Shown here one piece after another: positions 1-64,000 of a stretch of 64,000 bases of DNA. The stretch comes from Cryptosporangium arvum DSM 44712 (GTDB lineage Bacteria > Actinomycetota > Actinomycetes > Mycobacteriales > Cryptosporangiaceae). The stretch's first letter is position 1; each line of letters starts with the position of its first letter. The stretch lies in assembly GCF_000585375.1 (NCBI RefSeq), contig NZ_KK073874.1:4619251-4683250 (forward strand), written 5' to 3'. The position numbers and the translations under genes are program-made. The notes beneath the pieces were generated by a model. The model was given only the letters and a program-made list of their open reading frames with translations. It was not told where the DNA came from and did not search any database.

Positions 1-601
1 AGCCGGGATCCCAGCCCGCGGCCACCGACGCACGGCAGCGGGCCGGGTCGTCGCCGGCCGCGGTCAGCACCGCGGTCAGCAGCGGCACGCAGTGCCCCAG
101 CGCCTCGACCGGCAACGGCCCGGTGGCCACCAGCGAGACCACCCCGTGCCCCACCGCCCAGATCCGCACCGCGAGGTCCAGCGGGTCGGTCTCCGGATCG
201 AACCGGTCCGCCGCCCGCCGGGCCGCCAGCACCAGCCGCTCCAGCGTCGAGTCCGCGGCCCCCGAGTCCTCCAGGTCGAACGCGGCGTCGAACATGACCC
301 GGTACAGGTCCGGGTGCTCCAGCGCGTTGCCCACGTACCCCGCGGCCAGCGCGGCCAGATCACGCACGGGATCGTCCGACGGCGCGACCCGCGCGAGCCG
401 GGCGTCCAGGCGGGTGAACCCCTCCTGGCGCAGCGCCCGCCAGAGCCCGTCCATCCCGCCGAAGTGCGTGTAGACGGCCATCGTCGAGACCCCGGTGCCG
501 GCCACCAGCGAGCGCAGCGTGATCGGCTCCCGCGTCCGCAGCATCTGCCCGGCACGTTCGAGCAGTGAAATCCGCACCGCCGGGTCTTTCGTTCTCGCCA
601 T
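1..601 (-). CDS. TetR/AcrR family regulator, C-terminus cut by window edge
   Basis: The reading frame starts at the ATG at 601 (MARTKDPAVRISLLERAG) and runs off the left edge, so about 200 residues are visible. Residues 10-55 form a TetR helix-turn-helix (TLRSLVAGTGVSTMAVYTHF). The rest is helical and resembles the WHG / TetR_C_33 ligand-binding class. The gene is divergent from the RidA gene, and a perfect 26-bp palindrome lies between the two starts, so autorepression plus control of ridA is the simple inference. The ligand cannot be told from sequence. The family call is firm; the C-terminal end is unseen. Confidence 0.9.
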   Translation of the reverse strand, partial: MARTKDPAVRISLLERAGQMLRTREPITLRSLVAGTGVSTMAVYTHFGGMDGLWRALRQEGFTRLDARLARVAPSDDPVRDLAALAAGYVGNALEHPDLYRVMFDAAFDLEDSGAADSTLERLVLAARRAADRFDPETDPLDLAVRIWAVGHGVVSLVATGPLPVEALGHCVPLLTAVLTAAGDDPARCRASVAAGWDPG

Positions 602-606
602 TGCCG

Positions 607-632
607 AACCATAGCATTGCAATGCTATGGTT
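607..632. promoter_or_regulatory. 26-bp perfect palindrome, TetR operator candidate
   Basis: The half-site AACCATAGCATTG (607-619) is followed directly by its exact reverse complement (620-632). It starts 6 bp from the tetR start and ends 6 bp before the preferred ridA start at 639. Its A/T-rich core stands out in this GC-rich DNA. Repressor bound here would block both divergent promoters. An ATG at 627 lies inside the palindrome, which argues against that codon as the RidA start. Confidence 0.85.
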
Positions 633-638
633 CACGCC

Positions 639-1043
639 ATGACGATCACCTTGCTGAACCCCGAAGGCCTGCCCCAGTCCGGCGTCTACCACCAGGTCGC
701 GGTCGCCACCGGCTCCACGCACGTGTTCGTCTCGGGCCAGGTCGCCCGGGACGCCGACGGCGGGAGAGTCGGCGAGAACGACCTCGCCGCCCAGACCGAG
801 CAGGCCTACCTGAACCTGTCGACGGCGCTGGGGGCCGCCGGCGCCACCCTAGGTGACGTCGCGAAAGTGACGATCTACGTCGTCGACTGGGCGCCCGAGA
901 AGATGCCGCTGTTCCTGGAGGGCGTCGGCCGCGCGTTCGCGAGGCTCGGCGCCGCCCCGGTGCCCGCCGTGACCATGATCGGCGTCGCCGCGCTCGCCGA
1001 GCCCGACCTGCTGATCGAGATCGAGGCCACCGCCGTTCTCTAG
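639..1043 (+). CDS. RidA family protein (YjgF/YER057c/UK114)
   Basis: The 134-residue product begins MTITLLNPEGLPQSG and has the usual RidA length and core: VFVSGQVARDADG near residue 35, a long helix with QTEQAYLNLSTAL, then the strand segment VAKVTIYVVD. RidA proteins form trimers that deaminate reactive enamines and imines. Several subgroups have other or unknown roles, and the diagnostic arginine of true RidA is not obvious near the C-terminus (VPAVTMIGVAALAEPDLLIEIEATAVL region). The start at 639 was chosen over 627 because 627 lies inside the operator. The gene is controlled, by inference, by the divergent TetR, and its stop overlaps that of the convergent oxidoreductase. Confidence 0.88.
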   Translation: MTITLLNPEGLPQSGVYHQVAVATGSTHVFVSGQVARDADGGRVGENDLAAQTEQAYLNLSTALGAAGATLGDVAKVTIYVVDWAPEKMPLFLEGVGRAFARLGAAPVPAVTMIGVAALAEPDLLIEIEATAVL

Positions 1044-1915
1044 TACGTCTCGATGACCTCGCCGGCGAACCGGCGGGCCGATTCGACCAGCGCGGCCTTG
1101 TCGCGGAAGTCGACGCCGTACTGCCACCACGGGGCGGCCTGGCACTCGGTGACGCCGGCCTCCTCCAGGCGGCGGTAGTCGTCCCGGCTGACGTTGCCCA
1201 CCGGTCCGGCGATGATCTCGAACGGCTCGTCGGCGCGGCCGTACTCGGCTCGTAGCGCGTGCAGCCGCGCACACGCCTCGATGATCTTGTCGGGCGTCGT
1301 GTTGACCGAGATCCAGCCGTCGGCGACGCGCGCGGTGCGTTTCAGGGCGGGTTCGCTGTGGCCGCCGACGAGGATCTTCACCGGCGCCGACGGCGCCGGC
1401 GCGATCATCAGCCGGTCGAAATCGTAGTGCTTGCCGTGGTACTCCACCCACTCCGGGCCGTTGCCCGCGCACACGAGTTTGAGGATGTCGATGGCCTCGT
1501 CCACCCGGGCGCCCCGCGTGCGCATGTCGGTGCGGGTGAACGTGAACTCCTCCGGGATCCAGGAGAGCCCCACGCCGAACGCGAACCGGTTGTCGGACAT
1601 CACCGCGATCGACGCGACCTGCTTGGCGGTGAGCAGCGGATCGCGCAGCGGGAGCTTGCAGACGTTCGTGTGGAACTCGAGCCGCGAGGTGACCGCGGCC
1701 ATCGCCGGGATCGCGACGAACGGGTCGACGAACTCGGTCTCCGGTGGCCAGAACCGGCTGCCGTCCTTGGTGTAGGGGTACTTCGCCGAGACCTTCTCGG
1801 GGTAGAACACCGAGTCGGGCATGGCGACCGAGTTGTAGCCGCTCTCCTCCGCGGTGCGAGCGACATCGACCAGGTGCCGGGCGGGCAGCAGCGCCGCTGC
1901 GAGGGTCCACTTCAT
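1040..1915 (-). CDS. LLM class F420-dependent oxidoreductase
   Basis: The 291-residue product is a luciferase-like TIM barrel of the single-domain F420 type (the Rv2161c-like class). Visible family blocks are the N-terminal AEESGYNSVAMPDSVF, the FHTNVCKLPLRDPLLTAKQ segment, RFAFGVGLSWIPEEF, and the late strand VKILVGGHSEPALKR followed by VADGWI. Such enzymes use reduced F420, or FMN in some, to move hydride on varied substrates. The ATG at 1915 lies just downstream of an inverted repeat that matches the KstR-type consensus, suggesting a role in lipid or sterol breakdown. The 3' end overlaps the end of ridA by 4 bp (convergent). The substrate is unknown. Confidence 0.9.
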   Translation of the reverse strand: MKWTLAAALLPARHLVDVARTAEESGYNSVAMPDSVFYPEKVSAKYPYTKDGSRFWPPETEFVDPFVAIPAMAAVTSRLEFHTNVCKLPLRDPLLTAKQVASIAVMSDNRFAFGVGLSWIPEEFTFTRTDMRTRGARVDEAIDILKLVCAGNGPEWVEYHGKHYDFDRLMIAPAPSAPVKILVGGHSEPALKRTARVADGWISVNTTPDKIIEACARLHALRAEYGRADEPFEIIAGPVGNVSRDDYRRLEEAGVTECQAAPWWQYGVDFRDKAALVESARRFAGEVIETY

Positions 1916-1923
1916 GGCCGAAT

Positions 1924-1941
1924 TCTAGAACAGGTTCTAGA
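1924..1941. promoter_or_regulatory. KstR-like inverted repeat upstream of the LLM oxidoreductase
   Basis: The arms TCTAGAAC (1924-1931) and GTTCTAGA (1934-1941) are perfect complements around AG. The inner 14 bases, TAGAACAGGTTCTA (1926-1939), fit the published mycobacterial KstR consensus TNNAACNNGTTNNA at every fixed position. The site ends 9 bp before the gene's ATG, where a repressor could block transcription. The regulator itself is not in the window. Confidence 0.7.
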
Positions 1942-2022
1942 TGCCTGGGGTAGTGCCTGCGCTACCCCGATTCGCCCGTAGGCTTCATCGTCGGCGGCGG
2001 CCCGCGCTCCTAGCGTCGGGGT

Positions 2023-2778
2023 ATGCCTTCTGAACAGCGACAACAGCCCGCGGTGCGGGTGGAGAAGCTCACCCGGGTCTACGGGTCCGATCGGCAGTCG
2101 GTGACCGCGCTGGCCGGCGTCGACGCGGCGTTCGGACGCAGCACGTTCACCGCGATCATGGGTCCGTCCGGGTCGGGCAAGAGCACGCTGCTGCAGACCG
2201 CGGCCGGTCTCGACCGGCCGTCGTCGGGGCGGGTGTGGCTGGGCGACACCGAACTGTCCGGCCTGTCGGAGACGAAGCTGACGATGCTGCGCCGCGACCG
2301 CATCGGCTTCGTCTTCCAGGCGTTCAACCTGCTCGGCGCGCTCACCGTCGAGGAGAACATCCTGCTGCCGTCGCGGCTGTCCGGCGTACGGCCGGACCGG
2401 GCGTGGTTCGCCGAGGTCGTCCGCCGGGTCGGGTTGGACGACCGGCTGCGGCACCGGCCGTCCGAACTCTCCGGTGGCCAGCAGCAGCGCGTCGCGATCG
2501 CCCGGGCGCTCGTGACGCGTCCGGACGTGATCTTCTGCGACGAGCCGACCGGCGCGCTCGACACGCAGACCGCGGCCGACGTGCTCGCGCTGCTGCGTGC
2601 GCTGGTCGACGAGCAGGCGCAGACCGTCGTCATGGTCACGCACGACCCGGTGGCCGCCTCCTACGCCGACCGGGTGCTGGTGCTCGCCGACGGGCACGTC
2701 GTGCAGGACCTGCCCCAGCCGGGTGCGACGAAGATCGCCGAGATCCTCGCGTCGCTGGGGAAGCGGAGGGCGGCATGA
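2023..2778 (+). CDS. ABC transporter ATP-binding protein, MacB/LolD type
   Basis: The 251-residue nucleotide-binding subunit has all ABC motifs: Walker [10 protein letters not shown] near residue 47, Q-loop [10 protein letters not shown], signature [15 protein letters not shown], Walker [13 protein letters not shown] and an H-loop histidine in VMVTHDP. The VFQAFNLL and EPTGALD variants are typical of the MacB/LolD/FtsE group, which drives extracellular-domain permeases rather than classic import channels. The stop overlaps the start of the permease gene (ATGA at 2775-2778), so the two are translationally coupled. The transported substrate is not evident; lipid, peptide or drug export is usual for the class. 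Confidence 0.95.
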
Positions 2779-5234
2779 TCGCGCTCGCCGGACGGCTGCT
2801 GCGCCACCGCTGGGGAACGGCGGTCGCGACGCTCGTCGCGCTCGCCACCGGCATCCTGATCCTGACCGGCATGGGGACGCTCGTCGAGTCCGGTCTGCGC
2901 TACCGGGCCGAGCCGCACCGCTACGCCGCGGCCGACCTCGTCGTCGCCCGGCCGGAGGTGTCGCGCACGGTCAAGGAGTTCGGCGGGGACACCACGACCA
3001 CGACCGTGCGGCTGCCGGACGGCGGCGCGGTGCCCTCGTCGCTGGCCGCGGAACTGGCGCGGGTGCCCGGGGTCACCGGGGTCGTGGCCGACGTGTCGGT
3101 CCCGATCGGCAACCTCGCGGCCACCGGTCGCGGCTGGAGCAGCGCGGACCTCGCCGGCGATCGCCTGGTGGACGGGTCCGCGCCCACCGCCGACGACCAG
3201 GTCGTCGTCGGCCGCGGCGCCGGGGCCCCGGGGCGCCCGATCGACCTGGTCGTCGGCGGGGTGCCGCGCCGGTTCACGGTCAGCGGCGTCGTCGGCGGCA
3301 CCGCGTCGGTGTACTTCACCGACGCGCGGGCGGCCGCGCTGAGCCCGACCCCCGGCCTGGTCCCGGCGATCGCCCTGCGTGCGGACCCGTCGGCGGTGGC
3401 CGCCGTCACGACCCTCGCCGACGCGTCCGGGGCCGACGTCCTCACCGGCGACGCCAAGGGCCGCGCCGAACCGTCCGCCGAGCTCGACGCCCGCGACCTG
3501 CTGATCCAGCTGTCCGCGGCGTTCGGCGGGTACGTGGTGCTGCTCATCGGGTTCGTCGTCGCCGGCACGGTGGGGCTCTCGGTGCGTCACCGCCGCCGCG
3601 ACCTGGCGCTGCTGCGGGCGATCGCCGCCACCCCCGGCCAGGTACGCCGGATGCTGCTGGCCGAGGCGCTCCTGCTCAGCGGCGTCGGCGCGATGATCGG
3701 TGTGCCGCTGGGCGTGCTCGCCACCCGGTGGGTGCACGGCCAGCTCGTCGGCCACAAGTTCGTGCCGGACTCGTTCCCGATCGCGCCCGGTGCGCTCGCC
3801 GCGCCGGCCGCGGTGCTCGCGACGACGCTCGTCGCGGTGCTGGCCACGCTGGCCGCCTCCCGCCGGGTCACCGCGATCAAACCCACCGAGGCGCTCGGCG
3901 AGGCCGCGGTGGAGACCGGACCCGGCAGCCGGGCACGGCTGGTCGCCGGGCTGGTGACGCTGGCCGGTGCGGCCACGCTGAGCACGACGACGCTCGGCAC
4001 CGGCGGGGTGATCGCGGTCGCGACCGCCACCGGCATGCTGTACCTGTTCGTGATCGCGATCGGGCTGCTCGCGCCGTGGGTCAACCGGTTCGCCGCCCGC
4101 GTGCTCGCCCCGGTCCTGCGGGTCGTGTGGGGATCGAGCGGGTACCTGGCCGCGGCCAACCTGCGGGCCAACGCGCGGGGCGCGGCCACCGTGCTGACCG
4201 CGCTGGTGCTCGCCGTGGGCCTCGGCGGGTCGGTCTGGTTCCTGCAGGACAACCTCGAGCGCACCACCGTCGATCAGCGTCGCGACGGCACGCTGGCCCG
4301 GCACGCGCTGGTGTCCGGTGCCGGGCTGCCGGCCGCGGCGCTGGCCGACGTGCGTGCGGTGCCGGGCGTCACGGCCGCGACCCCGGTGCGCGGCACGGCC
4401 GTCGTCGTCCCGTCGTTCGACGGGCTCGAACCGGCCGCCGCGCAGGCCGTCGACCCCGCGGCGCTGGCCCGGACCGTCGACCTGGACGTCACCGAAGGCT
4501 CGCTCGCCGACCTCGGCCCGCGCACGGTCGCGGTGTCCACGCTGCGCGCCTCGTCGTCGAGCTGGGAACTCGGGGACGACGTGAAGCTCACGCTCGCCGA
4601 CGGCACGCCGGTGACGCTGACGGTGGTCGCGATCTACCGGCGTGGCCTCGGGTTCGGCGACGTCACGATGTCGACGGCCACGGTCGCCGGGCACACCAGG
4701 ACCGGTCTGGACGACCAGATCCTCGTCTCCTCGTCCCCGGGCGCGGACCGCGCGCTGGCCGCGGTCGCCGCCCGGTACCCCGGGAGCGCGCTCGTCGCCC
4801 GGGACGACCTCACCGCCGGCCTGGCCGAGGATCTGGCGATCAGCGCCTGGGCGAACAAGCTGCTGATCGGCGTCCTGGTCGGCTACGCGGCGCTGGCCGC
4901 GGCGAACACGATGGTCGTCGCGGCGCTGGCCCGGCGGCGCGAGCTCGCGGTGCTGCGCCTGGTCGGCCTGACCACGCGCCAGGTGAAGCGGATGGTGCAC
5001 GCCGAGCAGGTGGGCCTGCTCGGGGCGGCGCTGGTGATCGGCGGGGCCGTCGCGGCCTGGACGCTGGCCTCGGTGGTGCGGGCGCTGACCGGCAGCCCGG
5101 TGCCGTACGTGCCCCCGCTCGGGATCGCCGCGGTGGCCGGGGGCGCGACGCTGCTGGCGTTGGCCACGACCGTGCTGCCGATCGGGCGCCAGCTGAGGAC
5201 GCCACCGCTGGAACACATCGGGATCAAGGAATAA
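2775..5234 (+). CDS. FtsX-like ABC transporter permease
   Basis: The 819-residue permease begins [20 protein letters not shown], an N-terminal membrane helix. A large extracytoplasmic MacB-PCD region (about residues 40-230) follows, then a first FtsX block of helices with RRRDLALLRAIAATPGQVRRML near residue 275. A second extracytoplasmic region precedes a second FtsX block with ARRRELAVLRLVGLTTRQVKRM near residue 720. This duplicated layout is normal for actinobacterial permeases of the type. It should pair with the ATPase encoded just upstream (4-bp overlap). It ends 1 base before the extreme upstream codon of the next frame, so the hydratase gene may be cotranscribed. Confidence 0.93.
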   Translation: MIALAGRLLRHRWGTAVATLVALATGILILTGMGTLVESGLRYRAEPHRYAAADLVVARPEVSRTVKEFGGDTTTTTVRLPDGGAVPSSLAAELARVPGVTGVVADVSVPIGNLAATGRGWSSADLAGDRLVDGSAPTADDQVVVGRGAGAPGRPIDLVVGGVPRRFTVSGVVGGTASVYFTDARAAALSPTPGLVPAIALRADPSAVAAVTTLADASGADVLTGDAKGRAEPSAELDARDLLIQLSAAFGGYVVLLIGFVVAGTVGLSVRHRRRDLALLRAIAATPGQVRRMLLAEALLLSGVGAMIGVPLGVLATRWVHGQLVGHKFVPDSFPIAPGALAAPAAVLATTLVAVLATLAASRRVTAIKPTEALGEAAVETGPGSRARLVAGLVTLAGAATLSTTTLGTGGVIAVATATGMLYLFVIAIGLLAPWVNRFAARVLAPVLRVVWGSSGYLAAANLRANARGAATVLTALVLAVGLGGSVWFLQDNLERTTVDQRRDGTLARHALVSGAGLPAAALADVRAVPGVTAATPVRGTAVVVPSFDGLEPAAAQAVDPAALARTVDLDVTEGSLADLGPRTVAVSTLRASSSSWELGDDVKLTLADGTPVTLTVVAIYRRGLGFGDVTMSTATVAGHTRTGLDDQILVSSSPGADRALAAVAARYPGSALVARDDLTAGLAEDLAISAWANKLLIGVLVGYAALAAANTMVVAALARRRELAVLRLVGLTTRQVKRMVHAEQVGLLGAALVIGGAVAAWTLASVVRALTGSPVPYVPPLGIAAVAGGATLLALATTVLPIGRQLRTPPLEHIGIKE

Positions 5235-5288
5235 GTGAACCGGAATTCCGCAATACTGGGCCGGACACCGCGGTCGGAAGGGGCCATT

Positions 5289-6149
5289 GTGGATTCGCTT
5301 GCGCTGGACATCGCCGACGGGATCGCGACGGTCACGCTGAACCGGCCCGCGAAACTGAACGCGTTCACCCCGGGGATGGCCCGGGAGATCGTGGCCGCGT
5401 TCGACGCGACGGATGCGGACGACGCGGTCCGGGTGGTCGTCGTGACCGGGGCGGGCCGGGCGTTCTGCGCCGGGGCGGACCTGTCCGGCGGGCCCGACAC
5501 GTTCGACCCGGAGCGTCCGGAGCGCCGCGAGCGCGACCTGATCGACGGTGCGCCGCGGGACCTCGGCGGGGTGGCGTCGATGCGGATCGCGGCGTCCACG
5601 AAGCCGGTGATCGGGGCGATCAACGGCCCGGCGGTCGGCGTGGGCGCCACGATGACGCTGCCGATGGACGTGCGCATCGCGGCCGAGTCGGCGCGGTTCG
5701 GGTTCGTGTTCGCCCGGCGGGGCCTGGTGCCGGAGGCCGCGTCGAGCTGGTTCCTGCCCCGGGTGGTGGGGATCTCGCAGGCGATGGAGTGGGTCGCGAC
5801 CGGCCGGGTGTTCCCGGCCGCCGAGGCGCTGGCCGGGCGGCTGGTGTCGCGGGTCGTGCCGGACGCGGAGCTGTCCGGGGTCGTGCGGGGGATCGCGGCC
5901 GAGATCGTGCAGAACACGTCCGCGGTGTCGGTGGCGGCGTCCCGGCGGATGCTGTGGTCGATGCTCGGGGCCTCGTCGCCGTGGGACGCCCACCGGCTCG
6001 ACTCCCGGGTGATCGCGGAGCTCGGTGCGAGCCCCGAGGTGGCCGAGGGGGTGGCGTCGTTCCTGGAGAAGCGCCCGCCACGGTTCCCGGGTTCGGCCCG
6101 CGACGCCGCCGGGCTCGTCCCGGACTGGCCGGGCCCGGTCCCCGGCTAG
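5289..6149 (+). CDS. Enoyl-CoA hydratase/isomerase family protein
   Basis: The crotonase-fold protein has 286 residues if translation starts at the GTG at 5289, which has GGAAGGGG about 6-13 bases upstream. The frame is open to 5235, but that longer start directly abuts the permease stop and lacks a clear ribosome site. Oxyanion-hole blocks are present: GRAFCAGADLSGG and INGPAVGVGATMTLPMD. FARRGLVPEAASSWFLPR carries the glutamate expected for hydratase catalysis. The likely reaction is hydration of a 2-enoyl-CoA, though the superfamily also includes isomerases and hydrolases. The C-terminal codons and stop form the first unit of a 17-bp triple repeat. Confidence 0.9.
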   Translation: MDSLALDIADGIATVTLNRPAKLNAFTPGMAREIVAAFDATDADDAVRVVVVTGAGRAFCAGADLSGGPDTFDPERPERRERDLIDGAPRDLGGVASMRIAASTKPVIGAINGPAVGVGATMTLPMDVRIAAESARFGFVFARRGLVPEAASSWFLPRVVGISQAMEWVATGRVFPAAEALAGRLVSRVVPDAELSGVVRGIAAEIVQNTSAVSVAASRRMLWSMLGASSPWDAHRLDSRVIAELGASPEVAEGVASFLEKRPPRFPGSARDAAGLVPDWPGPVPG

Positions 6150-6183
6150 GCCCGGTCCCCGGCTAGGCCCGGTCCCCGGCTAG
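6133..6183. repeat. Three perfect tandem 17-bp units at a convergent gene junction
   Basis: The unit GCCCGGTCCCCGGCTAG occurs three times without change (6133-6149, 6150-6166, 6167-6183). The first copy encodes the last residues and stop of the enoyl-CoA hydratase. The third contains the stop codon of the convergent SulP gene (CTA at 6180-6182). Each unit carries a TAG on the plus strand. Perfect identity suggests recent slippage. Confidence 0.95.
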
Positions 6184-7847
6184 GCCCAGTCCGTCCCGGT
6201 GCGGGCCCGATAGGCGGCGACAGCGTCCTCCAGCGTCGGGAAGAAGTGGGCGGGGTCGATCGTGCGGGTCAGCCCGTACGCGTCGATCTTCGCCCTGACC
6301 GGGGTCTTCAGCTCGGCGAACACCAGCGAGATCCCGCGGGCGTCCAGCTCCTCGTCGAGGTCGGCGAGCATGTCGGCCGCGGTCGTGTCGACGTCGGTGA
6401 TCGGTTCGGCCGCGACGACGATCCAGGTCGGACCGCTCCGGGCCAGCGTCCGGACCTGGTGGCGGAACGTGCGGGCGTTCGCGAAGATCAGCGGCGCGTC
6501 GAAGCGGAACAGCACCAGGCCGGGCAGGTGCGCGGCGTCCGGGTGCACGGTCGTGTCGTGGTACCCGGCGATGCCGTCGACGCGGCCGAGCACGGCCTGG
6601 TACGGCCACCAGACCCGGCGGAACACGTTGGCGACCGAGAGCGCCACCGCGATCGCGATCCCGGCCAGCACGTCGAGCAGCGCGACGCCGAGGAACGCGA
6701 CCAGGGCCAGCGCGAACTCGGTCCGCCGCTGCCGCCGGAGTCGGAGGAGGCCGGGCAGGTCGGCCAGCGAGAACGACGCGGCGACGACGACCGCCGCGAG
6801 GATCGGCTGCGGCAGGTCACGGAGCAGCCCCGGCGCCAGCACCAGCATCAGCGTGATGACGATCGCGCCGACCACGCCGGTGAGCTGCGTTTTCGCGCCG
6901 GCCTGCAGGGCGACGGCGGTCCGCGAACCGCTGGTGCTCACCGGGAAGCCCTGGAACAGCGAGACGGTCAGGTTCGCCGCGCCGATGCCGAGCATCTCCT
7001 GGCTGCCGCGCACCTCCTGGCCGGTGCGCGCGGCGAACGCGGACGACGTCGAGATCGTGTCGGCCAGCGAGACCAGCGTGATGCCGAACGCGCCGCCGAG
7101 CAGCAGCGCGAGGTCCGACCAGACGAGCGCGGGCAGCTGCAGCGGCGGGAACCCGGCCGGGAGCGGCCCGACCACGCGGACGTCCAGGTCGAACGCCCTG
7201 GTCACGACGATCGCGGCCACGACCACGAGCAGCACGCCGGGCACCCGGGGCGCCCACCGTTGCAGCGCGAGGATCAGCGCGAGGCCCGCGGCCCCGACGA
7301 GGAGCGCGGCCGGCACGGTGTCACCGAGGCCGGTCACGAACCCGAGCGCGTCACCGCGGAGGTCGTCGGCGTCGACCGAGAAGCCGAACAGCTTCGGCAG
7401 CTGGCCGACCAGGATCGTGAGCGCCAACCCGTTGAGGTAGCCGATCTGGGTCGGGCGGGAGAGCAGGTCGGCGAGGAAACCCAGCTTCGCGACGCCCGCC
7501 AGCGTCAGCATCAGGCCGGTGAGCAGCGCCAGGCCGGACGCCAGCGCCACCGCCCGCGCCGGGTCGCCACCCGAGCCCAGCGTGCCGACGAGCACCGCGG
7601 CGATCATCGGGCCGAGCGACGAGTCGGGCCCCAGCACCAGCACCCGGGACGGGCCGAACACCGCGTAGGCGAGCAGGCAGAACACGGTCGTGTAGAGGCC
7701 GGTGATCGGGGGCAGTCCGGCCAGCTCGGCGTAGGCCATGCCCTGCGGCACCAGCAGCGCGGTGAGGACGAGACCGGCGACGAGGTCCCGGGGGAGCCAG
7801 GCGGCGCGGTAGGTGCGCACCACTTCGACGCCCGGGACCGCTCTCAT
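6180..7847 (-). CDS. SulP family anion transporter with STAS domain
   Basis: The 555-residue membrane protein starts MRAVPGVEVVRTYRAAWLPR. The first membrane helices carry the SulP signature LVPQGMAYAELAGLPPITGLY (near residues 30-50), followed by FGPSRVLVLGPDSSLGPM. About 11-12 helices span residues 20-430. A cytoplasmic STAS domain follows (about 440-555; LVLFRFDAPLIFANARTF and a late ITDVDTTAADML loop). Substrates in the family include sulfate, bicarbonate and dicarboxylates. The start overlaps the stop of the upstream TetR gene (TCAT at 7844-7847), so it is probably the TetR's own target operon. An in-frame extension to 8255 is a shadow over the TetR gene. Confidence 0.93.
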   Translation of the reverse strand: MRAVPGVEVVRTYRAAWLPRDLVAGLVLTALLVPQGMAYAELAGLPPITGLYTTVFCLLAYAVFGPSRVLVLGPDSSLGPMIAAVLVGTLGSGGDPARAVALASGLALLTGLMLTLAGVAKLGFLADLLSRPTQIGYLNGLALTILVGQLPKLFGFSVDADDLRGDALGFVTGLGDTVPAALLVGAAGLALILALQRWAPRVPGVLLVVVAAIVVTRAFDLDVRVVGPLPAGFPPLQLPALVWSDLALLLGGAFGITLVSLADTISTSSAFAARTGQEVRGSQEMLGIGAANLTVSLFQGFPVSTSGSRTAVALQAGAKTQLTGVVGAIVITLMLVLAPGLLRDLPQPILAAVVVAASFSLADLPGLLRLRRQRRTEFALALVAFLGVALLDVLAGIAIAVALSVANVFRRVWWPYQAVLGRVDGIAGYHDTTVHPDAAHLPGLVLFRFDAPLIFANARTFRHQVRTLARSGPTWIVVAAEPITDVDTTAADMLADLDEELDARGISLVFAELKTPVRAKIDAYGLTRTIDPAHFFPTLEDAVAAYRARTGTDWA

Positions 7848-8410
7848 CCGAGCGCGGCCAGCGCGAGGTCGACCAGGCCGTCGGCGTAGGACTCGGTGAG
7901 CGGCCCGGTGCGCAGCATCCAGCGATGGTAGATCGGCCCGAAGAGCAGCTCGACGGCCTGGTCGAGGTCCACGTCGGGGCGGACCTCCCGCGCGGTGCTC
8001 AGCCGCGCCTTCACCGCGTCGAGCTGCGGGCGGAGCAGGCGGTCGCGGACCTGTTCGGCGAGCGCGTCGTCGGAGAGCGTCTCGATCGTGAGCGCGCGCG
8101 TGGTGGCCGACAGCCGGGGGTCGGCGAACTCCGCGACCGTGGCCCGGATGACGGCCCGCAGGTCGGCGCGCAGGTCGCCGGTGTCGGGGAGCACCACGTC
8201 GGTCGCCGCGGTCTCGGTGAGCGCGTCGAGGATCACCGCGCCCTTGCTCCGCCACCAGCGGTAGATCGTCTGCTTGCCGACGCCGGCGCGCGCGGCGATG
8301 GCTTCGACGGTGAGCTCGGCGTAGGACGTCTCGCCGAGAAGTTCGAGTGCGGCGGCCAGGATCGCGCGCCGGGAGCGCTCGTTGCGGCGGCCGGGATCGG
8401 GAGTGGGCAC
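7844..8410 (-). CDS. TetR/AcrR family regulator of the sulP/glycosyltransferase locus
   Basis: The 188-residue product has the TetR HTH at residues 13-60 (SYAELTVEAIAARAGVGKQT then IYRWW) and a TetR_C_11-like C-terminal domain. It is first in an operon with sulP (ATGA overlap) and divergent from the glycosyltransferase gene. Two GAGACG/CGTCTC inverted repeats lie in the 89-bp gap (8430-8450, 8463-8479) and are the obvious operators. The pairing with a macrolide-type glycosyltransferase suggests response to a small toxic molecule, but the ligand is not known. Confidence 0.92.
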   Translation of the reverse strand: MPTPDPGRRNERSRRAILAAALELLGETSYAELTVEAIAARAGVGKQTIYRWWRSKGAVILDALTETAATDVVLPDTGDLRADLRAVIRATVAEFADPRLSATTRALTIETLSDDALAEQVRDRLLRPQLDAVKARLSTAREVRPDVDLDQAVELLFGPIYHRWMLRTGPLTESYADGLVDLALAALG

Positions 8411-8429
8411 GGCGGGATCCTACCTGATT

Positions 8430-8479
8430 GACGAGACGGCCCGTCTCGTCTTAACTGGAGGGCGAGACGATCCGTCTCG
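8430..8479. promoter_or_regulatory. Two TetR-type operators in the divergent promoter
   Basis: Site 1 is GACGAGACGG (8430-8439), one base, then CCGTCTCGTC (8441-8450), perfect. Site 2 is CGAGACG (8463-8469), three bases, CGTCTCG (8473-8479), perfect. Both share the core CGAGACG and their centres are about 31 bp apart, close to three helical turns, so two dimers could sit on one face. The glycosyltransferase ribosome site (GGAGAGAGG, 8484-8492) follows at once. Confidence 0.88.
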
Positions 8480-8499
8480 TCTCGGAGAGAGGACCAACG

Positions 8500-9648
8500 A
8501 TGGCGCACATCGCGATGGTGAGCATCCCGGCCCACGGGCACGTCAACCCGAGCGCGGACCTGCTGCGCACGCTCGTCGCCCGCGGGCACCGGGTGACCTA
8601 CGCCAACGACGACTCGTTCGCCGAGGCCGTCGGCGCGATCGGCGCCGAGCTCAAGCCGTACGAATCCACCCTGCCCGGCGTCTGGTCCGACGACCCGATC
8701 GAGCAGCTCACCGTGTTCCTCGACGACGCGATCGCGATGCTGCCGCAGCTCGAGGCCGCGTACGACGCCGACCGGCCGGACCTGTTCGTCTACGACATCG
8801 CCGGCGCGCCGGCCCGGCTGCTCGGCGAACGGTGGGGGATCAGATCGCTGCAGCTCTCGTCGACGTTCGTGGCCTGGAAGGGCTACGAGGAGGACACCGA
8901 GCCGATGGTCGACGCCCTGCGCAGCGATCCGCGCGGCGCGGACTACTACCGGCGGTTCTCCGCCTGGCTGGAAGCGGAGGGCTCGTCGGTGACCGACAGC
9001 CTGGCGTTCCAGGGGCGCCCGGCGCGGTCGCTGGCACTCATCCCGCGGGCCCTGCAGCCGCACGCCGACCGGGTCGACCCGGCCGTCTACACGTTCGTGG
9101 GGCCCGCCGTCGGCGACCGGGGGACGTGGGAGCGGCCGGACGCGGAGAACGTACTGCTCGTGTCGCTGGGGTCGGCGTTCACCCGGCACCCCGACTTCTA
9201 CCGGCGGTGCGTGGCCGCGTTCGGGACGCTGCCGGGGTGGCACACGGTGCTCCAGATCGGGCGGGACGTCTCGGTGGACGAGCTGGGTGACCTACCGGCG
9301 AGCGTCTCGGTGCACCCCTGGGTGCCGCAGCTCGCCGTGCTGGAACAGGCCGACGCGTTCCTGACCCACGCCGGGATGGGCGGGAGCAGCGAGGGGCTCT
9401 ACTGCGGGACGCCGATGATCGCCGCACCGCAGGCCGCGGACCAGTTCACGAACGCCGACCAGCTCGCCGCGCTCGGCGTCGGGCGGGTCGTCGACAGCGC
9501 GACGGTCACCGCCGCCGAGCTGCGTGCGGCGCTGCTCGAGCTCACCACCCCCGAGGTGGTCGCGCGCAGCGCCGCGCTGCGCGCGGAGGTGCGGTCGCAG
9601 GGCGGCGCCGAGCGCGCCGCCGACCAGGTCGAGGCCTTCCTGGCGTGA
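8500..9648 (+). CDS. Macrolide-family glycosyltransferase (GT1)
   Basis: The 382-residue GT-B enzyme of the MGT/OleD/YjiC type opens with HIAMVSIPAHGHVNPSADLL, the acceptor-domain hallmark with the catalytic histidine of the family in the AHGHVNP loop. The C-terminal nucleotide-sugar domain carries HPWVPQLAVLEQADAFLTHAGMGGSSEGL, with H and the GG.S.EGL loop that binds UDP. Such enzymes glucosylate macrolides or other small hydroxylated compounds and inactivate them. The gene has a strong ribosome site and sits behind two operators of the divergent TetR, so inducible detoxification is the best inference. A biosynthetic role is less likely because no pathway genes surround it. Confidence 0.9.
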   Translation: MAHIAMVSIPAHGHVNPSADLLRTLVARGHRVTYANDDSFAEAVGAIGAELKPYESTLPGVWSDDPIEQLTVFLDDAIAMLPQLEAAYDADRPDLFVYDIAGAPARLLGERWGIRSLQLSSTFVAWKGYEEDTEPMVDALRSDPRGADYYRRFSAWLEAEGSSVTDSLAFQGRPARSLALIPRALQPHADRVDPAVYTFVGPAVGDRGTWERPDAENVLLVSLGSAFTRHPDFYRRCVAAFGTLPGWHTVLQIGRDVSVDELGDLPASVSVHPWVPQLAVLEQADAFLTHAGMGGSSEGLYCGTPMIAAPQAADQFTNADQLAALGVGRVVDSATVTAAELRAALLELTTPEVVARSAALRAEVRSQGGAERAADQVEAFLA

Positions 9649-9678
9649 TCCGGTGGCCGCGGTGGGCAGGATGGGGGC

Positions 9679-10326
9679 ATGGTCACACCGCTCGCCCCCA
9701 CCCTGCACCGCATGGCCATCGAGCTCGCCGCGATGGCCCAGAACGGGCTCACGTACAGCACCGACCACTACGACGCCGATCGGTACACGCGCATGCGCGC
9801 GCTCTCCGCCGAGCTGATGGGCCTCATCACCGACGCCGAACCGGCCGCCGTCGAGGCGGTGCTGGCGCTGGAGGCCGGCCACGCCACGCCCAAGGTGGAC
9901 GTCCGGGGCGCCCTGTTCGACGACGAGGACCGGGTGCTGCTGGTCCGCGAGGCCCGGGACGGACGCTGGACGCTACCGGGCGGCTGGGCCGACGCGCTCG
10001 ACCGCCCGTCGCACGCCGCCGAGCGCGAGTTCGCCGAGGAGGCCGGGCTGGCCGTGCGGGCGACGAAACTCGCGGCCGTCTACGACGGCAGCGTGCACAA
10101 CGGCCACTCGCCGGCCGGGCCGTGGCACATCTACAAGCTGTTCTTCGTGATGGAACGGCTCGACGACGCCGCCCCGGTGGCCGGACTGGACGGCGAGACC
10201 AGCGACGTCGCGTTCTTCGCGCTCGACGCGCTCCCCGAGCTCTCGACCGCGCGCACCACCGCGCACCAGCTGCGCCGGGCGCTCGTCCACACCCGCGATC
10301 AGGCCGAACCGGCCGACTTCGACTGA
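9679..10326 (+). CDS. Nudix hydrolase with N-terminal accessory domain
   Basis: The 215-residue product has an N-terminal helical region (about 1-70, Nudix_N-type; MAQNGLTYSTDHYDADRY) and a Nudix domain from about residue 73. The Nudix box reads GGWADALDRPSHAAEREF then AEEAGL. It fits GX5EX7REUXEEXGU except that the first acidic residue is Asp instead of Glu. The REF..EE metal ligands are intact. Relatives with this N-terminal domain hydrolyse nucleotide-sugar-type substrates such as ADP-ribose, but the substrate here is not fixed. The last 28 bases overlap the convergent YjbR-like gene. Confidence 0.9.
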   Translation: MVTPLAPTLHRMAIELAAMAQNGLTYSTDHYDADRYTRMRALSAELMGLITDAEPAAVEAVLALEAGHATPKVDVRGALFDDEDRVLLVREARDGRWTLPGGWADALDRPSHAAEREFAEEAGLAVRATKLAAVYDGSVHNGHSPAGPWHIYKLFFVMERLDDAAPVAGLDGETSDVAFFALDALPELSTARTTAHQLRRALVHTRDQAEPADFD

Positions 10327-10664
10327 GTCCGCATGGCCCAGGCGTCGGTGATCAGCTCGGTGAGGCGCTCGACGCCGACCCGCTCCAGGCGGCACATCAC
10401 CAGCGGCAGCCCGTCGTAGGCGGGCGTGGTGAAGAACAGCTCGGGCTCGCCGAGCACCAGCGCCTGTTTCTCGGCCTCGTCGCCGACGTAGAGCACCGCG
10501 ATGTCGGTGCGCAGCCGGCGAGGGCGGCCCGGGACCCGTTCCGGGTACGACCAGACGAACCCCTGGCCGCCGACGCGGAAATCGAAGCCGTCGCTGTCGA
10601 TCTCGACGACGTCGGCCAGCCCCAGCGCGAGCGCACGCACGTCGTCCGCATCGGCCACGCGCAC
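10299..10664 (-). CDS. MmcQ/YjbR family protein
   Basis: The 121-residue product starts at the GTG at 10664. It has the YjbR pattern: an N-terminal helix with VRALALGLADVVEI, the strand GFDFRVGGQGFVWSYPER, DIAVLYVGDEAEKQALVLGE, and FFTTPAYDGLPLVMCRL followed by a helix with ELITDAWAMR. The fold is a DNA-binding-like cystatin/CyaY arrangement, but function in bacteria is mostly unproven. It is convergent with the Nudix gene (28-bp overlap), and its own start is 15 bp from the end of the next minus-strand gene. Confidence 0.85.
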   Translation of the reverse strand: MRVADADDVRALALGLADVVEIDSDGFDFRVGGQGFVWSYPERVPGRPRRLRTDIAVLYVGDEAEKQALVLGEPELFFTTPAYDGLPLVMCRLERVGVERLTELITDAWAMRTQSKSAGSA

Positions 10665-10679
10665 ATCCTAGGGCCCGCG

Positions 10680-11432
10680 CTAGTGGCGGCGCGCCGCCTG
10701 TTCGGCCACGCGTCGCAGGCGGGCGGTCTGGTCGGTGGGGGAGAGGTGGCGGGGCTCGGGTTCGTCGTCGGGCCGGCGGCGGGTCTCCTCCAGGAACAGC
10801 CAGAGCGCCTCGACCGCGCTGACCCGCACGCCCGCCGCGGCCGCGGCCGCGACCCGGCGCCGCGTGATCCGCATCAGCGCGAGCCCGGCGAACGCGATCG
10901 CCGCCCCGCTGCCGGCCACCAGCGGAATCTGCAGGTCGGAGCCGGTGATCGGCAGTTCCTCGGTGTGCTCGGTGGTCTGCTCGCCCGAGTCGGCGGCGTC
11001 CGGGTCGGCGCTCTCCGCGGCCTCGAGCGTCGCCTCGGTGGTGGCTTCGGCGTGCGCCGACGCGGTCGCCTCGGCCGACGCCTCCGCGCTGGCCTCGGCC
11101 GACTCCTCGGCGGTCGCCTCCTCCGCGTGGTCGGCCGCCGGTGCCTGCGCCCCGGACGCGACACCTTCACTCGGCGCGGGCGCCATCGGCTGCGCGGCCG
11201 GCGGCGTCGCCCGGGCCGACGCCGCGCGGGCGGCCAGCATGTCGTCGGATCGGCCGCGCCAGAGCATGATGCTCAGCGCGACCGCCAGCGCGAGAAAGAT
11301 CGCGGTGGCGCTGGCCAGGATGATCACCGCGGTGTCGCGGTTGCCGGCCGCGAGCGCGGGCAGCGGCGAAGGGGGTATGTGGTCAGACCGCTCGTGAGCC
11401 GAGTGCCGCGGTGGCTCGGAGTGATCCGCCAT
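10680..11432 (-). CDS. Membrane protein with Ala/Glu-rich stalk and internal LPITG-helix signal
   Basis: The 250-residue product has a proline/histidine-rich N-terminal 30 residues and a membrane helix at about 33-58 (ILASATAIFLALAVALSIML). A low-complexity stalk of AEAS/AEAT repeats rich in Ala, Glu and Ser fills about 95-150. LPITG is at 160-164, with a second hydrophobic helix at about 168-187 and basic residues RITRRR. This is the layout of a sortase signal, but a further ~60-residue charged tail follows where a cell-wall signal would end. Either sortase does not process it, or the motif is coincidental within a two-helix membrane protein. It lies just downstream of the two-component genes on the same strand. 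No function recognised. Confidence 0.75.
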   Translation of the reverse strand: MADHSEPPRHSAHERSDHIPPSPLPALAAGNRDTAVIILASATAIFLALAVALSIMLWRGRSDDMLAARAASARATPPAAQPMAPAPSEGVASGAQAPAADHAEEATAEESAEASAEASAEATASAHAEATTEATLEAAESADPDAADSGEQTTEHTEELPITGSDLQIPLVAGSGAAIAFAGLALMRITRRRVAAAAAAGVRVSAVEALWLFLEETRRRPDDEPEPRHLSPTDQTARLRRVAEQAARRH

Positions 11433-11498
11433 GGGCCGCCTCCTCAGTAACGGCGGGAATGTCCGTTAAGAGATGTGTACCCTGTTCGTTGGCAAAAG

Positions 11499-12134
11499 TC
11501 ACCCTCGGAGTCCGGCCTCCCGGGCGAGCAGGCCGGCCTGGGTGCGGTTGTCGCACCCGAGTTCGAGCAGCAGGCGCGAGACGTACCCCTTCACGGTCGC
11601 CTCGGACAGGTGCAGCCGGCGCGCGATCTGCTGGTTGGAGAGCCCGGCGCCGAGACCGGCCAGCACCTCGCGCTCCCGCGCGGTGAGCGCCGCGACCCGC
11701 TGCCGGGCCCGCTCCCGGTCGGCCCCGGCCTCGATCAGGTGCCGCCTGGCCTCCGGCGAGAGCACCGTGGCCCCGCGAGCCGCCACCCGCACGAGCGCGA
11801 CGAGGTCCTCCGGCGCCGTCGACTTGAGCAGGAACCCGACCGCACCGGCCTGCAGCGCGCGCAGCACGTAGTCGTCGACGTCGAACGTCGTCAGCGCGAC
11901 GACCTTCGGCGGGGACGGCAGCGCGGTGACGCGAGCGGTCGCGGTGATCCCGTCGACGTCGGGCATCCGCAGGTCCATCAGCACGACGTCGGGCCGGAAC
12001 CGGACGACGGCCTCGATCGCCTCCGCGCCGTCGTAGGCCTCGCCCACCACCTCGAGGTCGTCGGCCGCTGACAGCAACGTCCGCAGGTGCGCGCAGACCA
12101 GCCGCTCGTCGTCGACGAGCAGGACGCGGATCAC
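11499..12134 (-). CDS. NarL/LuxR-type response regulator
   Basis: The 211-residue product begins with GTG at 12134 (VIRVLLVDDERLVCAHL). The receiver domain has the acidic pair DD, phospho-acceptor Asp in VVLMDLRMPDVDGI (near residue 54), Thr in VVALTTFD and Lys in GFLLKSTAPEDLV. The C-terminal LuxR-type HTH runs about 145-205 (LTAREREVLAGLGAGLSNQQ). Its start overlaps the stop of the histidine kinase gene (GTGA), so kinase and regulator are made together. The target genes are not visible; the LPITG protein downstream is a candidate by proximity only. Confidence 0.95.
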   Translation of the reverse strand: MIRVLLVDDERLVCAHLRTLLSAADDLEVVGEAYDGAEAIEAVVRFRPDVVLMDLRMPDVDGITATARVTALPSPPKVVALTTFDVDDYVLRALQAGAVGFLLKSTAPEDLVALVRVAARGATVLSPEARRHLIEAGADRERARQRVAALTAREREVLAGLGAGLSNQQIARRLHLSEATVKGYVSRLLLELGCDNRTQAGLLAREAGLRG

Positions 12135-13237
12135 CGCGGGAACCGGGCCCGCACCGCGAACCCGCCCCCGGGTTCCGGGCCCGAGTCGAAGTCCCCGCCG
12201 AGCACGTCGACCCGGTGCCGTAACCCGATCAGCCCGCTGCCCGCGCCGAGCGACACGAGGTCGGCGTCCGGCGGGCGGGGCGACGGCGCGTTCACCACCG
12301 ACACCCGCACGTCGTCCGGCCCGTAGCGCACCGCGACCCGCACGTCGGCGCCCGGCGCGTGCTTGCGGACGTTGGTCAGCGCCTCCTGGACGACGCGGTA
12401 GAGCGCGCGCCGGACCCCCGGGGAGGACTCGCCGCTCTCGCCGTCCCAGCGCACGGTCAACCCGGCCGCCCGCGACTCGTCGAGCAGCGCGGGCAGGTCC
12501 TCGGACGTCTCCGGCCGGCCGGGCCGGGGTGAGTGCCCCGCGCCCTCGCGCAGCACCCCGACCAGCTCGCGCAGCTCCGCGAGCGCCTCGCACCCGGTCA
12601 CCCGCAGCTCCTCGGCGGCCCCCCGGGTCCGGTCGTCGGTGGCCCGGGTGCGCAGCGCTCCCGCCTGCAGCACCAGCAGGTTGATGCGGTGGGTCACGAC
12701 GTCGTGCATCTCGCTCGCCAGCCGGATCCGTTCGTCGGCGCGCGCCTGGTCGGCGAGCAGCTGCCGTTCCCGCTCGGCGCGTTCGGCCCGGTCGGTGAGC
12801 TCGTCGAGCAGGCTCCGGCGCGTCCGCGCGTAGAGCCCTAGCAGCGACGACACCCCGATCGCGACCGGCGCGGTGAACGGGTCGGTCACCTCCCACGCCC
12901 GCATGCCGACCAGGAACGTGGCGGTGAGCGCACCGACGACGAGCCAGCCGCGACGCGTCCCGGACGCCAGCACCGTGTAGGGGACCAGGAACGTCGCCCA
13001 GACCGGCACGACCAGGTTGGCCACCCCCACCCCGGCCGCGACCGCGACCGGCCACCGGCGGCGGGCGAACAGCGCGGTCGCCGCGAGGACCTGCACCGCG
13101 ATGCGCACCGCCATCGGGGCGCCGAACGTGTTGCCGGCCGGGTCGGAGTCGGCGAGCTCGAGCAGGACCCCCGTGGCCGACGCGACGAGCACCAGCGCGG
13201 CGTCGACCCCCACCTCGAGCAGACGGCGGCGGCCCAT
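12131..13237 (-). CDS. Sensor histidine kinase, NarL-type partner (HisKA_3)
   Basis: The 368-residue kinase starts MGRRRLLEVGVDAALVLVAS. About five membrane helices (residues 8-140) without a large outside loop suggest sensing within or at the membrane. The dimerisation helix has the phospho-histidine in RLASEMHDVVTHRINLL (near residue 185). The ATPase domain carries the N-box YRVVQEALTNVRKHAPGA and a late G-box SGLIGLRHRVDVLGGDF. It is transcribed ahead of its regulator (4-bp overlap). The frame stays open upstream to 13675, but family alignment and the membrane start favour 13237. It diverges from the DUF418 gene. Confidence 0.93.
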   Translation of the reverse strand: MGRRRLLEVGVDAALVLVASATGVLLELADSDPAGNTFGAPMAVRIAVQVLAATALFARRRWPVAVAAGVGVANLVVPVWATFLVPYTVLASGTRRGWLVVGALTATFLVGMRAWEVTDPFTAPVAIGVSSLLGLYARTRRSLLDELTDRAERAERERQLLADQARADERIRLASEMHDVVTHRINLLVLQAGALRTRATDDRTRGAAEELRVTGCEALAELRELVGVLREGAGHSPRPGRPETSEDLPALLDESRAAGLTVRWDGESGESSPGVRRALYRVVQEALTNVRKHAPGADVRVAVRYGPDDVRVSVVNAPSPRPPDADLVSLGAGSGLIGLRHRVDVLGGDFDSGPEPGGGFAVRARFPR

Positions 13238-13373
13238 GCCCGGAACCCTAGACGGGAGCGGCCGGGCGGGAGCGTGCGCGCGACGAACGAGGGGTCCGGA
13301 ACCGACGAAAGTAGCGTCGTTTCCCGCCCGCCGGGCCTGCCGGTGACCGGCCGGTCCCGGCTGGGATCGAACG

Positions 13374-14345
13374 ATGACCCAGTATCGCCGGATCTCCGCG
13401 ATCGACGCGTTACGCGGCTTCGCCCTGGCGGGCATCGTCGAGTTCAACCTCGTCCAGATGAGCGGTTTCACCCGCCCCACCGGTGACGCGGCCGACCACC
13501 TCGGCGCGTTCGTCTGGGAGTCGGTGTTCATCCAGCGCTTCTTCCCGATCTTCTCGTTCCTGTTCGGGGTGAGCTTCGCGCTGTTCCTGCGCACCGCGTC
13601 CCGGCGGGCCGACCGGCCGCGGCTGGTCCTGCTGCGCCGGCTGCTGTGGCTCGGCGTCCTCGGCGCGCTGCACACGCTGCTGCAACACGGCGAGGTGCTG
13701 AAGTTCTACGCGGTGTTCGGCGTCGTCGTGCTGCTGCCCGCGTCCTTCCTGTCCCGACGCTGGACGCTCGGGCTCGGCCTCGTGCTCACGGTGGCGGGCT
13801 GGGTGTTCCTCAACGGCGTCGCGATCATCCCCGGCCTGTTCCTGCTCGGCCTGGCCGCGGCGCAGTACGGGCTCGCCGACACGCTCGAGCAGCGCACCCG
13901 GCACCTGGTGGCCGCGCTGCTGGTGGTGCTGCCGGTGGCCGCCTTCCTGGAGTGGTGGCAGTTCCAGGGCGGGGTGGGGCAGGCGCACATCGGCCGGGTC
14001 GTCTCGGCCGGCACCGTCGTCGCGCTGCTCTACGCGCTCGTCTTCCTGCTGCTGTTGCGCACGCCGATCGGCCGGCCGCTGGAGGCGGTGTTCGCGCCGA
14101 TGGGCCGGGTCGCGCTGACCAACTACGTGCTGGCGTCGGTGCTGATCCTGGCCGCGGACCGGGCGTTCGACCTCGGCTCCGCGACGACCTACGGTCCGCT
14201 GGTGGCGGTCGGGGCCGGGATCGGTCTCGCGCAGGCGGCGCTGAGCGTGCTGTGGCTGCGACGGTTCCGGTACGGGCCTCTCGAGTGGGTGTGGCGGTGC
14301 CTCACCTGGTGGCAGTGGGTCCCGTTGCGCGGCCGGGCGACGTGA
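13374..14345 (+). CDS. DUF418 / YeiB-like membrane protein
   Basis: The 323-residue product opens with RISAIDALRGFALAGIVEFN, the family's N-terminal signature. The acidic/arginine-tagged helix IDALRGFA is shared with the acyltransferase-3 superfamily. About eight to nine membrane helices follow, and the C-terminal DUF418 domain carries PMGRVALTNYVLAS and YGPLEWVWRCLTW. YeiB-like proteins are thought to act on envelope substrates, but no reaction is established. The gene is divergent from the histidine kinase gene, separated by 136 bp. Confidence 0.88.
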   Translation: MTQYRRISAIDALRGFALAGIVEFNLVQMSGFTRPTGDAADHLGAFVWESVFIQRFFPIFSFLFGVSFALFLRTASRRADRPRLVLLRRLLWLGVLGALHTLLQHGEVLKFYAVFGVVVLLPASFLSRRWTLGLGLVLTVAGWVFLNGVAIIPGLFLLGLAAAQYGLADTLEQRTRHLVAALLVVLPVAAFLEWWQFQGGVGQAHIGRVVSAGTVVALLYALVFLLLLRTPIGRPLEAVFAPMGRVALTNYVLASVLILAADRAFDLGSATTYGPLVAVGAGIGLAQAALSVLWLRRFRYGPLEWVWRCLTWWQWVPLRGRAT

Positions 14346-14348
14346 GCG

Positions 14349-14775
14349 CTACCCCGGCGGACAGCGGATCGCGCCCCGGTCGGCGGAGGACACCAGCGCG
14401 GCGTAGGCGCGCAGCGCGGTCGGGACCGGGCGGTCGCGGTGCCGGGGGCGGTAGCCGCCGGCCGCCTCCAGCGCGTCCCGGCGCGCGGCCGGCACGGCGT
14501 CGTCCACCGCGACGGTGATCGCGCGGGCCGGGAGGTCGATCGTGACCGGGTCCCCGTCCTCGACCAGCGCGATGACGCCACCCGCGACGACCACCGCCGG
14601 TCCGGTGAACGTGGAGACCGCGGCGTCGACCCCGGCGGTCGTCACCACGCACCCGTCGGGAGCGAGGTTGCCGCGCAGCACGGCGAGCCCGCCGTCGGCG
14701 GAGTACGCGTGCGCGACGTCGCCGTCGGCGGCGACCCCGGCGGCACGCGGCAGCGCGCGGGCGCCGGCCAGCCGG
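14349..14775 (-). pseudogene. ilvD: Remnant of dihydroxy-acid dehydratase gene (ilvD), N-terminus and internal block missing
   Basis: On the minus strand the frame encodes typical IlvD C-terminal sequence: DVAHAYSADGGLAVLRGNLA, then CVVTTAGVDAAVSTFTGPAVVV. It jumps directly to GGVIALVEDGDPVTIDLPAR and ends PTALRAYAALVSSADRGAI. In intact IlvD about 60 residues lie between the FTGPAVV block and GG.IALVEDGD, including the GPGMQEML and FSGGTSG motifs. They are absent here. The N-terminal ~400 residues, including the Fe-S cysteines, are also gone, replaced at about 14770-14776 by an unrelated regulator gene on the other strand. The fragment cannot be active. ilvD normally makes branched-chain 2-oxoacids. 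Confidence 0.8.
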
Positions 14776-15612
14776 TACTCCGAGCTCGGGGCCTTCCTGA
14801 CCGCGCGCCGCAAGCAGCTGGTGCGGGCGGAGTTCGACCTGCCGCCGGTCGGGCGCAACCGGACGACCGGGCTGCGGCGCGAGGAGATCGCCTACCGGGC
14901 CGCGCTGAGCGTCACCTGGTACACGTGGCTGGAGCAGGGGCGGCCGGTCAACCCGTCCCGGCAGGTGCTCGACGCGCTCGCGGTGACGATGCGCCTGTCC
15001 GCGGCCGAGCACGACTACCTGCTCTCGCTGGCCGGGTACGCGCCCGCGGCACCGGGCGGTCCCGCGCCGGCGGGCTCGGTGCCGGCCGAGGCGCCCGCGT
15101 CGCTGCGCCGCCTGCTCGACGCGCTGCTGCCCTCGCCCGCGTTCGCGGTGAGCGCCGACTGGACGATCGCCGCCTGGAACGCCGGGTACGAGGCCCTGTA
15201 CCCGAACGTGGCGACGGTCGCGCCGGCCGACCGCAACCTGCTGCTCGCGATCTTCACCGACCCGTACGTCCGCGCCCTCCTGCCGGACTGGGACGTCACC
15301 AGCCGCCACTTCCTGGCCGAGTACCGCGCCGACGCCGGGCCGCTGCTCGGGCAGCCGGCGCACGTCGCGCTGATCGGACGTCTGCTCGCGGCGAGCCCCG
15401 GGTTCGCCGAGGCCTGGGCCGCACACGAGGTCGAGCGGTTCGCGTCCCGCGAGCGGCGCTTCATCCACCCTGTCGTCGGCGAGCTCCGGTTCGAACACCA
15501 CTGGCTCGCCCCGTCCGACCAACCGGACCTGCGCGTGGTGGTCTACCTCGCCGACGGCGACCCGGCAACCATGCCCACGATGCGGACGCTGGTACCGTAC
15601 GCCGGGTTCTGA
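14776..15612 (+). CDS. XRE family regulator with MmyB-like domain, native start apparently lost
   Basis: Homology begins at about 14776 with YSELGAFLTARRKQLVRAEF. The HTH follows (TTGLRREEIAYRAALSVTWY then TWLEQGR), typical of actinobacterial XRE/MmyB proteins. The C-terminal ligand domain (LRRLLDALLPSPAFAVSADW, AAWNAGYEALYP, FIHPVVGELRFEHHWL) is complete. Relatives start only a few residues before SELGAFL. Here no ATG/GTG/TTG lies in frame at that point, because the preceding DNA is the antisense ilvD remnant. Translation would have to begin far upstream (ATG at 14515, through remnant sequence) or at an internal GTG (14821), which removes part of the HTH. The gene may therefore be impaired. 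Confidence 0.8.
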   Translation, partial: YSELGAFLTARRKQLVRAEFDLPPVGRNRTTGLRREEIAYRAALSVTWYTWLEQGRPVNPSRQVLDALAVTMRLSAAEHDYLLSLAGYAPAAPGGPAPAGSVPAEAPASLRRLLDALLPSPAFAVSADWTIAAWNAGYEALYPNVATVAPADRNLLLAIFTDPYVRALLPDWDVTSRHFLAEYRADAGPLLGQPAHVALIGRLLAASPGFAEAWAAHEVERFASRERRFIHPVVGELRFEHHWLAPSDQPDLRVVVYLADGDPATMPTMRTLVPYAGF

Positions 15613-15635
15613 ACCGTGCTCAGCTGGGAGAACAA

Positions 15636-17786
15636 GTGTCGCCGATCGCGTTGCTGCGGGCCGCAGGGGTCTCGCTCGTCCTGGATCTCGCCGGCCCGGT
15701 TCCGGCCGTGCTGCACTGGGGCGCCGACCTCGGCGAGCTCGACCGGGCCGACCTGGAGGCGCTGCGCCTCACCGGCGTCACCGAGGTGCCGCACAACTCG
15801 CCGGAGGTGCCGCGCCGGCTGTCGCTGCTCCCGTTCGAGCGGGACATGTGGCCGGGCACGCCCGGCTACGCCGGTCACCTCGCCGGGACGCGCACCACGC
15901 CCCGCCCGGAGCCGCGCGCGGACGCGGTCGTGACCGGAAACGTGGTCGAGATCCCCCTCGCCGACCCGATCACCGGGCTGGAGATCGACGTCCGGGTCGA
16001 GCTGAACCGCTTCGGCCTGATCGAGCTCTCGCACGTGGTCCGGCGGCCCGCCGGCGACGCCGACGCGGACGTCCCGTTCGACTTCGGCGGTATCCTCGCG
16101 CAGCTGCCGGTGCCGTCGCGGGCCACCGAGATCCTCGACTTCACCGGACGCTGGGCCCGCGAGCGCCAGCCGCAGCGGCTCCCGGTCGTCGACGGCGCGC
16201 ACCGGCGGGACATGCGCCGCGGCAAGCCGGGCCCCGGGTCGCCCTACCTGACGATGGTCGGCACCCACGGGTTCGCCGGACGTACCGGCGAGGTGTGGGG
16301 CGTGCACCTGGCGTGGAGCGGCGACACCACGTGGCTCGTCGAGCGGCTGCCCGAGCCGGCCGGCGCGGCCTCCGCCGTACTCGCGGCCGGTGAGCTGCTG
16401 CGGGCCGGCGAGGTGCGGCTGGGCCCGGGCGAGCAGTACACGTCGCCGACGGCGTTCTTCGGCTGGTCCGACCGGGGCACCGACGGGATCGCCGACCGGT
16501 TCCACGCCTACCTGCGGGCGCGGGCGTCACACCCGGCGCGGCCGCGGCCGGTGATCGTCAACACCTGGGAGGCGGTGTACTTCGACCACCGCCTCGAGCC
16601 GCTGCTGGAGCTGGTCGACCGGGCCGCCGAGATCGGCGCCGAGCGGTTCGTGCTCGACGACGGCTGGTTCCTCGGGCGGCGGGCCGACAACGCCGGGCTC
16701 GGCGACTGGCGCGTAGACCGCACGGTCTGGAAGGACGGGCTCGGACCGCTGGCCGACCGGGTCCGCGAGCGCGGCCTGGAGTTCGGCCTCTGGTTCGAGC
16801 CGGAGATGGTCAACCTCGACTCGGAGCTGGCCCGCAACCACCCGGAGTGGATCCTGGCGCCGGCCGAGGGCGTCGGGCCCGCGGAGCGTCAGCAGTACGT
16901 GGTGAACGTGGCCCACCCGGACGCGTACGAGTACCTGCTGAGCTCGATCAGCGACCTGGTCGCCGAGTACGGGATCGCGTACATCAAGTGGGACCACAAC
17001 CGGCTGCTGCAGGAGGCGGTGTCGCGGGTCGACGGCCGGCCCGGGGTGTCGGCGCAGACGCACGCGGTCTACCGGCTGTTCGACGCGCTGCGCGAGCGGC
17101 ACCCGGGGCTGGAGATCGAGTCGTGCTCGTCCGGCGGCGGCCGGATCGACCTGGGTATCCTCGCGCGCACCGACCGGGTCTGGGCGTCGGACTGCATCGA
17201 CCCGGTCGAGCGCGTGCTGATCGACCGCTGGACGATGCAGCTGCTGCCGCCGGAGCTCGTCGGCATGCACGTCGGGGCGCCCCGGTCGCACACGACCGCG
17301 CGGGAGACCGACCTCTCGTTCCGGATGGCGTCCGCGCTGCTCGGGCACGCCGGGATCGAGTGGAACCTCAACCAGCGCAGCCCTGAGGAACTCGCGCTCA
17401 TCACGTCGTGGATCGGGTTCCACAAGAGCATCCGGGACCTGGTCGCCTCGGGCACGGTCGTGCACGCCGACCTGGCCGACGCGGCGACGACGCTCACCGG
17501 CGTGGTCGCGCCGGAGCGCGACCACGCGGTGTTCGTCTACAGCCGGACCACGACCTCGCCGTCGACGCAGTCCGGGCGGGTCGTGCTGCCCGGGCTGGAG
17601 CCGTCACGCAAGTACGCGGTGCGGATCGTGACCGAGGCCGGCTCGCCCGCGTACGGGGCGCGGGTCGCCCCGCCGTGGACGGGGGAGTCCGTCGTGCTGG
17701 CGGGCTCGGCCCTCTCCGGCGTCGGGCTCGCCATGCCGACGCTGCACCCGGCCCAGGCGCTCGTCCTGGAGCTGCGGGCGCAGTAG
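15636..17786 (+). CDS. Alpha-galactosidase, GH36
   Basis: The 716-residue enzyme starts at GTG 15636, with CTGGGAG about 7 bases upstream. The N-terminal beta-sandwich domain (about 1-300) includes LSLLPFERDMWPGTPGYAGH and DFTGRWARERQPQ. The TIM barrel begins near 310 (PVIVNTWEAVYFD). The nucleophile is Asp453 in YIKWDHNR; the acid/base is Asp519 in WASDCIDPVER. FVLDDGWFLGRR and ESCSSGGGRIDLGIL are further GH36 blocks, and the C-terminal domain ends at LELRAQ. It cleaves terminal alpha-1,6-galactose from melibiose, raffinose or galactomannan and appears cytoplasmic (no signal peptide). The gene follows the XRE regulator by 23 bp, possibly an operon. Confidence 0.95.
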   Translation: MSPIALLRAAGVSLVLDLAGPVPAVLHWGADLGELDRADLEALRLTGVTEVPHNSPEVPRRLSLLPFERDMWPGTPGYAGHLAGTRTTPRPEPRADAVVTGNVVEIPLADPITGLEIDVRVELNRFGLIELSHVVRRPAGDADADVPFDFGGILAQLPVPSRATEILDFTGRWARERQPQRLPVVDGAHRRDMRRGKPGPGSPYLTMVGTHGFAGRTGEVWGVHLAWSGDTTWLVERLPEPAGAASAVLAAGELLRAGEVRLGPGEQYTSPTAFFGWSDRGTDGIADRFHAYLRARASHPARPRPVIVNTWEAVYFDHRLEPLLELVDRAAEIGAERFVLDDGWFLGRRADNAGLGDWRVDRTVWKDGLGPLADRVRERGLEFGLWFEPEMVNLDSELARNHPEWILAPAEGVGPAERQQYVVNVAHPDAYEYLLSSISDLVAEYGIAYIKWDHNRLLQEAVSRVDGRPGVSAQTHAVYRLFDALRERHPGLEIESCSSGGGRIDLGILARTDRVWASDCIDPVERVLIDRWTMQLLPPELVGMHVGAPRSHTTARETDLSFRMASALLGHAGIEWNLNQRSPEELALITSWIGFHKSIRDLVASGTVVHADLADAATTLTGVVAPERDHAVFVYSRTTTSPSTQSGRVVLPGLEPSRKYAVRIVTEAGSPAYGARVAPPWTGESVVLAGSALSGVGLAMPTLHPAQALVLELRAQ

Positions 17787-17866
17787 CGGCCCGGACCCCG
17801 CGGGAACGGACGTGCCGGTCGACAGGTCGTCGCCCGCGCCCGGCCGGACGGCTCGCCCGGCCGGCC

Positions 17867-17890
17867 GGGCGCTCGGCCGGCCGAGCGCCC
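17867..17890. terminator. Perfect 24-bp GC palindrome downstream of the alpha-galactosidase gene
   Basis: GGGCGCTCGGCC (17867-17878) is followed by its exact reverse complement (17879-17890). It sits in a run of nested CCGG/GAGCGCCCGGG repeats from about 17830 to 17935. An RNA hairpin with a 12-bp all-but-pure GC stem would form on either strand. There is no U-tract, as is common for actinobacterial terminators. Its place between galactosidase and the next membrane gene fits termination or mRNA end protection. Confidence 0.55.
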
Positions 17891-17958
17891 GGGCTCGAGC
17901 GCCCGGGCCGGCCCGGCTCGCCCGGCGCGCTGGGCGGACGGCCGCTAGGCTCGAGCCC

Positions 17959-18678
17959 GTGCTGCGCCCGGTGCGTGTCCCGCTGGCCTTCGCGACGCTC
18001 GTGGCGGCCGCGTCCACCGCGTACGTCCTGTTCGCGTCCGCGGCCGTGCAGCGGCAGCTGGACGCGGCCGGGGTGCCCGGCTGCCTGGACCCCAACGTCT
18101 GTTATCCGCACGGCGCCGCGCTGGGCGCGGTGCACGGGATCGAGATCACCGCCGCGCTCACGCCGGCGCTGATCGGCCTCGTGCTCGCGGCCGGCCTGCT
18201 CCGGCACGCGGCCCCGCTGGGCGTCGCGCTGCTCGCCGGAACCGTGCTGACCGGCGTGGTCGCCACCGTCCACCGGCTCGTCGGCGCGCGGTACACGGTG
18301 CTGGCCAGCGACACCTACGAGGGCTGGCAGCTCCTGCACCTGAACCATCCCGGGTTCATGATCATGGTGACGCTCGTGGTCACCGCCGTGGGAGCGGTGG
18401 CCGGGGCGCGCGCCACGCCGGTGCCGCGCGGGCGGTGGCCGCTCGCGCTGGCCGGCACGTACGCCGTGTTCGCGCTCGCCGGGGTGCTGGCGTGGCCGGT
18501 CGCCGGCCTGTTCGGTGCCGACGGCGGCCGGCCGGCCGGGCCGTTCGCCGCCGACATCGGTCTCTTCGACGGCCTCGGCTACGTCGCCGGCGCGCTGCTC
18601 GCCGGTCTCCTCGCCGTGCTCGTGTCCGCCGCCCGCCGGGAACGCGGTCCGGCCCCGGCGGCCGCCCCCGCGGCCTGA
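17959..18678 (+). CDS. Hypothetical integral membrane protein
   Basis: The protein has 239 residues from the GTG at 17959 (VLRPVRVPLAFATLVAAAST). The frame is open to 17812, but that part translates as Arg/Ala/Pro low complexity over a palindromic region. About five hydrophobic helices are visible: AFATLVAAASTAYVLFASA, LTPALIGLVLAAGLL, GVALLAGTVLTGVVATV, a helix around FMIMVTLVVTAVGAV, and two near the C-terminus. A loop after helix 1 holds two cysteines (GVPGCLDPNVCYPHG), perhaps a disulfide outside. I do not recognise the family. Confidence 0.7.
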   Translation: MLRPVRVPLAFATLVAAASTAYVLFASAAVQRQLDAAGVPGCLDPNVCYPHGAALGAVHGIEITAALTPALIGLVLAAGLLRHAAPLGVALLAGTVLTGVVATVHRLVGARYTVLASDTYEGWQLLHLNHPGFMIMVTLVVTAVGAVAGARATPVPRGRWPLALAGTYAVFALAGVLAWPVAGLFGADGGRPAGPFAADIGLFDGLGYVAGALLAGLLAVLVSAARRERGPAPAAAPAA

Positions 18679-18688
18679 GCGCCCGGCG

Positions 18689-20005
18689 TCAGAACCGGAC
18701 CGGCTGGCCGGTGGTCTCGAGCACGGCCATCCACAGGTCGCCGTGCGGGTCGACGTGGTTGCTCGTCGCGGTGGCCAGCTTGATCGGCAGGTTGATGAAC
18801 CGGCCCCGGCGGCTGCCGACCATCATCGACGTGAACCCGGCCATCGCCGCGTGCGTCGCGGCCTGGGCGAGGCGGGTGCAGTACACCGCGTCGAACGCGT
18901 TGGCCGGCACCGAGCGGATCGCGTACCCGGGGTCGATGTAGCGCAGCGAGTACGGCAGGTCGCCGAGGCCGTCGCTGATCTCCTGGCGCAGGAACGCGCC
19001 GATGTCGCCGAGCTTGCGGTTGCCCGACGGGTCGGTGGCGGTCGAGGCCGGCAGCAGGTCCTGCCCGGCCCCCTCGGCCACCACGACGACCGCGTGCCCC
19101 TGCTCGGCGAGCTTCTTGCGAATTCCGGCCAGCAGCCCGTCGAGCGTGAACGGGACCTCGGGGATCAACGTGAAGTCGACGCCCTGCGCGACGAGCGTCG
19201 CGTGCGCGGCGATGAACCCGGAGTGCCGGCCCATCAGCTTGACCAGCCCGATGCCGTTGACGCCGGAGCTGGCCTCGGTGTGCGCGGCCTGGATCGACTC
19301 GGCGGCGCGCGCGAACGCGGTCTGGAACCCGAAGCTGTGGTCGATCCACGGGATGTCGTTGTCGATCGTCTTCGGGACGCCGACCACGGCGATCGGGAGA
19401 CCACGGCGGGCGGCCTCGTCCGCGATCAGGGACGCGCCGCGCAGCGTGCCGTCGCCGCCGACCACGAACAGCATGTCGATCTTGTGCGCGACGAGCGTGT
19501 CGACCATCGTCGCCGGGTCCTGGCTGCCCCGGGACGTGCCCAGGATCGTGCCGCCGCGGGTGTGGATGTCGCGGACCAGGTCGGGCGTGAGGCGTACGGG
19601 GTCGGACCCGTCGGCCAGCCCGTGGTAGCCGTTCTTGAAGCCGAGCACGTCCCGGCAGCCGTACGCGTGGCGCAGGTGCAGCACGAGCGCCCGGATGACG
19701 TTGTTGAGCCCGGGGCAGAGCCCGCCGCACGTCACGATCGCCGCGGTGACCTCGGAGGGGTCGAAGAAGAGCTTCGCCCGCGGCCCGCCGGGGTTGAACG
19801 CCGGAAGGTCTTCGGTCCGCTCGACGCGCCCCTTGGCCATTCCGAGCGTGTCGTCGAGGAGGACCCGATCGGTCTCGGTGACGTAATGGACCGATTCTTG
19901 ACGGTTCCCAAGCAATTCCTGTAACGGCGTATCTACTGTGCGTGTACCCAATCGGGTGATCAACAGGTCGTCATGCGTGATGGCCTGCAAGTCACTCAGT
20001 CGCAC
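18689..20005 (-). CDS. 6-phosphofructokinase, ATP-type motif with PPi-like lysine (plant/trypanosome-like clade)
   Basis: The 438-residue protein starts at GTG 20005. Key blocks are AAIVTCGGLCPGLNNVIRAL near residue 90, nucleotide motif VVGGDGTLRGA, catalytic VPKTIDNDIPWID and MGRHSGFIAAHA. At the position that separates donors, GGDGT (Gly rather than Asp) favours ATP. PKTIDND has the Lys usual in PPi enzymes and in plant or trypanosome ATP-PFKs. So ATP-dependent phosphorylation of fructose-6-phosphate is likely, not certain. The N-terminal ~85-residue extension is typical of this long clade. It is divergent from a sugar-binding lipoprotein gene with a 185-bp gap. Confidence 0.92.
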   Translation of the reverse strand: MRLSDLQAITHDDLLITRLGTRTVDTPLQELLGNRQESVHYVTETDRVLLDDTLGMAKGRVERTEDLPAFNPGGPRAKLFFDPSEVTAAIVTCGGLCPGLNNVIRALVLHLRHAYGCRDVLGFKNGYHGLADGSDPVRLTPDLVRDIHTRGGTILGTSRGSQDPATMVDTLVAHKIDMLFVVGGDGTLRGASLIADEAARRGLPIAVVGVPKTIDNDIPWIDHSFGFQTAFARAAESIQAAHTEASSGVNGIGLVKLMGRHSGFIAAHATLVAQGVDFTLIPEVPFTLDGLLAGIRKKLAEQGHAVVVVAEGAGQDLLPASTATDPSGNRKLGDIGAFLRQEISDGLGDLPYSLRYIDPGYAIRSVPANAFDAVYCTRLAQAATHAAMAGFTSMMVGSRRGRFINLPIKLATATSNHVDPHGDLWMAVLETTGQPVRF

Positions 20006-20190
20006 TGTTATTCCTCAGCCAGAAGCCCGTTACACCATCATGTACGGTATCGCACCGACAGGGGTTTCAGGGATCGATCAAGACCGTAGTGGCAGTTGGC
20101 CTTCTCTCATTTCGAACCCACCGGTGGTAAACGCCGTGATCACAATGGTGGTTGGAAATCGGGGGCCTGCCCGCTCAAAGGGGAAGCACG

Positions 20191-21282
20191 ATGGGTTTGC
20201 CACGGATAGTCCGGGCATCATTACTGGTAGTAGCGGTGCTGCTCGCGGCCGTCGGGTGCGGCGATTCGAACTCGGAAAGCGACTCGACCAAGGACACGTC
20301 CGGTGGCCTGATCGGTATCTCGATGCCGACCGACGACCAGGCTCGCTGGGTCACCGACGGTGAGAACCTCACTTATCAATTCGAGCGTCTGGGCTATGCC
20401 GCCGACATGAAGGTGGCCGACGGTTCGGCGGCCCGGCAAATCCAGCAAATTCAGTCCATGATCGACGCCGGGGCCAAGGCATTGGTGATCAGCGCGGTCG
20501 ACGGCAAGTCGCTCACCGGCGTGCTGGCCAAGGCGCACGAGGCCAAGGTCAAGGTCGTCGCCTACGACCGGTTGATCGAAGGCACCCCCGACGTGGACTA
20601 CTTCGCCACGTTCGACGGCCAGCGGGTCGGCATCCTCCAGGCCACCTACCTCGTCGACGCGCTCAAGCTGCGCAGCGGCGGCGAGCCGGTCACGATCGAG
20701 CTCTTCGCCGGCTCGGCCGACGACAACAACGCCTCGGTCTTCTACAAGGGCGCGATGAGCGTGCTGAAGCCGTTCATCGACAGCGGCCGCCTCGACGTGC
20801 GCAGCGGCCAGACGGCGTTCAACCAGGTCACCACGAAGGCGTGGAGCGACGAGGTCGCACGTCAGCGGATGGCGAGCATCCTCAAGGAGCACTACGAGTC
20901 CGGTGACCTCGACGCGGTGCTCTCGCCGTACGACGGCATCTCGCGGGGCGTGCTGCAGGCGATCAAGGCGGCCGGCGCGAAGCGCCCGGTGATCACCGGG
21001 CAGGACGCGGAGATCGAGTCGGTCAAGCTGATCGCGTCCGGCCAGCAGGACCAGACGGTCTTCAAGGACACGCGCAAGCTGGCCGAGCTGGCCGCGACCC
21101 TCGTCGACACCTCGCTCAAGGGCGGATCGCCGCAGGTCACGGACACCACGCAGTTCGACAACGGCGTCAAGATCGTCCCGACCGCGCTGCTCCAGCCGGT
21201 CACGGTCGTGAAGGGCAACTACGAGAAGGTGCTGGTCGGCAGCAGCTACTACAGCGCCGCGCAGGTCGGTCTCGCGTCCTAG
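20191..21282 (+). CDS. Sugar-binding lipoprotein, ChvE/ribose-binding type, without permease
   Basis: The 363-residue protein starts at ATG 20191, with AAAGGGGA 6-13 bases upstream. It has a type II signal peptide with lipobox near LLAAVGCGDS, so it is anchored outside the membrane. The mature part is a periplasmic-binding type I fold like the ChvE/XylF multiple-sugar proteins: GLIGISMPTDDQARWVTDG, IQSMIDAGAKALVISAVDG, VKVVAYDRLIEGTPDVDYFA, ELFAGSADDNNASVFYKGAM and AVLSPYDGISRGVLQAI. No ABC ATPase or permease gene is near. Its stop overlaps the stop of the convergent diguanylate cyclase gene by 3 bp. A receptor role for that cyclase is an inference from context. Confidence 0.92.
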   Translation: MGLPRIVRASLLVVAVLLAAVGCGDSNSESDSTKDTSGGLIGISMPTDDQARWVTDGENLTYQFERLGYAADMKVADGSAARQIQQIQSMIDAGAKALVISAVDGKSLTGVLAKAHEAKVKVVAYDRLIEGTPDVDYFATFDGQRVGILQATYLVDALKLRSGGEPVTIELFAGSADDNNASVFYKGAMSVLKPFIDSGRLDVRSGQTAFNQVTTKAWSDEVARQRMASILKEHYESGDLDAVLSPYDGISRGVLQAIKAAGAKRPVITGQDAEIESVKLIASGQQDQTVFKDTRKLAELAATLVDTSLKGGSPQVTDTTQFDNGVKIVPTALLQPVTVVKGNYEKVLVGSSYYSAAQVGLAS

Positions 21283-22484
21283 GGGACGTCCGCGATCACG
21301 GACAGCCGGTCGGCCGAGTGCCGATCGGTGTCCGGGTCGTAGAACGCCACCCCGAGGTGGCCGCGTTTGGCCGTGTACATCGCGATGTCCGCGTGCTGCA
21401 GCAGCTTCTCGGCGTCGGTGCTGGGGCCGGGGTAGCGGGAGATCCCGATGCTGCCGGACACGGCCACCGTGACGTCGTCGACGGTGGCCGGGCCGCAGAG
21501 CGCCGCGTGCACCCGCTCGCCGAGTTCGATCGCGGTCGCCCGGTCGGCGACGCCGGGCAGCAGCACGGCGAACTCGTCGCCGCCGAGGCGCGCGACCAGG
21601 TCGTTGCGCCGGGCCGCCCCGGCCAGGCGGGCCGCCACCTCGATCAGCAGCTGGTCGCCGGCGTGGTGGCCGAGCGTGTCGTTGACCTCCTTGAACCGGT
21701 TGAGGTCCAGCAGCAGGAGCGCCACCCCCACGTCGGCCTCGCGGTCGCAGCGGGCCAGGCACGCGTCGATGTGCTCGTGGAGCAGGGAGCGGTTGGCGGT
21801 GCCGGTGAGGCTGTCGTGGGTCGCCCGGTGGCGGCTCTCCTCGGCCAGCCGCTCGGCCCCGCGCTGGTAGGCCAGGAGCACCAGCGTGCTGAACAGGACG
21901 AGCACCAGGTCGATCGCGGAGATCACGCCGACGGCCACGAGCATCCGCTGGTTCGTGCGTTGCGCGTCACGCAGCGCGGCGCCGATCTCCAGGCTGTTGC
22001 GTGCGACGTTCACCGAGGCCTGTTTGCGCAGCGCTGAGGCGCTCAGCGCGGCCTGCTCGGCGTCCAGCAGCACCTCGGCGCGGTCACCCCGCTGGTCGGC
22101 GTCGACGAGCGCGCGCAGCGTGTAGCTGTACCCGCCGTAGGTGTTCTGCAGCGACCGGGCCTCGGCGGCGTCGGCGTCGTCGCCGTTCGCGACCAGCCAC
22201 CGCAGGTTGGCCTCGGCCGACCCGATCGACGAGATCAGCGGCTGCTTGCCGACCTCGGTCTTGGACCGCACGAAGTCGATCAGCTGTTCGTACTCGATGC
22301 TGATCTTGAGATAGACGTCGCCCCACTGCCGGCTGTGTTCCTGGGTGTCGGCGATCCGCGTCATCGCGCCGGCCGAGCTGCGGGTGCTGAAGACCGCCAG
22401 GCCCGCCAGGACCGACAGGCCGATCGCCAGCGCGGTCACCGCACCGCGCGCGACGCCGCGTCTGCGCATCCACGCGATCCGCAT
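21279..22484 (-). CDS. Membrane diguanylate cyclase with extracytoplasmic sensor domain (GGDEF)
   Basis: The 401-residue protein starts at ATG 22484 (MRIAWMRRRG), with GGGGAG about 12 bases upstream. An ATG 39 bases earlier lacks a ribosome site. Helix 1 is at about 15-38, an outside helical domain spans about 40-175, and helix 2 is near 180-205 (VGVISAIDLVLVLFSTLVLL). The cytoplasmic GGDEF domain follows (HDSLTGTANRSLLHEHI, LLLLDLNRFKEVNDTLGHHA). The active site is ARLGGDEFAVLL, and RRND five residues before it is an intact inhibitory I-site. It should make c-di-GMP with product feedback. The sensor shape resembles a four-helix bundle. It is flanked on both sides by solute-binding protein genes. 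Confidence 0.94.
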   Translation of the reverse strand: MRIAWMRRRGVARGAVTALAIGLSVLAGLAVFSTRSSAGAMTRIADTQEHSRQWGDVYLKISIEYEQLIDFVRSKTEVGKQPLISSIGSAEANLRWLVANGDDADAAEARSLQNTYGGYSYTLRALVDADQRGDRAEVLLDAEQAALSASALRKQASVNVARNSLEIGAALRDAQRTNQRMLVAVGVISAIDLVLVLFSTLVLLAYQRGAERLAEESRHRATHDSLTGTANRSLLHEHIDACLARCDREADVGVALLLLDLNRFKEVNDTLGHHAGDQLLIEVAARLAGAARRNDLVARLGGDEFAVLLPGVADRATAIELGERVHAALCGPATVDDVTVAVSGSIGISRYPGPSTDAEKLLQHADIAMYTAKRGHLGVAFYDPDTDRHSADRLSVIADVP

Positions 22485-22570
22485 CGGCGGATGTCTCCCC
22501 TCGGCCGCTCTCGAGAATCCCATCGACCGATCCGGGGCCGGGCTGAGTCTTCGCCGGTCGAAGGACTGAA

Positions 22571-23647
22571 ATGCGGCGCTCCGCTGCCGATGGGCGGGGC
22601 GTGACCCGGGCCGTGCTCGCGCTGCTGCTGACGCTCGTCGCCCTCACCTCGTGCGCCCGGAAGCCCGGCGGGACGCCGGTGGCCGCGCTGGTCGTCGTCG
22701 GCACCGAGCTGACCACCGTGCAGCAGATGGTCCGCGGCTTCGCGATCGGGGTGAAGCAGATCGGCGGCGTCCGGCACCGGGAGTTCGGGCCGCGGATCGC
22801 CGACACCGCCCAGCAGCTGCGCGCGCTGCGGGCCAACCGGTCCCCGGCCCCGGACAGCTACACGGTGTTCACGTTCAACCCGGAGCTGCTCGCGGAGTCG
22901 CTGGCCGGGCTGAGCCGCGCCGGGATGCCGGTCGTGGCGCTGCAGTGTCCCCCGGCGCAGAGCTCCGAGGTACCGCTGCTGATCGGCAACGACAACCGGG
23001 CGGTGGGGGAGCTGCTGGCCCGCCAGCTCGCCCGCACGCTCCGCGGCACCGTGACCGGGACCCTGGTGCTCGGCAACCCCGCGCCCGGTGTGCAGACCTA
23101 CGACGAGCGCGCGATCGGGTTCCGCGAGACCTTCGCCCGGCTGTTCCCGCGGGTGCGGGTGATCGGGCCGTTCGACACCAAGCTCGAACCCGAGATCAAC
23201 CACGAGGCCTGGGACGTGCTGGTACGGGCGAACCCGCGGGCGATCGCGTTCGTCGGGGTCGGCGACGTCGACGCCGGGAACATCGTGCGGGCGCGCACGA
23301 CCTACCGGGGGCAGTGGGCCGCCGCGGGCATCGGGCTGGGCGCCGACGGGTTGCACGCCGCCGCGACCGGCGACCTGGTGCTGGTCTCCGGCGAGACGTT
23401 CCTGCAGGGCCTGATCGCCGGCCGGCTGCAGGCCGCGCACCTGCGGTACGGCTCGGATCTGCCGGAGGGGTGGGTGCAGGTGCCGGCGCTGGTGGTCACC
23501 CCGGCCAACGCGCCGGAGATCATCGCGCGCCAGCGGTCGTCGGAGTCGGCCGCGGCCTGGTTCGCCGAACACGACCGGGACCTGCTCGAGAACCCCGCCC
23601 GCCACCTCCGCCCGCTCTCCGAGGCGGCGGTCGGCGCCTCGGGTTGA
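22571..23647 (+). CDS. Periplasmic-binding-protein-like lipoprotein (type I fold)
   Basis: The 358-residue protein starts at ATG 22571 with AAGGA five bases upstream. Its signal peptide ends in lipobox LVALTSCARK. The mature protein follows the ribose/LacI-type fold, with MVRGFAIGVKQIGG, LAGLSRAGMPVVALQCPPA, PLLIGNDNRAVGELLARQLA, YDERAIGFRETFARLFP and FVGVGDVDAGN. It is divergent from the diguanylate cyclase gene, with starts 86 bp apart, so the two probably share a control region. No transporter genes are present. It may bind a sugar or signal molecule and act as a sensor subunit; the ligand is unknown. Confidence 0.88.
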   Translation: MRRSAADGRGVTRAVLALLLTLVALTSCARKPGGTPVAALVVVGTELTTVQQMVRGFAIGVKQIGGVRHREFGPRIADTAQQLRALRANRSPAPDSYTVFTFNPELLAESLAGLSRAGMPVVALQCPPAQSSEVPLLIGNDNRAVGELLARQLARTLRGTVTGTLVLGNPAPGVQTYDERAIGFRETFARLFPRVRVIGPFDTKLEPEINHEAWDVLVRANPRAIAFVGVGDVDAGNIVRARTTYRGQWAAAGIGLGADGLHAAATGDLVLVSGETFLQGLIAGRLQAAHLRYGSDLPEGWVQVPALVVTPANAPEIIARQRSSESAAAWFAEHDRDLLENPARHLRPLSEAAVGASG

Positions 23648-23688
23648 GCGCGCCCGGGCACGGGTCCGCGGGCCGGCGACACGCCGAC

Positions 23689-24963
23689 CTAGTTGACGCC
23701 GCTCTCGTCGGCCAGGCGGCGGGCCTTGCGCAGCGCGTCGCGCCAGGCGATCGCCGGTGCCTTGCCGCGGTACTCGACCTCGCGGAGCTCGCCGAGATAG
23801 ACGTCCTGGATCGCCGCGTCGGCCGGGGCCTCGTAGAGGCGGCGGGTGTGCCGGGCCGACGCGCTGAACACGTCGATCGTGCGCTGGCCGCCGAAGAACG
23901 GGTCGGCCACGGTCAACGCCGGCATCGCGTAGGTGGCCGGCGTCGACGGGAACAGCCGGGTGTCGGTGAACGCGCGGGCCTGGTTGCCGGGGTTCAGCAG
24001 CCACCGGATGATCCGGAAGGAGAGGTCCGGGTCGGACGCCGACGCCGGGATGCCGAGGAACGAACCGCCGATGTTCGTGTCGCCGGCCGGCCCGGTTGCC
24101 ACCCGCCACTTCCCTCTGGTCAGCGGCGCCGCGCCCTCGATGTCCTGGGCGTGCCAGGCGGCGCCGAGCGAGACCGCGATCGAGCCGTCGGCCGCCAGCG
24201 CGGCCCACTCCGGGGCGTCGTTGTCGACGTGCGCGCAGAGCCCGTCGGTGCTGGCGCCGATCGCGATGTCCCAGGCCGAACGGATGTGGTTGCCGTCGCC
24301 GACGAAACGGTTGAGCTCGTCGACGAACCGGGTGCCCGACTGCGACACCGCGATCGTGAACAGCGTCATCGTGTTCGCGATCCAGAACGTGTCGGGCAGA
24401 CGGCGGCGCAGCCGGGCGCCGAGCATCCGGAACTCCGTCCAGGTCCGCATCGCCGCGTCGACGTCGGCGGGCTCGGTGGGCAGGCCGGCCCGGCCGAACA
24501 CGTCGGCGCGGTAGAACGCGGCGGTGGGCCCGATGTCGATCGGGATGCCGACCAGGCGTCCGTCGTTGGCCCGGCCCTGCTGCCACTTCCAGGCCAGGTA
24601 GTCGTTCTCGATCTCGTCCGCGCCGAGCGTCAGCAGGTCGACGAACAGGTCGGCCCGGGGGAGGTACGAGGCGAGGTCCTCACCCTTGATGCCGGTGATC
24701 GCCGGCACCCCGTCGGCCTTCGACAGCGCGGTGTCGAGGCCGGTCCGGAACACGCCGGCGTGCTCGGTGTAGGTGAGCCTGGTGTCGGGCGCGAAGCGCT
24801 TGACCGCGTCCGCGATCACGGCCGACGAGAGGCCGCCGGGCCAGCACCAGAGCGCGGTGCCGGTCGGTTTCCCGGCCCCGTCGTCACCGGAGCCGCACCC
24901 GGTCAGCGCCGCGACGGGCGCCAGCAGCGAGGCGGAGAGCACCTGACGTCGGCTGAGCCCCAT
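23689..24963 (-). CDS. Extracellular solute-binding lipoprotein, family 1 (sugar type)
   Basis: The 424-residue protein begins MGLSRRQVLSASLLAPVAAL, with lipobox LTGC. The twin arginine (SRRQVL) suggests Tat export followed by lipidation. The body is the type II binding-protein fold of carbohydrate ABC systems: GIPIDIGPTAAFYRADVFGR, WTEFRMLGARL, FIGVP-like GGSFLGIPASASDPD, and WLLNPGNQARAFTDTRLFPS. No permease or ATPase lies next to it. Together with the two lipoproteins and the diguanylate cyclase just before it, it makes a cluster of three orphan binding proteins. A longer upstream frame to 25584 is a shadow of the Lrp gene. Confidence 0.9.
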   Translation of the reverse strand: MGLSRRQVLSASLLAPVAALTGCGSGDDGAGKPTGTALWCWPGGLSSAVIADAVKRFAPDTRLTYTEHAGVFRTGLDTALSKADGVPAITGIKGEDLASYLPRADLFVDLLTLGADEIENDYLAWKWQQGRANDGRLVGIPIDIGPTAAFYRADVFGRAGLPTEPADVDAAMRTWTEFRMLGARLRRRLPDTFWIANTMTLFTIAVSQSGTRFVDELNRFVGDGNHIRSAWDIAIGASTDGLCAHVDNDAPEWAALAADGSIAVSLGAAWHAQDIEGAAPLTRGKWRVATGPAGDTNIGGSFLGIPASASDPDLSFRIIRWLLNPGNQARAFTDTRLFPSTPATYAMPALTVADPFFGGQRTIDVFSASARHTRRLYEAPADAAIQDVYLGELREVEYRGKAPAIAWRDALRKARRLADESGVN

Positions 24964-25001
24964 AAAAACTGACAATAGCCAAATTCGCCCCGATAACGCG
25001 C

Positions 25002-25451
25002 TCACGGTCGTAGCGTGGGCTCGAGTTCTTCGAAGACCAGCCAGGTCCGGGTGCTCAGGACCCCGTCGATGCTCTGGATCTCGTCGAGCACCAGGCGGCG
25101 CAGCTCGGCGTTGTCGCGGCTGCGTACCAGCAGGATGACGTCGAACTCGCCGCCGACCAGGCCGATGTGCACGACACCGGGCAGTGCCTGCAGCCGTTCG
25201 CGCAGCGGCCGCCACTGGTGCTGGCTCAGGTTGAGCGTGATGTAGGCGGTGGTGCCGAGCCCGGCCGCGACCGGGTCGACGTCGGCGTGGAACCCGCGCA
25301 GTACGCCGGTCTCGCGGAGGCGCTCCACCCGGGCGTAGGCGTTCGCGCGGGAGACATGGACCTGTTCGGCGAGCGCGCGGATCGAGAGCCGGCCGTCCGC
25401 ACGCAGCGCGGCGAGGATGCGGCGGTCGGTGTCGTCGAGGTCGGTGGCCAT
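25002..25451 (-). CDS. Lrp/AsnC family regulator (BkdR-like)
   Basis: The 149-residue protein starts at ATG 25451 (MATDLDDTDRRILAALRADG). The N-terminal winged HTH is RLSIRALAEQVHVSRANAYA, and the C-terminal RAM domain runs from about 65 (YITLNLSQHQWRPLRERL, GLVGGEFDVILLVRSRDN). Lrp proteins read amino-acid levels and bind DNA as octamers. The gene is divergent from the E1alpha-E1beta-E2 operon, the usual place of BkdR, so control of branched-chain 2-oxoacid breakdown is the expected role. Confidence 0.93.
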   Translation of the reverse strand: MATDLDDTDRRILAALRADGRLSIRALAEQVHVSRANAYARVERLRETGVLRGFHADVDPVAAGLGTTAYITLNLSQHQWRPLRERLQALPGVVHIGLVGGEFDVILLVRSRDNAELRRLVLDEIQSIDGVLSTRTWLVFEELEPTLRP

Positions 25452-25582
25452 GTGTCTCGCGGGCCTTCCGGGAAGCGGGTGGGTGTTGGACGAACGGCTC
25501 GGGCAGGCCGCCTTTTCGGTGACATCTTCTCGCGATCCGGCCACCGGTTCCGTGCGAATGGCTTCCGGTGGAGCATCTATTC

Positions 25583-26668
25583 ATGACACGTGATCCCGAT
25601 CACTTGCTCCCGTCACGGTCCCCGGTCCAATTGATCGACGAGCACGGGGTCGCGGTCGGCGCCGACCGGCCCGACTTCCCGCCGCCCGCCGCGCTGCTCG
25701 ACGCCTACGCCGCGCTCGTCGTCGGCCGGCGCTTCAACGAACAGGCGTACGCGCTGGTCCGGCAGGGGCGCCTGGCCGTCTACCCGTCCTCGCACGGGCA
25801 GGAGGCCTGCCAGGTCGCGGCGGCCCAGGTGCTGGCGGCCGACGACTGGCTCTTCCCGACCTACCGCGACGCGGTGGCGATCGTGACCCGCGGCGTCGAT
25901 CCGGTGGCCACGCTGACGCTGTTCCGGGGCGACTGGCACACCGGGTACGACGCCACCGCGCACCGGGTCGCGCCGCAGACCACGCCGTTGGCCACCCAGC
26001 TGCTGCACGCGGTGGGCGTCGCGCACGCCGCGCGGCTGCGGGGGGAGCCGACCGTCGTCATGGCGCTGTGCGGGGACGGTGCCACGAGCGAGGGGGACTT
26101 CGCCGAGGCGCTGAACTTCGCCGCGGTGTTCGGCGCTCCGGTGGTGTTCCTGGTGCAGAACAACCAGTACGCGATCTCGGTGCCGCTGTCGAAGCAGAGC
26201 GCCGCGCCGTCGCTGGCGCACAAGGGCGTCGGCCACGGGCTCCCGGGTGAACGCGTCGACGGCAACGACGTGGCCGCGCTGCTGGCCGTGCTCACCGACG
26301 CGGTGGGGCGGGCCCGCGACGGCGGGGGGGCGCAGCTGATCGAGGCGCACACCTACCGCGTGGCCGCGCACACCAACGCCGACGATCCCGGGCGCTACCG
26401 GGTCGCGGCCGAGGTCGAGGAGTGGGTGGCGCGCGACCCGCTCGCCCGGGTGGCCACGTACCTGCGGGGCACCGGGGCACTGGACGACGCGCGGCAGGTC
26501 GCGTTCGACACCGAGGCCGAGCGGGTCGCGACCGCCCTGCGGGTCGAGACGACGCTGACGAAGGACCCCGGGCAGCTCTTCGCCCAGGTCTACGCGTCGC
26601 CGACCCCGCAGTTGCGTGAACAGGCCGCGCTGGTCCGCGACGAACTGAGCCGGGAGGTGGACGTCTGA
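25583..26668 (+). CDS. bkdA: 2-oxoacid dehydrogenase E1 alpha subunit (branched-chain type)
   Basis: The 361-residue thiamine-diphosphate subunit starts at ATG 25583, with GGTGGAG 10 bases upstream; a GTG at 25568 is less likely. Family blocks are YPSSHGQEACQVAAAQVLAA, WLFPTYRDAVAIVTRG, and the ThDP motif GDGATSEGDFAEALNFAAVF followed by QNNQYAIS. HTYRVAAHTNADDPGRYR is the phosphorylation-loop-like region. It decarboxylates the 2-oxoacid with E1 beta. Branched-chain specificity is inferred from the Lrp neighbour and the similarity pattern; pyruvate cannot be excluded. It is first of a three-gene operon with overlapping ends. Confidence 0.9.
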   Translation: MTRDPDHLLPSRSPVQLIDEHGVAVGADRPDFPPPAALLDAYAALVVGRRFNEQAYALVRQGRLAVYPSSHGQEACQVAAAQVLAADDWLFPTYRDAVAIVTRGVDPVATLTLFRGDWHTGYDATAHRVAPQTTPLATQLLHAVGVAHAARLRGEPTVVMALCGDGATSEGDFAEALNFAAVFGAPVVFLVQNNQYAISVPLSKQSAAPSLAHKGVGHGLPGERVDGNDVAALLAVLTDAVGRARDGGGAQLIEAHTYRVAAHTNADDPGRYRVAAEVEEWVARDPLARVATYLRGTGALDDARQVAFDTEAERVATALRVETTLTKDPGQLFAQVYASPTPQLREQAALVRDELSREVDV

Positions 26669-27648
26669 TGGAGAAGATCACGCTGGCCGGCGCGGTCAAC
26701 AGCGCGCTGCGTGACGCGATGCGCGCCGACGAGAGCGTCGTGGTGTTCGGTGAGGACGTCGGCCCGCTCGGCGGCGTGTTCCGGGTCACCGACGGGTTGA
26801 CCGCGGAGTTCGGGGCGGCGCGCTGCTTCGACACGCCGCTGGCCGAGTCGGGGATCGTCGGGATGGCGATCGGCATGGCGATGAACGGGTTCCGGCCCGT
26901 CGTCGAGATGCAGTTCGACGCGTTCGCGTTCCCGGCGTTCGAGCAGATCGTCAGCCACGTCGCGAAGATGCGGAACCGCACGCTCGGCGCGGTCACGCTG
27001 CCGCTCGTGATCCGGATCCCGTACGGCGGGGGCATCGGCGGGGTCGAGCACCACTGCGACTCGTCCGAGGCCTACTACGCGCACACGCCCGGGCTCCAGG
27101 TGTTCACGCCGTCGACGGCGGCCGACGCGTACGGCTTACTGCGCTCCGCGCTCACCGGCTCGGACCCGGTCGTCTTCATGGAACCCAAGAAGCTGTACTG
27201 GACGAAGGAGGAGCGCGATCCGTCCGGGACCGTGCCACCGCCGGGGCGCGCGGTGATCCGGCGGCCCGGCACCGACGCGACGCTCATCGCCTACGGGCCG
27301 GCCGTGCCGGTGGCGCTGGACGCCGCCGCGGTCGCGGCGTCCGAGGGGCGCTCGCTCGAGGTGGTCGACGTGCGGACGATCGTGCCGTTCGACGACGAGA
27401 CCGTGTGCGGGTCGGTCGCCCGGACCGGGCGGGCCGTGGTCGTCGCCGAGGCGCCCGGGTTCGCGAGCGTGGCGTCGGAGATCGCCGCGCGGGTGTCCGA
27501 GCGGTGCTTCTCGTCGTTGTCCGCGCCGGTGCGGCGGGTGACCGGGTTCGACATCCCGTTCCCGCCGCCGGCGTACGAGTCGCTCTACCTGCCCGGCGTG
27601 GACCGGATCCTCGACACGGTCGACGACCTGCAGTGGGAGCTGGTATGA
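26668..27648 (+). CDS. bkdB: 2-oxoacid dehydrogenase E1 beta subunit
   Basis: The 326-residue subunit starts where the E1 alpha stop ends (TGATG). It begins EKITLAGAVNSALRDAMRAD and shows VVVFGEDVGPLGGVFRVTDG, PLAESGIVGMAIGMAMNGFR, MQFDAFAFPAFEQIVSHVAK, IRIPYGGGIGGVEHHCDSSE and the transketolase C-terminal domain with LEVVDVRTIVPFDDETV. It supplies part of the ThDP site and the surface that docks to E2. Full length for the family. The stop overlaps the E2 start by 4 bp. Confidence 0.93.
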   Translation: MEKITLAGAVNSALRDAMRADESVVVFGEDVGPLGGVFRVTDGLTAEFGAARCFDTPLAESGIVGMAIGMAMNGFRPVVEMQFDAFAFPAFEQIVSHVAKMRNRTLGAVTLPLVIRIPYGGGIGGVEHHCDSSEAYYAHTPGLQVFTPSTAADAYGLLRSALTGSDPVVFMEPKKLYWTKEERDPSGTVPPPGRAVIRRPGTDATLIAYGPAVPVALDAAAVAASEGRSLEVVDVRTIVPFDDETVCGSVARTGRAVVVAEAPGFASVASEIAARVSERCFSSLSAPVRRVTGFDIPFPPPAYESLYLPGVDRILDTVDDLQWELV

Positions 27649-28973
27649 GCGCGCAGACGTTCGTGTTGCCGGACCTCGGCGAAGGGCTCACCGAGGCGGC
27701 GGTCGTGCGGTGGCTGGTCACCGAGGGCGACGCGGTGACGATCGACCAGCCGGTCGCGGAGGTCGAGACCGCGAAGGCGGTCGTGGAGGTGCCGACGCCG
27801 TTCGCCGGGACGGTGACCGCCCGGCACGTCGAGGTCGGCCACACCGCGACGGTCGGTGACCCGCTGCTGTCGGTGACCACCGACGAACCGGCCGGGTCCG
27901 GGAACGTGCTGGTCGGGTACGGCACGACGACCTCGACCGGCCCGCGCCGCCACCGCCGCCCGCGCGCCGCCGCCGCGCCGGTGGCGGCGGCCCCGCCTGC
28001 GGCGACAGCCGCGTCCCCGGTCGGGCTCCCGGTGACGTCCCCGGTCGGGCTGCCGGTCCCGGGTGCCGCGGAAACGGCGTCGTCGGCCGCGGCCGCGGGG
28101 GATCGGCCGCGGGTGGTGTCGCCGCTGGTGCGGCGGCTCGCGCAGGAGCGGGGCGTCGACGTGCGTACGATCCGCGGCAGCGGCCACGGCGGTCTGATCC
28201 TCCGCCGCGACGTCGAAGCCGCGTCTCCGGCCGCGTCCCGGGTCGAGGCGCCGGCCGCGGCGGCCGAAGCGCTCCCCGCCGTGGCTCCGGTCCCGGCGCG
28301 CAGCGGGGAGACGCGGGTGGAGCTCTCGCCGCTCGGAAAGGCCGCGGCGGGTGTGTTCGAGCGGAGCCGGCGCGAGATCCCCGACGTCACGATCTGGGCC
28401 GACGTGGACGCCACCCCGCTGGTCGAGCTCCGGGCCGGTGCCCCGGACGGCCCCGGCCTGCTCGCCTACCTCGCCCGGTTCACCGTGGCCGCGCTCCGCG
28501 AACACCCGGTCTTCAACGCCCGCTTCGACGCCGAGCGCCGCGAGACCGTCCACTCGCCGACCGTCCACCTCGGCCTCGCCGTCCAGGGTGCCAACGGCCT
28601 GGTCGTACCGGCCGTCCCGCACGCGGACACGCTCACCACGACCGGGCTGGACGCCGAGATCCGCCGCCTCACCGCCGCGGCGCGGAACGGCGAGGCGACC
28701 TCCTCGGCCGGCACGTTCACGCTGAACAACTACGGCGCGTTCCGGGTCGACGGCAGCACGCCGATCCTCACGCCCCCGAACGTCGGCATGCTCGGCGTCG
28801 GCCGGATCATCGACCGTCCCTGGGTGGTCGGCGGGGAGCTCGCGGTGCGCAAGGTGACCACGCTCAGCTTCGTCTTCGACCACCGGGTCTGCGACGGGCG
28901 GACCGCCGCCGACTTCCTCCGCGTGGTCGCCGACGCGATCGAGAACCCCGCGGCGGCGATCGCCCGCCTGTGA
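27645..28973 (+). CDS. bkdC: Dihydrolipoamide acyltransferase E2 of the branched-chain-type complex
   Basis: The 442-residue protein has a lipoyl domain at 1-80 (FVLPDLGEGLTEAAVVRWL) with the lipoyl Lys44 in VETAKAVVEV. An Ala/Pro linker leads to the peripheral subunit-binding domain near 145-180 (VVSPLVRRLAQERGVDVRTI, GSGHGGLILRRDV), then a second linker. The catalytic domain runs from about 225 to the end, with HxxxDG as DHRVCDGRTAADFL. It takes the acyl group from E1 and passes it to CoA. No E3 (dihydrolipoamide dehydrogenase) gene is nearby, so E3 must be shared from elsewhere. The linker is short in Lys and rich in VGLPV repeats. Confidence 0.93.
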   Translation: MSAQTFVLPDLGEGLTEAAVVRWLVTEGDAVTIDQPVAEVETAKAVVEVPTPFAGTVTARHVEVGHTATVGDPLLSVTTDEPAGSGNVLVGYGTTTSTGPRRHRRPRAAAAPVAAAPPAATAASPVGLPVTSPVGLPVPGAAETASSAAAAGDRPRVVSPLVRRLAQERGVDVRTIRGSGHGGLILRRDVEAASPAASRVEAPAAAAEALPAVAPVPARSGETRVELSPLGKAAAGVFERSRREIPDVTIWADVDATPLVELRAGAPDGPGLLAYLARFTVAALREHPVFNARFDAERRETVHSPTVHLGLAVQGANGLVVPAVPHADTLTTTGLDAEIRRLTAAARNGEATSSAGTFTLNNYGAFRVDGSTPILTPPNVGMLGVGRIIDRPWVVGGELAVRKVTTLSFVFDHRVCDGRTAADFLRVVADAIENPAAAIARL

Positions 28974-29103
28974 TCGACGCAGTCGCCGGACGACGTCTAC
29001 TTCGACCCGCGGTACGGCGGCCCGGGCTGCGCCGGAGCCGGGCTCGCCGGTGCCCTGGCGGCCATCGTCCTGGTACTGCGCACCCGGAGCCGCCGGCGGG
29101 GCG

Positions 29104-29565
29104 TCAGTGCTGGTTCTTGATGACGAAGTACGAGCCGCGGATCGTGCCGGCCAGCTTCGACTTCTGGCGGGCGAACTTGAACGACGCGAGCTCCTCGGGA
29201 ACGTCCATCCCGTCCGCGAGCTTGAACCCGACCGCCCGCTTCCCGCCGTCGTCGAGCCCGTACATGACGTTGATCGAGAGGCCGCTCTCGTAGAACACGT
29301 AGGCCATCCGGATGTTCTCGACCTGGAACTCGGTCGCTTCGAGCGGGCGCGACGCGATCACGAGACCACGCTCGTCGGCGAGGATGCCGTGCACCCAGTC
29401 GACGACCGCCCTGGCCTCGTCCGCCGGTTCGACCGCGAAGACGTGGTCGTACTTGTTCTTGAAGTACCGGGCCTCGTTGGCGCGCAGGCCGGCGAGCGCG
29501 TCGGCGACCGGCGACGACTCGAGGCCGGCCGTCGACACGGTGGTGAAGTCCACGGCGTGGGACAT
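29104..29565 (-). CDS. Conserved-looking protein of unknown function, 153 residues
   Basis: A strong ribosome site (GGAGGA) precedes the ATG at 29565. The product is MSHAVDFTTVSTAGLESSPV to the end TIRGSYFVIKNQH. It has no signal peptide or membrane helix. The predicted pattern is an N-terminal helix (ADALAGLRANEARYFKNKYD) and alternating strands (HVFAVEP, LVIASRPLEATEFQVENIRM, AYVFYESGLSINVMYGLDDG). A basic C-terminal strand follows. Low alanine/arginine content and lysine use (about 10 Lys) differ from neighbours. I do not recognise the family. It sits between the bkd operon (convergent) and a TetR gene on its own strand. Confidence 0.75.
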   Translation of the reverse strand: MSHAVDFTTVSTAGLESSPVADALAGLRANEARYFKNKYDHVFAVEPADEARAVVDWVHGILADERGLVIASRPLEATEFQVENIRMAYVFYESGLSINVMYGLDDGGKRAVGFKLADGMDVPEELASFKFARQKSKLAGTIRGSYFVIKNQH

Positions 29566-29608
29566 GAGGTTCCTCCACGTGATCTCCGCCAGCGTAAGCG
29601 CCGGTGGA

Positions 29609-30214
29609 TCACCCGCGGATGACGGACACGGCCATCGTGGTGGCCAGGTCGAGCAGCGCCGGGCGGGACACCGACGGTGGGCGCTGCAGGGCGATGCGCA
29701 GGCACGACGAGACCAGCACACCCATCGACAGGAACACGATCGCGTCCAGTTCGGCGGGGGTTGCGTCCGGGCGGTGGCGGCGGGGCAGGACGGTGGCCAG
29801 CGGGTACAGGTCCGCCTCGATCGAGGGCAGCAGGTTGGCCGTGGTGCCGGCCGGGGTGGCGTCGGCGATCGCGAGGATGACCGGCCGGTGCCGCTCGAAC
29901 GCCGACACCAGCGTCTCGACGATCAGCCGCACCCCGTCGTCGAGGCCGAGGTCGATCGCGCGGGCCACCCCGTCCATCAGGTCGACGCTGATCGCGCGGA
30001 CCGTCTCCTCGCGCAGCGCGGCGAGCACGTCGCCCTTGTCGGAGAAGTACCGGTAGAACGTGCCGGTGCTGACGTGCGCGCGGGAGGCGATCGCGGTCGT
30101 CGTCAGCCGGGCGGCGCCGTCGCGCTCGAGAAGGTGAACGGTCGCGTCGAGCAGGTCGCGTCGCATCTGCCGAGCTCGTTCTTGGACGGGCTGTATTCGC
30201 TGCTTACGCGCCAT
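29609..30214 (-). CDS. TetR/AcrR family regulator beside MpaB-like gene
   Basis: The 201-residue protein starts at ATG 30214 (MARKQRIQPVQERARQMRRD). The HTH is RLTTTAIASRAHVSTGTFYR then YFSDKG. The C-terminal domain contains a hydrophobic dimer helix (IVFLSMGVLVSSCLRIALQ). It is divergent from the DUF2236/MpaB-like gene, and an inverted repeat AAGTGAA/TTCACTT lies between them. The likely role is local repression of the MpaB-like gene, with an unknown hydrophobic ligand. Confidence 0.9.
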   Translation of the reverse strand: MARKQRIQPVQERARQMRRDLLDATVHLLERDGAARLTTTAIASRAHVSTGTFYRYFSDKGDVLAALREETVRAISVDLMDGVARAIDLGLDDGVRLIVETLVSAFERHRPVILAIADATPAGTTANLLPSIEADLYPLATVLPRRHRPDATPAELDAIVFLSMGVLVSSCLRIALQRPPSVSRPALLDLATTMAVSVIRG

Positions 30215-30243
30215 GTCAGTGAACACCGATTCGCAACCGCGAG

Positions 30244-30273
30244 AAGTGAATGGAAGGTGAGAATTCTTCACTT
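30244..30273. promoter_or_regulatory. Inverted repeat in the TetR / MpaB-like divergent promoter
   Basis: AAGTGAA (30244-30250) and TTCACTT (30267-30273) are exact complements separated by 16 bases, in a 71-bp gap between the two start codons. The region is visibly A/T-richer than the genes. A TetR dimer could contact both arms, though the 16-base spacer is longer than usual, so overlapping internal sites are also possible. Confidence 0.45.
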
Positions 30274-30285
30274 TACCCTCGGGTC

Positions 30286-31485
30286 ATGATCCCCGAGGAG
30301 CTTCCGACCTCGGTGCGTGCCCGCGACGAGGCGGCCCGGCGGTTCGGTGCCTTCGCGGACACGTACTTCGAGGCGATGTGGGCCGGCGATCCGCTGGCGG
30401 ACGCGTTCGTGGCCGACTTCGACACGCTCGGCCACGGTGCGGGCCTGAAGCTGCTGCGCACCGCGTGCCGCGACGGAGTGCCCGAGGGCGCGCCGCCGTC
30501 GCTGCGTGCCCTGTTCGACCAGCTCGAAGCCGTCCCGGCCTGGGTCGACTTCCCGGCCCTGGACGCCGCCTCCGCGCACGCCGCGCGGTACGTGCGCCAG
30601 TCCGGGATCGCGCTCGGGGCGGCGTCGCTGGTGAGCGGGTACGCCAACGCGGCGGCGTCGCGGCCGCTGGAGATGACCGGGCGCTACCTGGACAACGCGG
30701 GGGCGCGCACGATCGAGGTCGCGTCGTGGCTCGCCGCGGTCTCCGAGCCGGGCGGCCTGGGCCGGTACTCGACCGGGTTCGAGCTGACCGTGCGGGTGCG
30801 GATCATCCACGCGCTCGTCCGGCGGTCGCTCGCCGGGCGCGCCGACTGGGACGCGGCCGCGTGGGGCGTGCCGATCTGCCAGGCGTTCCTGGCCTACACG
30901 CTGGTCGAGTTCTGCCTGATCCCGCTCCGTGCGATGCGGGCGATCGGTGCCCCGCAGCGCCCGTTCGAGTCCGACGCCGCGTACGCGCGCTGGCGCTACC
31001 TCGGTTACCTGCTCGGCATCGACGAGGCACTGCTGCCCCGCGACCGCGGCGAGCAGGAGCGCCTGGAGGAGATCTACCTGCTGACCCGCCCGCCGGTCGA
31101 CGAGTACTGCCGGACGCTCGTCGGTGCGATCAACACCGACTTCCTGGTGCCGGAGCTGGAGGGGCTGCTGCCGGGCCGCGCGCGGAGGCTCGCGCCGAAC
31201 GTCGTCCACGGGCTGGAAAGGATTTTTGTCGGGGACGTGATCGCCGACGAGCTCGGCATCCCGGCGACGCGGCTCACCACCGTGATCCGGGCCGTCGGGC
31301 CGGTGTTACGGGTGGTCAACGGCGTGCTCGACCGCATCCCGGCGGCGCTGGCGGCACGCACCCGCGCCGGGCAGCGCTACCAGGCCGAACAGGACGCCCT
31401 GCTGCGCGCGAAGTACGACGTGCACCACGACCTGGTCGACGCCTCGCCGGCCACCGCGCGCAGCCATCCCGCCCGGGCGACCTGA
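30286..31485 (+). CDS. DUF2236 / MpaB-like (latex-clearing-protein superfamily) oxygenase
   Basis: The 399-residue protein starts at ATG 30286 (MIPEELPTSVRARDEAARRF). Blocks seen are the N-terminal WVDFPALDAASAHAARYVRQ, GYANAAASRPLEMTGRYLDN, ARTIEVASWLAAVSEPGGL, VRVRIIHALVRRSL (a histidine-bearing helix typical of the heme-binding core) and FLAYTLVEFCLIPLRAMRAI. WRYLGYLLGIDEALLP follows. Members share the all-helical fold of Lcp and MpaB; those proteins bind heme b and cleave polyisoprene or prenyl side chains. The substrate of this one is unknown. Its partner is the divergent TetR gene. Confidence 0.85.
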   Translation: MIPEELPTSVRARDEAARRFGAFADTYFEAMWAGDPLADAFVADFDTLGHGAGLKLLRTACRDGVPEGAPPSLRALFDQLEAVPAWVDFPALDAASAHAARYVRQSGIALGAASLVSGYANAAASRPLEMTGRYLDNAGARTIEVASWLAAVSEPGGLGRYSTGFELTVRVRIIHALVRRSLAGRADWDAAAWGVPICQAFLAYTLVEFCLIPLRAMRAIGAPQRPFESDAAYARWRYLGYLLGIDEALLPRDRGEQERLEEIYLLTRPPVDEYCRTLVGAINTDFLVPELEGLLPGRARRLAPNVVHGLERIFVGDVIADELGIPATRLTTVIRAVGPVLRVVNGVLDRIPAALAARTRAGQRYQAEQDALLRAKYDVHHDLVDASPATARSHPARAT

Positions 31486-31490
31486 CCTTG

Positions 31491-31526
31491 ATACCTAGAG
31501 CTACTATGCATCGCAGCTCTAGGTAT
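31491..31526. promoter_or_regulatory. Long inverted repeat upstream of padR, autoregulatory operator
   Basis: ATACCTAGAGCT (31491-31502) and AGCTCTAGGTAT (31515-31526) are perfect 12-base complements around a 12-base spacer that reads ACTATGCATCGC. The right arm ends 11 bases before the padR ATG at 31538, and GGGAGG lies between. TACTAT at 31502-31507 could be the -10 box inside the repeat. Position and symmetry fit binding of a PadR dimer to its own promoter. Confidence 0.85.
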
Positions 31527-31537
31527 AGGGAGGTCGG

Positions 31538-31900
31538 ATGCGCATCACGAAGGACCTGGTCGCCGCGTCCGCTACGCCGTTGGTGCTCGGCATACTCGCC
31601 GACGGTGACAGCTACGGCTACGCGATCCTCAAGCAGGTCAACGAGCTGTCCGACGGTCAGCTCGAGTGGACGGACGGGCTGCTCTACCCCCTGCTCCACC
31701 GGCTCGAGCGGCTCGGGCACGTGGAGTCGTTCTGGGAGACCCCACCCGGCGGCCGCAAGCGCAAGTACTACCGGATCACCGGGCAGGGGCGCGCGGAACT
31801 GGTGGAGCAGCGCAAGCAGTGGGCCGCGGTCGTCGCGACGCTCCGCGGGGTGTGGGACTCGACCCGGATGCCGCCGCTCGCCTGGGAGGGTGGACGGTGA
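31538..31900 (+). CDS. PadR family transcriptional regulator
   Basis: The 120-residue protein starts at ATG 31538. Its winged HTH shows TPLVLGILADGDSYGYAILK, LEWTDGLLYPLLHRLERLGH and ESFWETPPGGRKRKYYRITG, with the usual short C-terminal helix for dimerisation. It is the first gene of a two-gene operon with a HAAS-domain membrane protein (GTGA overlap). This pairing is common in Gram-positive bacteria and usually tied to membrane stress or drugs. The upstream 12-bp inverted repeat is the likely own operator. Confidence 0.95.
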   Translation: MRITKDLVAASATPLVLGILADGDSYGYAILKQVNELSDGQLEWTDGLLYPLLHRLERLGHVESFWETPPGGRKRKYYRITGQGRAELVEQRKQWAAVVATLRGVWDSTRMPPLAWEGGR

Positions 31901-33243
31901 GCCCGGACCTGGAGACCCAGATCGCCGATTGGCGGGCGTACGCCGACCGCCGCCGGGAGCTGCACGGCACCGACACCGACGAGCTCGAGGACCACCTCCG
32001 CGCGCGGATCGCCGAGCTCACCGACGCCGGGCTGCACGCCGACGAGGCGTTCCTGATCGCGGTGAAGCGGATGGGCAGCCTCGACGACCTGTCGCGCGAG
32101 TTCGCGCGGGAGCACTCCGAGCGGCTCTGGAAGCAACTCGTGCTCCCGGGTGAGGAGGAGCGCGAGAAACCGCGCCGCGAGTTCGTCGCGGCGCTGATCT
32201 GCGCGGTGATCGCCGTCGTCGCGGTGAAGCTGCCGGTGCTCTTCGGCATCGGCCTGAGCGACGACGACGCCGACTTCTACGGGCGCAACGTCAGCCTGTT
32301 CGTGCTGCCGGCGCTGGCCGGGTACTTCGCCTGGCGACGCCGGGTGCCGCCCCGGGTCGTCGGCGTGCTGGCCGGGTTGTTCGTGCTGGGCGCGGTCGCG
32401 ATCAACGCGTACCCGATGAGCGACGACTCGCAGAGCCTGGTCGTCTCGGCCATCCACCTGCCGCTCGCGCTGTGGCTGGTCGTCGGCATCGCCTACGTCG
32501 GCGGTGACTGGCGCGACGGCCGCCGGCGGATGGACTTCATCCGCTTCACCGGCGAGTGGGCGATCTACTACGCGCTGATCGGCCTGGGTGGCGGCGTGCT
32601 CCTCGCGTTCACGGTCGGGACGTTCAACGCGATCGGTCTCGACGCCGAGGTCGCGGTGTCCGAGTGGCTGCTGCCGTGCGGCGCGGCCGGGGCGGTCGTC
32701 GTCGCGGCCTGGCTGGTCGAGGCGAAGCAGAGCGTCATCGAGAACATGGCCCCGGTGCTGACCAGGGTGTTCACGCCGTTGTTCGCCGCCGCGCTGCTCG
32801 CCCTCCTGGTCGGGCTGGTCTGGACCGGCCGGCTGGACGTCGAGCGCGACGTGCTGCTGCTGTTCGACCTGATGCTCGTCGTCGTGCTGGGGTTGCTGCT
32901 CTACTCGATCTCGGCCCGCGACCCCGCGACCGGGCCCGGCTGGTTCGACCGGCTGCAGCTCGGGCTGGTGGTCGTCGCCCTGCTCATCGACGCGGTCGTG
33001 CTGGCCGCGATCACCGGGCGCATCACCGGGTGGGGCTTCACCCCGAACAAGACCGCGGTGCTGGGCGAGAACCTGATCCTGCTCGGCAACCTGGCCTGGA
33101 CGGCGTGGCTCCTGCTGGCGTTCGTGCGGCACCGGGTGACGTTCGCGGCGCTGGAACGCTGGCAGACCCGGTACGTGTTCGTCTATGCCGGCTGGGCGTG
33201 GTTCGTGGTGCTGGTGTTCCCGCTGATCTTCACGTTCGACTAG
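31897..33243 (+). CDS. HAAS-domain multi-pass membrane protein, PadR partner
   Basis: The 448-residue protein starts at GTG 31897, overlapping the padR stop. The N-terminal ~80 residues form the HAAS / permease-prefix domain (ELEDHLRARIAELTDAGLHA, FLIAVKRMGSLDDLSREFAR), a cytoplasmic helical unit that often goes with PadR. About ten to eleven membrane helices follow from residue 90 (VAALICAVIAVVAVKLPVL onward) with DUF4153-like spacing. No transporter signature is clear. It probably acts in the envelope under PadR control. Its 3' end overlaps the convergent ArsR gene by 14 bp. Confidence 0.85.
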   Translation: MSPDLETQIADWRAYADRRRELHGTDTDELEDHLRARIAELTDAGLHADEAFLIAVKRMGSLDDLSREFAREHSERLWKQLVLPGEEEREKPRREFVAALICAVIAVVAVKLPVLFGIGLSDDDADFYGRNVSLFVLPALAGYFAWRRRVPPRVVGVLAGLFVLGAVAINAYPMSDDSQSLVVSAIHLPLALWLVVGIAYVGGDWRDGRRRMDFIRFTGEWAIYYALIGLGGGVLLAFTVGTFNAIGLDAEVAVSEWLLPCGAAGAVVVAAWLVEAKQSVIENMAPVLTRVFTPLFAAALLALLVGLVWTGRLDVERDVLLLFDLMLVVVLGLLLYSISARDPATGPGWFDRLQLGLVVVALLIDAVVLAAITGRITGWGFTPNKTAVLGENLILLGNLAWTAWLLLAFVRHRVTFAALERWQTRYVFVYAGWAWFVVLVFPLIFTFD

Positions 33244-33931
33244 GGAGGTCCTCCCAGCGCGGATCCGGGCCGAACAGGGCGGTGAGCGCCGCCGTACCGT
33301 CGGCCGTGACGCGGACCGCGCGGCCGGAGCCGACCCGCCTGATCCACGCGGTGCGCAGGAAGGCCGCGCAGAGCGCGGCCCCGGCGGCGCCCGCGAGGTG
33401 CGGGCGCCGCTCGGTCCAGTCCAGGCACCGCCGGGCCGTCGGGCGGCGGCCGGGGCGCAGCGGCGCCCCGAGCGTGTCGGTGAACCAGGCCGTGCCCGCC
33501 GGGGTCAGCACGTCGGCGTCCAGCAGGCCGTCACGGACCAGCGCGTCGGTGACGGCCACGCCGAGGCCGCCGGCCAGGTGGTCGTAGCACGTGCGTCCGC
33601 GGCGCAGCGCGGCGTCGGCGGTCACCGCACGCAGCCCCCGGGGCGGCGCCGGGCGGGGCTCCACCCGCGCCGACAGGTCCTCCAGCAGGTCGGCGACCGA
33701 CGCGTCGGCCAGCGCCACGTAACGGTGGCGCCCCTGCCGGTGCTCGGTCAGCAGGCCGCCGCCCACCAGCCGGTGCAGGTGCGCGGTCGTGGTCGACGGG
33801 GCGACGCCGACGTGCCGGGCCAGCTCGCCCGCGGTCCAGGCCCGGCCGTCGAGCAGCGCCAGGCAGAGCGCGGCGCGGGTCTCGTCGGCGAGCAGCGACG
33901 CGATCGAGGCGAGGTCGCGGGCGGTGGTCAC
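33230..33931 (-). CDS. ArsR-type winged-helix regulator with C-terminal extension
   Basis: The 233-residue protein starts at GTG 33931. The N-terminal HTH (LADETRAALCLALLDGRAWT, AGELARHVGVAPSTTTAHLH, EHRQGRHRYVALADASV) is ArsR-like. No metal-site cysteine pair is seen in the recognition helix. A second domain of about 140 residues follows (RTCYDHLAGGLGVAVTDALV, LGAPLRPGRRPTARRCLDWT, RRPHLAGAAGAALCAAF), typical of a larger actinobacterial subgroup. It is divergent from the P450-like gene, and two GAACGGTTC copies lie in the 66-bp gap. Control of that gene is inferred. Confidence 0.9.
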   Translation of the reverse strand: MTTARDLASIASLLADETRAALCLALLDGRAWTAGELARHVGVAPSTTTAHLHRLVGGGLLTEHRQGRHRYVALADASVADLLEDLSARVEPRPAPPRGLRAVTADAALRRGRTCYDHLAGGLGVAVTDALVRDGLLDADVLTPAGTAWFTDTLGAPLRPGRRPTARRCLDWTERRPHLAGAAGAALCAAFLRTAWIRRVGSGRAVRVTADGTAALTALFGPDPRWEDLPSRT

Positions 33932-33949
33932 CGGGCCATTCTGCGCCCG

Positions 33950-33977
33950 GAACGGTTCGGCCGGCGCCGAACGGTTC
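33950..33977. promoter_or_regulatory. Paired GAACGGTTC sites between arsR-type and P450-like genes
   Basis: GAACGGTTC occurs at 33950-33958 and again at 33969-33977, 19 bp apart. Each copy is itself a small palindrome (GAAC-G-GTTC). They fill most of the gap between the GTG at 33931 and the ATG at 33998, so bound regulator would cover both promoters. Confidence 0.7.
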
Positions 33978-33997
33978 GCGGCCTAGCGTCGGCCGGT

Positions 33998-34615
33998 ATG
34001 AGCATCCTGACCGACCCGGCGTACCGCGTGCCGCCCGTCCCCGACGCCTCCCGCGGGGTCGCCTGGCTACGCGCCTCGGTGGCGCGCTTCAGCTCCGGTG
34101 AGGCCCACCGGCGGCGGCGGGCCCTCGTGGTCGCGCTGCTGGACACCGTCCCGCCGGAGTCCCTGCGGGGTGCCACCGGCCACCCGGTGGCGGTGCTGGC
34201 CCGCGCGCTGGAGCTGGACGTGCCGGTGGAGTGGGTGGCCGACGTCGCGCAGGCCTACCAGCCCGGCACCGGCGACGAGACCCGCGCCGACGACGCCACC
34301 GACCGGCTCGTCGCCCGCCTCGGCGGTGCCTACGACGAGGCCACCGCGGCTCGGATCGGACTGCTGGTGCAGGCCTGCGCGGCCACCGTCCACCTGGCCG
34401 AACGCGCCCGGACCGCCCCGCTCGACGTCGTGCTGCGCGACGACCCGCCGGCGCCGGCGACCCGACGGCTGGCCCCGGACGGCACGATCGTCCGGGTACC
34501 GCTCGCCGGCGACCTCGCGTTCGGCGCCGGCCCGCACGCCTGCCCCGGCCGGCCCCACGCGCTCGCACTGGCCTCAGGGGCACACCCTGACGACGACACG
34601 GCGAGGCCCCGGTAG
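33998..34615 (+). CDS. Truncated cytochrome P450-like protein (205 residues) with heme-Cys motif
   Basis: The product is half the size of a P450 but keeps both ends of the fold. Near residue 30, FSSGEAHRRRRALVVALLD resembles the helix C segment (HxxxRR). The C-terminus has TRRLAPDGTIVRVPLAGD and the heme-ligand loop FGAGPHACPGRP with Cys182 as the thiolate. The ExxR motif and the I-helix acid/alcohol pair are not found, and about 200 middle residues are missing. The frame is clean from start to stop and has its own divergent regulator, which argues against random decay. Heme binding is plausible; monooxygenase activity is doubtful. Confidence 0.75.
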   Translation: MSILTDPAYRVPPVPDASRGVAWLRASVARFSSGEAHRRRRALVVALLDTVPPESLRGATGHPVAVLARALELDVPVEWVADVAQAYQPGTGDETRADDATDRLVARLGGAYDEATAARIGLLVQACAATVHLAERARTAPLDVVLRDDPPAPATRRLAPDGTIVRVPLAGDLAFGAGPHACPGRPHALALASGAHPDDDTARPR

Positions 34616-34628
34616 CGCGGCGGGAAGT

Positions 34629-34644
34629 CCTCCCGGCGGGGAGG
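34629..34644 (+). terminator. Short GC stem-loop after the P450-like gene
   Basis: CCTCCC (34629-34634) and GGGAGG (34639-34644) pair around the loop GGCG, followed by GTTACTC. It begins 14 bases after the stop codon at 34615 and precedes the GAF-ANTAR gene. It may end the upstream transcript. ANTAR proteins act on RNA hairpins, but their known targets are paired hexaloops, which this is not. Confidence 0.4.
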
Positions 34645-34679
34645 GTTACTCAGGGCGAGATTCGGTCACTGTATCCGTC

Positions 34680-35369
34680 GTGGTACTCGACAGAATGGCC
34701 GAGCTCAGCCGGATCGTCCTCGCCGACACCCCACTCGAGACGGTGTTGCTCCGGGTCGCCGAGGTCACTCGCGACGCCGTGCCCCGGGCCTCCGAAGCGT
34801 CGGTGACGTTGCTGGTCAACGACCGGCCTACCACTGCGGCGTCCACCGCCGGGCTGGCCAGGGCGCTGGACGAGCGGCAGTACGACCAGGGGTACGGGCC
34901 GTGCCTGGACGCCGCGCGCGGCGGCGAGGTGCTGGTCGTCGACGACATGGGCAGCGAGAAGCGCTGGCCGCTGTACGCGCCGCACGCCGTCGAGCTCGGG
35001 GTGTACAGCAGCCTCTCGTCGCCGCTTCCGGTGCAGCAGCACGTCATCGGCGCGCTCAACGTCTACAGCGTGGAGAAGGCCGCGTTCGACGAGGAGGCGG
35101 TCGCGCTCGCCGCGGTCGTCGCCGACCACGCGGCGGTCGCGGTCGCCAACGCGCACGCCTACACGACGGCCACCGAACTCGCGCACGGCCTGCGCGCCGC
35201 GATGGAGTCGCGGGCCGTGATCGAGCAGGCGAAGGGCATCCTCATCGCCGAGGGGCGGTGCTCGGCGGAGGAAGCCTTCGCTCAGCTCACCACGGTGTCC
35301 CAGCACACCAACCGCAAACTGCGCGACGTCGCCGCCGCTGTGGTCGCCCGCGCGCAGCGGCGTTCCTAG
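34680..35369 (+). CDS. GAF-ANTAR antitermination regulator
   Basis: The protein has 229 residues from GTG 34680, or 224 from ATG 34695; neither has a strong ribosome site. The GAF domain covers about 5-150, with VTLLVNDRPTTAASTAGLAR, YGPCLDAARGGEVLVVDDMG and LSSPLPVQQHVIGALNVYS. The ANTAR RNA-binding helices fill about 160-225: GLRAAMESRAVIEQAKGILI, AEEAFAQLTTVSQHTNRKLR. ANTAR domains bind dual hairpins in nascent RNA and prevent termination; the GAF part senses a small ligand or redox state. A Cys sits in the GAF PCLD loop. The RNA target is not visible here. Confidence 0.93.
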   Translation: MVLDRMAELSRIVLADTPLETVLLRVAEVTRDAVPRASEASVTLLVNDRPTTAASTAGLARALDERQYDQGYGPCLDAARGGEVLVVDDMGSEKRWPLYAPHAVELGVYSSLSSPLPVQQHVIGALNVYSVEKAAFDEEAVALAAVVADHAAVAVANAHAYTTATELAHGLRAAMESRAVIEQAKGILIAEGRCSAEEAFAQLTTVSQHTNRKLRDVAAAVVARAQRRS

Positions 35370-35398
35370 AATGCCGGGCGACCACGGCGGCGGCCCTC

Positions 35399-37357
35399 CT
35401 AGCGGGCGTTGCCCGGCCGGTTGCCGGTGTGCAGCGGCGGCGGGAAGTTCTCCGCGGCGGTGCCCGTCAGTACGGACGTCATCACGTCGCGCCAGACCGC
35501 GCCGGGCACCCCGGAGCCCCGGACGTTGATCGTGCCGTTGACCCGCGCCTCCGGGGGGATCGTGGTGCTCTCGCCCTTCCCGGCCCAGACCGCGGTGACC
35601 AGTTGCGGTGTGTACCCGACCACCCAGGCGTCGGACGAGCTGCCGTAGCGCTGCCCGCCGGACTTGGCCGCCGCCGGACGGCCGAGGCGCAGGGCCGGGT
35701 CGGCCGCGTACGCCTGCTGCAGCACGTAGGAGACGTCCCGGGCGACCGGGGCCTGGTAGACCGTCACCGCCTGCCCCTGGTTCAACGCGCGGTCGTAGAG
35801 CACGGTCTTGCCGTCCGAGTCGAGGACCTTGGTGACGAAGTACGGCTCGTGGTGGACGCCGCCGGCCGCGAACGTCCCGTAGGCCGACGCCTGGTCGAGC
35901 ACCGACACCCCGTACCGGCCGAGCGCGATCGAGCCGTCGACCTTGGCGTCATCGGCCGGCTTCCCGTCCAGCGTCCTGATGCCGGCCTTCGCCGCGTCCC
36001 GGGCGACCTTCGTCGACCCGGTCGTGAGCGTCGCGCCCCAGAAGACCGATTCGACCGACTGCACGGTGGCGGTGGTGAGCGTGCACCGTGGCCCGCAGGA
36101 CGCGCTGTTGTCCAGCGGCTTCGCGAGATCCTCGTACCGCTGCCCGGTGGTGCCGTCCCACCGCGAGTCGATGCTGTAGCCGTCCTGCACCGCGGTGGCC
36201 AGCACGAACGGCTGGAACGACGCGGCGGCCGGGTGGGGCGCGACCGACGAGGCCTGGTCGAGGTTGCCGTAGCCCCGCGCACCGCCGTAGTAGGCGCGCA
36301 CGGCGCCGGACTTCGGGTCGAGCGCGACGACCGCGGCCTCCTCGCCCCGGACCCGGCTGCGGACGCTGGCGGTGACCGCTTTCTGCGCCCTGGGGCTGAT
36401 CGTCGTGTAGACGGTGAGACCCGCGGTGTTGATGTCCATCGGGGAGAAGCCGAGCTTCATCAGCTCCGACTCGATGCGGGCCCCGAGCACGCCCGCGGAA
36501 CCGGCGCGCCACTGGGAGCGCTGCGGCTGCGCGAGAACCTTCGGGTACTGCATCGACGCGCGGGCCGACCGGTCCAGGTCCCCGGCGTCGACCATCGCGT
36601 CGAGCACGGTGGTCCACCGGCTGCGCGCGGCGTCGGGGTTGCCGGACGGGTCGGAGCGTGACGGGTCGTCGATGGCCGCCGCGAGCACGGCACCCTCCTC
36701 GACGCTCAGCGTGCCGACGTCCTTACCGAAGTACGCCCGGGCCGCGCTCTGCACACCGAACGCGCCTCGGCCGTAGTAGATCGTGTTCAGGTAGCCGATC
36801 AGGAGGTCGGACCTGCTCATCGACTGCTGGAGCTTGACCGCGCGGATCGCCCGACCGCTGTACGCGGTGCGGCCCTGGCCGGACGAGATCGTGTTGCGCA
36901 GGTACTGCTCGGCCAGCGTCTCCTTGCCCGCGCTGCCGGCGACCAGGTAGCGCAGCGCGCGGAACGCACCGGAGAGCGTGTTCCCGGAGGTCTCGAAGTC
37001 CGGGTCCTGGGTGGCGATCACCGCCTGGCGCAGGTGTTCCGGCACCTGGTCGAGCGCGACCACGACGCGGTTCTCGGACGCGAACGTCGCGAGCGTCGAG
37101 TTGTCGGAGTACTTGATCTGCGTCGTTCCGGGGAGCCTCGCGATCGGCGGCAGATCGGTGCTGTTCCACACCACCACCCCGCCGATCGCGGTGAGGACCA
37201 GCCCGAGGACGACGACCACGGTCAGGATCCGCAGCCCGCGGGGCCGGCCTCGTCCGGTGGGCGGAGCGGGCGGGGGAGGGTCGTTCGGTGGCGGAGTGTC
37301 AGCCTCGTCGTTCCGCTCGGCTTCGACGACGTCGACCTCGGACTGATCACTACGCAT
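35399..37357 (-). CDS. Class A penicillin-binding-protein homologue lacking catalytic residues in both domains
   Basis: The 652-residue protein has a cytoplasmic Pro/Asp-rich head, one membrane helix (about 42-65) and a GT51 domain (about 85-250). A transpeptidase domain spans about 330-630. In GT51 the first catalytic motif, normally ATEDxxF, reads ATQDPDF (Gln117), and the RKxxE motif is absent (AYSGR in its place); YLNTIYYGRGAFGVQSAA remains. In the transpeptidase, SSFK becomes ASFQ (Ala379, Gln382), SxN becomes SVE, and KTG becomes KSG. Fold blocks such as DAWVVGYTPQLVTAVWAGKG are intact. The frame is uninterrupted, so this is probably a non-enzymatic PBP: a scaffold or regulator of wall synthesis. 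Confidence 0.88.
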   Translation of the reverse strand: MRSDQSEVDVVEAERNDEADTPPPNDPPPPAPPTGRGRPRGLRILTVVVVLGLVLTAIGGVVVWNSTDLPPIARLPGTTQIKYSDNSTLATFASENRVVVALDQVPEHLRQAVIATQDPDFETSGNTLSGAFRALRYLVAGSAGKETLAEQYLRNTISSGQGRTAYSGRAIRAVKLQQSMSRSDLLIGYLNTIYYGRGAFGVQSAARAYFGKDVGTLSVEEGAVLAAAIDDPSRSDPSGNPDAARSRWTTVLDAMVDAGDLDRSARASMQYPKVLAQPQRSQWRAGSAGVLGARIESELMKLGFSPMDINTAGLTVYTTISPRAQKAVTASVRSRVRGEEAAVVALDPKSGAVRAYYGGARGYGNLDQASSVAPHPAAASFQPFVLATAVQDGYSIDSRWDGTTGQRYEDLAKPLDNSASCGPRCTLTTATVQSVESVFWGATLTTGSTKVARDAAKAGIRTLDGKPADDAKVDGSIALGRYGVSVLDQASAYGTFAAGGVHHEPYFVTKVLDSDGKTVLYDRALNQGQAVTVYQAPVARDVSYVLQQAYAADPALRLGRPAAAKSGGQRYGSSSDAWVVGYTPQLVTAVWAGKGESTTIPPEARVNGTINVRGSGVPGAVWRDVMTSVLTGTAAENFPPPLHTGNRPGNAR

Positions 37358-37401
37358 CGCGCGATTCTGTTGTGGATTGCGGTGAAACGCAACCACACTG
37401 G

Positions 37402-38811
37402 TCACACGGGTTCGCCGGCCCGCCCGGGGAGCGCCGCGGCGGCGATCAGCATCACGACGGTGAGGCCGACGAACACGACGACGATGCGCCCGACGGCCTC
37501 GGTCAGCAGCGCCGGGGTGCGTGCGTGCGACCCCAGCACGGCGTTCACCAGCGCGCCGAACGCCGCCGTGCCGACCGCGCTGCCCATCGAGCGCAGGAAC
37601 AGGTTGTTCGCGGTGACGACGCCCCGCTCGTGCCAGCCGACGCTCGACTGCGCCGCGATGAGCGTCGGGCTGGCGGTGAGGCCCATCCCCGCGCCGATCA
37701 CGAAGCAGCAGGCGGCGACGAACCAGACGCTGCTGTGCTCGTCGAGCCGGAGCAGCAGCGCGGTACCGCCGAGGATGATCGTGGTGCCGATCAGCGCGCA
37801 CACCCGGAACCCGAAGCGCAGGTAGATCCGGCCCGAGTTCGAGGCCGCGAGCGGCCATCCGATCGTCAGGGTGGCCAGCGCGAACCCGGCGACCAGCGGT
37901 CCGTGCCCGAGCGCCTCCTGCACGTACGTGGGCACGTAGGACGTGAGGCCGAACAGCACCGCGCCGAGCGTGAGCGACACCAGGCCGCTGGTGACCAACA
38001 GCCGGCGGCGGAAGACCCAGAGCGGGAGCACCGGTTCGGCCGCCCGCCTCTCCACCAGCACGAAAACCACGAGCAGGGCGACGCCGAGCGCGACGATCCC
38101 GAGGCCGGCCGGCGAGCCCCACGCCCAGCGCTGACCGCCCTCCAGCAGCGCGAGGATCAGCAGGGTCAGACCGGACGTGAGCAGGCCGGCGCCGGTGTAG
38201 TCGATCGACGGGCGGCCGCGCTCGACCCGCTCGGCGAAGTTACGCAGCACCATCAGCACCGCGAGCAGGCACAGCGGGACGTTGACGAAGAAGATCCAGC
38301 GCCAGGAGACGTACTCGCTGAACACCCCGCCGAGCGTGGGGCCGACGACCGCGGCCAGGCCCCAGATACTGGCCATGTAGCCCTGCACCACCGCGCGCTC
38401 CTCGGTGGTGTAGAGGTCACCGGCGATCGTGATCGTCATCGGCAGGATCGCCCCGGCCCCGAGGCCCTGAATCAACCGGAAGACGATGAGCGCGCCCATG
38501 CTCCAGGCGAAGCCGCACAGCACCGAGCTGATCAGGAACATCGTGATGCCGAACAGGATCACGGGCTTGCGGCCGAACAGGTCGGCGAGCTTGCCGTAGA
38601 GCGGCACGGTGACCGCCTGGGCGAGCAGGTAGATCGAGAACAGCCAGGGGAACTCGGTGAATCCGCCGACGTCGTCGACGATCGAGGGCACCGCGGTGGC
38701 GAGGATCGTCGAGTCGAGCGCGACGAGCGACGTGGAGAGCATCAGCGCGAGCAGGACCGGTCCGCGCTCGGAGCGCAGCCCGACGCTCGGGGAGGACTCC
38801 AGTTTCGTCAC
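37402..38811 (-). CDS. DHA2 family MFS efflux transporter (14 TM type)
   Basis: The 469-residue protein starts at GTG 38811, with GGGGGAG about 8 bases upstream. Motif D1 LDSTILATAVPSIVDDVGGF is in helix 1, motif A KLADLFGRKPVILFGITMFL follows helix 2, motif B reads RLIQGLGAGAILPMTIT, and motif C shows GLAAVVGPTLGGVFSEYVSW in helix 5. These mark drug:H+ antiporters of the EmrB/QacA group. It is last in a minus-strand run with an ABC exporter and DUF4097 protein, 57 bp after the permease stop. It is therefore likely part of one export/resistance operon. Confidence 0.93.
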   Translation of the reverse strand: MTKLESSPSVGLRSERGPVLLALMLSTSLVALDSTILATAVPSIVDDVGGFTEFPWLFSIYLLAQAVTVPLYGKLADLFGRKPVILFGITMFLISSVLCGFAWSMGALIVFRLIQGLGAGAILPMTITIAGDLYTTEERAVVQGYMASIWGLAAVVGPTLGGVFSEYVSWRWIFFVNVPLCLLAVLMVLRNFAERVERGRPSIDYTGAGLLTSGLTLLILALLEGGQRWAWGSPAGLGIVALGVALLVVFVLVERRAAEPVLPLWVFRRRLLVTSGLVSLTLGAVLFGLTSYVPTYVQEALGHGPLVAGFALATLTIGWPLAASNSGRIYLRFGFRVCALIGTTIILGGTALLLRLDEHSSVWFVAACCFVIGAGMGLTASPTLIAAQSSVGWHERGVVTANNLFLRSMGSAVGTAAFGALVNAVLGSHARTPALLTEAVGRIVVVFVGLTVVMLIAAAALPGRAGEPV

Positions 38812-38868
38812 GATCGTTTCTCCCCCGGAGACGGTTGCGTCGTACAAACACTAGCCCGGGGGAGGAGG

Positions 38869-39624
38869 TCAGGAGATCCGGCGGCGGTAGACGGTGACCG
38901 CGCCGGCGTAGGCGACCACGAGGATGGCGAGGCACCAGGCCAGCGCGGTCCAGATGTCGTTCCCGACCGGCTGCTGGGCGAACAGGGCCCGGAGGGCGTC
39001 GACGATCGAGGTCACCGGCTGGTGCTCGGCGAACGCGCGCACCGGGCCGGGCATCGAGTCGGTGGGGACGAACGCCGAGCTGACGAACGGCAGGAACAGC
39101 AGCGGATAGCCGAACGCGCTCGCGCCGTCGGGGGTCTTCGCGGTGAGACCGGGGATGACGGCCGCCCAGGTCAGCGCGAGCGTGAGCAGCAACAGCATCC
39201 CGGCGACCGCGAGCCACGCGGTGAGCCCGGCCCCGGACCGGAACCCCATGACCAGCGCGACCAGCACGACCACGGCGAGCGAGACCGCGTTGGCGATCAT
39301 CGACGTCAGCACGTGCGCCCAGAGCACGCTCGAGCGGGCGATCGGCATCGACTGGAACCGTTCGAAGATGCCGTTCTGGATGTCGCCGAAGAGACGGTAG
39401 GAGGTGTAGGCGATCCCCGACGCGACGGTCATCAGCAGGATGCCGGGGAGCATGTAGGACACGTACGACGCGGACCCGGTGTCGATCGCGCCGCCGAACA
39501 CGTAGACGAAGATCAGCATGAAGACGATCGGGATGAGCGTGGTGGTGATGATCGTGTCGACGCTGCGGGTGACGTGGCGCAGCGACCGGCCGAGCAGCGT
39601 GGCGGTGTCCCGGACGAGAGTCAT
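38869..39624 (-). CDS. ABC-2 type permease (DrrB-like)
   Basis: The 251-residue protein has six membrane helices. It starts TLVRDTATLLGRSLRHVTRS, then IPIVFMLIFVYVFGGAI (helix 1) and SYVSYMLPGILLMTVASGI. FERFQSMPIARSSVLWAHVL is the DrrB/ABC-2 loop, followed by late block SAFVPTDSMPGPVRAFAEHQ. It pairs with the ATPase encoded just upstream (ATGA overlap at 39621-39624). DrrAB-type pairs export lipophilic drugs or lipids. Confidence 0.94.
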   Translation of the reverse strand: MTLVRDTATLLGRSLRHVTRSVDTIITTTLIPIVFMLIFVYVFGGAIDTGSASYVSYMLPGILLMTVASGIAYTSYRLFGDIQNGIFERFQSMPIARSSVLWAHVLTSMIANAVSLAVVVLVALVMGFRSGAGLTAWLAVAGMLLLLTLALTWAAVIPGLTAKTPDGASAFGYPLLFLPFVSSAFVPTDSMPGPVRAFAEHQPVTSIVDALRALFAQQPVGNDIWTALAWCLAILVVAYAGAVTVYRRRIS

Positions 39625-40376
39625 CGTTTGTCCTTCGCGGTGAGAGCGAGGAAGACGTCCTCGAGCGTCGGCTGCTTCTCGACGTACTCGACCTCGGCCG
39701 GCGGGAGCAGCTTCTTCAGCTCCGCCAGGGTGTCGTTGACCAGGATCCGGCCTTCGTGCAGGATCGCGATCCGGTCGGCGAGGTGCTCGGCCTCGTCCAG
39801 GTACTGCGTCGTGAGCAGGACGGTCGTGCCCTGTTCGGCCAGCTCCCGGACCGCGCGCCACACCTCGAGGCGGGACTCCGGGTCCAGGCCGGTCGTCGGC
39901 TCGTCGAGGAAGATGACCGGCGGGTTCCCGATCAGGCTCATCGCGATGTCGAGCCGGCGGCGCATACCGCCGGAGTACGTCGCCGCCCGCCGGCCGCCGG
40001 CCTCGGTCAGCGAGAACCGGCGCAGCAGGTCGTCGGCGATCGTCTTCGGGTCCGGGAGGTGCCGTAACCGCGCGATCAGGATCAGGTTCTCGCGGCCGGT
40101 GAGGATCTCGTCGACGGCGGCGAACTGTCCGGTGAGGCTGATCGAATCGCGGACCTCCCCCGGTTGGGTGGCGACGTCGAAACCGTTGACGCCCGCGCTG
40201 CCGCCGTCGGCCTTGAGCAGTGTGGACAGGATCTTCACCAGCGTGGTCTTGCCCGCGCCGTTGGAGCCGAGCAGCGCGAACACCGTGCCCCGGTCGACCG
40301 CGAAGTCGACGCCGCGCAGCACGTCGAGATCCTTGAACGCCTTGGTCACGCCGGTGACCCGGATCGCCGTGGTCAT
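39621..40376 (-). CDS. ABC transporter ATP-binding protein (DrrA-like)
   Basis: The 251-residue protein has Walker A LLGSNGAGKTTLVK, Q-loop ISLTGQFAAVDEILTGRENL (typical DrrA), signature YSGGMRRRLDIAMSLI, Walker B VIFLDEPTTGLDPESR and H-loop LLTTQYLDEAEHLADR. It is shorter than DrrA of anthracycline producers (~330 residues) because the C-terminal regulatory part is reduced (VEYVEKQPTLEDVFLAL). The start overlaps the end of the DUF4097 gene by 4 bp. Confidence 0.95.
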   Translation of the reverse strand: MTTAIRVTGVTKAFKDLDVLRGVDFAVDRGTVFALLGSNGAGKTTLVKILSTLLKADGGSAGVNGFDVATQPGEVRDSISLTGQFAAVDEILTGRENLILIARLRHLPDPKTIADDLLRRFSLTEAGGRRAATYSGGMRRRLDIAMSLIGNPPVIFLDEPTTGLDPESRLEVWRAVRELAEQGTTVLLTTQYLDEAEHLADRIAILHEGRILVNDTLAELKKLLPPAEVEYVEKQPTLEDVFLALTAKDKR

Positions 40377-41227
40377 GACGCCGCCTCCACCGACCGCTGG
40401 ACCACGATGTCGCCGAAGCTGGTGCGTGCCTTCACCTCGGCGCGGTTGTCGGTCTCGCGCGGCCCGCTGGTGGCGTCGAGTTCGTTGACGACCCGGCCGA
40501 AGTCGGTGTGCAGATCGAGGCGGGCGGCGGTGCCCGGGCTGATGCCGATCTCGATGCGCCCGGCGGCGGTCTTCAGCGTCGCGTCGCCGTGGACGACCTC
40601 GGCCAGTCGGATGTCCCCGACGGCCGTGCTGGCGGTGACCGGGCCGGTGGTGCGGGCGGCGGTGATCGCCCCGTTCGCGGACTTGGCGACAAGGGCAGCG
40701 CCGGCGGTGCCGATCCAGGTGTCGCCGTTGCTGTTCGACAGCCCGGCGCGACCGCCGACCGACTGCACCGAGAGGCGCCCGGACGCGGTCGTGAGGTCGG
40801 CGTCGCCGGCCACGTGCCCGGCCGAGACGACGCCGAGCCCGGTGGACGCGCGCAGCGAGGCCACGTCCTCGACCTGGAGGTCACCGGCGCCGCTCTTGAG
40901 CCGGGTGTCGCCGAGCGGGCCGGTGCAGCGGATCGCGCCGGCGCCGATCCGGGCGTCGACCGCGGAGCCGGCCGGGAGCTCGATCGTGACGTCGGGCAGC
41001 CCGGCCCGGCGGAACGGGCTGTACGAGCGCGGGCCGCGCACGGTCAGCCGCCCGGAGGTGAAGTCGACCTCGGTGTCCTCGGCGTCGCGGACGTCGCGGT
41101 CGCTGAACGCGTCGGCCGGGGCGATCGTGACGACGGTGTCGCGGCGGTCGCTCGCGATGACGCGGATCTCGCCGGCGACCATGTTGATGTCGGCCGAGAT
41201 CGGCTGGGGTGTGTCGTAGGTGGGCAC
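40373..41227 (-). CDS. DUF4097 beta-strand repeat protein in efflux operon
   Basis: The protein has 284 residues from GTG 41227, which has AAGGAG eight bases upstream; an ATG at 41254 that overlaps the previous stop is the alternative. The protein is a string of short strands with repeats such as ADLTTASGRLSVQSVGGRAG, LSNSNGDTWIGTAG and ASTAVGDIRLAEV, which predict a right-handed beta-helix as in DUF4097/DUF4098 adhesin-like proteins. It has no signal peptide or membrane helix, so it probably acts inside the cell. DUF4097 genes often follow a regulator and precede DrrAB-type ABC genes, exactly as here. The function is unknown. Confidence 0.88.
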   Translation of the reverse strand: MPTYDTPQPISADINMVAGEIRVIASDRRDTVVTIAPADAFSDRDVRDAEDTEVDFTSGRLTVRGPRSYSPFRRAGLPDVTIELPAGSAVDARIGAGAIRCTGPLGDTRLKSGAGDLQVEDVASLRASTGLGVVSAGHVAGDADLTTASGRLSVQSVGGRAGLSNSNGDTWIGTAGAALVAKSANGAITAARTTGPVTASTAVGDIRLAEVVHGDATLKTAAGRIEIGISPGTAARLDLHTDFGRVVNELDATSGPRETDNRAEVKARTSFGDIVVQRSVEAAS

Positions 41228-41250
41228 GGCGGTGCTCCTTCGGGTGAGGG

Positions 41251-41742
41251 TCATCGGACCCAGCCGGTGTAGCGCTGGCCGACGCTCGGGGGCGCGGTGG
41301 GTGGCGGGGTGGCGGTGCCGACGGCCGCGGAGGCGGTGCGGATCAACCAGGTGTTGATCGAGACACCGGCGCGGGCGGCGGCCTGTTCGACCCGCGTCTT
41401 GAGGTTCTCCGGCAGCCGCAGGCTGATCCGGACCATGGCGTCGTCCTCGCTGTCGGCCACCGGGGGCGCGACCGGGGCGGGGGCCTCGGCCGCGTCGGGC
41501 GGTGGGGGCGTCACGACGAAGGACGGCTCGCGCTGACGGAGACGGAGGTCCACCGAGCCGGGCGCGAGGTCCCGGGTGATCTCGGTGGCCGCCTCGGACA
41601 GCGCGTCGAGCAACGCGAGGCGCAGCGCGGACTCGAGCGGGGCGGTGAGCCGCTCCGCCAGTTCCCGGGCGTCCTCGCCGCCGGCCGCCGCGGCCAGAGC
41701 GAGTTCGTGACGAACGGCGTCGACGTACGGGCCAAGTTCCAT
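41251..41742 (-). CDS. Ribbon-helix-helix regulator at head of the efflux operon
   Basis: The 163-residue protein starts at ATG 41742. Residues 1-60 are helical (GPYVDAVRHELALAAAAGGE, LRLALLDALSEAATEITRDL), followed by a Pro/Ala linker. An RHH/HicB-like DNA-binding fold lies near 105-145: DAMVRISLRLPENLKTRVEQ, AAARAGVSINTWLIRTASAA. The strand MVRISLRLP would lie in the major groove. It is first in a five-gene minus-strand block (DUF4097, DrrA-like, DrrB-like, MFS). Three TGATGCCA half-sites upstream form a likely operator. Confidence 0.88.
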   Translation of the reverse strand: MELGPYVDAVRHELALAAAAGGEDARELAERLTAPLESALRLALLDALSEAATEITRDLAPGSVDLRLRQREPSFVVTPPPPDAAEAPAPVAPPVADSEDDAMVRISLRLPENLKTRVEQAAARAGVSINTWLIRTASAAVGTATPPPTAPPSVGQRYTGWVR

Positions 41743-41752
41743 GACGTCATGG

Positions 41753-41792
41753 TGGCATCAAAGTGATGCCATTCGCAACCACGATGATGCCA
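41753..41792. promoter_or_regulatory. TGATGCCA half-sites, operator of the RHH regulator
   Basis: TGGCATCA (41753-41760) and TGATGCCA (41764-41771) are perfect complements around AAG. A third TGATGCCA lies at 41785-41792, 21 bases (two helical turns) further on. The first arm begins 11 bp upstream of the regulator's ATG at 41742. RHH proteins bind such short repeated half-sites cooperatively. The palindrome ATGACGTCAT (41741-41750) overlaps the start codon. Confidence 0.8.
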
Positions 41793-42003
41793 AGCGGCGG
41801 CGGGCGGCGCGCGGGGAGTTCCGCCCCGTGAGGGGGCCGCAGTGGCGGCGTCGTGACGCGGCGCTCCCGGGCGCACCGTTTTTTGGAGGATTCCTACAAC
41901 GGTTCTGCGGCACCATGCGCGGTCCGCTCCATTGGTGTGCCCTCCGGAATCGAGCAAGGTAGATACCAGTCTGTCTGTACTGGGAGATGGGGAGAGCGCG
42001 CCG

Positions 42004-45000
42004 GTGTTCAGTCGAGTGGCCATCGTCAACCGTGGGGAAGCCGCGATGCGACTTATCCACGCCGTCCGGGACCTTTCGGCCGAAACCGGGGTGCGGATCG
42101 AGACGGTCGCGCTGTACACCGACGCCGACCGGACCGCCACGTTCGTCCGGGAAGCAGACATCGCCTACCCGTTGGGCCCCGCGTCGGCCCGCCCGTACCT
42201 GGACCTCGCGGTGCTCGAGAAGGCGCTGCGGGACGTCGAGGCGGACGCGGCGTGGGTCGGCTGGGGCTTCGTCGCCGAGGACCCGGCCTTCGCCGAGCTC
42301 TGCGACCGCATCGGCGTGACGTTCGTCGGCCCGAGCGCCGACGCGATGCGCAAGCTCGGCGACAAGATCGGCGCGAAGCTGATCGCCGAGGAGGTCGGCG
42401 TCCCGGTGGCGCCGTGGAGCCGGGGCGCCGTGGCGACCCTGGCCGACGCCCTGGAGGCCGGTGAACGCATCGGCTACCCGCTGATGCTCAAGGCCACCGC
42501 GGGCGGCGGCGGCCGCGGTATCCGCCGGGTCGACTCCGGCGACGACCTCGCCGACGCCTACGAGCGCACCAGCCAGGAGGCGTTGCGCGCGTTCGGCTCC
42601 GGCGTGGTGTTCCTGGAGCGCCTGGTCACCGGCGCCCGGCACGTCGAGGTGCAGGTCATCGCCGACGGCCAGGGCACCGCCTGGGCGCTCGGGGTGCGCG
42701 ACTGCTCGGTCCAGCGCCGCAACCAGAAGATCATCGAGGAGTCGGCGTCGCCGGTGCTCGGGGCGGCCCAGGTCGACGAACTGAAATCCTCGGCCGAGCG
42801 GCTGGCGGTCAAGGTCGGCTACCGAGGGGCCTGCACGGTGGAGTTCCTCTACCACCCGGGCGAGAAGCTGTTCGCGTTCCTCGAGGTCAACACCCGGCTC
42901 CAGGTCGAGCACCCGATCACCGAGATCACCACCGACACCGACCTGGTCCGCCTGCAGCTGCACGTGGCCGGCGGCGGTCGCCTGGAGGGCACGCAGCCGC
43001 TGGAGAAGGGCCACGCCGTCGAGGCCAGGCTCAACGCCGAGGACCCCGACCGCGACTTCGCGCCCGCACCCGGCCGCATCACGCGTCTGGCGCTGCCCGC
43101 AGGGCCCGGCATCCGGGTCGACACCGGCGTCAGCGAGGGCGACACGATCCCCGCCGACTTCGACTCGATGATCGCGAAGATCATCGCTTACGGCCGCGAC
43201 CGCGACCAGGCGCTGGCCCGCCTGCGCCGCGCGATGCGCGAGACGACCGTGCTGATCGAGGGCGGCGCCACCAACAAGAGCTTCGTCCTGGACCTGCTCG
43301 ACCAGCCCGAGGTGGTCGACGCGAGCGCCGACACCGGCTGGATCGACCGCGTCCGCGCCGAGGGCCGCCTGGTCAGCTACCGGCACGCAGGCGTAGCGCT
43401 GGCCGCGGCCGCGATCGAGGCGTACGAGGACGAGGAGGAGATCAGCAGGCAGCGGCTGTTCGCCACCGCCCACGGTGGCCGGCCGCAGGTCCGGCACGAC
43501 CCGGGCCGTCCACTCGACCTGAAGCTGCGCGGGGTCGGCTACCGGGTCAGCGTGGTGCGGGTGGGCCGGCGGACGTTCCGGGTGGGGTTCGCCGACGGCG
43601 TCTCCGCCGACGTCGAAGTGGACCGGTTCGACACCCACAGCGGCCAGATCGTCGTGAACGGCCGGCGGTTCCGGCTGGTCACCGCGGTCCACGGACCGGT
43701 GCACCTGGTCGAGGTCGACGGGGTCACCCACCGGGTGAGCCGCGACGAGGGCGGCGTCGTGCGGTCGCCGGCCCCCGCGCTGGTCGTGGCGACACCGCTC
43801 ACGGTCGGTGACGAGGTCGAGTCCGGCGCGCCGATCGTGGTGCTCGAGTCGATGAAGATGGAGACGGTACTCCGCGCGCCGTTCAAGGCCCGGGTGCGTG
43901 AGTGCCCGGTGTCGGTGGGCAGCCAGGTCGAGGCCGGTGCGCCGCTGCTGCGGCTGGAACCGCTCGGCGACACGGACGAGGCCGAGGCGTCGTCGGACGA
44001 GGCGGTCGAGATCGACCTCCCGGCCGCGCCGGCCGCCGCCACCGCGGACCGGTGCCTGCAGGACCTCCGCAGCCTCCTGCTCGGTTTCGACGCCGACCCG
44101 AACGACGCCAAGCGGGCCCTCTCCGACTACCTGTCCGCGCGCACCGACCTGGCGGGCGAGCTCGACCTGCTCACGGTCTTCTCCGACCTGTCCGAGCTCA
44201 GCCGCAACCGTCCCCGCAGCGAACTCGACGTGGAACCCGGCAGCCCGGTGCACAGCCCGCGCGAGTTCTTCCACAGCTACCTGCAGAGCCTCGACGCCGA
44301 CCGCGCCGGGCTGTCCCCGGGCTTCCGCGCCCGGCTCGAGAAGATGCTGGCCCACTACGGCGTCAGCGGGCTCGACCGCACGCCCGAACTCGAGGACGCG
44401 GTCTTCCGCATCGTCCTCGCGCAGCAGCACGTCACCAGCAACGTCGCGATCGTCTCCGAGTTGCTGCGCCAGTGGCTGGCCGGCCCGCCGCCGGTGGAGG
44501 CGCTGAGCGAGCCGGCCGGGCTCACGCTCGCGCACGTCATCGAGGCGACCCAGGTGCGGTTCCCGACCGTGTCCGACCTGGCCCGGGGCGTGGTGTTCCG
44601 CTGGTTCGCCCAGCCGCTGCTGCGCCGCACCCGCGCGACGGTCTACGCCGAGGTGCGCGACCACCTGCGTTACCTCGACGCGCACCCCGACGCGCCGGAC
44701 CGCGCCCAGCGCATCCAGTCGATGGTGGCGGTCGCCGAGCCGCTGGTGCGCCTGGTGGGCCAGCGCACCGGCCGCACCGACCGCGACCACGCGCCGCTGC
44801 TCGAGGTGCTCACCCGCCGTTACTACGGCAACCGGGGCCTGTCCGGCGTCGGCTCGCGCGACGTCGCCGGCCACCGGTTCGTCACGGCCGAGTTCCTCGG
44901 CTCCGACGACGTGGAGCGCGTCGTCACGACCGCGGTCGACATCTCCGGGCTGGCCGGTGCGCTCGAGGCCGTCGCGCGGTTCGACGGGCCGCTCGCCGCC

Positions 45001-47418
45001 GACCTCTACGTCACCTGGGACGACCAGCCCGACGCCGACGCGATGGCGGCACGGTTGGACGGCCTGGTCGCCGGGGTCGCGCTCCCGGACGGGGTCTCGC
45101 GGATCACGCTGACGGTCGCCGGGACCGCCGGTGCCCGCATGCACCACCACTTCACGTTCCGCCGGGGTGCGTCCGCGTTCACCGAGGACCGGCTCATCCG
45201 GGGCCTGCACCCGCAGATCGCCGAGCGGCTGCAGATCCAGCGCCTGCGCGAGTTCGACCTGACCCGCCTGCCCTCCTCGGACGAGGAGATCTACCTGTTC
45301 CGGGCGGTCGCGCGCAGCAACCCGTCCGACGAGCGCCTGATCGCGATGGGCCAGGTCCGCGACCTGACGCCGCTGCGCGAGACCGACGGCCGGCTGATCG
45401 CGCTGCCGGCGGTGGAGGACGCGGTCACCGCCGGGCTCGACGCGATCCGCGCGGTCCAGGCCCAGCGGCCGCAGAACAAGCGTTTCGACACCAACCGCAT
45501 CATGCTCTACGTCTGGCCGCCGACCGACCTGTCGCCGGACGAGCTCGAGGCGCTGGTGCAGCGCGTGCTGCCGACGACGGCCGGGGCCGGCCTGGAGGAG
45601 GTCGAGTTCGTCGGCCGCCAGCGCGACGAGGCCGGTGACCTGGAAGAGCTGTCGGTGCGCATCGGCTTCGACCCGGGCCGGGGCATGCGGCTGGACGTGG
45701 GCGCACCGTCCACCGAGCCGATCCTCCCGCTCGACGACTACCGGCAGAAGGTGCTGCGGGCCGCGCGGCGCGGCACCGTGTACCCGTACGAGCTGACCGG
45801 GCTGCTGGGCTCGTTCGTCGAGTACGACCTGGTCGACGGCGCGCTCGTACCGGTGGACCGCCCGCGCGGGCGCAACAGCGCGGCGATCGTCGTGGGCGTC
45901 GTCACGACACCGACCGAGCGTTACCCCGAGGGCGTGACCCGGGTGGTGCTGCTCGGCGACCCGACGAAGGCGCTCGGTGCGCTGTCGGAGCCGGAGTGCG
46001 CGCGGGTGATCGCGGCCCTGGACCTGGCCGACTCGATGCGGGTGCCGCTGGAGTGGTTCGCGCTCTCGGCCGGTGCCCGGATCTCGATGACCTCCGGCAC
46101 CGAGAACATGGACTGGGTGGCTGCCGCGCTCAAGCGGATCGTCGAGTTCACCCAGGCCGGGGGCGAGATCAACATCGTCGTCGCGGGCATCACGGTCGGC
46201 GCGCAGCCGTACTGGAACGCCGAGGCGACGATGCTCATGCACACCAAGGGCGTCCTGATCATGACGCCGGACTCGGCGATGGTGCTCACCGGCAAGCAGT
46301 CGCTGGACTTCTCCGGCGGCGTGTCGGCCGAGGACAACTTCGGCATCGGCGGCTACGACCGGGTGATGGGCCCGAACGGGCAGGCGCAGTACTGGGCCCC
46401 GAACCTGCCGGCGGCGCGCGACGTGCTGATGAAGCACTACGACCACACGTACGTGGTGCCGGGGGAGTCGGCGCCGCGCCGGGCGTCCACCGTGGACGCC
46501 GTCGACCGCGACATCTCCTCGTTCCCGCACGCGATCGTGGAGAGCGACTTCCGCACGGTCGGCGAGATCTTCTCGGCCGCGCACAACCCCGACCGCAAGA
46601 AGCCGTTCGACATCCGCACCGTGATGCGCGCGCTGTCCGACCAGGACCACCCGGTGCTCGAACGCTGGGCCGGGATGGCCGACGCGGAGACCTCCGCGGT
46701 GCAGGACGTGCACATCGGCGGCTGGCCGGTCTGCCTGATCGGCATCGAGTCCCGGTCGGTGCCCCGGCGGGGCTTCCCGCCCACCGACGGCCCCGACACG
46801 TACACCGCCGGGACGTTGTTCCCGCGCTCGTCGAAGAAGACCGCGCGCGCGATCAACGCGGCGTCGGGCAACCGGCCGCTCGTCGTGCTGGCGAACCTGT
46901 CCGGCTTCGACGGCTCCCCGGAGTCGATGCGCCGGCTGCAGCTGGAGTACGGCGCCGAGATCGGGCGGGCGATCGTCAACTTCTCCGGGCCGATCGTGTT
47001 CTGCGTGATCTCGCGCTACCACGGCGGGGCGTTCGTGGTGTTCTCCAAGGCGCTGAACCCGTCGATGACCGTGCTGGCGCTGGAGGGCTCGTTCGCGTCG
47101 GTGCTGGGCGGCGCGCCCGCGGCGGCCGTCGTCTTCTCCGGCGAGGTCAACAACCGCACCGCGACCGACCCCCGGGTGGCGTCGCTGCAGGCGCAGATCT
47201 CGTCGGCCGGCGGCGCCGAGCGGGCCGCGCTGAGCGCGCGCCTGGCCGAGGTGCAGTCGGGGGTGCGGGCCGAGAAGCTCGGTGAGGTCGCGGCCGAGTT
47301 CGACCGGGTGCACAGCATCGAGCGCGCGGTCGAGGTGGGCTCGGTGGACGAGATCGTGTCGGTCGCGTCGCTGCGGCCCCGGATCATCGCGGCGCTGGAC
47401 CGGGGGATGGGGGTGTGA
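42004..47418 (+). CDS. Single-chain biotin-dependent acyl-CoA carboxylase (BC-BCCP-central-CT)
   Basis: The 1804-residue protein starts at GTG 42004, with GGGGAG about 9 bases upstream. Biotin carboxylase covers about 1-450: [58 protein letters not shown]. The biotinyl domain ends with Lys618 in [11 protein letters not shown] ~600-residue central region resembles the ACC-central domain of eukaryotes. Carboxyltransferase halves follow from about 1230: [57 protein letters not shown], then [20 protein letters not shown] and [15 protein letters not shown]. It carboxylates acetyl-CoA or a related acyl-CoA. Most bacteria use separate subunits; this order matches eukaryotic ACC. The acyl substrate is not settled by sequence. 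Confidence 0.92.
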
Positions 47419-47861
47419 GCGTCGTCGTCATCCACACCGACGGGGCGTGCGTCCCGAACCCCGGGCCCGGCGGGTGGGGCGCCGTGCTCCGCTACGGCGA
47501 CGCGGTGAAGGAGCTGCGCGGCGGCGAGGCCGGCACCACCACGAACAACCGGATGGAGCTGATGGCCGCGATCCGGGCGCTGGAGGCGCTGACCCGGCCG
47601 TCGCGGGTCCAGCTGCACACCGACTCCTCGTACGTGCAGCAGGGCATCACCAGCTGGATGGCGAAGTGGAAGCGCAACGGCTGGCTGACCGCGGCCCGCC
47701 AGCCGGTGAAGAACGCCGACCTGTGGGTGCGGCTGGACGAGGCGATCGGGGTCCACGAGGTCGAGTGGAAGTGGGTGAAGGGCCATGCCGGCGACCCCGG
47801 CAACGAGCGTGCCGACGAGCTCGCCGGCCTGGGGCTCCGCGAGAGCGTTGCCGCCGTCTGA
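47415..47861 (+). CDS. rnhA: Ribonuclease HI
   Basis: The 148-residue protein starts at GTG 47415, overlapping the carboxylase stop by 4 bp. The catalytic set is complete: Asp in [17 protein letters not shown], Glu in [11 protein letters not shown], Asp in [12 protein letters not shown], and His/Asp in [18 protein letters not shown]. The basic protrusion is seen in [20 protein letters not shown]. It cuts the RNA strand of RNA-DNA hybrids. Coupling to the carboxylase gene is probably only positional. Confidence 0.96.
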
Positions 47862-47874
47862 CACGATCTGAGCT

Positions 47875-48471
47875 GTGAAAACCGCTCGTCTGGGCATCGT
47901 CGTCGGATTAGTGGTAGTAGGTTTGGTGGCTTTTGTCGGGTGGCGGTTCGTGTGGCCGATGGTGGGGCCACCCGGGCCGCGCCCGGCGTTCCAGCTGCCG
48001 GTGCCGTGCGGCGAGCGCTGGCAGCTCGGCACGTACCCCGGCCACGACGACTACGACGTCGACTTCTTCCCGCTGGACGGCGAGGAGTGGGGGCGCCCGG
48101 TGCTGGCGTCGTTCGGCGGCACGGTGAGCGTCGCCGGGATCAACGGGACGCTCGGGGGCCGCACACCGTCCGACCCGTCCGGCCCCCGCGGTACCGGCGG
48201 CGGCTACTGGGTGACGATCGACCACGGGGGACAGTGGAAGACGCAGTACCTGCACCTGCTGGAGCCGCCGCTGGTCGCCGAGGGTGACCGGGTCACCCGG
48301 GGCCAGCAGATCGGCCGGCTCGGCAGCACCGGCAACTCCGGGGCCCCGCACCTGCACTACGAGCAGCGCCGGGGCTGGTCGAAGGTCGAGACCCACTTCG
48401 ACGGCCGGCCCTCCGGCATCACGACCGACGACCGCGAGTACACGACCGTGCTCGTGAGCAGGAACTGCTGA
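47875..48471 (+). CDS. Membrane-anchored M23 (LytM-type) peptidase
   Basis: The 198-residue protein starts at GTG 47875. Its N-terminal helix (LGIVVGLVVVGLVAFVGWRF) is an uncleaved anchor or signal. The LytM zinc site is present: H and D in YPGHDDYDVDF, the distal HLHYE, and GGGYWVTIDHGGQWKTQYLH with GRLGSTGNSGAPHLH. It should cut peptidoglycan peptides or activate an amidase at the cell surface. It lies 13 bp after rnhA on the same strand. Confidence 0.88.
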   Translation: MKTARLGIVVGLVVVGLVAFVGWRFVWPMVGPPGPRPAFQLPVPCGERWQLGTYPGHDDYDVDFFPLDGEEWGRPVLASFGGTVSVAGINGTLGGRTPSDPSGPRGTGGGYWVTIDHGGQWKTQYLHLLEPPLVAEGDRVTRGQQIGRLGSTGNSGAPHLHYEQRRGWSKVETHFDGRPSGITTDDREYTTVLVSRNC

Positions 48472-48663
48472 TCCGTTCCCCGATGCCGGGGTGGTCGGGG
48501 CACTGTTCACGAGGCTCGTTTTCGACGTCGGGCCGATGGTCGACGGGCGCAGGAGTACCGGCCGGCCCGGGCCACGCGGGCGTTGAGCGGCGGGGTGGCC
48601 GGGGGCCTCGCTCCGCTCCGCGGGCGTTGGGCCTGGGGCGTCGATCCGCCGCGCCGGCGTTCG

Positions 48664-49161
48664 TCAGTGGTCCGTCGCGGGCCGCTCGGGGATGAGGGGG
48701 CCGCCGAGGGCGAGGGTCAGGTCCCGTTGCGCGGGGTCGAGGCTCCGGCGGGCGGTGTTCACGAACGCCACCTGAGCCGCGACGAGCGCGCGCAGGAGCG
48801 TCTCCCATTCCTGCGCGTCGCGGCGGCCGCTGTGGACCCGCGCGTCCAGCTCCACGAGCGCGACCCCCACGGGCGTGAGCGCCGCGACGACCTCCTCGTC
48901 GGCGACGAGGCTCACCTCGGTGAGCGCACCACCCCAGCGCGACCAGTCCACATCGGTCGCCGGAAGGGTGCCCAGGTAGGCGCGCCGGAGATCGAACTCG
49001 ACCCGCGCGTACTCGCGCAACAGGTTCCGGTACGCGGCGGCCTTGGTGTCCTTCCGCCAGTGCTGGCTCTGGCTGCGCCGGGTGAGAAACCCCCCGGCGA
49101 ACACCCCCGCGAGCGTGCCGATCATGCTTCCCGCCACTGTCACCACCACGGTCCAGGACAC
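48664..49161 (-). CDS. Hypothetical protein with one N-terminal membrane helix
   Basis: The 165-residue protein starts at GTG 49161 (VSWTVVVTVAGSMIGTLAGV), with a GGGGGT run just upstream; the frame is open to 49242. One membrane helix (about 3-24) is followed by a cytoplasmic helical domain: RRSQSQHWRKDTKAAAYRNL, ARVEFDLRRAYLGTLPATDV, AQEWETLLRALVAAQVAFVN. The layout matches many small actinobacterial proteins with a helix and coiled region, with no assigned role. It is convergent with the M23 gene; 192 bp between them hold only a possible CCCCG/CGGGG hairpin near 48479-48505. Confidence 0.7.
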   Translation of the reverse strand: MSWTVVVTVAGSMIGTLAGVFAGGFLTRRSQSQHWRKDTKAAAYRNLLREYARVEFDLRRAYLGTLPATDVDWSRWGGALTEVSLVADEEVVAALTPVGVALVELDARVHSGRRDAQEWETLLRALVAAQVAFVNTARRSLDPAQRDLTLALGGPLIPERPATDH

Positions 49162-49269
49162 ACCCCCACGGTGCCGAACCACGCGGCGCCCGCGCAAGCT
49201 CCCAGCCGATGGCCGACGGACCCCGTCGCCTTCGCACGGCACCGGTCCGTCGATCCATCCGGCTGTGAT

Positions 49270-49485
49270 GGGGCCGGGCCATCCGGCTGTGATGGGGCCG
49301 GGCGGCGTGGCTACCGGGGTTTGTTGGGGTCGGGTCGCGTGGCTATCGGGGTGTGATGGGGTCGGGTCGCGTGGCTATCGGGGTGTGATGGGGTCGGGTC
49401 GCGTGGCCGCCGGGCTGTGATGGGGCCGGGGTGCGTGGCCGCCGGGCCGTGATGCGGGCGGGGTGCGCGGCCGCCGGGAGAGGAG
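49270..49485. repeat. Tandem array of 32-bp units (about 6.75 copies)
   Basis: A 24-bp short unit (49270-49293) is followed by six 32-bp units starting at 49294, 49326, 49358, 49390, 49422 and 49454. Units at 49326 and 49358 are identical (GGGGTCGGGTCGCGTGGCTA, then TCGGGGTGTGAT). The others diverge by a few bases, more toward the right end. No unique spacers lie between units, so this is not CRISPR. The plus strand is strongly G-rich. There is no coding signal in any frame. Confidence 0.92.
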
Positions 49486-50359
49486 TCGGTCGGGACATCG
49501 GGCTGACGGGCCATGGAGCTGTCGCGCTCACATGCTGTCGGCCCACCGTTCCATCGTGCTGGGTGGCGGGGCTGTGGGGTGGGGCCTGCGTGGTGGGGCT
49601 GCGTGGTGGGGCTGCGATGCCGCTTAGCCGGTGGCCGCTGGGCTGTGGGGTTTCGGGCCTCAAGTGTCAGGGTCATCGAGCTGTCGCGCTCATCTAGCGT
49701 CGGTCCACAATCCGACGGGCTGCGGTGCCGCTGGTCCACTGGGCCGTTCGGCTGTCGACCATCGAGCTCTCGCGTTCAAACGATGCCGGTCCATCGGTCC
49801 ATCGGTCCACCGGGCTATCGGGCTATCGGGTCGCGAGGCGGTCGGGCCGCGCCGCAGGGCCATCGGGCACCCCAGGCCGTCGAGTTGTCGTGCTCACAGG
49901 CTGGCGGTTCGCCGGTTCATCTAGCTGCAATGCGGCCGGGCCATCGGCTTGCGATGTCGCCGAGTAGTCGGGTCTGGGAGGCCGTTGGGCTGCGAGGCCA
50001 TCGGCCATCGGCCTCCGAGCGCCAGGGCTGTCAGGCCATCAAGCTGTCGCGCTCATGTGGCGCCGGTCCAGCCCGGCACCGGACTGTGATGCAGTCGAGC
50101 TGTGCGGCCATCAGCTGCTGGCCGCTGGGGCGCCTGGCCATCGCGCCGCTGGGCCGTCGGGCTGAGGGCCGTCGGGCTGGAGGCCGGCGGACCGTCGGGC
50201 TGCGATGCCGTCAGGCCACGGGCTTTGCCGTCAGGCCACGGGCTTTGCCGTCGGCCCGCTGGCTTGGCTGTCTGGCTGCGATGCGCTGGCCGTCGGCCCG
50301 CTGGACCGACAGACCGCTAGGTCAGGAGGTGCGACCCGGTGGGCTAAGGGGCGAACGGG
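49486..50359. other. Gene-free repetitive stretch with a scattered ~30-bp motif
   Basis: No frame has protein-like composition; open frames here read as Cys/Trp/His-rich shadows. The DNA is built from degenerate GCCATCGGGCTGCGATG-like words. A motif close to GAGCTGTCGCGCTCA, N6-8, then CGGTCCA recurs at 49516, 49678, 49764, 49882 and 50041 with a few changes each. An exact tandem of a 20-bp unit (GCCGTCAGGCCACGGGCTTT) lies at about 50207-50246. The plus strand is G-rich throughout. I see no promoter or RNA gene I can name. Confidence 0.7.
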
Positions 50360-53137
50360 CTATTGGGGTTTGATTCGGGGTCGGCCCGGGTGGTTCGGGG
50401 CGGTTAGGCGTGGCTGGCGGCGGCGGGTGGTGGCGCGGACGGCCAGGCCGGCGGCGAGGAGGAGTAGGCCGGCCGCGGCGGAGCGCAGCACGGCCTCGCC
50501 GGTGAGGGGCAGGCCCGGGCCGGAGTCGAGCGGGAGGGCGCGGCTGAGTGGGTGGCCGGAGAGTGCGTTTCCCTGGGCGGTGACGATGTGGTGACCGTGG
50601 ATCCCGGCGGGTAGCCGGGTGCGGAAGGTGGCTCGTCCGGTTCGGTCGGCTACCGCGGTGCCGAGGAGGACCGGGGTGGAGCGGAGCCAGAACGCGACGG
50701 GGTCGTCCGGGCGGAAGCCGACCGCGGTGAGGGTCAGCGTGCCGTCGCGGCGGGAGCCGGTGAGGTGGGCGGCCGGGCCGAGGAGGTCGGCGGGGGTTGC
50801 CGGGGCGCTCATGGGGCTGGGCGGTGAGGCGCCCGCGGGCGAGAGCGCGGACACGCTCACCCGGTAGACGGTGGTGTTCGTGAGGTTGCCGAGGACGCAG
50901 CCGGTCGCCGGGGCGGCGACGGTGCAGGCCTCGCCGCCGGGCTGTGCGGTGGCGGTGTAGGCGGACACCGGTGCGCCGTGGGTCGCCGGTGGGCTCCAGG
51001 TCACCGCGATCGCCTGGTCGCCCGCGACCACCCGCGGTCGCGCGGGCGCATCCGGCCGCCGCACCCCCGGCGAGGGGGCCGGCCCCGGCGACCCCGTATC
51101 GGGCGATCCCGGCCCCGGCGACCAGGGCGTCGGCGTTCCCGGCCCCACCGACTCCGAGGCCGTCGAGGTCGGCCCAGGCGATCCCGGCCCAGGCGATCCC
51201 GGCCCAGGCGATCCCGGCATAGGCGAGGTCGGCACGGGCGAGGCAGGCACAACCGAAGGCGTTACAGGCGTTCCCGGACCCGGCGTTCCCGGCCCCGGCG
51301 TTCCCGGCACCACTGAAGTCGGCGCCACCGTTCCCGGCGCCACCGGAGTCGTCGCCGGAGGAGTGGTCACCCCCGGCCCGCTCGTCCCAGTCGCACTACT
51401 CACCGGCCCCGTCGTCGTCACCACGGCTGTCGTCGTCGCAACCGGCGTAACGGTCGGCGACGGCACCGACCCCGGCGACGCCGAAGCGGAGTCGCTCGGC
51501 GTCACCGACGGCGCCGGCGCGGTGCGAACGATCGTGGCCAGAGCGCTCGCCGCCCCCGCGGTGATCGTCACCGTGTCGGTACCGTCCACCGCCCCCGTCG
51601 CACAGAAGCGGGCGGTCCCGTCGGCCTCACTCATCACCTCCCCCTCCCCGGGATTGGCGCCACCGACCCGGAAGCCCACGTACACCCCCGCCGCCCCCAC
51701 CGCGGCGGTGACGCACGCGCTCGCGCCGGTGGCCACGGTCTGCGTGGCCAGGTCCGGCGTCACCGACGTCACGGTCCCGACCGGCGTCAACCCCGCGCCA
51801 CCCGGATACGCGTACGACACGTAGTTGTGCGAGCCGTACACGACCACGCCGAAGCGAGCGTCGGCCCGGACGACGTGTGGTCCCTCGCCGACGCGCACCT
51901 GCGCCGAGGAGAACCCGCTCGAACCCACCGGCGCGAACGACCCGGCGGCCAGCGGGGCCCCGTCCAGCCGGACGCTGCTCACCGCCCCGGCCGGCACGGT
52001 CAGGTTCATCGCGTTGAACGGGAACACGGTCTGCGGGGTGTCGGGCAGGTACACGGGCACGCTGAACGCGTACTCCGCGAGGTACTGCTCGGCCGGCGGC
52101 ACGAGCGTCATCGCGGGGTCGCCGTAGGTCCCGTTCAGGCCCCAGCCGGTGTACGCGCCGCGCACCAGGTACTGCGCGGCCAGGGCCGGCCGGCTGGTCG
52201 CGATCACCGTCCCGCTGTTGCCGGTGGTCCCCAGCACCTGCTCGAACGTCTGTCCGGCCGAGAGCGTCGCCACGACCGTGCCGTTCACGCGCACGACGGT
52301 GCCGTCGGCGTCGGCCACCACCCGCACCGGGTCGCCCCCGGCGTCCTTCGCGAACCGCACCGGCAGGAACGTCGTCCCCCAGGCCGACACCGGCGGCAGC
52401 TGTTCGAACAGCTGATCCGATCCGCCGCCGGACCCGATCACCCCGCAGTCGTTGCCGGCGAACACCGCGACCGGCGCCACGGCGGTCACCAGCGACCCGG
52501 TGACGTCGTAGCCCACCCCGGCGGTCACCGTGTACGCCTCACCCCGGTTCACGGTCACGACGTACGGTGTCCCGGCCGTGCGCGCGCCCAGACGCGCGTA
52601 CGGCGTGACGGTCACCGCGGTGCCGTCCTGCGTGCCGACCACGATCAGGCGGCTCGGGCAGGACGCGCTGACCGTGCCGTAGGACGCCGCCCGGTAGCGC
52701 GTGCCGAGGTGCGCGGTGGGCAGCGCGGTGAACCCGTCCGCGCTCGTCGTGTTGGAGTTCAGACCCTGCACGCTCACCGGTTTCGCGGCCGTGACGTGGA
52801 TGCCGACGTTCGTGGTGGCGTCGGCGCCCGAGGCCGCGAGCGTGGCGTCCACCGGGATGCGGGTGGGCGCGCCCGGAGTGACACCGAACGCGGTCGACGT
52901 GCCGTTGGGCCAGGTCACCGTCCCGGTCGTGGCCTCCGCGCCGGTCACGTACAAGAACAAGGCCACCGCACTCGTCGACGAGTTGCTGCTGAACGCCACC
53001 CAGAAGTCACTGCCGACGCTCGACGCGGGAGCCGCCGCCCGCGCGCCCGAGAACCAGAGCCCGGACACCACGACCCCGGACACCACGACGAGGCACAGCG
53101 CGACCACTGCGCTGAGTCGTCCCCGCCAAGCGCCCAT
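50360..53137 (-). CDS. LPXTG surface protein with IgGFc-binding-like domain and FN3 domain
   Basis: The 925-residue protein has a signal peptide (about 1-36, ends near ARAAAPA). An IgGFc_binding-like beta-rich domain fills about 40-440: SDFWVAFSSNSSTSAVALFL, KPVSVQGLNSNTTSADGFTA, VYGSHNYVSYAYPGGAGL. A short Ig-like segment (450-530) and a 170-residue Pro/Thr/Gly/Ser linker with PGSPGPGSPGPGSPG repeats follow. A fibronectin type III domain is at about 700-790 (PARPRVVAGDQAIAVTWSPP), then a further beta domain. LPLTG is at 876-880, followed by a membrane helix and a basic tail. It should be sortase-linked to the wall; the C-terminal tail is about 20 residues longer than usual. The role is probably adhesion; no sortase gene is in the window. 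Confidence 0.9.
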   Translation of the reverse strand: MGAWRGRLSAVVALCLVVVSGVVVSGLWFSGARAAAPASSVGSDFWVAFSSNSSTSAVALFLYVTGAEATTGTVTWPNGTSTAFGVTPGAPTRIPVDATLAASGADATTNVGIHVTAAKPVSVQGLNSNTTSADGFTALPTAHLGTRYRAASYGTVSASCPSRLIVVGTQDGTAVTVTPYARLGARTAGTPYVVTVNRGEAYTVTAGVGYDVTGSLVTAVAPVAVFAGNDCGVIGSGGGSDQLFEQLPPVSAWGTTFLPVRFAKDAGGDPVRVVADADGTVVRVNGTVVATLSAGQTFEQVLGTTGNSGTVIATSRPALAAQYLVRGAYTGWGLNGTYGDPAMTLVPPAEQYLAEYAFSVPVYLPDTPQTVFPFNAMNLTVPAGAVSSVRLDGAPLAAGSFAPVGSSGFSSAQVRVGEGPHVVRADARFGVVVYGSHNYVSYAYPGGAGLTPVGTVTSVTPDLATQTVATGASACVTAAVGAAGVYVGFRVGGANPGEGEVMSEADGTARFCATGAVDGTDTVTITAGAASALATIVRTAPAPSVTPSDSASASPGSVPSPTVTPVATTTAVVTTTGPVSSATGTSGPGVTTPPATTPVAPGTVAPTSVVPGTPGPGTPGPGTPVTPSVVPASPVPTSPMPGSPGPGSPGPGSPGPTSTASESVGPGTPTPWSPGPGSPDTGSPGPAPSPGVRRPDAPARPRVVAGDQAIAVTWSPPATHGAPVSAYTATAQPGGEACTVAAPATGCVLGNLTNTTVYRVSVSALSPAGASPPSPMSAPATPADLLGPAAHLTGSRRDGTLTLTAVGFRPDDPVAFWLRSTPVLLGTAVADRTGRATFRTRLPAGIHGHHIVTAQGNALSGHPLSRALPLDSGPGLPLTGEAVLRSAAAGLLLLAAGLAVRATTRRRQPRLTAPNHPGRPRIKPQ

Positions 53138-53155
53138 AACTGCACAAATAGTAAT

Positions 53156-53674
53156 TCACAGCAGGCCGGCCAGCCGGTACAGCACCAGCGAACCGGCCAC
53201 CGCGACGTTCAGGCTCGCGCCGCTGCCGACCATCGGGATCTCCACCGTCACGTCGAGCACCTCCAGGGCCTCCGGCGGGATGCCGCTCTGCTCGTGTCCG
53301 AGGACGACCACGGTCCGGCGGCGCGCGGCCGGCAGATCGGCGAGCCGCACGGCCTCGTCGGCCAGCTCCACCCCGACGATCGCCGAGCCGGCCGCACGCT
53401 GCGTGCCCAGCCAGCCCACGACGTCCCGGCCGAGCCGGTGCACGCACGCCGGCCGCCGGAGCGTGTTCCCGCGGGCCAGCGCCTCGTCGACCCAGGGCAG
53501 GCGCGGCACGGCCAGGCACGCGCCGACCGCGTCGCAGGTCCGCAGCAGCGTGCCGAGGTTCGCGCCGTGCAACGGCCAGAGCGGCGCGGCGATCAGATGG
53601 TCCCAGCAGCGGTGCGGCCGGGCGCGTCGCTGCCGGCGCAGTTCACGGGGGCTGCGCACCCGGGGCGCGCTCAC
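53156..53674 (-). CDS. SpoU/TrmH family RNA 2'-O-methyltransferase
   Basis: The 172-residue protein has only the SPOUT catalytic domain. Motif 1 is HGANLGTLLRTCDAVG, motif 2 is TVVVLGHEQSGIPPEALEVL and motif 3 is VEIPMVGSGASLNVAVAGSL. The knot and SAM site are complete. It would methylate a ribose in tRNA or rRNA. It has no N-terminal L30e-like substrate domain, so it is closer to TrmL-like minimal enzymes. It ends 19 bp before the surface-protein start on the same strand. Confidence 0.9.
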   Translation of the reverse strand: MSAPRVRSPRELRRQRRARPHRCWDHLIAAPLWPLHGANLGTLLRTCDAVGACLAVPRLPWVDEALARGNTLRRPACVHRLGRDVVGWLGTQRAAGSAIVGVELADEAVRLADLPAARRRTVVVLGHEQSGIPPEALEVLDVTVEIPMVGSGASLNVAVAGSLVLYRLAGLL

Positions 53675-53757
53675 CGGAGCGCTACGACGACCGCCTCACC
53701 ACCGAAAGTCATGCGGTGAGGATACGGGAGCGGCCCGGCGGAGCGCCTCCGGTTAAG

Positions 53758-54591
53758 TCACGGCTTGCGGGCCACGCCCGCGTACATCGCGGAGTCACCG
53801 TGCGGGACGCCGAGCGCCTTCTCGTCCGGGTGCCACTCGTTGGTGAGCGTGACCCCGGGATCGACCAGCTCGTAGCCCTCGAAGAACTTCTCCACCGCGC
53901 CCTTGTCGCGCAGCGCGACGAAGATGCCCTGCTCCCGGTACGCCGCGGCCGCCCGGTGGATACCCTCGCCGATGTCCCCGGTGGCGGTCGAGAGCGCGAG
54001 GAAACTTCCGCTCGGCAACCGGTCCATCAGGCGGCGGACCACCGCGTAGGCGACCTCGTCCGGGATGAACTGCACGACCGCGATCACCGAGAGCGCCACC
54101 GGCTGCGTCAGGTCGAGCGTGTCGGTGAACTCCGGCGACGACAGGATCGACTCCGGGTCGGTGAGGTCGGCGTCGACGTAGACCGTCCGGCCCTCGGCCG
54201 AACTCGTCAGCAGCGCCCGGGCGTGCGCCAGCACGATCGGGTCGTTGTCGACGTAGACGACGCGCGACTCCGGGGCGACGGCCTGGACCACGTCGTGCAG
54301 GTTCGGCGCGGTCGGGATGCCGGTGCCGACGTCGAGGAACTGCCGGATGCCGGCCTTCTCGGCCAGGTACCGGACCGCCCGGTTCATGAAGTACCGGTTC
54401 TGCTGCATCGACGTCCGCACGCCGGGCCAGCCCGCCAGCGACAGGTCACCCGCGGCGCGGTCCGGCGGGAAGTTGTCCTTGCCGCCGAGGATGTAGTCGT
54501 AGATCCGCGCGGAATGCGGTACGTCGGTCCGTAAGTCCACCCCGGTCTGCTCGGGGTCGGGCCTCATCCAGGCCGGGGTCGACGCGCTCAT
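53758..54591 (-). CDS. SAM-dependent methyltransferase, DUF574 (PF04672) family
   Basis: The 277-residue protein starts at ATG 54591 with GAAGGA about 12 bases upstream; a GTG two codons earlier is possible. DUF574 blocks are HSARIYDYILGGKDNFPPDR, QNRYFMNRAVRYLAEKAGIR, FLDVGTGIPTAPNLHDVVQA (motif I), VVYVDNDPIVLAHARALL (motif II acid) and HRAAAAYREQGIFVALRDKG. The family is large and nearly exclusive to actinomycetes. Substrates are unknown in almost all cases. Confidence 0.94.
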   Translation of the reverse strand: MSASTPAWMRPDPEQTGVDLRTDVPHSARIYDYILGGKDNFPPDRAAGDLSLAGWPGVRTSMQQNRYFMNRAVRYLAEKAGIRQFLDVGTGIPTAPNLHDVVQAVAPESRVVYVDNDPIVLAHARALLTSSAEGRTVYVDADLTDPESILSSPEFTDTLDLTQPVALSVIAVVQFIPDEVAYAVVRRLMDRLPSGSFLALSTATGDIGEGIHRAAAAYREQGIFVALRDKGAVEKFFEGYELVDPGVTLTNEWHPDEKALGVPHGDSAMYAGVARKP

Positions 54592-54695
54592 CGTCACCGA
54601 ATCCTTCTCCGCGGCGGCTTCCTCGGCACGGATAGTAGCCACAGTAGACAACGTCCTTACACTCGCCCCATCCGCCACTGCCGACGGAGACACCT

Positions 54696-56030
54696 GTGCA
54701 GCGCTTACGTTCCGTACCGGCATCGGAGTGGGCCCTGCTCGCTGCGTTGCTGCTCATCGCGGTCGCCACCCGCTACGTCGGACGGGACTACGTCACCGGC
54801 GACATGGAGATCTTCTTCCAGTGGTACGCCCACCTGGAACAGAACGGTCCGGGCTCGCCGATCGGCAACTACAACGCGCCGTTCCTGTACCTGCTGATGC
54901 TCGCCGGGTGGCTGCCCGGCGAACTCCTGTACAACCTCAAGGCGATCTTCGTCCTGTTCGACGTGCTGCTCTCCTGGTACGTCTTCCGCATCGTGGGCCT
55001 GCGCTACGCCGGGTGGCGGGTGCCGGCGGCGGCCGCGCTGATCGTCGCGTTCCTGCCCACGGTCGTGATCAACGCGTCGATGTACGGCCAGTGCGACTCG
55101 ATCTGGGCGTCGTTCGCCGTCGGCGCGCTCTACCACCTGCTGCGCGGTTCGCACTGGGTCGCGGTGTCGTTCTGCGCGCTGGCCTACGCGTTCAAGCCGC
55201 TGGGCATCTTCATCGTCCCGACGCTGGCGCTGCTCCTGCTGGCCGGGAAGGTCCGCTGGCGCACGCTCCTCGCGTTGCCGCTGGTGTACGTCGCGGTCGA
55301 CGTCCCGATCATGCTGCTCGGACGGGACCCGGTCGAGGTGCTGACCCTCTACTTCCACCAGTTGGACGACCCCGCCCGGCTGACCCGCGGCGGCCCCACC
55401 GTGTTCCAGTTCTTCGACGTGCGCACCGGCGCGCTGGAACTCGCGTCGCTGGGGACGCTGCTGGCCGGGGCCGCGGTGCTGGGAATCTGCTGGGTGCTGA
55501 TCGCGACCCGCACCGAGCTCGACCACACCCGGATCGTCACCGCGGCGGCGAGCTTCGCGCTGATCGTGCCGTTCCTGCAGCCCCGGATGCACGAACGGTA
55601 CTTCTACCTCGCCGACGTCCTGACGCTGATCCTCGCTTTCCACGTGCCGAAGCGCTGGTACCTGCCGCTGATCGTGCAGGCCGCGTCGTTCCTGTCGTAC
55701 CTGCCGTTCATGCTGCGGGGTGGCCCGCCCGGCACCTACCTGGACCGCAAGTGGCTGGCCGCGCTGATGCTCGTCGCGCTGGTGCTCACCACCTACCAGC
55801 TGCTGCGTGACGTCCGCGGGCGCGATCTGTTCGCGGAGACGCCCACGCCGCCGGAGGCCGACTCTTCCTCGGCGGGGCCACCCGACGGGGACGTTGCCGG
55901 GGGATCGGCCGGACCGCCCGAGGGTGGAGCCTCCGGGAAGCCGGCGGACCCGCCCGCCTCCGCCGCCCCAGGGCCCGACCGCGGCGGCCCGGCCCGTCCG
56001 GGCGGCTCACCGGCACTGAGCGGCACCTGA
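54696..56030 (+). CDS. GT-C fold membrane glycosyltransferase
   Basis: The 444-residue protein starts at GTG 54696 with GGAGA about 8 bases upstream. Ten to eleven membrane helices span about 10-380. The first outer loop has the acidic pair in GRDYVTGDMEIFFQWYAHLE, the usual place of the GT-C catalytic Asp. NASMYGQCDSIWASFAVGAL and LQPRMHERYFYLADVLTLIL are typical of the mannosyl/glucosyl lipid-linked transferases (GT39/GT83/DUF2029-like). The last ~65 residues are Pro/Gly/Ala-rich and disordered. It should use a polyprenyl-phosphate sugar donor at the outer membrane face. The acceptor is unknown. Confidence 0.85.
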   Translation: MQRLRSVPASEWALLAALLLIAVATRYVGRDYVTGDMEIFFQWYAHLEQNGPGSPIGNYNAPFLYLLMLAGWLPGELLYNLKAIFVLFDVLLSWYVFRIVGLRYAGWRVPAAAALIVAFLPTVVINASMYGQCDSIWASFAVGALYHLLRGSHWVAVSFCALAYAFKPLGIFIVPTLALLLLAGKVRWRTLLALPLVYVAVDVPIMLLGRDPVEVLTLYFHQLDDPARLTRGGPTVFQFFDVRTGALELASLGTLLAGAAVLGICWVLIATRTELDHTRIVTAAASFALIVPFLQPRMHERYFYLADVLTLILAFHVPKRWYLPLIVQAASFLSYLPFMLRGGPPGTYLDRKWLAALMLVALVLTTYQLLRDVRGRDLFAETPTPPEADSSSAGPPDGDVAGGSAGPPEGGASGKPADPPASAAPGPDRGGPARPGGSPALSGT

Positions 56031-56345
56031 CCCCGCCAGCCTGTCCTGCGCCGTCCCGTCCCGTCCCCGTGTGCCCGCGTCCCGCGTTGTCCCGTCCCGC
56101 GCTGTCCCGTCCCGCGCCGGTGTGGCCCCGCGTCCCGCGCTGCGCGTCCCGCGCGGTCCCGTCCCACGCCGTCCCGCGTTGTCCCGTCCCACGCCGTCCC
56201 GCGTTGTCCCGTCCCGCGTTGCCCCGTGCCGCGCCGGTGTGGCCACGCGTCCCGCGCTGCGCGTCCCGCGCGGTCCCGTCCCACGCCGTCCCGCGTTGTC
56301 CCGTCCCATCCCGGGCCGCTGTGGCGCCTTGTCGCGCTGCGGGGC
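56031..56345. repeat. Pyrimidine-rich region with a ~117-bp direct duplication
   Basis: Between the GT-C stop and the YnfA gene the plus strand is made of CGTCCCGCG / TTGTCCCGTCCC words. A block starting at 56084 recurs at 56201 with a 117-bp period and few changes up to about 56310. The shared landmark CCGGTGTGGCC is at 56117 and 56234. Within each block a 25-bp unit is itself repeated. Frames on the minus strand read as RDGTTRDG-type low complexity and are not genes. Confidence 0.88.
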
Positions 56346-56681
56346 TCAGGTGCTGCGCGGGGCGTACATGATCACGGCGACGCCGACCAGGCAGATCGCG
56401 GCGCCGATCACGTCCCAGCGATCGGGGCGGAACTTGTCGACGACCATGCCCCAGGCCAGCGACCCGGCGACGAAGATGCCGCCGTACGCGGCGAGGATCC
56501 GGCCGAAGTTCGGGTCGGGCTGGAACGTGGCGACGAACCCGTACGCGCCGAGGGCGAGGATGCCGCCGGCGATCCAGAGGACACCGCGGTGTTCGCGCCA
56601 GCCCTGCCAGATCAACCAGGCGCCGCCGATCTCGGCCAGCGCGGCCAGGGCGAAGAGCAGCAACGATCGCGCGACGGTCAC
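56346..56681 (-). CDS. YnfA family (UPF0060) small membrane protein
   Basis: The 111-residue protein has four membrane helices. Blocks are [60 protein letters not shown] and [19 protein letters not shown]. These match YnfA, an SMR-like fold that in enterics exports cationic drugs, including the conserved AAYGG segment. It stands alone between two repetitive regions. Confidence 0.94.
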
Positions 56682-57102
56682 ACCGGCAATCCCATCACGC
56701 CCGGCCCGGGCAAATCACCCCGGTCACGCCCGGCCTGGGCATTTCACCGGTCACGCCCGGCCCGTGTGCTTCGCCCCGGTCACGCCCGGTCTGGGCATTT
56801 CACCGGTCACGCCCGGCCGGTGCGCTTCGCCCCGGTCACGCCCGGTCTGGGCATTTCACCCCCGGTTTAGGCGCGTCGCTCGCCGTGGTCACCATCCGCT
56901 GGTCGCTGGTCGCTGGTCGCTGATCGGTAGCCGGTAGCCGGTAGCCGGTAGCCGACCGGCGGCCGGTAGCGATCGGCGGCAACCGCGCCGCCGCCCGGCT
57001 GGCCGGTATGCCACTGTGGTGCACGCCGCTGACCGTCTGCAGCGCGCTCGCCGCGCCGCCAGACTGCTGAGCACTGCCCGACCCCGGGCCGGCGAGTCCG
57101 GA
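56682..57102. repeat. Gene-free region with 56-bp tandem repeats and heptanucleotide runs
   Basis: From 56718 a 56-bp unit (CCCCGGTCACGCCCGGYCTG to ...CTTCG) repeats at 56774 and, partly, 56830-56860. Each unit is two 28-bp halves sharing GGTCACGCCCGG. Then GGTCGCT is repeated three times (56901-56921) and GTAGCCG four times (56927-56954). From about 56960 to 57102 I see nothing specific. No frame looks coding. Confidence 0.88.
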
Positions 57103-57392
57103 TCAGCACCCGCAGTCGTCGGCGCAGCCGGAGCCGGTACGGCGGCGCCGGAGGAGCACGAGGCCGCCTGCGGTGAGCAGGAGGACGGCGCCCGCGTCGA
57201 GGAGGACGTCACGCAGCCCGGCGGCTGCGCCTGCGGTCAGGAACCCGGCGCCGACCAGCGGCGGGACGCAGCACAGGCCACCACCACGCCGAAAGCTGCG
57301 GCGATCGTGGCGGCGGCCGCGGTGAGCCGGGCCCGGAACCGTCCGCGCGACCGACGGGACGGTGATGCGGTGAGCGCAACGCGGCTCGTCAT
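57103..57392 (-). pseudogene. Small MerT-like membrane protein gene split by a frameshift
   Basis: The ATG at 57392 has AAGGAG about 8 bases upstream and overlaps the merR-type stop (TCAT). It reads MTSRVALTASPSRRSRGRFR, then LTAAAATIAAAFGVV, and then loses sense. The frame that continues the protein is shifted by one base: GGLCCVPPLVGAGFLTAGAA, LLDAGAVLLLTAGGLVLLRR, ending SGCADDCGC. The switch lies in the GTGGTGGTGG run near 57272-57285; one extra base would restore one ~96-residue reading frame. The joined product has two to three helices, a CC pair and a Cys-rich tail, as in mercury transport proteins. Causes could be mutation, sequencing error or programmed -1 shift. Confidence 0.7.
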
Positions 57393-58054
57393 TCCGGGGC
57401 ACTCCTTTCGACCGGCGCACAGCAGGCGTCGACCCGGGGCGGCGCGGTGCGCGCCGGAGTACCGCACGTGTCGGGCCTAGTCTGCGCGGTGCGCGCCGGA
57501 GTACCGCACGTGTCGGGCCTAGTCTGCGCGGTGCGCGCCGGAGTACCGCACGTGTCGGGCCTAGTCTGCGCGGTGCGCTCCGGGGTGCCGCACGTGTCGG
57601 CCCGGGGCTCCGCGGTGCGCTCCGCGGCGCCGGAGACCTCGGCCAGGTCGCTGAACGGCAGCGGGCAGCGCGGGCTGTCAGCGCAGGTGATCAGGTCGTC
57701 GCAGCCCGCGTCGACGGCGTCGGCCAGAGTGTCGCGGATCGTGTGCAGGTCGGCCAGGCGGGCGTCGATCTCGGCGAGTTTGGTCCGGGCGCGGGCCTGC
57801 AGGCCCGCGTCGGCGCGGTGCCGGTGGCGCCCGGCCTCGAGCAGGTCGGCGACCTCGTCGAGGGTGAAGCCGAGTCGCTGTGCGGCCTTGACCACCCGCA
57901 GCAGCGTGACCGTTCCGGCCGGGTAGAGGCGGTGCCCGCCGGGGGAGCGCCGCGGCTCGGCGAGCAACCCGCGGCGTTCGTAGTAGCGCAGGGTCTGCGG
58001 GTTCACCCCGGCCGCGGCGGCGACCTCGCCGCTGCGTAACCCGGGCCCGGTCAC
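57389..58054 (-). CDS. MerR family metal-responsive regulator with Cys-bearing repeat tail
   Basis: The 221-residue protein starts at GTG 58054 (VTGPGLRSGEVAAAAGVNPQ). The HTH is TLRYYERRGLLAEPRRSPGG then HRLYPAGTVTLLRVVKAAQR, and a dimer helix follows (about 75-120). A metal loop is suggested by DDLITCADSPRCPLPF. Normal MerR proteins end near here (~140 residues). This one adds about 75 residues with four copies of a 14-residue unit (DTCGTPARTAQTRP) and ends DACCAPVERSAPE. The tail adds six cysteines. It is second of three minus-strand genes, overlapping both neighbours by 4 bp. Confidence 0.9.
   Translation of the reverse strand: MTGPGLRSGEVAAAAGVNPQTLRYYERRGLLAEPRRSPGGHRLYPAGTVTLLRVVKAAQRLGFTLDEVADLLEAGRHRHRADAGLQARARTKLAEIDARLADLHTIRDTLADAVDAGCDDLITCADSPRCPLPFSDLAEVSGAAERTAEPRADTCGTPERTAQTRPDTCGTPARTAQTRPDTCGTPARTAQTRPDTCGTPARTAPPRVDACCAPVERSAPE
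57443..57610. repeat. 42-bp tandem repeats inside the merR-type gene
   Basis: Units start at 57443, 57485, 57527 and 57569. The first three are identical over 42 bp (CGCGGTGCGCGCCGGAGTAC to ...CCTAGTCTG); the fourth has diverged. The period is 14 codons, so the reading frame survives changes in copy number. The identity of three copies implies recent expansion. Each unit encodes one cysteine. Confidence 0.95.
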
Positions 58055-58392
58055 GACGCCGCCGCGGTGGCGCGGGCGGCCAGCGCGTCGAGCACGTCCG
58101 TTTGCGCAGCCGGCACCTCGGCGTCGAGCAGCAACTCGCCGTCCGCGCCGGCCAGCGTGAAGGTGACGAACGCGCAGCAGGACGTCTCGCGGGCGGCCAG
58201 GTCCTCGACGGCGGCGCGCCGCCCGGCGGCGTCGCGCAGCACCAGCCGGAGCCGGGTGGGCGCGGGACGTTCCACCCGACGCAGCGCGGCGGCGAACAGC
58301 GCGTCGAACTCGGCCACCCGCTGCGGCTGCTCGGGCGGGGGGAGGGTGCACGCGGACGGCACCCACCCCGGGTCGTGCGTCGATGCGGTCAT
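58051..58392 (-). CDS. Conserved small protein of mer-like operons with ETSCC motif
   Basis: The 113-residue protein starts at ATG 58392 (MTASTHDPGWVPSACTLPPP). Key features are CTLPPPEQPQRVAEFDALFA, a basic strand TRLRLVLRDA and DLAARETSCCAFVTFTLAGA, with a vicinal Cys pair after E-T-S. It looks like the small actinobacterial proteins found with MerR regulators and metal genes, possibly metal-binding. It is the first gene of the operon and begins just downstream of a MerR-type promoter, so the message may be leaderless or nearly so. Confidence 0.8.
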   Translation of the reverse strand: MTASTHDPGWVPSACTLPPPEQPQRVAEFDALFAAALRRVERPAPTRLRLVLRDAAGRRAAVEDLAARETSCCAFVTFTLAGADGELLLDAEVPAAQTDVLDALAARATAAAS

Positions 58393-58399
58393 GACCTGA

Positions 58400-58430
58400 C
58401 GGTAAGCCTGTACCCGGGTACCGGATGCAA
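58400..58430 (-). promoter_or_regulatory. MerR-type promoter with 19-bp spacer and inverted repeat
   Basis: Read on the minus strand, TTGCAT (58430-58425) is followed by exactly 19 bases, CCGGTACCCGGGTACAGGC, and then TTACCG (58405-58400). The spacer contains GGTAC-CCG-GGTAC-like dyad symmetry. A 19-bp gap instead of 17 is the hallmark of promoters that MerR activates by untwisting DNA. It lies 8 bp from the first operon ATG at 58392. Confidence 0.8.
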
Positions 58431-58474
58431 GCCTGACATTTAAGCCTTTGGTGCCGACCGGGACCATTGACCCC

Positions 58475-59143
58475 GTGAACACCCTGCTTCTCGGCGTCGT
58501 CGGATCGACGGCCTACGGGCTCGCGCACGCGGGCTCCGACGTCGATCGGCTCGGCGTGTACGCCGTGCCCACCGTCGAGCTGCACGGGCTGCGCCTGCCG
58601 ATCGACCGGGCGGCCACGATCGTCGAGCACGACCCGGACCGCACCGTGCACGAGGCCCGCAAGTTCGCGATGCTCTGCCTGTCGTCGAACCCGACGGTCA
58701 CCGAGCTGCTCTGGTTGCCCTCCTACGAGCGGTCCGCGCCGCTCGGCGAGGAACTGGTCGGGCTGCGCGGCGCGTTCGCCAGCGCGGACGGCGTCCGCAA
58801 CGCGTACTTCGGCTACGCCACCGCCCAGTTCAAGCGCCTGCTGACGACCGGTCAGTTCCAGTCGAAGATGCGCAAACGCCGGTCCAAGCACGCGCGGCAC
58901 CTGCTGCGGCTGCTCGACCAGGGCTACGAGTACTACGTGACCGGGCAGCTGCGGCTGCGCGTCGACGACCCGGAGCGCTACCGCGAGTTCGGCGACCGGG
59001 TGGCCGTCGATCCCGAGGTGGCCCGCCCCGTGCTGGCCGCGGCGCGGGAGAAGTTCGCGGACGCGACGTCGCCGCTCCCGGCGGCCCCGGACGAGCCGGC
59101 GGTCGAGGCCTGGCTGCGGCGGGTCCGGAAGGAGTACCTGTGA
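58475..59143 (+). CDS. RlaP-like nucleotidyltransferase (RNA-repair polymerase beta family)
   Basis: The 222-residue protein starts at GTG 58475 (VNTLLLGVVGSTAYGLAHAG). The nucleotidyltransferase core has GSTAYGLAHAGSDVDRLGVY, with GS and DxD metal ligands. HEARKFAMLCLSSNPTVTEL then LWLP follows, and a basic helical C-terminal part contains SKMRKRRSKHARHLLRLLDQ. This matches PF10127 (RlaP), predicted to add nucleotides during RNA repair. The stop overlaps the start of a Pnkp-type phosphatase gene, supporting a joint RNA end-healing role. The activity itself is inferred. Confidence 0.85.
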   Translation: MNTLLLGVVGSTAYGLAHAGSDVDRLGVYAVPTVELHGLRLPIDRAATIVEHDPDRTVHEARKFAMLCLSSNPTVTELLWLPSYERSAPLGEELVGLRGAFASADGVRNAYFGYATAQFKRLLTTGQFQSKMRKRRSKHARHLLRLLDQGYEYYVTGQLRLRVDDPERYREFGDRVAVDPEVARPVLAAAREKFADATSPLPAAPDEPAVEAWLRRVRKEYL

Positions 59144-59559
59144 AGCCCTCCGCCGTGCTCGTCGACGTCGACGGCACGCTCGCGACGCGGGTCACCGACC
59201 GCTCGCCGTTCGACTGGCACCGCGTCGGCGAGGACGCGCCGGTGGCCGCCGTCGTCGCGGCGGTCCGTGCGCTCTCGGCGGCCGGGCACACGATCGTCGT
59301 GCTGTCCGGCCGGGACGAGACGTGCCGCCGCCAGACCGAGTCCTGGCTGACCCACCACCTCGACGTGCCGTACGAGCACCTGCTGATGCGCCGCGCCGGC
59401 GACAACCGCCGCGACGACCTGGTCAAACGTGAGCTCTACGAGCGGTTCCTGCGCAAGCGCTTCGACGTGCTGTTCGTCCTCGACGACCGCGACCAGGTGG
59501 TCCGGATGTGGCGGCGGCTCGGGCTGGTCTGCTTCCAGGTCGCCGAGGGGGACTTCTAG
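59140..59559 (+). CDS. Stand-alone Pnkp-type 3'-phosphatase domain (HAD fold)
   Basis: The 139-residue protein starts at GTG 59140 with AAGGAG 5 bases upstream. It corresponds to the C-terminal phosphatase half of T4 polynucleotide kinase: nucleophile motif LVDVDGTLATR, HTIVVLSGRDETCRRQTESW, DVPYEHLLMRRAGDNRRDDL then VKRELYERFL. The end signature reads DVLFVLDDRDQVVRMWRRLG, then LVCFQVAEGDF. No kinase P-loop domain is attached. It should remove 3' or cyclic phosphates from RNA ends. Overlap with the RlaP-like gene (4 bp) suggests a two-gene repair unit; no RNA ligase gene is in the window. Confidence 0.9.
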   Translation: MKPSAVLVDVDGTLATRVTDRSPFDWHRVGEDAPVAAVVAAVRALSAAGHTIVVLSGRDETCRRQTESWLTHHLDVPYEHLLMRRAGDNRRDDLVKRELYERFLRKRFDVLFVLDDRDQVVRMWRRLGLVCFQVAEGDF

Positions 59560-59621
59560 GCGGCAGAAAAGGTGGGAACAACGACATTGCTGCCACCGGC
59601 GAGGCCCGCCAGGCTGACGTC

Positions 59622-60572
59622 ATGCAATCGGTACTGGTCGTGTTGTTCGACGGGGTGCAGAGCCTCGACGTGACCGGCCCGCTCGAGGTCTTCGCCGGGG
59701 CGAACCGGGTGGTACCGGGCACCTACCGGCTCGCCACCGCGAGCCCCGGCGGGGACCCGGTGCGGGCGTCCAGCGGGCTGACGCTCGTCCCCGATGTCGG
59801 CCTGGCGGCCGCGGACACGCCGCACACGCTCGTCGTCCCCGGCGGGGAAGGCACCCGCGACCTCGATCCGGACGTCGTGGACTGGCTCCGGGCGCGGGCG
59901 GGGGAGGCCACCCGGCTGGTCTCGGTGTGCACCGGTGCGTTCCTGCTCGCCGAGGCGGGCCTGCTCGACGGCCGACGGGCGACCACGCACTGGCGGGTGT
60001 GCGACACGCTGGCGAAACGCTATCCGGAGGTCGGCGTCGACCCGGAGCCGATCTTCGTCCGGGACGGTCCGGTCGCCACCTCCGCGGGGGTCACCGCCGG
60101 GCTCGACCTGGCGCTGGCGCTGGTCGAGGAGGACCTCGGGCGGGAGGTGGCGCTGCACATCGCCCGGCACCTGGTGATGTTCCTGCGCCGGCCGGGCAAC
60201 CAGGCCCAGTTCTCGACGCAGCTCTCGGCCCAGGTCGCCGACCGGCCCGGGCTGCGTGAGGTGCAACGCTGGATCGCCGACAACCCGCACGCCGACCTGA
60301 GCGTCGAGGCGCTCGCCCGCCGCGCGAACCTCTCGCCGCGGCAGTTCGCCCGCGCGTTCGCGGCCGAGGTCGGGCGCACTCCCGGGCGGTACGTCGACGC
60401 GGTGCGGCTGGAGACCGCGCGCCGCGTGCTGGAGGAGAGCGACGAGAGCGTCGACGTGGTCTCGCGCCGCTGTGGATACGGGACGACGGAGGCGATGCGC
60501 CGTGCCTTCGTCCGGACGCTGGGCGTCGCGCCCGGCGACTATCGGCGCCGATTCGCCGGAGGTCACCGCTGA
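59622..60572 (+). CDS. GlxA-type regulator: DJ-1/PfpI domain plus AraC HTH
   Basis: The 316-residue protein starts at ATG 59622. The N-terminal DJ-1 fold (1-190) has LFDGVQSLDVTGPLEVFAGA, TLVVPGGEGTRDLDPDVVDW and the nucleophile elbow LVSVCTGAFLLAEAGLLDGR. The C-terminal AraC double HTH (about 215-310) has LSVEALARRANLSPRQFARA and VDVVSRRCGYGTTEAMRRAF. Relatives sense nitrogenous or stress metabolites. It is coupled (1-bp overlap) to a second DJ-1 gene, the likely target. Confidence 0.93.
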   Translation: MQSVLVVLFDGVQSLDVTGPLEVFAGANRVVPGTYRLATASPGGDPVRASSGLTLVPDVGLAAADTPHTLVVPGGEGTRDLDPDVVDWLRARAGEATRLVSVCTGAFLLAEAGLLDGRRATTHWRVCDTLAKRYPEVGVDPEPIFVRDGPVATSAGVTAGLDLALALVEEDLGREVALHIARHLVMFLRRPGNQAQFSTQLSAQVADRPGLREVQRWIADNPHADLSVEALARRANLSPRQFARAFAAEVGRTPGRYVDAVRLETARRVLEESDESVDVVSRRCGYGTTEAMRRAFVRTLGVAPGDYRRRFAGGHR

Positions 60573-61216
60573 TGCTGTTCGCGATCCTGCTCTACCCGAA
60601 GGTCACCGCGCTCGACGCGGTCGGCCCCTACGACGTGTTCAGCAAGGTCCCCGGCGACGAGGTCGTGTTCGTCGGGGAGCGGACCGGGCCGGTGCGCACC
60701 GAGATCGGCAGCCTCGGCCTGATCGCCGACGCCACGCTCGACGAAATAACGAGCCCAGACGTCGTCGTCGTCCCCGGCGGCCACGGCCAGGCCGACCTGA
60801 TGTCCGACGGCCCGATCCACGACTGGCTCCGCCACACCGACGCCACCAGCACCTGGACGACGTCGGTGTGCTCGGGTTCGTTGCTGCTGGCCGCGGCCGG
60901 GCTGCTGCGCGGGCGGCGCGCGACGTCGCACTGGCTCGCGCTCGACCAGCTCCCGGCCTTCGGCGCCGAGCCGACCGGGGAGCGGGTGGTACGCGACGGC
61001 AAGTACCTCACCGCCGCCGGGGTCTCGTCCGGCATCGACATGGCGCTGACCCTGGTCGGCCTCCAGAGCGGCGACTGGGTCGCGCAGGCGGTGCAGCTGG
61101 GCATCGAGTACGACCCGCAGCCGCCCTACGACGCCGGCTCGCCGGACAAGGCGCCCGCGGATGTCGTCGGCTACCTGCGCGAAAAGCGCCGTTTCGTGCT
61201 CACCGGACGGGATTAG
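60572..61216 (+). CDS. DJ-1/PfpI family protein, isonitrile-hydratase-like
   Basis: The 214-residue protein starts where the regulator stop ends (TGATG). Blocks are ILLYPKVTALDAVGPYDVFS, DVVVVPGGHGQADLMSDGPI and the nucleophile elbow TTSVCSGSLLLAAAGLLRGR with the conserved Cys. RATSHW and TAAGVSSGIDMALTLVGLQS follow. The ATSHW and C(S/T)G patterns occur in isonitrile hydratases and related amidase-like DJ-1 enzymes. The substrate is unproven. It is followed 10 bp later by an LLM monooxygenase gene on the same strand. Confidence 0.88.
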   Translation: MLFAILLYPKVTALDAVGPYDVFSKVPGDEVVFVGERTGPVRTEIGSLGLIADATLDEITSPDVVVVPGGHGQADLMSDGPIHDWLRHTDATSTWTTSVCSGSLLLAAAGLLRGRRATSHWLALDQLPAFGAEPTGERVVRDGKYLTAAGVSSGIDMALTLVGLQSGDWVAQAVQLGIEYDPQPPYDAGSPDKAPADVVGYLREKRRFVLTGRD

Positions 61217-61226
61217 CATCCGGGGC

Positions 61227-62540
61227 ATGAGCATGATCCTCGGTGCCATGATCTTCTATCCGGGCGGCGAGCACCTCGCCAGCTGGCGGCTGCCCGGGGC
61301 CGAGCCCGAGCGGTACCTGGACCTCGGGTACTACCGGAACTTCGCCCGCACGGCCGAGCGCGGCGGCTTCGCGACGCTGTTCATCGCCGACGAGCTCTAC
61401 GTCTGGGACCGGTTCGCCTCCGGGATCGACCACGTGGTGAACATCCGCCCGGAGCCCTTCACGCTGCTCGGCGCCCTCTCCCAGGTCACCGAGCGGATCG
61501 GGCTCGCCGCGACCGTCTCCACCACCTACAACGAGCCGTTCCCCATCGCCCGCAAACTCGCCTCGCTGGACTTCCTCAGCGAAGGACGAGCCGGCTGGAA
61601 CGTCGTCACCAGCGCCAGTGACGAGGAGGCCTGGAACTTCGGCCGCGACGCGAACCTCGACCACGCGGTGCGCTACCGGCGGGCCGCGGAGTTCATCGAG
61701 GTCGTCAACGGTCTCTGGGACAGCTGGGACGACGACGCGTTCCGCTACGACAAGGAGTCGGGGTACTTCGCCGACGCCACGAAGCTGCACACGCTCGAGC
61801 ACCGCGGCGAGTTCTTCACCGTCCGCGGCCCGCTGAACATCGCCAGGCCGCCGCAGGGCCGCCCGGTGATCTTCCAGGCCGGGGCGTCGGAGGCGGGCCG
61901 GGCGCTGGCCGGCGCCACCGCCGAGGCGGTGTTCACGATGGGCACCAACGCGGTCCGCGGCGCGAAGATCCTCTACGACGACTACAAAGCGCGGGCCGCC
62001 GCGAACGGCCGGAACCCCGACCACCTCAAGGTGCTGCCCGCGCTCTCCCCGGTGATCGGCGAGACGCTCCGCGAGGCCGAGGAGTACCTCGACCGGATCG
62101 AGGCGCTCACCCCGGAGCGGCTCTCGCTCGACTGGCTGTCGCACTACCTCCAGTTCGACGTCAGCCGGCACCCGATGGACGAGAGGTTCCAGCCCGACCT
62201 GTCGGTGCCGACGAACCAGGTGCGCTCGGTGCAGGAGCAGATCGGCCGGCTGGTCGGGTCGGGCACCTTCACGCTGCGCGAGGTCAACCGGGCGCTGCTG
62301 CGGCGGCGGTTCCTCGTCGGTACGCCCGACACGATCGCCGACTGGATGACCGAGCGCTACCGGGCCGGCGCGGCCGACGGGTTCATGCTCGCGTTCTCGT
62401 CGATCCCGGTCGGCGTCGACCAGTTCGTCGACCTGGTGGTGCCGGAGCTGACGAAGCGGGGTGTCTACTCCGGGGAGTACCGGGGCCGCACCCACCGGGA
62501 GAACCTGGGCCTACCGGTGCCCCCCAGCCGCTACGCGTGA
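61227..62540 (+). CDS. LLM class flavin monooxygenase, NtaA/SnaA/DszA family
   Basis: The 437-residue TIM-barrel enzyme starts at ATG 61227. Family blocks are MIFYPGGEHLASWRLPGAEP, YYRNFARTAERGGFATLFIA, TERIGLAATVSTTYNEPFPI then ARKLASLDFLSEGRAGWNVV. Further on come NFGRDANLDHAVRYRRAAEF, YFADATKLHTLEHRGEFFTV and RPVIFQAGASEAGRALA. These FMNH2-dependent enzymes cleave C-S or C-N bonds in sulfones, chelators or nitrogen compounds. The location after two DJ-1 genes suggests one catabolic or detox operon. The last 30 bp overlap the convergent arginase-family gene. Confidence 0.93.
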   Translation: MSMILGAMIFYPGGEHLASWRLPGAEPERYLDLGYYRNFARTAERGGFATLFIADELYVWDRFASGIDHVVNIRPEPFTLLGALSQVTERIGLAATVSTTYNEPFPIARKLASLDFLSEGRAGWNVVTSASDEEAWNFGRDANLDHAVRYRRAAEFIEVVNGLWDSWDDDAFRYDKESGYFADATKLHTLEHRGEFFTVRGPLNIARPPQGRPVIFQAGASEAGRALAGATAEAVFTMGTNAVRGAKILYDDYKARAAANGRNPDHLKVLPALSPVIGETLREAEEYLDRIEALTPERLSLDWLSHYLQFDVSRHPMDERFQPDLSVPTNQVRSVQEQIGRLVGSGTFTLREVNRALLRRRFLVGTPDTIADWMTERYRAGAADGFMLAFSSIPVGVDQFVDLVVPELTKRGVYSGEYRGRTHRENLGLPVPPSRYA

Positions 62541-63377
62541 CGCGTCCGCCACGTAGGACGCGATCCGGTCCGCGGCCGCGCCGCCGTCGAGGTCGGGGTT
62601 GTAGATCGTGACGCTCAGCCCGCCGCAGCCGCCGATCGTGAGCAGCTGCCCGGTCAGGGTCTCCAGCTGCTCCCAGGACAGCCCGCCGGGCTGCGGGTAG
62701 TCCACCGCCGGGAGCGCCTCGGTGCTCAGCACGTCGAGGTCCACGTGCAGCCACCAGTGCTCGGTGCGGGCGACGAGCCCGGCGGCCATCCGGTGTGCGG
62801 TCTCGAGGCCACCGGGGGCGGCCAGCCGCTCGCCGGGGAGCACGGCGACCCGGTCGGCGAGACTCGGCTGGCCCGCCCCGGTCAGCTCGGCCGCGTCGCG
62901 CGGGCCGAGCTGGACCAGGTCGGCCGGGCGCAGCACCGGCGGGTAGCCGGGAACCCACCCCAGCGCCAGCGCGATCTCGCTGTCGGCGGCCTCTCCGGTC
63001 GGGGAGCGGTGCGGGTCCCAGGCGTCCTCGTGACCGTCGACGAAGACCAGCCCGGCCCCGTAGCCGCGCCGGTCGGCGGCGCGGAGCGCCCCCAGCAGCA
63101 CCGGGCAGTCCCCGCCGAGCACGACCGGCAGGCGGTCGGCGGCCCACGCGTCGAGCACCCGCTCGCTCACCGACTCCACCATCGCCGCCAGCGCGTTCTC
63201 CGAGGCCAGACCGCTCGGGCCCCGGGCCGCGTCGCCGGTGGGGACGGCCGCGTCCACCACCCGTGCGCCGGGCAGGCGGGCGGCCAGACCGGCGTCGAGC
63301 AGCGCCGAGGGGGCCCGCGCCACCCCGTCGGCGGCTCCGGACGAATTGAACGGCACCAGGATGAGGTCCACCCGCAC
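62511..63377 (-). CDS. Arginase/ureohydrolase family protein with Cys in place of a metal-binding His
   Basis: The protein has 288 residues from GTG 63377 (GTG 63371 also possible; no clear ribosome site). It begins VRVDLILVPFNSSGAADGVA. The metal motifs are GGDCPVLLGAL (GGDH in arginase/agmatinase), VFVDGHEDAWD (DAHxD) and HVDLDVLSTEALPAVDYPQP then GGLSW (DxD). So one of the six Mn ligands is Cys instead of His. Other ligands are present. It may hydrolyse a guanidino or ureido compound, or use another metal; arginase itself is not certain. Confidence 0.88.
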   Translation of the reverse strand: MRVDLILVPFNSSGAADGVARAPSALLDAGLAARLPGARVVDAAVPTGDAARGPSGLASENALAAMVESVSERVLDAWAADRLPVVLGGDCPVLLGALRAADRRGYGAGLVFVDGHEDAWDPHRSPTGEAADSEIALALGWVPGYPPVLRPADLVQLGPRDAAELTGAGQPSLADRVAVLPGERLAAPGGLETAHRMAAGLVARTEHWWLHVDLDVLSTEALPAVDYPQPGGLSWEQLETLTGQLLTIGGCGGLSVTIYNPDLDGGAAADRIASYVADASRVAAGGHR

Positions 63378-63422
63378 ATCATCGCGCGAGTTACATTTGC
63401 CTCCGGGGTAAACACTGGGCTC

Positions 63423-63435
63423 GTCTACTGTAGAC
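63423..63435. promoter_or_regulatory. Short palindrome upstream of the BTAD regulator
   Basis: GTCTAC and GTAGAC flank a single T. It lies 21 bp before the ATG at 63457 and in the 79-bp gap to the divergent arginase-family gene. It could be an operator for either gene; only the symmetry supports this. Confidence 0.4.
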
Positions 63436-63456
63436 CTCCGCTGGCCGGGAGGGCTC

Positions 63457-64000
63457 ATGAGTGCGTTTCGCCTGCTGGGCAGTTTCGAGGTGCGCGCGCC
63501 CGACGGCTCCCGGATCGCGGTGGGCCGGCGCAAGCAGCGGGCGCTGCTCGCGTTGCTGCTGCTGCGCGGCTCCTCACTGGTGCGATCGGACGAGATCGTC
63601 GACGCGCTGTGGGGCGCCGACCCGCCGTCGTCGGCGCGGGCGAACCTGCACTCGTACGTGTTCGGGCTGCGCCAGGTCCTCGATCAGGTCGCGCCGGGTG
63701 GGGCGGCCCGGCTGGTCACGTCGGCCGCCGGGTACCGTCTGGACGTCGCCGCCGGTGACTGCGACGCCGCGGTCTTCGAGCGCCTGGCCGCCGAGGGCCG
63801 TCGCGCGCTCGAGCAGGAGCGCTCCGCGGACGCCCTGGACGTCCTGACCCGCGCGCTGGAGCTGTGGCGCGGGCCGGTGGTCCCGGATCTGGCCGACGCG
63901 CCGTGGATGGCCCCGCACGTCACGCGGCTGACCGAGACCCGGCTGGCCGCGATCGAGGACCGCGTCGAGGCCCGGCTGGCGCTCGGCGACCACGCCGGGC
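63457..64000 (+). CDS. BTAD/SARP-type transcriptional regulator, N-terminal part only
   Basis: The frame starts at ATG 63457 with GGGAGGG upstream and runs off the right edge (181 residues seen). The N-terminal OmpR-like winged helix (about 1-95) reads FRLLGSFEVRAPDGSRIAVG, QRALLALLLLRGSSLVRSDE then IVDALWG, ARANLHSYVFGLRQVLD and RLVTSAAGYRLDV. The bacterial transcriptional activation domain follows: FERLAAEGRRALEQERSADA, ALELWRGPVVPDLADAPWMA. Larger relatives add NB-ARC and TPR parts, which would lie outside the window. The target is unknown. Confidence 0.92.
   Translation, partial: MSAFRLLGSFEVRAPDGSRIAVGRRKQRALLALLLLRGSSLVRSDEIVDALWGADPPSSARANLHSYVFGLRQVLDQVAPGGAARLVTSAAGYRLDVAAGDCDAAVFERLAAEGRRALEQERSADALDVLTRALELWRGPVVPDLADAPWMAPHVTRLTETRLAAIEDRVEARLALGDHAG

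Follow-up and report, generated by a model that had tools for sequence, protein, structure and literature searches.

Binding lipoproteins beside a membrane diguanylate cyclase in Cryptosporangium arvum: a probable sensory unit without a transporter

What do solute-binding lipoproteins do beside a membrane diguanylate cyclase at a place where no transporter is encoded? Within a 64,000-nucleotide stretch of Cryptosporangium arvum DSM 44712 DNA (the window), a sequence-only reading had proposed four neighbouring genes, three for solute-binding proteins (SBP1, SBP2 and SBP3) and one for a GGDEF protein, and all four were found with agreeing coordinates and strands (Table 1); gene starts here and at the loci of relatives are approximate, since genes were called with a home-made codon-usage script. 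As that reading also held, the stop codons of SBP1 (21280-21282) and the cyclase (21279-21281) have two bases in common, so that the two genes are tightly packed, and the cyclase start (22484) is separated from that of SBP2 (22571) by 86 bases. The strands alternate, which rules out a single operon of four genes. Lipobox-like ends were recognized by eye in SBP1 (AVGC), SBP2 (LTSC) and SBP3 (LTGC, preceded by an RR pair). An ABC importer would have its cognate permease and ATPase genes adjoining; in agreement with the earlier reading, Pfam revealed neither among the genes called at 15-30 kb of the window, two of which (17959-18678 and 29104-29565) had no Pfam match, and the closest match to the permease family BPD_transp_2 in a genome-wide search lay at genome position 4692261 (window coordinate 73011). 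Importers of the SBP3 type usually use another permease family, BPD_transp_1. A sugar theme had been drawn from a phosphofructokinase and a GH36 enzyme nearby; it was abandoned, these neighbours being unconserved (no match in loci L021-L027 or L180-L219).

Table 1. Positions in the window of the four genes and of a candidate promoter motif.
Feature	Position	Strand	Match or placement
SBP1, ChvE-like sugar-binding lipoprotein	20191-21282	+	Pfam Peripla_BP_4 1.2e-55
GGDEF membrane diguanylate cyclase, 401 aa	21279-22484	-	Pfam GGDEF 4.8e-44
SBP2, type I binding lipoprotein, divergent from cyclase	22571-23647	+	Pfam Peripla_BP_4 7.4e-16
SBP3, Tat-type SBP_bac_1/8 lipoprotein	23689-24963	-	Pfam SBP_bac_8 1.6e-17
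Candidate flagellar-sigma-type promoter motif CTCA-N16-GTCGAT	22522-22547	-	37 bases upstream of cyclase start

The answer that we favour, at a probability of about 0.72, is that the cyclase, SBP2 and SBP3 form a sensory unit in which loaded lipoproteins would dock on the cyclase and set its c-di-GMP output, probably in motile spores. A search of related genomes for conserved adjacency, which the earlier reading had proposed, bore out this grouping: the three genes occur in identical order and on identical strands in a congener (G001, locus L021) and at nine Micromonosporaceae loci (L180, L182-184 and L186-190; L094 is the same locus as L180 and L095 the same as L181, each counted once). Because relatives keep the transporter-less pairing of SBP and cyclase, the lipoproteins most likely serve the cell in sensing its surroundings and choosing its behaviour. 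SBP3 is the second conserved partner in the clade of the window cyclase; it is found on one cyclase branch, most members of which would have two inputs per receptor. The idea of several binding proteins paired with a membrane cyclase and no transporter therefore stands for SBP2 and SBP3, which recur in relatives, and is not supported for SBP1, whose place here was seen in no relative. Likewise, the lack of conserved adjacency that would speak against the idea was found for SBP1 and for three genomes of the window's own family (G002, G003 and G004), in which the cyclase sensor domain was not found.

SBP1 matched 4wwh (E 7.9e-113) and ChvE 3urm (3.3e-99) in the structure database and falls in a clade of its tree that is transporter-less and partly chemoreceptor-linked (nine rows representing seven loci, since L045 = L068, L046 = L069, L047 = L073 and L050 = L074). 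An MCP gene adjoins at four loci (L069, L070, L071 and L258), the others being without one, and this recalls the pairs of sugar-binding protein and chemoreceptor formed in E. coli by RbsB or MglB with Trg; unlike those pairs, the output here is c-di-GMP, and SBP1 in the window has no adjoining MCP gene. Its adjacency to such a cyclase was seen in the window only and in no relative, and SBP1 was rejected as a core part of the cyclase module. Most likely, SBP1 is a chemotaxis-type sugar sensor placed here by rearrangement. That it is instead a genuine third input, docking on the same sensor, much as several SBPs do on one chemoreceptor, is unlikely: the overlapping stops, the pairing of its relatives with chemoreceptors and a long branch (0.65), suggestive of new constraints, speak for such a role, whereas adjacency is confined to the window's genome, the convergent orientation leaves no promoter shared with the cyclase, and its nearest relatives, L068 and L072 (a contig end truncates the latter), belong to G002 and G003, both without this cyclase type.

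The cyclase has an intact GGDEF motif and an RxxD inhibitory site. Hydropathy placed hydrophobic segments at residues 11-34 and 178-208, and residues ~36-180 between them are predicted to form an extracytoplasmic helical sensor domain, so that the predicted topology (two membrane helices, an outside domain and an inside GGDEF domain) is that of NspS-MbaA-type receptors, as is the presence of an SBP gene beside the receptor gene with neither permease nor ATPase. Across the cyclase family, 38 of 46 members have two hydrophobic segments and eight have one, some of the latter having clipped gene starts. An EAL region is present in 38 of the 46 (with the EALxRW pattern in 34) and in all 16 other members of the window cyclase's clade. 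The window cyclase itself has GGDEF alone and would be a synthesis-only version, for which the lack of EAL predicts a one-way output from an unchanged input. A PDB look-up with the whole cyclase model returned lists filled by GGDEF-domain matches.

Of 250 Micromonosporaceae genomes, 28 have the sensor domain, which was found at no fewer than 43 places in all, possibly an undercount since the best 12 or fewer candidates were scored per genome. A search of 394 genomes of the class with a three-row alignment matched the window's genome alone, a weak result since about seven candidates were scored per genome. At 40 of the 43 places an SBP gene was the direct neighbour (24 Peripla_BP_4, i.e. SBP2; 8 SBP_bac_1/8; 8 DctP), whereas among 40 control GGDEF genes at least two had such a neighbour (Fisher p = 1.2e-17, a value overstated because rows within genera are related). 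The controls came from two genomes, the sensor places from 28; six controls had just one called neighbour each, and control neighbour families were taken from the best 25 of 99, so that an SBP outside these 25 may have escaped notice. The two control SBPs belong to an SBP1-MCP pair (L258, the only one that a BLAST check found) and to an ABC operon (L263, which the Pfam table together with a lipobox scan revealed). SBP and cyclase genes share a strand and lie 43-143 bases apart in 4 of 24 SBP2 cases, at all five loci with SBP3 only and in all eight DctP cases. DctP-linked cyclases form one group in the cyclase tree (100/100), on which partner type requires 8 changes compared with a mean of 26.7 after shuffling (0 of 200 shuffles as low).

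These counts bear on a second alternative, which we consider improbable, namely that the lipoproteins are orphan importer parts serving permeases elsewhere while the cyclase is regulated independently, the pairing reflecting shared expression. The genome as a whole holds 51 BPD_transp_2 matches that could supply such permeases, and relatives of SBP1, SBP2 and SBP3 were all found in transporter operons. Import is indeed the ordinary role of the SBP2 family, because 49 of 53 loci in a genome scan sit between a permease and an ATPase (the profile scan of genome contigs worked with a 12-row alignment; a three-row alignment gave 237 stretches, none confirmed). In the SBP2 tree, however, a branch with support 98/90 separates 27 cyclase-linked rows from 17 ABC-linked rows (7 from genome searches plus 10 of the scan's 50 permease-linked ones), one kinase-linked and one orphan row; two long branches, L042 and L027, meet in this tree. 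This split, the frequency of SBP neighbours across three families and the tracking of partner type with cyclase phylogeny argue against mere importer parts. SBP2 would have originated in an ABC importer and, to judge by the tree, would have been recruited once as a receptor partner. The family would be a clear case of importer parts converted to receptor parts.

A mirror-tree comparison did not single out the sensor: distances correlated with those of SBP2 at 0.71 for the sensor domain and 0.85 for the GGDEF domain, with a partial correlation of 0.08 for the sensor given GGDEF (permutation p = 0.13). The remaining alternative, that the helical bundle binds small molecules directly, as Tar and other helical-bundle sensors can, and that co-location reflects a common nutrient response, would fit this absence of extra sensor signal and the three of 43 sensor cyclases without an SBP neighbour (L209, L212, where a LacI regulator adjoins, and L213), but it is the least probable reading in view of partner families that are mostly confined to their own cyclase branches and of the many SBP and cyclase genes on one strand no more than 143 bases apart.

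In the favoured reading of a cyclase/SBP2/SBP3 unit, the two lipoproteins would sit at the membrane's outer surface, each binding a small molecule and then closing; the closed form would dock on the outside helical bundle and shift the two transmembrane helices, and the altered geometry of the GGDEF dimer would turn c-di-GMP synthesis up or down. In relatives, which mostly have EAL, this input would shift the enzyme towards either synthesis or breakdown of c-di-GMP, in the manner of NspS-MbaA.

Such an arrangement resembles several known systems. XylFII-LytS of Clostridium is also a type I sugar-binding protein complexed with a membrane sensor, and the SBP2 model matched XylFII (5xss, Z 31.3; XylFII-LytSN 5xsj, Z 30.9; many sugar SBPs tie); its output is a histidine kinase, unlike c-di-GMP here. 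NspS-MbaA of Vibrio cholerae, with homologues in Sinorhizobium meliloti, joins an SBP to a membrane c-di-GMP enzyme as the window locus would; NspS binds polyamines and is an SBP of another type. The present receptors are instead paired with Peripla_BP_4, SBP_bac_1/8 or DctP proteins, often with two at a time, and occur in Gram-positives, and the window cyclase differs in having no EAL domain. ArtI, part of an importer, and its Salmonella partner STM1987 differ from the window unit in the dCACHE sensor and the SBP. The periplasmic binding protein is required there for the effect of arginine through the c-di-GMP enzyme (PMC8846402, in part). MbaA is a membrane GGDEF-EAL enzyme controlled by its binding protein (PMC8967002, PMC9993111, both in part), so the earlier remark that such a set was not one known as described was too strong. 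GlnH-GlnX-PknG of Corynebacterium and Mycobacterium shares an actinobacterial SBP lipoprotein and an all-helical transmembrane receptor (PMC9769921, in part); GlnX has four transmembrane segments and feeds a Ser/Thr kinase pathway, whereas the window cyclase has two hydrophobic segments and a c-di-GMP output. At the level of search results, no description was found in the literature of this actinobacterial cyclase family, of three SBP families serving it or of its two-SBP form.

The family offers some 40 pairs of receptor and input, each open to individual testing, and a natural experiment in how a single sensor fold may take different binding proteins. More tentatively, this lineage-specific helical-bundle sensor might be a universal socket, within one c-di-GMP receptor family, for three SBP families (type I sugar-type, SBP_bac_1/8 and TRAP-type DctP), sometimes two at once in competition or addition, with the flagellar sigma factor driving the whole set; swimming spores would then read many nutrients through c-di-GMP while choosing among swimming, settling and germination. 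We know of no established inputs for most GGDEF proteins in zoospore formers, and the socket, if real, would account for part of their so far unexplained surplus of c-di-GMP enzymes. The number of GGDEF proteins in zoospore-forming actinomycetes is the highest in their phylum (PMC10746217, in part).

The link to motility comes from relatives. Flagellin was present in all 28 genomes with the sensor domain and in 59 of 222 others (87 of 250 Micromonosporaceae overall), and a promoter motif of flagellar-sigma type, one half of which is CTCA, preceded 33 of 43 sensor cyclases (spacer of 16 in 32 of the 33) compared with 40 of 563 other genes. Its second half, GCCGA, agrees with a flagellar -10 element, GCCGATAA, whose -35 is TAAA (PMC8325347, in part). 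Taken alone, the motif of the window cyclase (one mismatch; exact at the congener's locus) is weak evidence for such a promoter, which the motifs of relatives make more credible. The motif also precedes 25 of 46 control GGDEF genes, roughly half, and is therefore not confined to cyclases linked to SBPs. Expression of the unit probably goes with that of the flagellar regulon, and the unit would help a motile spore to choose whether to swim, settle or germinate. SBP2 genes had a motif of their own in 10 of 24 cases, three of them exact.

The four genes predicted by the sequence-only reading were found at its coordinates, on alternating strands, within a genome (G000) that is one 9.2 Mb contig around the window. 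The stop codons of SBP1 and the cyclase share two bases and the starts of the cyclase and SBP2 lie 86 bases apart, both as had been described, and the ChvE-like character ascribed to SBP1 was borne out by its closeness to the solved proteins 4wwh and ChvE. The window cyclase has intact motifs, RxxD preceding GGDEF. A structural model of the cyclase (3 rows; mean pLDDT 79.6, residues 41-170 at 90-98) placed helices at residues 2-73, 77-86, 91-100, 103-131, and 135-224, followed by GGDEF, and hydrophobic segments 11-34 and 178-208 continue the first and last helices; the sensor, its extracytoplasmic domain (~residues 36-180), is a predicted helical bundle with end helices running into these segments. 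SBP2 was modeled with a type I binding-protein fold (pLDDT 89.4, pTM 0.86), and its best matches were sugar-binding proteins, including the sensory XylFII, at Z about 31. At window 25002-28973, a 2-oxoacid dehydrogenase operon (E1 alpha, E1 beta, and E2 by Pfam) and the Lrp/AsnC regulator gene transcribed away from it are ordinary and lie outside the module of cyclase, SBP2, and SBP3.

Solute-binding lipoprotein and cyclase genes of the window
Gene	Position	Strand	Pfam
SBP1	20191-21282	+	Peripla_BP_4 1.2e-55
cyclase	21279-22484	-	GGDEF 4.8e-44
SBP2	22571-23647	+	Peripla_BP_4 7.4e-16
SBP3	23689-24963	-	SBP_bac_8 and SBP_bac_1

A 5-row alignment of the sensor, compared with 250 Micromonosporaceae genomes under a ceiling of 12 scored candidates each, matched at least 43 places in at least 28 genomes, and all 43 neighborhoods were examined. 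A binding-protein gene was the immediate neighbor at 40 of the 43 places; none occupied that position at L209, L212, or L213. The neighbor was of SBP2 type at 24 places (20 divergent, 4 on the same strand), SBP_bac_1/8 at eight (L192, L194-197, L210, L211, L220), and TRAP-type DctP at eight (L214-219, L221, L222). Pfam searches of 85 neighbors agreed with these assignments, the 25th Peripla_BP_4 member being a LacI regulator at L212. On the cyclase strand, the binding-protein gene lies 54-127 bases ahead at L192 and L194-197 and the DctP gene 43-140 bases behind at all eight DctP loci. Nine loci (L180, L182-184, L186-190) reproduce the order and strands of the window's cyclase, SBP2, and SBP3, and at L191 SBP3 is inverted and one gene farther from the cyclase. 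As a control, we took 40 GGDEF genes by best E-value from two Micromonosporaceae genomes (G669, G539), having set aside the sensor places and a GGDEF gene next to one of them; at least 2 of these 40 had a binding-protein neighbor, one in an SBP1-chemoreceptor pair and one in an ABC operon (Fisher p 1.2e-17 against 40/43, overstated as the rows are related). A further Peripla_BP_4 gene adjoins the DctP gene at L214, L215, and L219.

In the congener G001, locus L021 carries SBP3 (65% identical), SBP2 (60%), and the cyclase (71%) in the window's order and strands, the cyclase being, unlike the window copy, a 649-aa GGDEF-EAL protein. Neither SBP1, the phosphofructokinase, GH36, nor the Lrp gene adjoins the module there. 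Conserved adjacency held for cyclase, SBP2, and SBP3 (L021 and the nine Micromonosporaceae loci) and failed for SBP1, and the sugar theme drawn from the phosphofructokinase and GH36 was not sustained by this congener. A second, divergent SBP2-cyclase pair in G001 (L026; 37% and 40% identical) lacks EAL. No sensor match came from G002, G003, or G004, leaving two of five genomes of the window's family positive. SBP2 relatives in G002 and G003 are flanked by a permease-like gene and an ATPase gene; that in G004 directly adjoins neither transporter genes nor a cyclase, a different GGDEF gene lying 4.7 kb off. Also at L026 (92-6339), a gene for a NIT-domain histidine kinase of 1212 aa, followed by a roadblock-domain gene, is oriented divergently from an SBP_bac_1 gene that has an adjoining permease-like gene.

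A 12-row SBP2 alignment scanned against 84,980 species genomes yielded 53 loci, 49 with the gene between permease and ATPase. A permease was the sole adjoining transporter gene at L125, and L097 (G004, a MAG) had no direct partner. At the other two loci, L094 in Actinoplanes philippinensis and L095 in Paractinoplanes tereljensis, SBP2 and a GGDEF-EAL gene of the sensor-cyclase kind are divergently oriented; SBP3 is present as well at L094, arranged as in the window, with an MCP gene beyond it. In the SBP2 tree (46 rows), one branch (98/90) separates the 27 cyclase-linked rows from 17 ABC-linked rows, the kinase-linked L042, and the orphan L023. At L042 (G112, 7749-11080) the SBP2-cyclase pairing has a kinase counterpart: a gene for a sensor histidine kinase with a NIT domain directly follows an SBP2-type gene.

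Partner type follows the cyclase tree (46 rows), its labels requiring 8 changes versus a shuffled mean of 26.7. The window falls in a 100/100 group made up of the 12 SBP2+SBP3 and the five SBP3-only rows; the DctP rows, eight in all, make up another, and the three other SBP_bac_1/8 rows are scattered. Because the 16 other members of the window's 17-row group have an EAL region, the window lineage most likely lost it. A mirror-tree test revealed no sensor-SBP2 link beyond that shown by GGDEF and therefore argues neither for nor against direct sensor-SBP2 contact. Output may differ in four SBP3-only cyclases (L194-L197), given that their RxxD inhibitory site no longer has its D and the EALxRW pattern finds no match in them.

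SBP1 has a separate history. In its tree (31 rows) it belongs to a group (100/99; 9 rows from 7 loci) whose members all lack an adjoining transporter gene, and all 22 remaining rows have an ATPase neighbor. MCP genes (Pfam) lie beside group members at L069, L070, L071 (the window's own genome), and L258 (G669); none was seen at L068, in the window, or at L072, which ends at a contig end. Given these four MCP neighbors in a transporter-less group, SBP1 probably descends from chemotaxis-type sensors and reached the cyclase's side in the window's lineage. The SBP1-type/chemoreceptor pairs, conserved in the window's genus and one Micromonosporaceae genome (L258 833-5864), are candidates for motile-spore sugar chemotaxis.

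Control of receptors by binding proteins, c-di-GMP enzymes included, is established (PMC9602780), with NspS-MbaA as the model case (PMC8967002). Within the 27-family periplasmic binding clan, a review (PMC8846402) names SBP_bac_3 as the sole domain studied in c-di-GMP networks, in reference to domains within the enzymes themselves. In a literature collection with a minority of subscription papers, the listings for Actinoplanes/Micromonosporaceae GGDEF and binding proteins, and for DctP with cyclases, contained no description of the sensor-cyclase family. We propose that these cyclases work by binding-protein input as in NspS-MbaA, but through different binding proteins, of which a receptor often has two, and in actinobacterial hosts.

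Flagellin was present in all 28 sensor genomes versus 87 of 250 overall (p 5e-15). Counted by genus, all 5 with the sensor fell within the 11 of 44 that have flagellin (p 4e-4). Within Actinobacteria, GGDEF proteins are reported to be most numerous in zoospore formers (PMC10746217). With exact matches in parentheses, a flagellar-sigma-type promoter motif, CTCA-N15..17-GCCGA(A/T) with at most one mismatch, preceded 33 (9) of 43 sensor cyclases, 25 (11) of 46 control GGDEF genes, 10 (3) of 24 SBP2 genes, and 40 (10) of 563 other genes. Because 25 of the 46 controls carry it, c-di-GMP enzymes in two Micromonosporaceae genomes (control genes L253-L292) may belong to the flagellar regulon. The spacer was 16 in 32 of the 33 sensor-cyclase cases, and the window cyclase has the motif at 22547-22522 (minus strand) with one mismatch, the copy at L021 being exact.
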